IMG/VR virus record: IMGVR_UViG_3300027898_000039 | Span: 1 to 24,174 of that record | Reading direction: 5' to 3' (one strand) | Length of the DNA: 24,174 nucleotides | Origin: a virus | Shown: positions 1 to 24,174 of the stretch, in pieces | How the letters are laid out: the number at the start of each line of letters is the position of its first letter | Numbering within the stretch: position 1 is the first letter of the stretch | Notes under the pieces: generated by a model | Seen by the model: only the letters and a program-made list of their open reading frames with translations | The model's database searches: none | What the model was told of the DNA's origin: nothing | Made by a program: the position numbers and the translations under genes

Positions 1-14
1 TGCAAGGAAACAAA

Positions 15-284
15 ATGAGCAAACTACTCGAACTGGCTGATGCGTATGCAGACGCATTTGAAATTCCATCTCGACGAGCCGCCTTAGTCGCAGAGATTGA
101 GCGCGTGGAGCGTGATGCTGCGCGGTATCGGTGGTTGCGTGATGGTGACGCTTACGAGGGCTGGCTCCCAGATTACTGGAATGGGCGCGGAAAGGGACGA
201 CACGAATTCACGCTTAACAGCGACATTCAAGACCTTGACGCCGCTATTGACGCCGCCATCGCAGCCGAAGAGAGCAAGACATGA
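15..284 (+). CDS. Small hypothetical phage protein (89 aa)
   Basis: I do not recognise a specific function. The start is supported by a purine-rich AAGGAAA ribosome binding site just upstream. The protein is acidic, probably helical, and has an ERDAARYRWLRDG stretch at about residues 32-44; R-D-A-x-R-Y-x-W-L-R strings recur in short accessory proteins of proteobacterial phages. No signal peptide, membrane segment or metal motif is visible. Its stop codon overlaps the next ATG as ATGA, so the two are probably translationally coupled. What precedes it lies outside the window. Confidence 0.75.
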   Translation: MSKLLELADAYADAFEIPSRRAALVAEIERVERDAARYRWLRDGDAYEGWLPDYWNGRGKGRHEFTLNSDIQDLDAAIDAAIAAEESKT

Positions 285-370
285 CCGACCGCGACATTTG
301 TTTAGTGCTTCTCGGTGGCCTTATTGTGTTGTTTGTGCAAGCAATACGTCAATTGATTTTGGAGGACTGA
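281..370 (+). CDS. Tiny single-pass membrane protein (29 aa)
   Basis: This short frame fills the gap between its neighbours. It starts in an ATGA overlap with the upstream stop and ends one base before the next ATG. The product has a short charged N-terminus (MTDRD), one hydrophobic helix at about residues 6-22 (ICLVLLGGLIVLFVQAI) and a short polar tail, so one inner-membrane pass is predicted. Function is unknown; location in an early-type gene cluster makes a lysis role uncertain. The exact fit between two coupled genes is the main evidence that it is real. Confidence 0.6.
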   Translation: MTDRDICLVLLGGLIVLFVQAIRQLILED

Positions 371-371
371 C

Positions 372-776
372 ATGATTACTAAAGAGCAAGCTATTGAATG
401 GGCGCGTAAAGCGGGGTTCGACCAATGGCAGTCAGAAATTCTGTTCGCAGAAAATTTCCAAGCCCTTGCCCAACTCGCCTTTGACGCTGGCGCAAAGAGC
501 GCAGTGGGTGAGCCTGTGGCTTGGAGGCATCGTTACGGAAACGGATGGCAAGTAAATACCTTGCAACAAGCTGCTGACGATGTGCCGCTCTACACCACAA
601 CCCATCCAGCACCCCAGACAAATGCCGAGCCAGCACCACCCGCAGAAAAGCGGGAGCCGCTGACTGACATACAACTTGTAGACATATTAGAAGTTGAACT
701 GACGACTTATGGTTCAGAGCATTTTTCTCTTTGTAGAGCCGTTGAGCAAGCTCACGGCATTGGAGTAAAGGAATGA
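372..776 (+). CDS. Hypothetical phage protein with EPVAW/VPLY motif (134 aa)
   Basis: A strong GGAGG lies upstream of the ATG. Residues 1-42 form a probable helical segment (EQAIEWARKAGF, then ALAQLAFDAGA). Residues 47-74 carry an EPVAW ... VPLY pattern, a small beta module that recurs in accessory proteins of many proteobacterial phages, usually of unknown role. A Pro/Ala-rich linker (about 79-93) leads to a C-terminal helical region. No catalytic motif is visible. The gene ends in an ATGA overlap with the next small membrane protein gene. I assign no function. Confidence 0.75.
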   Translation: MITKEQAIEWARKAGFDQWQSEILFAENFQALAQLAFDAGAKSAVGEPVAWRHRYGNGWQVNTLQQAADDVPLYTTTHPAPQTNAEPAPPAEKREPLTDIQLVDILEVELTTYGSEHFSLCRAVEQAHGIGVKE

Positions 777-910
777 CATACACCGAAATCGTATTGTTGA
801 TTTACAACATCTTTTTGCAAATTGCGTTTTTTGCATTGTTGGGGTTGCAAAGATCAATGAATAAAACAATAGCTGGCGTATTAAAAGTTTTAATGGAGCA
901 AACACCATGA
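773..910 (+). CDS. Small membrane protein (45 aa)
   Basis: The frame starts in an ATGA overlap with the upstream stop (773-776) and ends in an ATGA overlap with the next gene (907-910), so it is locked between two coupled genes. A hydrophobic helix covers about residues 6-25 (IVLLIYNIFLQIAFFALLGL) and is followed by a basic amphipathic tail with R27, K31 and K38, giving a predicted single-pass protein. Its DNA is distinctly AT-rich compared with the rest of the window. Function unknown. Confidence 0.6.
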   Translation: MTYTEIVLLIYNIFLQIAFFALLGLQRSMNKTIAGVLKVLMEQTP

Positions 911-1083
911 CATGGACACCACCAAAGCCCAATGTCTGGGGCTACACCCTCGCCCAACTTCAAGCCGTGCGCCGCGAGGCGATTGAAGAATGCGCGAGGG
1001 TGTGCGAGCAGTTTACGCACTACGGAGAGGCCAGCGGCGTGATTTGCATGAAAGCCATACGTGAACTACTGGAGCAGAAATGA
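907..1083 (+). CDS. Hypothetical protein (58 aa)
   Basis: This short frame begins and ends in ATGA overlaps with both neighbours. The product starts MTWTPPKPNVWGYTLAQLQ and is otherwise helical (REAIEECARVCEQF, MKAIRELLEQK), with three cysteines spaced along the helices. Small proteins with an EECARVCE-type helix are frequent in proteobacterial phage accessory clusters, but no function is established that I can name. It is a compact cytoplasmic protein by sequence. Confidence 0.65.
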   Translation: MTWTPPKPNVWGYTLAQLQAVRREAIEECARVCEQFTHYGEASGVICMKAIRELLEQK

Positions 1084-1235
1084 TCGAGATAAAAGTTGAC
1101 GGTTACACGCTGTTCGAAATGACCACGACGAAAGACGTGGGGTACTTGCGGCAGCAAATAGCTGACCAAGAGAAAGCTATCGAAGCACTGACAGCCGAGC
1201 GCGATAGGCTGCGGGAGGAGCTGAAGAAGCAATGA
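1080..1235 (+). CDS. Small coiled-coil protein (51 aa)
   Basis: The frame starts in an ATGA overlap with the preceding gene and ends in another with the zinc-ribbon gene. Residues 1-20 look like a short beta segment (MIEIKVDGYTLFEM). Residues 22-50 form a heptad-like coiled coil rich in Glu, Arg, Lys and Leu, ending in AERDRLREELKKQ. It may oligomerise; function unknown. The coupling on both sides supports it as a real gene. Confidence 0.65.
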   Translation: MIEIKVDGYTLFEMTTTKDVGYLRQQIADQEKAIEALTAERDRLREELKKQ

Positions 1236-1426
1236 ACTGCCCATCCTGCAACGCGCCCAAGCTGCGCACGGTGGAGACGTTCCAGTGGGATGACGGCACG
1301 GCCCGCACCAAGAAGTGCGACGCGTGCGGCAGGCGGTTCATCTCCGTGGAGCAAATTCAGGAGGGCGCGTTTATCCCAAACGTGGTGCGCAACGCCAAAC
1401 GCCGCCCCAAGCCAGAAGGTGTATAA
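1232..1426 (+). CDS. NrdR-type zinc-ribbon protein (64 aa)
   Basis: The N-terminus MNCPSC and the later CDACGRRF give two CxxC knuckles, C3/C6 and C29/C32, a four-cysteine zinc ribbon. Order and spacing resemble the N-terminal zinc ribbon of NrdR, the bacterial repressor of ribonucleotide reductase genes, including the RRF-x-x-x-E turn after the second knuckle. The ATP-cone domain of full NrdR (about 150 aa) is absent; a short basic tail (RNAKRRPKPEG) replaces it. It is therefore probably a small DNA- or RNA-binding protein rather than a nucleotide-sensing repressor. It is coupled to the upstream gene by ATGA, and a promoter-like -10 overlaps its 3' end. Confidence 0.8.
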   Translation: MNCPSCNAPKLRTVETFQWDDGTARTKKCDACGRRFISVEQIQEGAFIPNVVRNAKRRPKPEGV

Positions 1427-1427
1427 T
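1422..1427 (+). promoter_or_regulatory. Promoter-like -10 box (TATAAT)
   Basis: A perfect TATAAT sits at the end of the zinc-ribbon gene, 26 bases before the next ATG, in the first true gap between genes in the window. No good -35 hexamer is present 16-18 bases upstream, so it would be a weak or activator-dependent sigma-70 promoter. It overlaps the operator-like sequence at 1424-1445. The GGTGTATA context recurs at the better promoter near 8432. Confidence 0.4.
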
Positions 1428-1445
1428 GTTCAGAACTTGACAAAG
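1424..1445 (+). promoter_or_regulatory. Operator-like site 1 (related to 8397-8418)
   Basis: Positions 1432-1444 read AGAACTTGACAAA, the exact reverse complement of 8398-8410 in the other promoter-bearing gap. Over 22 bases, 18 match the reverse complement of site 2. The core keeps partial dyad symmetry (TGT ... AG ... CT ... ACA). It overlaps the TATAAT box, a position where a bound repressor would block transcription. The binding protein is unknown; the HTH protein at 10509-10733 is one candidate. Confidence 0.4.
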
Positions 1446-1452
1446 GAAAACA

Positions 1453-1722
1453 ATGTCTAAACTAGAATCGCGGCTTACCCGACAGCTGTCTGCGCGAGGG
1501 GTGTCGGGTGCCAAACAGATGGCCCGCGCGCTACTGGTCAAGCGCGGCGACGAAGACGCCGCCGGTAGCCTAACGGCTAAAGGCGAGAAACGGCAAGACC
1601 TCGGCGCTGCTGGGCGGGCGAAAGACAGAGCCGCGAAAGCGTCTGGTCATTCCGCCGAGGACTTCAACTATAACGCGAAGACCAATCGCGCAACTCTTAA
1701 AAATGACAAAGGAAAACCATGA
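1453..1722 (+). CDS. Conserved-type hypothetical phage protein (89 aa)
   Basis: An AAAGGAAAA ribosome binding site precedes the ATG. The product is small and strongly basic: an N-terminal helix (SKLESRLTRQLSARGV), an ARALLVKRG segment, then a Lys/Ala-rich GKEKRQDLGAAGRAKDRAAK-like stretch and a tail ending NRATLKNDKGKP. I believe similar short proteins occur in other phages, but no function is attached that I can name. A nucleic-acid-associated role would fit the charge, as inference only. It is the first gene after the candidate promoter/operator and ends in an ATGA overlap. Confidence 0.75.
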   Translation: MSKLESRLTRQLSARGVSGAKQMARALLVKRGDEDAAGSLTAKGEKRQDLGAAGRAKDRAAKASGHSAEDFNYNAKTNRATLKNDKGKP

Positions 1723-1940
1723 CGCATTACCGCATGCCCCGAACTACCGAGGAGCTGCTGCAGCTCGTCGCCAACAACCCCAACGCCACTGACGTGGAGC
1801 GCGCCTTGGCTGCTGCCATGACCGACATGCTCCCCGCGCCCGAGGCGAAACCCGAGAAGGCCCCGGTGCAGCTGGAGCTGGACTTCGGACACTCTACCAA
1901 AGTTCTCAACACGAGCGAGCGATGGCTGAAGACACTGTAA
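1719..1940 (+). CDS. Hypothetical protein (73 aa)
   Basis: It begins in an ATGA overlap with the upstream gene. Its initiation region (TGACAAAGGAAAAC, one base, ATG) duplicates that of the upstream gene. The product has an N-terminal helix (TTEELLQLVANNPNATDVERALAAAMTDML), a Pro/Ala/Glu-rich linker and a C-terminal segment VQLELDFGHSTKVLN. No motif of known function is visible. The next gene starts inside its last 19 bases. Confidence 0.7.
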   Translation: MTHYRMPRTTEELLQLVANNPNATDVERALAAAMTDMLPAPEAKPEKAPVQLELDFGHSTKVLNTSERWLKTL

Positions 1941-2101
1941 CCCCCGTACACGACTTTGCTGCGTGGCAGCACGACAACTTGGCCAAGTACGCCGCAGAGG
2001 CGTACGCGCGCATCAAGGAGCTTGAGGCTGCGGTTGAGCAGCTGCGCGCGGACCTGCGTTACGCCATGGCGGCGGCGAGGGGGTCCTATGGCAACTCCTG
2101 A
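1922..2101 (+). CDS. Hypothetical helical protein (59 aa)
   Basis: This short frame starts inside the end of the upstream gene and ends 14 bases into the VRR-NUC gene, as in other tightly packed parts of the window. The product is MAEDTVTPVHDFAAWQ followed by a coiled-coil-like helix (YARIKELEAAVEQLRADLRYAMAAARG). Comparable short helical proteins lie beside small nuclease genes in phages, but I know of no defined function. Support is from its fit to the gene layout; its ribosome binding site is weak. Confidence 0.5.
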   Translation: MAEDTVTPVHDFAAWQHDNLAKYAAEAYARIKELEAAVEQLRADLRYAMAAARGSYGNS

Positions 2102-2390
2102 GAGCATCGTCAAGGCGCAAGCCCGCAAGGTGCTGGAGAAGGCCGGCGCCTACTTCTTTTTCCCTGCAGCGAACGGGTACGGGCGCGCCGGCATACCCGA
2201 CATCATCGTCTGCGTGAACGGGGAGTTCTTGGCGATCGAGTGCAAGGCCGGGAAGAACACGACCACTGCGCTGCAGAAGCGCGAGCTTGCTGCGATAGAG
2301 CGCGCTGGCGGTAGAACGCTGGTGCTGACCGACGACCCCGTGACTTTCGAGGCACTGGGCTACATCCTTAAAAACATGGAGCAGATATGA
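2088..2390 (+). CDS. VRR-NUC domain nuclease (100 aa)
   Basis: A stand-alone VRR-NUC protein of the PD-(D/E)XK nuclease superfamily, predicted to cut DNA with a divalent metal, perhaps at branched or flapped structures. The core is visible: GIPDIIV with D38, FLAIECKAG with E51 and K53, and Q63 on the following helix. The length of about 100 residues is usual for phage VRR-NUC proteins. I chose the ATG at 2088 because GAGGGGG lies upstream and MATPESIVKAQARKVLEKAG begins the domain; the longer in-frame extension is low-complexity shadow. It lies upstream of the polymerase and helicase, consistent with a role in replication or recombination intermediates. It ends in an ATGA overlap. Confidence 0.88.
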   Translation: MATPESIVKAQARKVLEKAGAYFFFPAANGYGRAGIPDIIVCVNGEFLAIECKAGKNTTTALQKRELAAIERAGGRTLVLTDDPVTFEALGYILKNMEQI

Positions 2391-2683
2391 CTGAAGAATA
2401 CGAAGCCGCAGACGCCGTGCCCCGCATGGCCCCGCACGAAGTGGAAGCCCGCATCGCTGCGTTTGACGAGAAAACGCGTGCAGCCCTGCGCAGCGCGATG
2501 GAGATGATGGTGCTCACCCTGTCCGGGGGAGTCGGCACCATGGTGGTCGTGCTGGACCCGGACGGCTCGGGCCACGCGCAGTTCTTGGCGATGGGCTGTC
2601 AGGACGGCGTGCGCAGCATGATGCTTGCTGCAGGGCAGATCATCGAGAACCTGTACCCCGCACACGACGGGCCGCTGCAATGA
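2387..2683 (+). CDS. Hypothetical protein upstream of DNA polymerase (98 aa)
   Basis: Coupled at both ends by ATGA overlaps, to the VRR-NUC gene and to the DNA polymerase gene, so it is co-expressed with replication functions. The acidic N-terminus (MTEEYEAADAVPRM) leads to a helix (HEVEARIAAFDEKTRAALRSAMEMM). A predicted beta segment, TMVVVLDPDGSGHAQFLAMG, then precedes a final helix (MMLAAGQIIENLY). No catalytic motif is recognised. A polymerase accessory role is possible from position only. Confidence 0.75.
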   Translation: MTEEYEAADAVPRMAPHEVEARIAAFDEKTRAALRSAMEMMVLTLSGGVGTMVVVLDPDGSGHAQFLAMGCQDGVRSMMLAAGQIIENLYPAHDGPLQ

Positions 2684-4689
2684 GCCAGCCGTACGAACGT
2701 ATCCTGTGCATTGACTTCGAGACGCGTTGGGACAAGACCAACTACACGCTCTCGAAGATGACCACCGAGGCGTACATACGCGACCCGCGCTTCAAGGCGT
2801 TCGGCTGTTGCGTACACGAGGTAGGCACCAAGCAGCCCACGGTGTGGATACCGCACTCGCACCTGCAGCAGTACTTCGACAACATCGACTGGAGCACGAC
2901 GGCGGTGCTGGCGCACAACGCCCAGTTCGACGTGTCGATCCTGTCCATGGTGTACGGGCACCTGCCGTGCTTCATCTTCGACACGCTCTCCATGGGCCGC
3001 GCGTTGCGCGGGGTGGAGGTAGGCAACTCGCTGATGAAGCTGGCCGAGGACTACGGACTGCCGCCCAAAGGCCGCGCGGTGCACAGCACGGATGGGCTGG
3101 AGGAGCTGCCCCTCGATGTCGCCAAGGAGCTGGCCGACTACTGCAAGCACGACGTGTTCCTGTGCGAGGAGATATTCGCGCGCTTCATGCTGCGCCTAGA
3201 CCCGGACGGCACCACTCATGGCGCGTATCCGACCAAAGAACTGCGGCTGATCGACATGACCCTGCGCATGTACGTGAACCCCACGCTGGTACTCGACGCG
3301 CCCATGCTGGAGCTGGCCTTGCAGGAAGAGAAGGAAAAGCTCGCCTTGGCCCTGTTGCGCGCCGACGTTGAGGAAGCTGCGCTGGCAAGCAACGACCAGT
3401 TCGCCGAAGTCCTGCGCAAGCTCGGCGTGGAGCCGCCCACCAAGATCAGCAAGACAACGGGAAAGGAGGCGTTCGCATTTGCAAAGAACGACGCCTTGTT
3501 TCAGTCCCTACTCAATGGAGACGATGAGGATGTGGCACTACTATGTGAGGCACGTCTTCGCGTTAAATCGACCTTGGAGCGCACTAGAGCACAGCGATTT
3601 CTCGACATCGAATCCCGCGGCGCTCTTCCAGTACCGCTGGCCTACTATGGCGCGAGCGTTACGGGTCGCTGGGCTGCTGCGAAAGGGTCCAACATAAACC
3701 TGCAGAACATGAAGCGCGGCTCGTTCCTGCGCAAGGCCATCATGGCCCCGGAGGGGTATCTGGTGTGCGTGACCGACCTGTCCCAGATTGAGCCACGCGT
3801 GCTCGCGTGGCTGTCGGACTACGAGGACATGCTGAACATCTTCCGCTCAGGGGCTGATCCGTACGCGGCGTTTGGCGCGCCCATGTTCGGCGTGCCGGGG
3901 ATGACCAAGGAAAGCCACCCAATCCTGCGCCAGAGCGCGAAGTCGGCCTTGCTGGGGGCTGGGTACCAGCTGGGCTGGGCGAGCTTTGCTGGGCAGCTTC
4001 TGGTGGGCTTCCTCGGGGCGCCGCCGCTGCGGTACAACAAAGCGGCCGCCAAGCAGCTGGGCGTGACCAAGGATGACGTTGCCAAGTTCCTGTCGTGGCA
4101 GGAGAACGTCGAGAAGATGCAGGCTATTCCGCACTCCTGCACCGAGGAGGAGCTGGTTATCCACTGCGTCGCCGCCAAGGCTATCATCGACAAGTACCGC
4201 GCGGCAGCGGAGCCGGTGGGGGCCTTCTGGCAGCTGCTGGAGAACCTGATCACCCACAGCCTGTACGGCGGGCAGGAGTACACGCACAAGGGCGTGCTGC
4301 ACTTCAGCAAGGGGCGCATCGAGATGGCCAACGGCATGCACATCCGCTATGATGATTTGCAGCAAGCGCGGGACGGCAAGGGGCGCGTGCAGTACCACTA
4401 CAGTGACGGCAAGAAACGGGTCAAGCTCTATCCGGGCAAGGTCTGCAACAACGTCACGCAGGGTACGGCGCGCATCATCATGTCTGACGGGCTGCTGCGC
4501 ATGCAGCCTCGGTACCCTGTGCTGGGAACCGTGCATGACGAGGGTTTGAATTTGGTGCCGGAAAGCGATGCCGGCACCGCTCTGCCGTGGTGTATCGCGC
4601 AGATGACAAAGGTGCCGAAGTGGATGCCGGGTATTCCGCTTGCTGCGGACGGCGGCATTCATAAACGGTATGGACTGGCGAAAAACTAG
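2680..4689 (+). CDS. Family A DNA polymerase with 3'-5' exonuclease (669 aa)
   Basis: A replicative DNA polymerase of the Pol I/T7 gp5 type. The N-terminal proofreading exonuclease has Exo I (IDFET, D12 and E14), Exo II (AHNAQFD, D84) and Exo III (YCKHD, Y154 and D158). The polymerase domain has motif A (TDLSQIEPR, D366), motif B (R417 ... K421 ... Y429) and motif C (VHDE, H619-D620-E621). There is no 5'-3' exonuclease domain, and the length is close to T7 gp5 (704 aa). The residue four after the motif B lysine, equivalent to Phe762 of E. coli Pol I, is Leu425. It starts in an ATGA overlap with the upstream gene and is followed by nuclease and helicase genes, so it is probably the phage's own replicase. 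Identification is secure; processivity factors are not evident. Confidence 0.97.
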   Translation: MSQPYERILCIDFETRWDKTNYTLSKMTTEAYIRDPRFKAFGCCVHEVGTKQPTVWIPHSHLQQYFDNIDWSTTAVLAHNAQFDVSILSMVYGHLPCFIFDTLSMGRALRGVEVGNSLMKLAEDYGLPPKGRAVHSTDGLEELPLDVAKELADYCKHDVFLCEEIFARFMLRLDPDGTTHGAYPTKELRLIDMTLRMYVNPTLVLDAPMLELALQEEKEKLALALLRADVEEAALASNDQFAEVLRKLGVEPPTKISKTTGKEAFAFAKNDALFQSLLNGDDEDVALLCEARLRVKSTLERTRAQRFLDIESRGALPVPLAYYGASVTGRWAAAKGSNINLQNMKRGSFLRKAIMAPEGYLVCVTDLSQIEPRVLAWLSDYEDMLNIFRSGADPYAAFGAPMFGVPGMTKESHPILRQSAKSALLGAGYQLGWASFAGQLLVGFLGAPPLRYNKAAAKQLGVTKDDVAKFLSWQENVEKMQAIPHSCTEEELVIHCVAAKAIIDKYRAAAEPVGAFWQLLENLITHSLYGGQEYTHKGVLHFSKGRIEMANGMHIRYDDLQQARDGKGRVQYHYSDGKKRVKLYPGKVCNNVTQGTARIIMSDGLLRMQPRYPVLGTVHDEGLNLVPESDAGTALPWCIAQMTKVPKWMPGIPLAADGGIHKRYGLAKN

Positions 4690-4699
4690 AAAGGACGAT

Positions 4700-4999
4700 A
4701 TGAAGATACCGAAACGCTTTAAGCTCGCGGGCACTGCTATTGAAGTGCATACGCGACGCACACTTCGCGGCAACGTGTGGGGGCGTGCGTGGCTGGACAT
4801 GAACTGCGTAGAGATCGCCACGCACAGCAAGGGCAAGCCGCGCCCGCTGGAGGGTCCGGTAGGCGTTAGCCAGACGTTCTGGCACGAAGCGACGCACCTC
4901 ATCCTGTCGGCAATGGGCAACAAGCTCTGCGACGACGAGATGTTTGTCAATCGCTTCGGCAAGTTGCTGGCCGAGATTTGCGAGACAGCGGAGTTTTAA
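4700..4999 (+). CDS. Small HExxH zincin-like protein (99 aa)
   Basis: The segment TFWHEATHLILSAMG contains an HExxH motif (H62, E63, H66), the zinc-binding and catalytic signature of metallopeptidases, on a hydrophobic helix as expected. E80 in the following helix (DDEMFVNRFGKLLAEI) is a possible third ligand. The N-terminal part (PKRFKLAGTAIEVHTRRTL) looks like a beta sheet. I chose the ATG at 4700 for its AAGGA site; a longer frame inside the polymerase gene has no support. Small HExxH proteins of about 100 residues with this layout occur in phage replication regions, generally without a known substrate. The next gene overlaps its stop as TAATG. Peptidase activity is inferred only from the motif. 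Confidence 0.75.
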   Translation: MKIPKRFKLAGTAIEVHTRRTLRGNVWGRAWLDMNCVEIATHSKGKPRPLEGPVGVSQTFWHEATHLILSAMGNKLCDDEMFVNRFGKLLAEICETAEF

Positions 5000-5664
5000 T
5001 GGCACAGCACAGCTATTCGGGGGTTAAATCTTTTGAGCAATGTCCCAGAAAGTACAGGGACACCAAGGTGCTCAAGCTCTATCCCCGCGAGGAGACGGAG
5101 CAGACGCTCTACGGTACGCAGCTGCACGAGCAGGCTGAGCTGCACCTGTTGCAGGGGCGCCCGCTGGACCCCTCGTTCAAGTTCCTGCAGCCCATCATGG
5201 ACAGCTTGGCTGCGATGCCCGGGCGCCGGCTGTGCGAGCACAAGATGGCGGTGACGTCCTCGTTGCTGCCATGCGACTTCGACTCTGCGGCGTACTGGTG
5301 CCGGGGGATTGCCGACCTGATCATTGTGGACGACGACAACCTGACCGCGCGGGTGTTCGACTACAAGTCTGGCAGCAACAAGTACCCCGACACGGACCAG
5401 CTCATGCTGATGTCGTTGCTGATCTTCAAGCACTTTCCGCACATACGCCGGGTCACCGGCGGCTTGCTGTTCGTGCTGAAGAACACGCTGTCCAAATACA
5501 AGGTGGACCGCGAGCAGGAGAACGAGTTGTGGTGGCGCTGGAAAGAGCGCGTGGCGCGGCTGGACAATGCCCTCACCCACAACATCTGGCCCGAGAAAAG
5601 CTCGGGATTGTGCAAGAAGTATTGCGAGGTGGTTGACTGCCACCACAACGGAAGGAGGAGTTAA
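4999..5664 (+). CDS. Cas4/RecB-like PD-(D/E)XK nuclease (221 aa)
   Basis: A predicted DNA exonuclease of the RecB/Cas4-like PD-(D/E)XK group. Visible elements in order: SYSGVKSFEQCPRKY near the N-terminus, the G-x-x-LH histidine (H43), E80, RGIADLIIV with D106, the core VFDYKSG with D121 and K123, and Q134 in DQLMLM. Cys15 near the N-terminus and Cys205, Cys209 and Cys214 at the C-terminus match the one-plus-three pattern that holds a 4Fe-4S cluster in Cas4 and AddB-type nucleases, though the spacing here is only similar. I chose the ATG at 4999 (TAATG overlap, GGAG upstream) over an earlier in-frame start. It lies between polymerase and helicase, so DNA end processing or recombination is likely. 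A CRISPR role is not indicated: no array or other cas gene is present. Confidence 0.88.
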   Translation: MAQHSYSGVKSFEQCPRKYRDTKVLKLYPREETEQTLYGTQLHEQAELHLLQGRPLDPSFKFLQPIMDSLAAMPGRRLCEHKMAVTSSLLPCDFDSAAYWCRGIADLIIVDDDNLTARVFDYKSGSNKYPDTDQLMLMSLLIFKHFPHIRRVTGGLLFVLKNTLSKYKVDREQENELWWRWKERVARLDNALTHNIWPEKSSGLCKKYCEVVDCHHNGRRS

Positions 5665-5886
5665 ATGAACGAGATGGCTTTGAACATGCGTGGCCCCGCG
5701 ATCAGTGTAAAAACGGTCGCAGACACGCTGACTTTTACGCGGGGCGTGGGGCTTCGCCAATGGCTCACAACCCCCCTAGAAGTGCAGGGCGGCGGTACCG
5801 TTGGCCAGCATAACCGTAAGTGGTTGCACGAAAAACTGGACCAATGGATTGAGACACAACTTATCGAGGTCCCAAATGGCGACTAA
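5665..5886 (+). CDS. Hypothetical protein (73 aa)
   Basis: The ATG directly follows the nuclease stop and has a strong GGAGGAG site. The product is a mixed soluble protein with a segment SVKTVADTLTFTRGVGLRQWL and a C-terminal helix (HNRKWLHEKLDQWIETQLIEVP). No known motif is visible. The last 11 bases overlap the HNH-like gene. Function unknown; position suggests co-expression with the replication genes. Confidence 0.7.
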   Translation: MNEMALNMRGPAISVKTVADTLTFTRGVGLRQWLTTPLEVQGGGTVGQHNRKWLHEKLDQWIETQLIEVPNGD

Positions 5887-6151
5887 ATCATCACCCGAGA
5901 AACTGGCGTACCAGAAGAAACGCAACGCTGAACCGTTGCAAGTCAAGCGCCGCGAAGAGAACAACGCTGCACGCGCGAAGCTCATGCGCGAGGGCAAGGT
6001 CAAGAAAGGCGACGGCAAGGACGTCGCGCACATAACCGCGCTGGCTAACGGCGGCGACAACGCGCCGGGCAACTTGAAAGCGGAGTCCGAGAAAAAGAAC
6101 CGGGGGTGGCGCCGTGGCGAGAATAGCTACAGAGTTCCTAAAGATGTATAG
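5876..6151 (+). CDS. HNH-endonuclease-like protein (91 aa)
   Basis: The basic N-terminal helix (EKLAYQKKRNAEPLQVKRREENNAARA) is followed by KKGDGKDVAHITALANGGDNAPGN, then NLKAESEKKNRGW. This resembles the small phage HNH proteins that carry KGDGKDVDH ... GG ... N ... NL ... NR. The histidine is kept, but the residue before it, usually Asp, is Ala here. There is no zinc-binding CxxC pair. It could be a minimal HNH nickase or a degenerate, structural relative. I chose the ATG at 5876, just after a GAGG site. It overlaps the gene before and the gene after. Confidence 0.6.
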   Translation: MATKSSPEKLAYQKKRNAEPLQVKRREENNAARAKLMREGKVKKGDGKDVAHITALANGGDNAPGNLKAESEKKNRGWRRGENSYRVPKDV

Positions 6152-6497
6152 GATTCCGAAGATAGAGGTGCCGCTGCTGACGCTTTTCGATCTGATGTCC
6201 ACCACGCAGCAGGACCCCTTGGTGGTTGAGACATTGACCAAGGTCCAGATCGAAGACGGCATATACCTGTACGACGGGGACTTTCTGAAAAGGAACAAGG
6301 CGCGGCTGTACGCCGCCATGGCGCGGGGGCTTATGGGTGTGGACGACCCGTACCGTGGCTACCGCCTGCTGGTGTGCCAGCCATACGTGCTGCACATGCA
6401 CCACAACGTAGCGCACGACGATTTCGCGTTTCGCTTAACAATAAAGGACGACCGTGGAAATAGTAGACAACAAGGCGCTGCGGATACGTACGCGTGA
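6114..6497 (+). CDS. Hypothetical protein upstream of the helicase (127 aa)
   Basis: The frame can start at GTG 6114, with a GGGGGTGG site upstream, or at ATG 6144 (MYRIPKIEVP), giving 127 or 117 residues; I cannot decide between them. The product has a helical N-terminal half (LLTLFDLMSTTQQDPLVVET) and a segment YLYDGDFLKRNKARLYAAMARG. A histidine-rich stretch, LHMHHNVAHDD, lies near the C-terminus and could bind metal, although it fits no family I know. It overlaps the helicase gene by 44 bases, so the two are probably coupled. Function unknown. Confidence 0.65.
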   Translation: MARIATEFLKMYRIPKIEVPLLTLFDLMSTTQQDPLVVETLTKVQIEDGIYLYDGDFLKRNKARLYAAMARGLMGVDDPYRGYRLLVCQPYVLHMHHNVAHDDFAFRLTIKDDRGNSRQQGAADTYA

Positions 6498-8013
6498 CCC
6501 CGAGAAGTTTCGGGTCATCCCGAAACACCACATCAAGGCTATCGAGGGCGGCTACGAGGTAACGGTGTACTGGGGCTTGGACGAGGCCCGGGTGTTGCAC
6601 AACCTAGGTGTCAGGAACGTGCCGTCGCCGATTGCGCGCAAGTATCAGTGGCCGGGGCGGTACATACCGATGGCGCACCAGAAGGCCACTGCGGCGTTTG
6701 TCACCATGCACCGGCGCGGGTTCGTATTCAACGACCCGGGCACAGCCAAGACCATGAGCGCGCTGTGGGCGGCGGACTACCTGATGAAGCGCGGGGACGT
6801 GCGGCGCTGCCTTATTGTGTGCCCCCTGTCGATCATGCAGACGGCGTGGATGGGGGACATCATGAACAGCGTGATGCACCGCAGCGCCGTGGTGTGCCAC
6901 CATGACAAAGCCTCGCGCCGTATCGAGATGCTGCAGGACGACTACGAGTTCGTGATCATCAACTACGACGGGCTGAACCTCGTTGCCAAGGAGATCATTG
7001 CGGATGGGCGCTTCGATATGGTCATCGTGGACGAGGCCAACGCCTACGCCGTGCCGACTACCAAGCGCTGGAAGTCGCTGGCCAGCATCATTCGCCCAGA
7101 CACGTTCCTGTGGATGATGACGGGCACGCCGGCCGCGCAGTCACCGGTGAACGCGTACGGGCTGGCCAAGCTGGTGAACCCCTCGGGCGTGCCGCAGTTC
7201 ATGACGGCGTGGCGCGACAAGGTGATGAACAAGATCAGCACCTTCAAGTGGGCGCCCAAGCCCAACGCCAAAGAGCTGGTGTTCCAAGCGCTGCAGCCTG
7301 CGATACGCTTCAGCAAGGCCGACTGCCTTGACCTTCCCCCGGTACTCAAGACGACGCGCGAGGTACCGCTCACGCTGCAGCAGAAGAAGTACTACGAGAA
7401 GATCAAGAGCGACATGCTGGTGGTGGCCGCAGGGCAGACGATCAGCGCGGTGAACAAAGCCGCGGTCGTCAACAAGCTGCTGCAGATCAGCTGCGGGGGC
7501 GTGTACAGCGAGGACGGCGCGGTGGTGGAGTTCGATGCCGCGCCGCGCATGAACCTGCTGCTGGAGATACTGGCCGAGACGGATCGCAAGGTGCTGATCT
7601 TCGCCATGTACCGCTCCAGCATCGACGCCATTTACACCTTCCTCACCAAGCACGGCGTGAAGGTGGGTGTGATCCACGGCGGCGTGGCGGCCAGCAAGCG
7701 CGGTGACATCATCAATGCCTTTCAGCATTCTGATACGCTGGACGTGCTGCTGATGCAGCCGCAAGCGACGGCCCACGGGATCACCTTGACAGCGGCAGAC
7801 ACGGTGGTATTCTTTGGCCCCCTGATGAGTATAGAGCTGTACTTGCAGTGCATCGCCCGCGCTGACCGCAAAGGGCAGACGTCTGACAAAGTGACCGTGG
7901 TGCACATTCAAAGCAGCCCGATTGAAAAGAAAATGTTTGCGGCTATGGGTGCGCGAGTGACGGATCACATGCTGCTTACTGACATGTTCGATGAAGAAAT
8001 GGGGGCCAAATGA
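6454..8013 (+). CDS. SNF2-type superfamily 2 helicase/ATPase (519 aa)
   Basis: A superfamily 2 ATPase of the SNF2/DEAD-like group found in phage replication modules. The helicase motifs appear in order: an upstream Q-type element (PMAHQK, 72-77), Walker A (DPGTAKT, 94-100), motif Ia (CLIVCPLS), motif II (VDEAN, D193-E194), motif III (MTGTP, 222-226), then in the second RecA lobe motif V-like ATAHGITLT and motif VI QCIARADRKGQ (465-475), which is characteristic of SNF2. Motif II reads DEAN instead of DEAH/DEAD, and Walker A has Ala in place of the Gly before Lys. It starts at GTG with AAAGGA upstream and ends in an ATGA overlap. The likely job is DNA translocation, fork remodelling or branch migration with the nearby polymerase and nucleases. 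Confidence 0.92.
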   Translation: MEIVDNKALRIRTRDPEKFRVIPKHHIKAIEGGYEVTVYWGLDEARVLHNLGVRNVPSPIARKYQWPGRYIPMAHQKATAAFVTMHRRGFVFNDPGTAKTMSALWAADYLMKRGDVRRCLIVCPLSIMQTAWMGDIMNSVMHRSAVVCHHDKASRRIEMLQDDYEFVIINYDGLNLVAKEIIADGRFDMVIVDEANAYAVPTTKRWKSLASIIRPDTFLWMMTGTPAAQSPVNAYGLAKLVNPSGVPQFMTAWRDKVMNKISTFKWAPKPNAKELVFQALQPAIRFSKADCLDLPPVLKTTREVPLTLQQKKYYEKIKSDMLVVAAGQTISAVNKAAVVNKLLQISCGGVYSEDGAVVEFDAAPRMNLLLEILAETDRKVLIFAMYRSSIDAIYTFLTKHGVKVGVIHGGVAASKRGDIINAFQHSDTLDVLLMQPQATAHGITLTAADTVVFFGPLMSIELYLQCIARADRKGQTSDKVTVVHIQSSPIEKKMFAAMGARVTDHMLLTDMFDEEMGAK

Positions 8014-8210
8014 GCGAGTACGAACACAAGACGTACCGCACCGGTTTCAGCATCACCGCAACGAACCCGAAGCAGCAAAACCTTGCGGATGCGCTGGCTA
8101 AGTCCATCCACATGACGTGGGACCGAGTGGCTGCGGATGTGTTTAAGACGTACTTTGCCGAGCACCCAACGCCCGAGGAGGAACACTACGCTGCGAGGAA
8201 CGGAGAATGA
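8010..8210 (+). CDS. Small protein with PEEEHYAARNGE tail (66 aa)
   Basis: It starts in an ATGA overlap with the helicase gene, with GGGGG upstream, and ends in an ATGA overlap with the next gene. Residues 1-53 look like a mixed beta-helix fold (YEHKTYRTGFSITATNPKQQNLADALAKSIHMTWDRVAADVF). The last 12 residues, PEEEHYAARNGE, are identical to the end of the next protein, although the two bodies are otherwise unrelated. Function unknown. The shared tail suggests a common partner or a common fate. Confidence 0.7.
   Translation: MSEYEHKTYRTGFSITATNPKQQNLADALAKSIHMTWDRVAADVFKTYFAEHPTPEEEHYAARNGE
8172..8207 (+). repeat. Repeated C-terminal tail, copy 1 (copy 2 at 8354-8389)
   Basis: The two 36-base segments encode the same 12 residues. 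They differ at six bases, all synonymous (CCC/CCA, GCT/GCC, GCG/GCA, AGG/CGC, GGA/GGC). The arrangement indicates an old duplication or transfer of the tail, kept at the protein level. Confidence 0.85.
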
Positions 8211-8392
8211 CAGACCTCACAATGGCTGCGCTGGAGCAAATGCTCCAAGAGGTGCATCAAGCGGTGCTCGATAGAAGCCAAGTAATTTGGCTGTCTCCGA
8301 CCAAGTTGATTATCCCCAAGCACGTGTACGACATGCTCGCAGAAATCAAATCCCCAGAGGAGGAACACTACGCCGCACGCAACGGCGAATAA
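8207..8392 (+). CDS. Small protein with PEEEHYAARNGE tail (61 aa)
   Basis: It is coupled to the preceding gene by ATGA and has GGAG upstream. Residues 1-48 are mainly helical (MAALEQMLQEVHQAVLDRSQVIWL, then IPKHVYDMLAEI). The tail, residues 50-61, equals the tail of the preceding protein but is written with different codons at five of twelve positions. Function unknown. It is the last gene before the 66-base gap holding an operator-like site and a promoter. Confidence 0.7.
   Translation: MTDLTMAALEQMLQEVHQAVLDRSQVIWLSPTKLIIPKHVYDMLAEIKSPEEEHYAARNGE
8354..8389 (+). repeat. Repeated C-terminal tail, copy 2
   Basis: Second copy of the segment at 8172-8207, placed directly before the stop codon as in copy 1. 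The sequence before the tail is not detectably related between the two genes, so only the tail is shared. Confidence 0.85.
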
Positions 8393-8396
8393 ATAA

Positions 8397-8418
8397 TTTT
8401 GTCAAGTTCTTAACAAAA
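8397..8418 (+). promoter_or_regulatory. Operator-like 22-bp palindrome (site 2)
   Basis: Nine of the eleven base pairs around the centre between 8407 and 8408 are symmetric. The outer arms are TTTTGT and ACAAAA, and the inner arms are AAG and CTT. It lies in the 66-base gap before the coiled-coil gene and covers the -35 hexamer TTAACA (8410-8415), a typical place for a repressor. Its reverse complement matches 18 of 22 bases of the site at 1424-1445. Confidence 0.5.
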
Positions 8419-8437
8419 CCCGAAAAGGGTGTATAGT
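8410..8437 (+). promoter_or_regulatory. Sigma-70-like promoter TTAACA-N16-TATAGT
   Basis: TTAACA at 8410-8415 and TATAGT at 8432-8437 are separated by 16 bases in an AT-rich gap. Transcription would start near 8444 and read into the ATG at 8459, serving the coiled-coil, Tad2-domain and ssDNA-binding genes. The -35 lies inside the palindrome at 8397-8418. It appears to be a host-type promoter. Confidence 0.55.
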
Positions 8438-8458
8438 TCTAGCACACGGAGAAACGAC

Positions 8459-8881
8459 ATGAACGACGAAACAGAAGCAGCAGCGCCGGCCATCCCTATG
8501 GAGAAGCTGGCGAAAATATACATCAAGATGCGCGACAAGCGGGCCGAGCTGACCCGTCTGTACGAGCAGCAGGATGCGGAGATCAAGGCGCAGCAGGACG
8601 AAGTTGCCAGCGCCATGAAGGAGATCATACGTGCGGCCGGCGGCACCAGCATGGGCACCGCGCACGGTACGGTTTCCCTGAAGACGAGCAAGCGCTACTA
8701 CGCGCAGGACTGGGAAGCGATGGGCGCCTTCATCATCGAGCACCAAGCCCCGATGCTGTTGGAGAAACGCATTGCACAGAAGAACATGGAAGAGTTCCTC
8801 GAAGCCAACCCCGGCGTCATACCGCCCGGACTGAACATCATGTCCGAGATCACGGTCAGCGTCACTAAACCACGAAAGTAA
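8459..8881 (+). CDS. Conserved-type coiled-coil phage protein (140 aa)
   Basis: I chose the ATG at 8459, with GGAG upstream, over an in-frame ATG further back that overlaps the -10 box. Residues 15-58 form a charged coiled coil (KLAKIYIKMRDKRAELTRLY, then EQQDAEIKAQQDEVASAMKE). Residues 60-140 form a probable beta-helix domain (GTAHGTVSLKTSKRYYAQDW, then FLEANPGVIPPGLNIMSEIT). The layout of coiled coil followed by a small globular domain loosely recalls Gam-type DNA-end-binding proteins, but I see no decisive motif. Proteins of this kind lie near ssDNA-binding and primase genes in other phages, so a role in DNA metabolism is plausible but unproven. Confidence 0.75.
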   Translation: MNDETEAAAPAIPMEKLAKIYIKMRDKRAELTRLYEQQDAEIKAQQDEVASAMKEIIRAAGGTSMGTAHGTVSLKTSKRYYAQDWEAMGAFIIEHQAPMLLEKRIAQKNMEEFLEANPGVIPPGLNIMSEITVSVTKPRK

Positions 8882-8883
8882 AG

Positions 8884-9390
8884 ATGAAATCCTATATCGG
8901 AACGAAAGTCGTGCACGCCAAGCCGATGACGCGGCTGGAGTACAACACGCATCGCGGCTGGGCGGTGCCCGAAGACGAGAACGGCGCGGACGAGGGCTAT
9001 CTCGTTGAGTACGTCGCTGGCGGCAGCGCGAACCACAAGGACCACAAAGGCTACATCAGCTGGAGTCCCAAGGACGTGTTCGAGCACGCATACCACCCGA
9101 CGACCAACATGCGCTTCGGCGACGCAATCGAGGCCGCCAAACAGGGCGAGCGTATCGCCCGCGCAGGCTGGAACGGCAAAGACATGTGGGTGGCCTACTC
9201 CCCGGGCAACCCCGTCACTCCGGCAGGGCAGTTCTGGTCGCAGGCCAATGCGGCTTACGCACACTCCCAACCGGGGCACCACGTCGCTGTGCTGCCGTGC
9301 TTCACCATGAAGACGGCGACCGGCGAGATTCTCATGGGGTGGCTGGCGAGTCAGACCGACATGCTGGCCGACGACTGGACCATTGTTTAA
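8884..9390 (+). CDS. Two-domain protein with C-terminal DUF2829/Tad2-type domain (168 aa)
   Basis: Residues 76-168 show the DUF2829 pattern: MRFGDAIEAAKQGERIARAG, then WNGKDMWV, a central F-x-M-K-T segment, and the ending LADDWTIV. DUF2829 is the family of Tad2, a phage protein that blocks Thoeris defence by sequestering its cyclic ADP-ribose-type signal. Residues 1-72 form a separate domain (MKSYIGTKVVHAKPMTRLEY, then GWAVPEDE, DEGYLVEY, GYISWSPKDVFEHAY), a module I associate with other phage proteins, of unknown function. Stand-alone DUF2829 proteins are about 90-100 residues, so this is a fusion. The ribosome binding site is weak, and the ATG lies two bases after the upstream stop, which suggests coupling. 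The family call is firm; anti-Thoeris activity is inferred. Confidence 0.85.
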   Translation: MKSYIGTKVVHAKPMTRLEYNTHRGWAVPEDENGADEGYLVEYVAGGSANHKDHKGYISWSPKDVFEHAYHPTTNMRFGDAIEAAKQGERIARAGWNGKDMWVAYSPGNPVTPAGQFWSQANAAYAHSQPGHHVAVLPCFTMKTATGEILMGWLASQTDMLADDWTIV

Positions 9391-9406
9391 CTGAAGGAAG
9401 AAAATC

Positions 9407-10402
9407 ATGAACGCAGTAACTGTATTCAACCCGGGCCAACTCCCTGCCTTTGCCAAAAAGGGAGAAGTCTCTGCCATCGCCAAGGCGCTGGCTGGCGGCG
9501 CTGGCCAGCAAGGCAAGCGCATCTCCATCAAGGGCGGTGTGTTCCGCCTGATCGCCGACGGCAAGGAAGTGGCCGCTATCGACGAGCGCTATCTGGACGT
9601 TGTTGTGGTGAACGCCGCGCCCAAGGTGTCGCGTACGTTCTTCATGGGCGAGTACAACGAAGCCAACCCCACGCCGCCCACGTGCTTCAGCCAGTCCGGT
9701 GACGTGCCTGATCCTAGCATCAAGCAGCCGCAGGCGGCGTCGTGCGCTACGTGCCCGCAGAACGTGGCAGGCTCTGGCAAGGGCGACTCGCGCGCCTGCC
9801 GCTACAGCCAGCGTCTGGCCGTGGTGCTGGCCAACGACATGGAAGGCGACGTGATGCAGCTGTCGCTGGCCGCGACCTCCCTGTTCGGCAAGGCCGAGGG
9901 CGAGAACCGCCCCATGCAGGAGTACGCGCGCTGGCTGACGGCGCAGGGCATCGACCCCACCATGCTGGTGACGCGCCTGAAGTTCGACACGAACGCGCCT
10001 ACGCCCAAGCTGTTCTTCAAGGCCATGCGCTGGCTGACCGACGAAGAGTTCGCGCTGACGCAAGAGAAAGGTCAGTCGCCTGACGCCGTCAAGGCGGTCA
10101 CGCTGACCGTGTCCCAGACCGACGGCGTACAGGCTGCGCAGCCCGCTCCGTTCGTTGCGGCTGGCGCGCCGCCCAAGGCGGCCAAGGCCGCGAAGCCGGC
10201 TCCGGCGCCCGTGGCGCAGGATGAGGACGAGGAGCCCCCGGCACCCCCGCCCAAGACCAAGGCCAAGGCTGCGAAGCCCGCGCCTGTGGCGCAGGACGAG
10301 GACGAAGAGCCCACGGTGCGCAAGGCCGCGGCTCCCGCGCCCAGCGCGGTGCCTGCTGCTACCGGTCTGGCCAAGGCACTGGCTGACTGGGACGACGAGT
10401 AA
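9407..10402 (+). CDS. Candidate ssDNA-binding protein with zinc site and acidic tail (331 aa)
   Basis: GAAGGAAG lies before the ATG. Residues 35-215 form a globular, beta-rich domain (KRISIKGGVFRLIADGKEVA, then RYLDVVVVNAAPKVSRTFF). Four cysteines, C93, C113, C116 and C131, could hold zinc inside the fold, reminiscent of the zinc module in T4 gp32. Residues 250-331 are a disordered Ala/Pro/Lys/Asp/Glu tail with two copies of AKPAP(AP)VAQDEDEEP (261-277 and 288-302) and the acidic end ALADWDDE, as expected for an SSB tail that recruits partners. Position between the polymerase/helicase genes and the primase gene agrees. I recognise the protein type in other phages but not a confirmed function, so ssDNA binding is an inference. 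Confidence 0.72.
   Translation: MNAVTVFNPGQLPAFAKKGEVSAIAKALAGGAGQQGKRISIKGGVFRLIADGKEVAAIDERYLDVVVVNAAPKVSRTFFMGEYNEANPTPPTCFSQSGDVPDPSIKQPQAASCATCPQNVAGSGKGDSRACRYSQRLAVVLANDMEGDVMQLSLAATSLFGKAEGENRPMQEYARWLTAQGIDPTMLVTRLKFDTNAPTPKLFFKAMRWLTDEEFALTQEKGQSPDAVKAVTLTVSQTDGVQAAQPAPFVAAGAPPKAAKAAKPAPAPVAQDEDEEPPAPPPKTKAKAAKPAPVAQDEDEEPTVRKAAAPAPSAVPAATGLAKALADWDDE
10187..10312 (+). repeat. Imperfect tandem repeat in the acidic tail of the candidate SSB
   Basis: Two copies of a coding repeat, 10187-10237 and 10268-10312, encode AAKPAPAPVAQDEDEEP and AAKPAPVAQDEDEEP. They differ by several synonymous changes and by a two-residue AP insertion in the first copy. This gives two clusters of acidic residues separated by a basic Lys/Ala linker. 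Confidence 0.8.
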
Positions 10403-10407
10403 GAAAG

Positions 10408-10505
10408 TTAGGGTGGCCCGAATCCGTAAAAGGATCAGGGCTGGTACACCACGGGAACCCGCCAGCAATGGACAGGCCGAAAAAGACCGGGGCCACCCGC
10501 CCTAA
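10408..10505 (+). ncRNA. Structured leader or RNA element before the HTH gene
   Basis: The gap between the candidate SSB gene and the HTH gene is bounded by a long inverted repeat. TTAGGGTGGCCC at 10408-10419 pairs with GGGCCA (10490-10495) and CCCTAA (10500-10505), leaving a four-base bulge. Alternatively, 10411-10419 pairs perfectly with 10490-10498 over nine bases. Inside are smaller stems: ATCC/GGAT (10422-10425 with 10432-10435) and GCTGG/CCAGC (10440-10444 with 10462-10466), the latter enclosing a short CGG/CCG pair. The element ends three bases before the ATG of the HTH gene, which has no visible Shine-Dalgarno. It could be a regulatory leader, a protein-binding RNA or a DNA structure at an origin. 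I know no family that matches. Confidence 0.45.
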
Positions 10506-10508
10506 ACT

Positions 10509-10733
10509 ATGGCTTACCACACCACAACCCGTAGCCTTTTAAAGAACGCCCCCAGCACGCTGGGGGTTCGTCTTGGTAGGCTTGCCGTTCGCAAGAAGGT
10601 CTCTGTCCATGAGGTCGCTCTGCGCACGGGTGCGTCTCGCACCACCATTTACAACTGGTTCGCCGGAAGAGGCGTCACAAAAGCATACCGCGCAGCGGTG
10701 CAAGAACTTATTGCCGAGCTGCGGACAAAATAG
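10509..10733 (+). CDS. Small HTH DNA-binding protein (74 aa)
   Basis: Residues 31-53 (VSVHEVALRTGASRTTIYNW, then FAG) form a clear helix-turn-helix of Cro/XRE style, with TGASRTTIYNWF as the recognition region. The N-terminal arm (RSLLKNAPSTLGVRLGRLAV) and the C-terminal helix (YRAAVQELIAELR) complete a compact domain. The start is chosen because the LL-x-x-AP-x-TLG-x-RLGR arm appears to be part of the family, although no Shine-Dalgarno precedes the ATG. It lies between a structured leader and the primase-helicase gene, 9 bases upstream of the latter. A regulator of the replication genes or an origin-binding protein are both possible. It could also be the protein that binds the operator-like sites at 1424 and 8397. 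Confidence 0.8.
   Translation: MAYHTTTRSLLKNAPSTLGVRLGRLAVRKKVSVHEVALRTGASRTTIYNWFAGRGVTKAYRAAVQELIAELRTK
10549..10566 (+). other. Perfect hairpin inside the start of the HTH gene
   Basis: CCCCCAGC-AC-GCTGGGGG is a perfect eight-base inverted repeat with a two-base centre, placed over codons 14-20 of the HTH gene and followed by TTCGTCTT. In RNA it would be a very stable hairpin close to the start codon. It is terminator-like but lacks a real U-tract. Confidence 0.6.
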
Positions 10734-10742
10734 AGGTGCGCG

Positions 10743-13604
10743 ATGGATACAAACGACTTCCTGTCGGCAGTGCTGCCGGCACAGGGAAAGTACTGCACAT
10801 TCATTAGCCGAGGGGACTTACGCAAGAACATATTTGTCGATTCACTGGACGCCCTGTACGACACGAACATCAAGCAAAGTGATGCGGGTGTCCAGACCTA
10901 TTACGCACTCTCCGCGTTCGATGACGCGGGGTATCGCAAGGCCGAGAACGCGGTAGCCATCCGCGCGCTGTTCATGGATCTCGATTGCGGTTTCGAGGAG
11001 AAAAACGGTGCGCTGGTGCAGAAGGCCTTTCCCAGCCAGAAGGCGGCGTACCAAGCCCTGCTGGCCTTCTTGAAGACCTCGGGCCTGCACGCGCTAGGCC
11101 TGCCGTGGCTAGTCAACTCCGGCTCGGGCATCCACGTGTACTGGCCCCTGCGCCACGATGCAACTATTGCCCAGTGGAAGCCCGTGGCAGAGGCGCTGAA
11201 GAAGGCGGCTGTCACGCTGAGCTTCCCCATCGACGCCACGGTCACGTCGGACGCCGCCCGGGTACTGCGCTGCCCCGGCACGCTGAATTGGAAAACCCAG
11301 CCCCCCAAGCCCGTGCTGCTGCGCCAGCGCGGCGATGTCTTCGAGCTGGAAGATATTGCAGAGACCCTAGCCTCCTACACCGTCGCGCCTCCCGCGCCCA
11401 GCACAGCACTCACGCTGCCCGGAACCCGCCCCACGAACGTCCTGTCGCCTGTAGCGCAGGCGCTGGTCGGCAACAGCGTGACGTACTTCAAAAACATCAT
11501 GGAGCGTACAAACGAGGGCACCGGCTGCGCGCAGCTGCAGCACTACGTTGAGCACGCCGCCGAAGACGGCATGGAGCCCGTATGGCGCGCGTGGCTGTCG
11601 ATCGCCAAGCACTGCGTTGATGGCGACAAGGCGTCGATCAAGCTCTCCCGGATGCACCCGTACGACCCCGAGCGCATGGCGCAGAAGCTGGACGCTATCA
11701 AAGGCCCCTACGCCTGCACGACGTTCGACTCGATAAACCCCGGCGTGTGCGCAAGCTGCCCGCACTGGGGCAAGATCACGAACCCGCTGGCCCTTGGGCG
11801 CGAGATAAAGAGCACGGTCGAGCCGGCGGCGTACGACCACGTGGTAGAGGGCGACAGCGTGCGCGTCGATCGCCCCACGCCACCTTGGGGCTTTAGCTAC
11901 GGGGAGAAAGGCGGGCTGTTCTACCGCTACGTCGCGCAGAAGAAGGACGAGGTGGACCATGACATCATGCTGCTGCCGTACGACTTTTTCATGACCGACA
12001 TCTACGCCGACGCCAATGAGCGCGTGGCAGAGTTCAAGGCGGTCAAGCCCAGCGGCGTGTACACCTTGGGCATTCCGCTTGCCAAGGCCACGAACCAAGC
12101 CGACTGCATCAAGGCGCTGGCCGCCGAGAGTATCGTTACCAGCGTGAGGAACGACGCGTATCTTGCCTCGTTCGTGCGCCAAAGCATCATCTCGCGCAGC
12201 GCCGTTGGTGACGAGGTCCAGATACCGCCCCGGTTTGGTTGGCTCGAAGGCGGAGATTTTGCGCTGTGCGATCGCGTTATCAGCCAGCACGGCCCGCAGC
12301 ACGACTACGTGTTCAAGTCCTCACGGCTGAGCAACCTGATCGAGATGACGCGCCCACGGGGAACCATCGAGGGCTGGCGCAAACCTTTCGACATGATGCG
12401 CCGCAAGAACTTGTGGGGGCATTTAGCTTTTGCCACGCTGGGGTTTGCCTCGCCCCTGATGCACTTCATGCCGGCCGGCGCGCGGGCGGTGGTGGCGTTG
12501 ATGGCCGGCAAAGGCTCCGGCAACGGGAAGTCCTACTCGGCCGCGATGTGCAACTCCATCTGGGGAGACCCCAAACACTACAACGTGCCCCCCAAGACGT
12601 CAGACAATACGCTGATGCAGCGCGCCGGCCTGCTGGGCTCCCTGCACTTGGGCGTGGACGAGATCACCGACAAGCAGCGCAACAGCGAGCGCGAGTTCAT
12701 TCCCCAGATCGTTTTTGCCTACGCCGCCGGCGCACACAAGCTCAAGGGCAGCGCCACGGGCAACGCCGAGATTCGCAACGACTTGTTCTGGGAGGGCTTC
12801 ATGTCCCTGACGGGTAACACGCCAGCGCTGGAAGCCATGATGGGCGCGCGAGGGACGACTTCTGAGGGGGAAGCCCGCCGGCTGCTGGAGTGGGCGGTGC
12901 CGGAGAACATGGACATGCGCTGGTCTGCGGAAGACGAGGCCGACGCGCAGGCGGTGAACGAGAACTACGGGCTGGCAGGCCAGCTGTTTATCGAATGGTG
13001 CGTGACGCACCAGCCAGAGGTGCAGCAGGTGTGCATGGACACGCTGGCGCTGTGGAGGCGCGAGACGGGGGCGCCGGGGACGGAGCGGTTCTGGAGCAAC
13101 GGCTGTGCCGCCAGCATCGCGGCGTGCATCCTGCTCAAGCGCGCAGGGATAATCGACATCCCCGCTTCCGAGATCATGAACTTCTGGATCAACGAAGTCA
13201 TTACGCCGGCGCGGCGCATCATCTTCAGCAACCAGCGCTCGTCGCTGGACGTCCTGCTGGAGTACATCCGTGAGCACAGCCACAACTTCATCCGCGTGTC
13301 GTCCAACGTGGTCATCTCGAACCTTGCCGGCAACAACGAGCACGTGGAGAACAACCGGCGACAGGTGCGCGGGCGGGTCGAGCAGGACATCGCGGCGGGC
13401 ACGGAGAACACGTACGTGGAGATTCAGCTGCTGCGCCACCACTGCGCCCAGCGCAACGTCGGGTTCTCACAGTTCCTGCGCGATCTGGAGGCTACCGGCA
13501 CCGTTACCTCGGGGCGCAAGAACCTGACGGCGGGCACCTCCGGCTCGCAGCTGCGCGTGCCGTGTATCTGCCTGTCCCAGCGGCTGAAGGTGAAAGGCAA
13601 ATAG
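10743..13604 (+). CDS. Primase-helicase: AEP-like primase with DUF927-type ATPase (953 aa)
   Basis: A fused replication protein. The N-terminal third looks like an archaeo-eukaryotic primase/RepB-like domain: the metal-binding FMDLDCG (D79, D81), LVNSGSGIHVYWPL with H131, and SDAARVLRCPGTLNWK (169-184). A cysteine cluster, C325, C336 and C339 (GVCASCPHW), may bind zinc and lies between primase and helicase. From about residue 380 a DUF927-like region (PWGFSYGEKGGLFYRY) leads to an ATPase core with Walker A GKGSGNGKS (589-597) and Walker B LGVDE (636-640). The product would prime and unwind DNA for the phage polymerase, so no separate DnaB/DnaG type gene is needed. An intrinsic terminator follows. 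The start at ATG 10743 has GAGGTG upstream. Confidence 0.88.
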   Translation: MDTNDFLSAVLPAQGKYCTFISRGDLRKNIFVDSLDALYDTNIKQSDAGVQTYYALSAFDDAGYRKAENAVAIRALFMDLDCGFEEKNGALVQKAFPSQKAAYQALLAFLKTSGLHALGLPWLVNSGSGIHVYWPLRHDATIAQWKPVAEALKKAAVTLSFPIDATVTSDAARVLRCPGTLNWKTQPPKPVLLRQRGDVFELEDIAETLASYTVAPPAPSTALTLPGTRPTNVLSPVAQALVGNSVTYFKNIMERTNEGTGCAQLQHYVEHAAEDGMEPVWRAWLSIAKHCVDGDKASIKLSRMHPYDPERMAQKLDAIKGPYACTTFDSINPGVCASCPHWGKITNPLALGREIKSTVEPAAYDHVVEGDSVRVDRPTPPWGFSYGEKGGLFYRYVAQKKDEVDHDIMLLPYDFFMTDIYADANERVAEFKAVKPSGVYTLGIPLAKATNQADCIKALAAESIVTSVRNDAYLASFVRQSIISRSAVGDEVQIPPRFGWLEGGDFALCDRVISQHGPQHDYVFKSSRLSNLIEMTRPRGTIEGWRKPFDMMRRKNLWGHLAFATLGFASPLMHFMPAGARAVVALMAGKGSGNGKSYSAAMCNSIWGDPKHYNVPPKTSDNTLMQRAGLLGSLHLGVDEITDKQRNSEREFIPQIVFAYAAGAHKLKGSATGNAEIRNDLFWEGFMSLTGNTPALEAMMGARGTTSEGEARRLLEWAVPENMDMRWSAEDEADAQAVNENYGLAGQLFIEWCVTHQPEVQQVCMDTLALWRRETGAPGTERFWSNGCAASIAACILLKRAGIIDIPASEIMNFWINEVITPARRIIFSNQRSSLDVLLEYIREHSHNFIRVSSNVVISNLAGNNEHVENNRRQVRGRVEQDIAAGTENTYVEIQLLRHHCAQRNVGFSQFLRDLEATGTVTSGRKNLTAGTSGSQLRVPCICLSQRLKVKGK

Positions 13605-13623
13605 TGTCGGACCGCGAAGAGTT

Positions 13624-13656
13624 CCCGTGGCACAAGACCCCGCCACGGGGTTTTTT
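13624..13656 (+). terminator. Intrinsic terminator of the + strand block
   Basis: CCCGTGGC (13624-13631) pairs perfectly with GCCACGGG (13642-13649) across a ten-base loop. One G and then six T follow (13651-13656), continued by CTTCTT. It lies 20 bases after the primase-helicase stop. The opposite strand has no U-tract at this hairpin, so it should stop only rightward transcription. Confidence 0.9.
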
Positions 13657-13760
13657 CTTCTTGCTGACCCTAGACCCCAAGGATGCCGCGTTCCGCGGCT
13701 TGCAGGCCGGTCGCCGCCAGCTTGGGGCACAGGCGCGCATCACTGCGACGCCCGGTATCT

Positions 13761-16700
13761 TCAAGGGGCACTTGGGCGTGCTGTTCCGGCGGCGTTGAGC
13801 ACCTGCTTCGCAATATCCGTGCGCTTGGCGCGCAGTTGCTGGATTTTGTCGCGCTTCTCTTCGGGCGTCATGCCCGATGCGCGCACCGCATTCTCCGCCT
13901 TCTGCAGCTCCGACATGGTGCTGGTGAACTTGGACGCAATCTGCGACCGTGCATACGCATCGGCGTGCTGCTCAAGGAACGCCTGCGCTGCCTCGGGCCG
14001 ACCCTTCTTGGCCAAGTCCTGCACGGTGTTGCTGACCTGCTGCGCTTCGGTTGCCATCTGATAGGCCTGCTCCACCACCGCGCCAGCGTCCTGCGGCTGC
14101 CACAGCGAACCGGTGATGGGCTCTTGACTGGCCAGCGGCGCCGGCGCGCCGGCGTGCTCACCGAAGACAAGACTGCTGGCGATCTGGGAAACGGCCAGCC
14201 CGATCTGACCGGTGTAGCCGCCGATTAGGTGGTCCACCATCACTGGCGAGACGCCGTAGGCCTTGCCCAGCGCTTCAGCAAAGCCGGACGTGTTGTCCCG
14301 CACCCGTGCCTCGGGCGACAGCGTGGACTCGTGCCGCGTCTCCAGCGAACGCCCGGTAAAGAACGAATGGTTCGTCGCCACCTCAATGGCCGGGCGCAGC
14401 ACCTGCGGGATGCCGTCCGTATCACCACCGGGGACTATGCGCTGCGCGAGCTGGCGCATGCCTGCCGCCGCGTCTTTGTCGTTGCCCATGGCGTAGTTGA
14501 CCATGGCTTCGGGAACCGACTTGAACAGCATGCCTGCCTCGAACGGGATGGGGATGCGCAAGGGCTCATCCATGCCGGGCACGCGCATGAAGAAGTTGTT
14601 GTACTTCTGCTCAGGCGTGGCGTTTTGGTACGCCGGGTCGTCCTGCTGGAGCATGGAATACAGGATCGTGCCGCCGGCCACCATCATGCCGCGCTGAAAC
14701 AATTTCTGACGAATCTGCAGGCGATCATTCATGGGCATATTGCCGCGCGCCGCCTTGACCAGCGTGTTGATGCCCTGAATCTGCGAGTTGATAAAGGGGT
14801 TCAGCGTGTTCAGGATGTGGATGCTGGGCGAGATACCGCGCTTGGTAAAGTTCATCGACTCCAGCGCCATGTAGCTGGCTTCCATATCGGACAGGCCCTG
14901 CTTCTTGTAGTCCCCGTACCGAATCTGGCGCGTCATCGCATCGGCCTTGGCGTGCAGCGTGTTGGCTTTTGCCAGCAAGTTTTCCCAGCCGGGCTTGCCA
15001 CTCTGCATCTGGCGATAGATGTTGGTGAGGTCTTGGGGCAAGCCGGTGAACACCTCACCGCCGCTTATCCCGCGCCGCTCCATCAAATTGCCGCCAACTT
15101 CCTTGAGCGCTTTGCCGAGGCTGTTCAAGTTAACGCCCGCCACCATGGCAGACGACAAAGTGTCCTTGAACAGGATGCGCGGAGCGGACAACGGATTGGC
15201 AACGAACATGTGGCGCAGCAAGCGGCTGGGGGCGCCAGCCATCTTCAGCAGCGCGCTCTGCTGCACCGGAAGTCCTGCCATGCCCTTGACCAGCAGCTCT
15301 GCAGGCACCTCGGGCGTGTCGTGCACGACCGCGAAGTGCGGAACACCGTCCACCTTGAAGTGCAGCGTGTTGGGGCCGGCACGGCGATCTCCGCTTTTGA
15401 CATCCGCCAGCCCGATCTTCTGCAGCTCCATAGCAGTGTTTTTGGTTGCCTGATTGCGCAGCCCCATGTCCAAGATCATGTTGGCGTTGCGCACCGCACT
15501 GGTGCCGAAATCCAGAATGCGCTGATCGCCCCCCACCAGTTCATGCAAGTAAGGCTGATCCTTGACGTTGCCAACCTTGGTGATCTCCTCAGACCCCATC
15601 AGCATACTGACACTGCCATCGCTGTTCTCGCGGTAATACGGCACGTAGTCCTTGTTCGCCAACATCTTGGTGCCCAGTTCTTGGGAGAACGCGCCCGTGC
15701 TGATGCCGAACTTCACGGCGTCTTGGTTGAACGCGCGGTACTGATCCGAGGCCTTGTCGAAAATGTCTTTCAGCCCGGGCACTGCCTTTATTTCCGCCAT
15801 GGCGCTGTTCAGGTCCGCCTGCGTAACTTCGCCGCCGTAATTCAGCCGTTCCAGTCCTACGGTGCCGGCGCGCTTGCCGACCTCGTACAAAGAGAAAAGG
15901 TTGTTAGTGGCTTCGTCGCCGCCGGTCAACTTGTTCGCGTCGCGCAGCGTTTTGGCCACGTCCATCAGGTTGGGGCTGCCGTCTTTGGATTCGTACAGCC
16001 ATTCGTTGCGGCCGTCAGCGCGCGTAAGTTTGTTGAGCGACGGGAACCCGCGTCCCACCGCCTGCCCCAACAGGTTCATCCGCTGATTGGCCATGGCCAA
16101 AAAATACCGGACCTGCGTGCCAGCGAGCGGGTCCATTTTGTCCGCGTGCCGCTTGACCCCTGCCAGCCCGTCTACCATTTTGGTCTCAAACTCCAGCGCT
16201 GCGCGCCCCCACGCGTTGCCCTTGAGCTTCTCGGACATCGGGCGTTGGGTGGCGATGGTGCGTTCTGCCAGCGCGCCTGCGGCCTTCAGTCGGTCGTCGT
16301 ACTTAGCCGGACCGCGAAAAATGCTGGGCGTTGCGCTGCCGTTGATTTTTGCCGAAGGCTTCAGAATGCGGTCTACCAAATCTTTAGCGTTGCCGCCCGG
16401 AGTAATCGGGTCCATGCCGAGCAGGCGCCGGAACAAGTTTTTGACGTGATCCAGTATCGACAACGGCTTGCCAAACGCATCCAGTTTTGCGCGAAACTCA
16501 GGGTTCGAGTACACCTCTGCGGCGAACTCGCGCGTCGAGGTCAGTCCGTGTTCGCCTTTGAACGCGGCGTTGCCCATGACCATCTTGCGCAGCCCTTCGA
16601 GCGAGGCGCGCGCCTTGCGCTGATCGGGCGTGAGCTTGGCGGGATCAGTCTCCAGCAGCACGCGGTCAGTCGCGGCGTGCGACATCTCGTGCAGCAAATC

Positions 16701-19700
16701 CTCTTCCGTCAAACCCTCGGGGTGCATCGTGATGTGGTTAGCGCCGGGATCGTAGAGCCCTGCCACAGACTCGCCGTTGTGCGTCACGTTTGCGTCCACG
16801 CTGAGCTTGGTGCGCAAGAGCAAGGGCTGCAGTTTTGCAGCAGCCGCGCGCACTTCCGGCGTGGAACCGTTCTTGGCCAGATCAGCCGCGACATCCATAA
16901 GGCGCCCATCGTGCGCAGCTTCGCGCGCCGCGGCAGACACCGGGGTAGCCCCGCGTGATGCGGAGGGTTTGTTGGCCGCTTTCGCAGCTTTCGCAGCTTC
17001 CGCAGCCTTGCGCTCCTCTTCGGATTTTCGCAGCTCCTCTGCTTGCGCATCGGTTGGGCGAGCCGCTCCGGCTGTGGATTTTTCTGCGGCCGCTTCCGCA
17101 TTCTTTTTTGCTGCAGCTGCGTCGTCGCGCGCGCGGCCAAGCTCGGCTTCTAGCGAAGCAACTTCCTTGCCCAGCTTTTTCACCACTTCGGTTACTTGCT
17201 TCGACACGTCTAAATTCGCATACGCCGTTTGCCGTTCTCGCGCATCTGCCAGCTTGCGGTTTAGGTCCGCTACCTTCTGCTCGGCAATGTCTTGCAACTT
17301 CTCGGCAGGTGTGCGCGACGTGTCTTCGCGCGCGGGTTTTAGTGCCTCCGCTTCTTCATTGGCTTCACGCTGCTCCCGGCCCGACACCTTGGTGTTGCGC
17401 TCGTTCGGCTTGCGCTCTTCCTGCGTAGGGTTGCGCCCGCCGACCTTGTTCTCGCCCTGTTTGCTTTCTTGCGAACTCGTACGCTGATCGCCGGCCATGA
17501 CTTCTTTTTTGCTGGCTTGGCTGACGCGCCCCGGCTTGAGAGGAGCGGTTTCCGTACCGGCAACGCCTTTGGTCGTGCCACGATCTTCCAGACTGAGCAG
17601 GTGATCAGCCGTCAAGTACTCTTCCGCAGCTTTGCGTCGTTCCTCGGGGGTTTGCAGGTGCTCTTTTACACCCGCCTGTTGCTTGGACAGTATCTTGTCA
17701 AGCTGCTCCAACCGCCGACGGTTCTCGTTGAGCAGTTTTACCTTTTCGGTGCGCGCCTTACCCGTAGCTTTACGCGCGGCCTCTTCACCGGCGGGGATGG
17801 TCTTTTGAATCAATCGTTCGCGCTCTTCCTCCATTGCCAGCCGGTCGGCGTTGTCTTCGGCACCGTCACGATCCGCTAAGTAACGCTCGGCGCGTTCGAT
17901 CTTGTTCAGCTCTGTCTGGTACTTTTTGTACGAAGCGTCAGATGGCTCCAGCTGCTCCATCGCCGCAATGACCCGCGCCTTGCGGTCGCCGCTGATACTC
18001 TCCCGCGCCTTCTGCAGCGCGTCGAACATGACGCGCATGGTGGGCATCTTGCCAAGCCGTTCAAGGAAAGCGTTGCGCTCTGCAGTACGCGCGTTGCTGG
18101 CGGCTTTAGCGGCCCCATGAGTCTCGCCAGATTCTTTGCCGCGCGCGGCTTGCTGCTCCAGCGCAGGAGCCAACAACGCCTGTTTTTTCTTTTCTAGCTC
18201 TTGCTTCTCGTTCGACTGCGCGCCGAGTTTATCGGCAAGGTCCGGTGAATGCCGTTCGTGCTCGGCAGCCAGCCCTTCTTCCGGGTTACCTCGCAATTTC
18301 GCAGCGTGCGCTTCCACTTCCCGGTCCGCTTCGGCTTTGATTTTTGCGGCAGCGCCGGTTTCTTTTTCCTGCTCCAACACTTTTTGTCGCGCGCCTTCGA
18401 CTTCTGCTTCAGCACGCGGCTCGCCTACACGACGCGCTTGATTGCGTTGCAGTTTCTTGAGCGCCTGCTCAGCCGTCTCCAGCTCCGTATGCGCTTGGTG
18501 CAGGTTGTCAATCTCTTCCACCAGCTGTTTTTGCAGCTGCGCGTCGCGCTCCAGAAAGCGCTGCGCGGCTTCTGGCAGGGCTTCTTTGTGCGCCACCAGT
18601 CGCTCAGTCAGGTCGGCCATGTCGCGCTGCAGCTTGCGCGCAATCGTGTAGTTCTCGTGCGTTGCGTCCCGATGCAGCACAATGCGCATCTCTTGCTGAC
18701 GCCGCATGAGGTTGTGCACAAGGTCCAGCCCCTGCGCGTTCAGTGCTTTGTACTTGTCTGCATTGGCCTGTATGGTTTCCTGCAAGTTGTCGCGCCAATC
18801 AACCGACTCGGCAAACGCATCGTGCGCGTTTTGTAAACGAATACGGGCCGGCAATAACTCCTTGCTTAACTGCGCGCGCACGTCCTCCAAACGCTTCTTC
18901 GCGGCATCATGCTCGGCCTCGGCGCGCTGCTGTGCTGCGCGTTGTTCCATCATAAGAGAGGCGGCCTGTCGGGCATTGCCTTTGGCGGCAGCTAGCGCAG
19001 CTTCGTTGCGCGTCTTTATCTCTGCGCTGCGGCGGTCGTATTCCGCCTGCATGCTGTCCATGCTCTTGGTCAACTCGTCTATGCGCCCCTGCAGCGGTTC
19101 GATCAGGCGCATGGCTTGGTGGATAGAGGGGGTGGTAACCCCCGCCATTTGTCGCGCAACACGCAGCCCTTCGCTTCCAAGATATTTGAAGAAGTCAACG
19201 ACACTATCAAACACCGTACCGCGCGTAACCGGTGCGCGGTCGGACGCCACGGGCTTTCCGTTAACTGTCTGGTCTTTGAAGGGCGGGGGTTTGTTGGCCG
19301 CGGGATGGTCGCCCGCGTACTTGTCCGCGGTGGCGGGGTTGGCGGGTTTGGGATGCTTCATTCCCACCGCGTCGAAAAGATCGCCTTGCTCAGCGCGATT
19401 CACCGGTTTTTCTTCGCCTCGGGCAGTTCCCCATGCGGTCTCGCGCGTGCGAGTGGGGTTTTCAGTATCCGAGCGCTTGCCCGCTTCAAGGCGCGCAAGA
19501 TGGTCGATGACCGCTTGTTTGGCCTGCTCATCTTCGGTACCGATACGAAGCGAGTGCAGCCACGCTGCCACGTCGTCCGCCGCGCGAGTCCCCCGAGATT
19601 GTTCTGTTGCAGTACGCGTAAGCGGTGTCCCGTCGCGTCCGGGACCGTTCATCTGCACTTGCGCAGTGCGCGCCTCGTCCGCGCTCGTGTGGTTCGACAG

Positions 19701-22613
19701 CGCCGGCAGTTCGTCCTTGATGCGCTCCAGCAACGCACGCTGCTCTGGGGTCTCGGGACGCGCGGCCGCTACCTCGCCGGCAAGTGCTTCAGGTGTCGTG
19801 TGCGCAGGCGTAAGCGTCTCGTCCCGCGCCTCCATCGTGCCTTGCCCGACGGCCTTGTTGCGCAAGTTATCCAGCCCCTCCCGAATAGACAGCACCGCTG
19901 CATGCCGGTTGCCGAAAGTTTGGCGTCCGGGCTCGGCACTCTCTATTGTCGGGAATCCGGGGGCGTATTCCGGGCGTTGGCCGCGATTCCATTCACCATT
20001 ACCGGCTTGCGCGGGGAGCACAAACGGTTTCTCGGGTGTACCCCGATCTATCAAATTACGTGTATCCCCGAAACGGTTTATCAAATCGCGCAAGTGTTCG
20101 ACGTACGCTTCGCGCCGCACATCTTTTTCTTGCTGCTCAGTAAGCGGCGTGTCGCGGCCGGCGTTGATCTCGCTCACCAGCCCATCCAGCACGTTCTTGA
20201 CAGCCTCGTCCACTTCGCCCTGCTTGGCTTTGCCTTTGTTGAACCGGTCCAACAGCGACACAAGTTTTCCATACGCCACATTGCGCTGCTCGCGCGCAGC
20301 CTGCACGGCCTTGAGCTTAGCCGGCGTCTTGCCCGTACCCAGTACTTCAGCCAAATTCTTGGCGCCGGTGTCGATGGGGCTCGCCGCTTCCTGCGCGGGC
20401 TTGTTCTTTGCCCGCTCCTGTGCGTCGCGCAAACGCGCAACCGCATCCCTTGCTGCCGACTTGTTGCCGGTAGCGCGTGCCACCTGCAACTCTGCCTGCA
20501 GCTCGGGGATGGTCTTCTCCGACGGACCGCCAGCCCCGGAGACTACCGTACTGCCGCTGGCCTGCTCGTTGTCGAACAGCCGGCCCTGCACCGTGCGGTC
20601 GGTGCCCCGGGCATCAGCCTGCGCACGCGCGACGTGCTCTGCGTTCTCGCGCTCGTTGCGTCCGTGCTCGCCCTCGTAGGCTTCGCCAGATTCCTGCGCG
20701 GGGCCGTTGGCCGTAGCTTCCTCGCCGGACTTGCGCATGCTGTACGCATTCTGCGACTCAGACCCGAACAGGTCTTTGGTCGGCATGCCTTCGGTTTGCT
20801 TGCCCGCGTTGGCTGCTTCATAAGCCTGCGCCTGCTGAAACGACAACAGCTGCTGCAGGTACGCGTCCTGCTCACTTTTACCACCGGCCTCGACGTTCTT
20901 CTGCAGGGCCTCGGCGGCTTTCTGTACGGCGCCCATGTCACCGGCTTTTTTGGCGTCGTCCAACTGCCCCAGCAGGCCTACGTGATCTTCCGCCAAAGGC
21001 GATTGTTTTGGCGGTGTGGGCGCGGTGTTTTGATCCGCGTGCAACTTGTTGATCTCATCGTACGCGTTGCGCACGTGCTCCAACGTCTCGTTGTGCAGCC
21101 GCGACCATTTAGCGATGTCTTTCGGATCGGTCGCTTCCATCGCCCGTTGCTGGTAGTCCTGCAGCAGGCCGGGAATCTTGCCGGTGCCTTCAGGGTTATC
21201 CATGCCGCCGAGCGCGCGCAAGTTACGCATGAGCTGCCCGAGCCGGTCATCCTCCGCAGCAGCGCCGTCTTTCGGGGTATTGGGGTTGGCGTGCTCAAAG
21301 ATTGGCGAGCCGTCTGGAGCGTGCCCAACAACCTGCGGTCCTTTGTTCTGTGCTGCGCGTTCCTGCTCCTGTTGCGCGCGTTGGCTGCCTGCAACTTGTC
21401 CGCCTGTTTCGGAGAACATCTCGTGCTGCGCATCGGCCGCCGGCATTTTGAACGGGGCAGGCGTGGATACGTTGGGCGCTTCTTCGCCGGGCTGGCCAAC
21501 AGTCGCCGTTTCGGGCTGACCGAACTTTCCTGCCGCGCGCAGGCGTGCAAACTCCGGGGCCAGCGCCGCGCGCTGCGCAGCCAAGTCCTTGAGCTGGGGA
21601 GAGATCAGTTTGTTGTGCTCAATGTCTGCAGCGTAGGTCGGGGAGTTCTTGTCTATTTTGATAATCTGCGCGCGCATCTGCTGATACGCCTGCTCAGCCG
21701 CCAGATATTTCTCTTGCACGCTTTTGGCGTATTCGGGGGACTCGGTGTCCGGGGGCGGCGGTTTGTTGGCCGCGTCCTGCTGTGCCTTCAGCGCATCTTG
21801 CTGGGCCTTGATCTTGGCCTGCTGGCTCGCTTCCATGGGGTGCGTAACCCCGCGCAGCAAGCCGAACGCTGCTGCGTTCTCGGCCATCGACTTGGGGTCC
21901 ACCCACGGCTGATCCGTCTGGCGCCCGTTCGCTGCGTCGATGAGCTTGTTGCCGGCGGTGCTGGCGGCGTCAAACGCTGCACCCTCAACTGCCGCCTTGC
22001 CCATCTGGCCGATCATGCCTTCGCCGGCGCCAAGGACTTTGCCCGCACGTCCGACGATCTGCCCGCCAACCAGCGCCATGCCGGAATTGGCAAGCGCGTG
22101 CTCAATCGCTACATCCTTGGAGGCGCCCGCGGCCAGCTGCTCTTTGTACGTGTCGCGGAAAGCGGGCAGGGCAAACAGACCAGCGTTGGCAACAAGGGGC
22201 AGCAGCGAGCTGCCACCGGTAAGCGGGGCAGCCGCGACTTCAAGCGCGGCAGGGGCCAGCCCGCCCACCATGTTGGCGATCTTGCCGGTGGTGGTATCGC
22301 CACCGTGCCGCTGCTGCCACTCCTCAACCGCTTTGCGGCGGGCGTCCAGACTGTCAGCGGTTTCGTTCGCCCCGACAAGAGAAGACGCGGCCGCCGCTGC
22401 GCCTAGTCCGGTGTTGGCCAGCCCGCCCGCCAAACCGGCGCCGGCAGACTCAAAAAAGCCTGCTTTTGAAGGCGGCGGGGCTGCAGGCGCAGGTGCGGGG
22501 GGCGGTGCCCCAACGCCCATTTGCCGGGCCAGCTGTGCGAGCTGTGTGGCGTCCTCTACGTTTCCTGCAGCATCGGCGTTGTGCAGGGCGGTGAGAACGT
22601 CATTCAGTTCCAT
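13761..22613 (-). CDS. Giant polyvalent-type virion/ejection protein with HExxH domain (2950 aa)
   Basis: The N-terminus has a short helical repeat (MELNDVLTALHNADAAGNVE, then DATQLAQLARQM), a Pro/Ala linker and several Gly/Ala-rich hydrophobic stretches (about 51-82, 111-152 and 176-200) that could insert in a membrane. Residues of about 260-1850 are highly charged, with long coiled coils, strongest at about 1165-1750. Near 1940-2080 lies a metallopeptidase-like domain: LLHEMSHAATDRVL with H1975, E1976 and H1979, then STREFAAEVYSNPEF with E2029/E2033 as possible third ligand. The C-terminal part (about 2450-2900, with MFVANPLSAPRILFKDTLSS at 2469 onward) resembles the C-terminal region of large polyvalent phage proteins (LPD38-like). 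It is downstream of the transglycosylase gene in the same direction, eight bases after its stop, with no clear Shine-Dalgarno. Likely role: an internal virion protein injected with the DNA. Its enzymatic target is unknown. Confidence 0.85.
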   Translation of the reverse strand: MELNDVLTALHNADAAGNVEDATQLAQLARQMGVGAPPPAPAPAAPPPSKAGFFESAGAGLAGGLANTGLGAAAAASSLVGANETADSLDARRKAVEEWQQRHGGDTTTGKIANMVGGLAPAALEVAAAPLTGGSSLLPLVANAGLFALPAFRDTYKEQLAAGASKDVAIEHALANSGMALVGGQIVGRAGKVLGAGEGMIGQMGKAAVEGAAFDAASTAGNKLIDAANGRQTDQPWVDPKSMAENAAAFGLLRGVTHPMEASQQAKIKAQQDALKAQQDAANKPPPPDTESPEYAKSVQEKYLAAEQAYQQMRAQIIKIDKNSPTYAADIEHNKLISPQLKDLAAQRAALAPEFARLRAAGKFGQPETATVGQPGEEAPNVSTPAPFKMPAADAQHEMFSETGGQVAGSQRAQQEQERAAQNKGPQVVGHAPDGSPIFEHANPNTPKDGAAAEDDRLGQLMRNLRALGGMDNPEGTGKIPGLLQDYQQRAMEATDPKDIAKWSRLHNETLEHVRNAYDEINKLHADQNTAPTPPKQSPLAEDHVGLLGQLDDAKKAGDMGAVQKAAEALQKNVEAGGKSEQDAYLQQLLSFQQAQAYEAANAGKQTEGMPTKDLFGSESQNAYSMRKSGEEATANGPAQESGEAYEGEHGRNERENAEHVARAQADARGTDRTVQGRLFDNEQASGSTVVSGAGGPSEKTIPELQAELQVARATGNKSAARDAVARLRDAQERAKNKPAQEAASPIDTGAKNLAEVLGTGKTPAKLKAVQAAREQRNVAYGKLVSLLDRFNKGKAKQGEVDEAVKNVLDGLVSEINAGRDTPLTEQQEKDVRREAYVEHLRDLINRFGDTRNLIDRGTPEKPFVLPAQAGNGEWNRGQRPEYAPGFPTIESAEPGRQTFGNRHAAVLSIREGLDNLRNKAVGQGTMEARDETLTPAHTTPEALAGEVAAARPETPEQRALLERIKDELPALSNHTSADEARTAQVQMNGPGRDGTPLTRTATEQSRGTRAADDVAAWLHSLRIGTEDEQAKQAVIDHLARLEAGKRSDTENPTRTRETAWGTARGEEKPVNRAEQGDLFDAVGMKHPKPANPATADKYAGDHPAANKPPPFKDQTVNGKPVASDRAPVTRGTVFDSVVDFFKYLGSEGLRVARQMAGVTTPSIHQAMRLIEPLQGRIDELTKSMDSMQAEYDRRSAEIKTRNEAALAAAKGNARQAASLMMEQRAAQQRAEAEHDAAKKRLEDVRAQLSKELLPARIRLQNAHDAFAESVDWRDNLQETIQANADKYKALNAQGLDLVHNLMRRQQEMRIVLHRDATHENYTIARKLQRDMADLTERLVAHKEALPEAAQRFLERDAQLQKQLVEEIDNLHQAHTELETAEQALKKLQRNQARRVGEPRAEAEVEGARQKVLEQEKETGAAAKIKAEADREVEAHAAKLRGNPEEGLAAEHERHSPDLADKLGAQSNEKQELEKKKQALLAPALEQQAARGKESGETHGAAKAASNARTAERNAFLERLGKMPTMRVMFDALQKARESISGDRKARVIAAMEQLEPSDASYKKYQTELNKIERAERYLADRDGAEDNADRLAMEEERERLIQKTIPAGEEAARKATGKARTEKVKLLNENRRRLEQLDKILSKQQAGVKEHLQTPEERRKAAEEYLTADHLLSLEDRGTTKGVAGTETAPLKPGRVSQASKKEVMAGDQRTSSQESKQGENKVGGRNPTQEERKPNERNTKVSGREQREANEEAEALKPAREDTSRTPAEKLQDIAEQKVADLNRKLADARERQTAYANLDVSKQVTEVVKKLGKEVASLEAELGRARDDAAAAKKNAEAAAEKSTAGAARPTDAQAEELRKSEEERKAAEAAKAAKAANKPSASRGATPVSAAAREAAHDGRLMDVAADLAKNGSTPEVRAAAAKLQPLLLRTKLSVDANVTHNGESVAGLYDPGANHITMHPEGLTEEDLLHEMSHAATDRVLLETDPAKLTPDQRKARASLEGLRKMVMGNAAFKGEHGLTSTREFAAEVYSNPEFRAKLDAFGKPLSILDHVKNLFRRLLGMDPITPGGNAKDLVDRILKPSAKINGSATPSIFRGPAKYDDRLKAAGALAERTIATQRPMSEKLKGNAWGRAALEFETKMVDGLAGVKRHADKMDPLAGTQVRYFLAMANQRMNLLGQAVGRGFPSLNKLTRADGRNEWLYESKDGSPNLMDVAKTLRDANKLTGGDEATNNLFSLYEVGKRAGTVGLERLNYGGEVTQADLNSAMAEIKAVPGLKDIFDKASDQYRAFNQDAVKFGISTGAFSQELGTKMLANKDYVPYYRENSDGSVSMLMGSEEITKVGNVKDQPYLHELVGGDQRILDFGTSAVRNANMILDMGLRNQATKNTAMELQKIGLADVKSGDRRAGPNTLHFKVDGVPHFAVVHDTPEVPAELLVKGMAGLPVQQSALLKMAGAPSRLLRHMFVANPLSAPRILFKDTLSSAMVAGVNLNSLGKALKEVGGNLMERRGISGGEVFTGLPQDLTNIYRQMQSGKPGWENLLAKANTLHAKADAMTRQIRYGDYKKQGLSDMEASYMALESMNFTKRGISPSIHILNTLNPFINSQIQGINTLVKAARGNMPMNDRLQIRQKLFQRGMMVAGGTILYSMLQQDDPAYQNATPEQKYNNFFMRVPGMDEPLRIPIPFEAGMLFKSVPEAMVNYAMGNDKDAAAGMRQLAQRIVPGGDTDGIPQVLRPAIEVATNHSFFTGRSLETRHESTLSPEARVRDNTSGFAEALGKAYGVSPVMVDHLIGGYTGQIGLAVSQIASSLVFGEHAGAPAPLASQEPITGSLWQPQDAGAVVEQAYQMATEAQQVSNTVQDLAKKGRPEAAQAFLEQHADAYARSQIASKFTSTMSELQKAENAVRASGMTPEEKRDKIQQLRAKRTDIAKQVLNAAGTARPSAP

Positions 22614-22621
22614 AGTGGGGC

Positions 22622-24169
22622 CTATTGTGTTGGCAGGTATTTATTTACGAGCGCCGCAGCTTCGGGCGATCCGGCTGCAGGCGCTACTTTACCACTGGCA
22701 GGCGCGCCCGCGGCGTACGACTGCATTGACTGCATGATTTGCTGCTCTTGTGCTTTCAGACGCGCGTATTCGCTCGGATCAGAGTACTGCACCATCCCGT
22801 TTTTGAGGTTTCCTTGCACCGCTGCCAGTTGCGCTTTCAGCGCCTCCAGAGGAAGCCGGTTTGCCAACGCCGGGTTGTTAGCGCCTGTCGGATGGTACAG
22901 CTCGGGATTTGCAGCCTGTCGCGCATACAGGTCGGACTGGTTAAGGTATTTCTCCGACTGTGCCGCTTCTAGCTTCGCCTTGGCTTCGGCCGCACTTTGC
23001 GCGCGCGATGCCTGCAGACCCTGCAGACCGCCTTGCCCGATGTTCTCCATGGCGTACTGGCTCTTGCCGCCGAGCATGCCCAAGCCCATCATCACGAGGT
23101 CTTGGTTGGACAGGCTGAAGCCGCCAGAGTCTTTGCCTGCACCCGCTCCGGCCCCGGCTCCCGCGCCTGCTCCACCTGTTGCTCCGGGCGGAGCAGGCGG
23201 TTCTTCAAAAGAGCGTCCGCCCGTGTTCGTCACGGGGTGGTTATTCATCAACCGCTGTAGCTGGCCGTTATCGTCGGCCACGCCTTGGGCTTCGGCTTCG
23301 GTGATCCCGTGACCGGGGTACTGGGCCTGTGTTGCCGGGCCTACATCACTTCCCGGGGCATAGCCTGCCGCCAGCTGCCCGGTCTGCGTACGCGGGTCCG
23401 GTTTATCCGGCCCATACGAAGGCACCGGCAGGCGAGGATCAAGCGGCGGCTTATACCCGGGCGGGGCTTTGTATTTCGACAGATCGAAAATACCGCCAGA
23501 AGTGGGTGCCGGCTGCGCAGGCGTGGCTTCCGCCGCTTGCGCGTTCGTTCCGGGCATTGCTGCCGTCAGCATCTGCGCCATGCGCTTAGCTACCTGCTGG
23601 CCGTATCCAATGGTCGTGGGTGCACTGGGGTTGGAGCTGTCCGCCACCGCCTCGCCGCGCTGGGCTTTCTTCATGCCGCCGGGGCCACCATAGTAATACG
23701 CGCCGGCCAACACCGGGTCGCCTTTGGCCGCTTTCAGACCCTGCAGGCCGTAACGAATCCCGCCCCGGGCGTTGTCCACGGGGTCGTTGATGTCCATGTC
23801 CTTGTCGGCGACCGACTTGAACGTGTTGGGCGTAATCTGGAACCCGCCCACAGCACCCTTGTTGGACGTCTTGGTGTTGGCGCCGCTGGCAGACTCTTGT
23901 GCGTACAGAGACGCCAGATACGCGCGCTGCGTAGGATCGGTAACGCCTTCTTGCGCCAGCGCGGCGCTGAACGGGTCCATTTGCGGGGCAGGCGGGTTCA
24001 CGCTCCCGCGTCCTGCGCCCGCAGACACATCGCCGCCATCATCAAACGCAACAATTCCCCCGCCGGCCATCTTGGCCATGTTGGGTGCGGGGAGCGCGCC
24101 GATACCCGTGTGCTCGGGCAGCTGTTGACCGGGCGGGGGCGGAGCAGGCCGGGGGCCGGGAGGCGGCAT
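22622..24169 (-). CDS. SLT-type lytic transglycosylase virion protein (515 aa, start uncertain)
   Basis: Residues 70-170 carry an SLT-like lysozyme fold: LYAQESASG with the catalytic Glu92, GAVGGFQITPNTF (105-117) and AGAYYYGGPGG (155-165), the positions of the E-S, G-x-x-Q-I and A-Y-x-x-G motifs of goose-type/Slt70 transglycosylases. It should cleave peptidoglycan so phage DNA can cross the cell wall. Before it is a Pro-rich N-terminus and MAGGGIVAFDDGG (34-46), a short G-I-V-x-F-x-x-G-G motif I associate with phage structural proteins. After it come Pro/Gly linkers, an Ala-Gly repeat (about 334-344) and a helical Ala/Gln-rich C-terminus. The ATG at 24169 lies six bases from the window edge and has only a weak GAGG before it, so the true start may be further upstream. 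It precedes and is probably coupled to the giant ejection protein gene. Confidence 0.85.
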   Translation of the reverse strand: MPPPGPRPAPPPPGQQLPEHTGIGALPAPNMAKMAGGGIVAFDDGGDVSAGAGRGSVNPPAPQMDPFSAALAQEGVTDPTQRAYLASLYAQESASGANTKTSNKGAVGGFQITPNTFKSVADKDMDINDPVDNARGGIRYGLQGLKAAKGDPVLAGAYYYGGPGGMKKAQRGEAVADSSNPSAPTTIGYGQQVAKRMAQMLTAAMPGTNAQAAEATPAQPAPTSGGIFDLSKYKAPPGYKPPLDPRLPVPSYGPDKPDPRTQTGQLAAGYAPGSDVGPATQAQYPGHGITEAEAQGVADDNGQLQRLMNNHPVTNTGGRSFEEPPAPPGATGGAGAGAGAGAGAGKDSGGFSLSNQDLVMMGLGMLGGKSQYAMENIGQGGLQGLQASRAQSAAEAKAKLEAAQSEKYLNQSDLYARQAANPELYHPTGANNPALANRLPLEALKAQLAAVQGNLKNGMVQYSDPSEYARLKAQEQQIMQSMQSYAAGAPASGKVAPAAGSPEAAALVNKYLPTQ

Positions 24170-24174
24170 GCCTC

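Follow-up and report, generated by a model that had tools for sequence, protein, structure and literature searches.

The locus

The DNA analysed here, a 24,174-base virus record from IMG/VR (hereafter the window, meaning that whole stretch), encodes a protein in which a small N-terminal module precedes a Tad2-like domain. The features of this fusion gene and of its immediate surroundings are as follows.

8410..8437, + strand: promoter-like site TTAACA-16-TATAGT (10 of 12 matches; weak), which precedes the preceding gene and not the fusion gene
8429..8881, + strand: preceding gene, with a match to phrog_13900; its TAA (8879-8881) lies 2 nt before the fusion ATG at 8884
8884..9390, + strand: fusion gene (168 aa; ATG start, TAA stop), matching PHROG 872 over its whole length
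8884..9099, + strand: N-terminal module (residues 1-72), with no Pfam or PDB relatives, recurring with other partners
9049..9093, + strand: module core motif GYISWSPKDVFEHAY (residues 56-70), conserved across partner types
9109..9387, + strand: Tad2-like domain (residues 76-168), matching PF11195 (E 7.1e-24) and, by sequence and fold, PDB 8wjd
9160..9189, + strand: Tad2 motif RAGWNGKDMW (residues 93-102), from an alignment of 73 fusions
9340..9378, + strand: Tad2 motif WLASQTDMLADDW (residues 153-165), from the same alignment

Genes for a family A DNA polymerase, a PD-(D/E)XK nuclease and a SNF2-type helicase lie upstream on the same strand and a DUF927 primase/helicase lies downstream, which bears out the initial annotation in placing the fusion gene among replication genes, while late-type genes (an SLT tail protein and a 2950-aa ORF) are found on the opposite strand. 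The same annotation had put the gene directly behind a promoter, which is wrong: its ATG comes 2 nt after the preceding stop, and the sole promoter-like site is the one at 8410-8437, where one such site was found and 0.4 were expected by chance. The preceding gene is probably co-transcribed with the fusion gene. When all window ORFs were scanned with HMMs for Acb4, Acb2, RyDEP and crAss001_48 domains none was found, and a second sponge gene in the window was thus discarded.

A C-terminal Tad2-like domain

A profile search of residues 76-168 agrees with the earlier assignment of a C-terminal DUF2829/Tad2 domain, with a match to Pfam PF11195 (Tad2-like) that spans all 73 profile positions and scores 84.6 bits against a curated cut-off of 25. 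By sequence, the best of the solved Tad2 chains is SptTad2 (8wjd, E 2.8e-18), together with HgmTad2/AcrIIA7 (8kbi, E 5.6e-15), ModTad2 (9eib, E 1.6e-12) and SPO1 Tad2 (8wje, E 8.8e-12; 8sme, E 5.4e-11). As far as sequence comparison goes, domain and PHROG matches at such E-values exclude chance. The single-chain AlphaFold2 model of the fusion, built on the alignment of 73 fusions (mean pLDDT 94.4, pTM 0.68), contains two confidently predicted domains, the relative orientation of which is less certain, and it retains the Tad2 fold: the best PDB match is cGG-bound SptTad2 (8wjd, E 1.1e-8, TM 0.76 of target), and the 24 chains matched at E ≤0.001 are all Tad2, with nothing besides.

Both landmark motifs of the family (RxGWNGK and WLASQTDMxADDW) are present in the alignments to SptTad2, HgmTad2 and ModTad2. 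All 73 aligned fusions match PF11195, and in every one of them R93, W96 and G98 in the first motif and W153, S156, D159, D164 and W165 in the second are invariant, while about half of the domain varies. The loops of these GWNGK and SQTD regions form the Tad2 ligand pocket (PMC12043709), and the pocket-lining motifs (the GWNGK loop; the SQTD loop and the last helix) are intact in the window protein as judged by alignment rather than by coordinates.

The ligands of the Tad2 family also include cyclic dinucleotides and His-ADPR, a wide range (PMC12043709, PMC13299392), and in a review the ability to bind cyclic dinucleotides is linked with a long insert between strands 2 and 5 (PMC12043709). The corresponding distance between landmark residues is 60 in the window protein, 63 in SptTad2, 69 in HgmTad2 and 51 in ModTad2, so that the window protein has an insert of the long type, a feature that it has in common with SptTad2. 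Given the link drawn in the review, dual binding of cyclic ADP-ribose isomers and cyclic dinucleotides is possible, and the window protein may bind cyclic dinucleotides besides ADPR-type signals. Thoeris, which the initial annotation had named as the target, is a plausible one, made less certain by this family range and by the long-type insert.

Two other readings of the domain deserve mention. One is drift towards a different ligand, a host metabolite for instance, in which case the gene would have no part in counter-defence. The wide ligand range of the family and the variability of about half of the domain are compatible with such a drift, but both Tad2 motifs are intact, the modelled fold is closest to cGG-bound SptTad2, and the linked genes and fused domains found elsewhere (see below) are other immune-signal binders, all of which makes drift unlikely. 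The other is that the protein is an AcrIIA7-like anti-CRISPR. The label 'anti-CRISPR protein' is indeed given to relatives in phages Louie, Huey and phi1_146050, and one solved Tad2 was deposited as AcrIIA7. This same AcrIIA7/HgmTad2, which is among the PDB fold matches, has however been solved with cADPR and with cGG, as fits a sponge, and the label was transferred by family name. We consider this reading very improbable.

A widespread but unnamed phage family

Taken whole, the protein is a member of PHROG 872 (E 1.9e-60, residues 1-168 against positions 13-171 of a 172-position profile), with both domains present over the full length in the order module then Tad2. When the fusion protein was used as a tblastn query, 356 phage records were matched, in 89 of which at least 80% of the protein was covered. 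Together, PHROG 872 and these 89 records rule out that the fusion is peculiar to the window phage; on this evidence the module-Tad2 fusion is a known and widespread phage family that has no name. One of its members is gp49 of Escherichia phage N4 (YP_950527), which has the same two-domain architecture as the window protein. In N4 the fusion gene faces the one for the virion RNA polymerase and overlaps gp48, a gene of the Acb4 family, whereas the window copy lies among replication genes, with no other sponge in the 24 kb. Since gp48 belongs to the Acb4 family by sequence, the N4 pair amounts to a two-gene sponge operon (L159:1633-2486).

The N-terminal module

What sets the window protein apart from the solved Tad2 chains is the 72-residue N-terminal module, which these do not have. 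That it is a distinct domain, as had been proposed earlier, is in keeping with separate searches of residues 1-72, which gave no Pfam match and no significant PDB match by sequence (best E 0.038); likewise, nothing was found below E 0.6 when the module profile was compared with the PDB, and nothing significant when the AlphaFold2 model of the module was compared with PDB folds. Two candidate relatives were considered and discarded: the N-terminal beta domain of Tad1, since the PDB matches listed, whether by fold or by sequence, include no Tad1, and an SH3-like DUF1918 domain, for which there is just E 0.037 to one divergent member. The module is nevertheless well defined. Its pLDDT block means are 88-98, its predicted secondary structure consists of strands 2-5 and 9-16, helix 17-24, strands 37-43 and 57-62 and helix 63-69, and residues 1-72 match PHROG 872, 9467, 32732 and 18865.

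W60, P62 and F66 are invariant whatever the partner domain, and Y57 and S59 nearly so. As a working definition we propose the core GYxVxY-(D)-GYxSWSPxxxFExxY placed N-terminal to an immune-signal-binding domain, an arrangement that is found in the window protein; the module HMM gives E 3.4e-38 on the window ORF, the window sequence being one of the 18 from which that HMM was made. The module also occurs by itself, in standalone proteins of 57-78 aa (phages phiEaP8 and EK8; loci L250 and L251). It is most likely a small, autonomous, beta-rich domain, which we refer to as a mobile sponge-associated module.

One module, several partners

Searching with the module alone (residues 1-74) was the way to find proteins other than module-Tad2 fusions. 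Module proteins were clustered at 80% identity, and the 175 clusters obtained from all queries have as partner Tad2 (109), crAss001_48 (32), gp49_66 (15), RyR (2), Acb2 (1) or both crAss001_48 and gp49_66 (2), the remaining 14, mostly standalone or truncated, having none. Module-only query sets were counted apart to avoid the bias of full-length queries: a partner domain (Tad2, Acb4, crAss001_48 or RyR) is present in 95 of these 104 clusters and lacking in nine, and Tad2, Acb4 and RyR, leaving crAss001_48 aside, account for about two thirds. Pfam gives a similar list for 73 representatives that lack the simple Tad2 motif, with crAss001_48 in 34, Phage_gp49_66 (Acb4) in 16, Tad2 in eight, RyR in two and Acb2_Tad1_hairpin in one, and no further family among them. 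In bacterial genomes (presumably prophages), partner HMMs found a partner in 66 of 80 loci, and two HMM-negative loci that were tested have crAss001_48 by Pfam. These counts refer to at most the best 80 loci of each viral contig scan and, for RyR and Acb2, to HMMs made from few sequences.

The module is nearly always N-terminal to its partner, and eight of the loci in bacterial genomes encode proteins with three domains: module-Acb4-Tad2 in Clostridia (L308, L326, L350 and L356, around 3900-4800) and module-crAss001_48-Tad2 in Bacteroidota (L349, L353, L358 and L363). In L308, Tad2 and Acb4 structures of the PDB were both matched, Acb4 weakly (E 0.008). Pfam also found single cases of the module joined to crAss001_48 and to Phage_gp49_66. 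Caulobacter phage RapA gp016 is a fusion of the module to an Acb2/Tad1 hairpin (PF24729, E 4.5e-17), with PDB matches to Acb2 and to T4 Vs.4 (E 0.002-0.004). A Foldseek search of viral models led to an RyR-domain protein of Yersinia phage TG1, in which the module HMM confirmed the module (E 9.7e-17) in the order module then RyR. In a few proteins the partner of the module is unassigned (L161, L158 and L170). As a side observation, an ORF from about 953 of L369 combines the module with a WDGH domain (PF25311), possibly a further counter-defence family.

Four of the five main partners (Tad2, Acb4, Acb2 and RyR/RyDEP) have nucleotide immune signals as their targets. For Tad2 and Acb2 a sponge function is established (PMC12043709). 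Acb4 (PF13876, formerly the N4 Gp49/Sf6 gene 66 family), often fused to the module or encoded directly upstream of it, is a sponge of which eight of eight homologs tested bind 3'3'-cGAMP, and several Acb4 homologs carry extra extensions, the nature of which the authors did not state (PMC11722364). Acb4, which is absent from the window protein, has an unrelated fold and takes 3'3'-cGAMP and its relatives as ligands. RyDEP (PF02026, the RyR domain) and Acb2 (PF24729), the partners in TG1 and RapA, likewise differ from the window protein in fold and chemistry; phage RyR-domain proteins hydrolyse or sequester 2'/3'cADPR and RyDEP can hydrolyse cADPR (PMC13232231). That the extra domain matters, as the initial annotation had suggested, is strengthened by this attachment of the same module to Tad2, Acb4, Acb2 and RyR.

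The fifth partner, the crAss001_48-related protein (PF21825), is the second most frequent. It is predicted to be a helical hairpin, but its model has no significant PDB match by fold, and the idea of a remote Acb2 was dropped at an hhalign probability of 0.1% and with no significant PDB fold match; a literature search for crAss001_48 found nothing. Because it is a partner of the same module, our analysis predicts, by association alone, that crAss001_48 is another immune-signal-binding family.

As judged from sequence, what is new here is the recurrence of the N-terminal module across several sponge families. The module itself may possibly have been described in the recent sponge literature; RyR, Tad1 and DUF2829 are all absent from a 2022 survey of viral NAD/ADPr systems.

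Association and partner swapping

The association with these partners is far from what neighbouring genes show. In the same loci, partner-type domains are found in 21 of 1238 neighbour genes (1.7%), most of which directly abut the module gene. Acb4 genes often lie directly upstream with overlapping or touching starts (N4 gp48-gp49 for example), and other adjoining sponge genes include Acb2 upstream (L148), Tad2 downstream (L234) and RyR nearby (L186). Two further arrangements were noticed in passing: in Vibrio phage 1.205.O a direct crAss001_48-Tad2 fusion, NVP1205O_04, adjoins the module gene (L170:1770-2282), and in Rhizobium phage RHph_X2_26 a phage TIR-domain gene is directly followed by an Acb2-family gene (L261:1-622).

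Partners have changed repeatedly. On a module tree based on about 70 columns there are at least 16 partner changes when branches under SH-aLRT 80 are collapsed and 11 with a cut-off of SH-aLRT 90, compared with a minimum of four and an average of 24 for shuffled labels. DNA similarity between positions 7500-11500 of the window and other phages is confined to the fusion gene, mostly to the module, and includes 81% identity over 119 bases with Burkholderia phage CSP3, where the partner is crAss001_48. Since partners change on the tree and DNA similarity is confined to the gene, the module moves between phages and between partners, which suggests a shared, swappable part in the disarming of bacterial immunity by phages.

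Variable gene context

Relatives of the fusion gene are found in several settings. Those of phages phiAH14a, CSP3 and Vibrio phage 1.205.O are in head-gene clusters, so that early expression, which the initial annotation had expected of such a gene, does not hold as a general rule; those of N4 and phiEaP8 adjoin the virion RNA polymerase gene, and those of 41E34.2 and EK8 are among replication genes, as in the window.

This bears on the possibility that the module serves as a tag for packaging or injection, by which sponges would enter the virion and arrive with the DNA. The position of the phiAH14a, CSP3 and 1.205.O genes between portal/head-morphogenesis genes and the major capsid gene would suit such a tag, as would a virion RNA polymerase neighbour in N4 and phiEaP8 that is itself injected. 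The replication-gene setting in the window, 41E34.2 and EK8 speaks against it, however, and so does a PHROG scan of 107 immediate neighbours, in which the 25 commonest families include no head gene that recurs. A head-packaging tag was therefore rejected, the gene neighbours being too mixed, and we regard virion delivery by the module as quite unlikely.

Proposed function

The best explanation, which we consider likely, is that the window protein is a predicted counter-defence protein that combines a Tad2 sponge (anti-Thoeris and/or anti-CBASS) with a mobile sponge-associated module. Given its Tad2 membership, the protein most likely sequesters signals: the C-terminal domain would form an oligomeric sponge (in Tad2 proteins a homotetramer with two pockets) that holds nucleotide immune signals, namely the cyclic ADP-ribose isomers of Thoeris and possibly (considering the long insert) the cyclic dinucleotides of CBASS, with the consequence that host defence effectors would not be switched on. 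The module most likely has a role in the same counter-defence, phages having attached it to at least four unrelated signal binders or hydrolases (Tad2, Acb4, Acb2 and RyR/RyDEP) as well as to crAss001_48.

Our preferred mechanism for the module is an activity of its own, putatively the binding of a further immune signal or of a host immune protein. The main rival is a purely structural role: inactive by itself, the module would aid assembly or solubility (for example as an oligomer cap or a linker) and thereby give the sponge more pockets or tighter ones. A module that is always small, beside a sponge domain and nearly always N-terminal would make a natural assembly aid, and its partners are oligomers: Tad2 and Acb4 sponges are tetramers and Acb2 is a hexamer (PMC12043709, PMC11722364). 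On the other hand, these partners differ in symmetry, the same module residues are conserved whatever the partner, and standalone module proteins exist in phiEaP8, EK8, L250 and L251. We give the structural role a serious chance, though one that falls short of even, and prefer an activity of the module's own because of the standalone copies and the sponges of different symmetry.

Some points count against the best explanation as well: (i) the module has no known fold relative, which makes any putative activity a guess, (ii) it is also found alone, with WDGH and with a few unassigned partners, (iii) the sponge function of crAss001_48 is a prediction, and once this family is left out fewer module proteins (about two thirds of the module-only clusters) have a partner with an experimental basis, and (iv) the gene context varies, head-gene clusters included. 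More tentatively, and with the balance tilting somewhat against it, the module of 50-75 residues might itself be a general counter-immunity domain, one that binds a further nucleotide signal or blocks a component of host immunity and that phages combine with Tad2, Acb4, Acb2, RyDEP and crAss001_48 into multi-target 'poly-sponges', and crAss001_48 might be an unrecognised and very common sponge family.

The interest of the module lies in its linking, as a small unnamed domain, sponge and hydrolase families that were discovered separately (Tad2, Acb2, Acb4 and RyDEP). Should the module prove specific to counter-immunity, it would provide a sequence handle for further anti-defence genes, of the kind represented by the RyR, WDGH and crAss001_48 fusions. 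It also allows a definite prediction about crAss001_48, a large family. Single chains that combine sponges of the Acb4 and Tad2 types do exist, and such a chain would block CBASS and Thoeris together. The question is testable now, since N4, a classic laboratory phage, carries a module-Tad2 fusion.

Other features of the window

Three further observations concern the window itself. The 2950-aa ORF on the - strand (13761-22613), which has no PHROG match and adjoins the SLT-domain tail protein, is probably a giant virion protein. In the protein encoded after the fusion gene (9407-10402), a long tail is rich in Ala, Pro and Lys and contains repeated acidic QDEDEEP stretches, as in some DNA-binding replication proteins. 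Upstream, two adjacent small ORFs (8010-8210 and 8207-8392) share the same tail, PEEEHYAARNGE, and a 37-nt DNA repeat is found at 8172-8208 and 8354-8390, the two copies being 84% identical and 182 nt apart.
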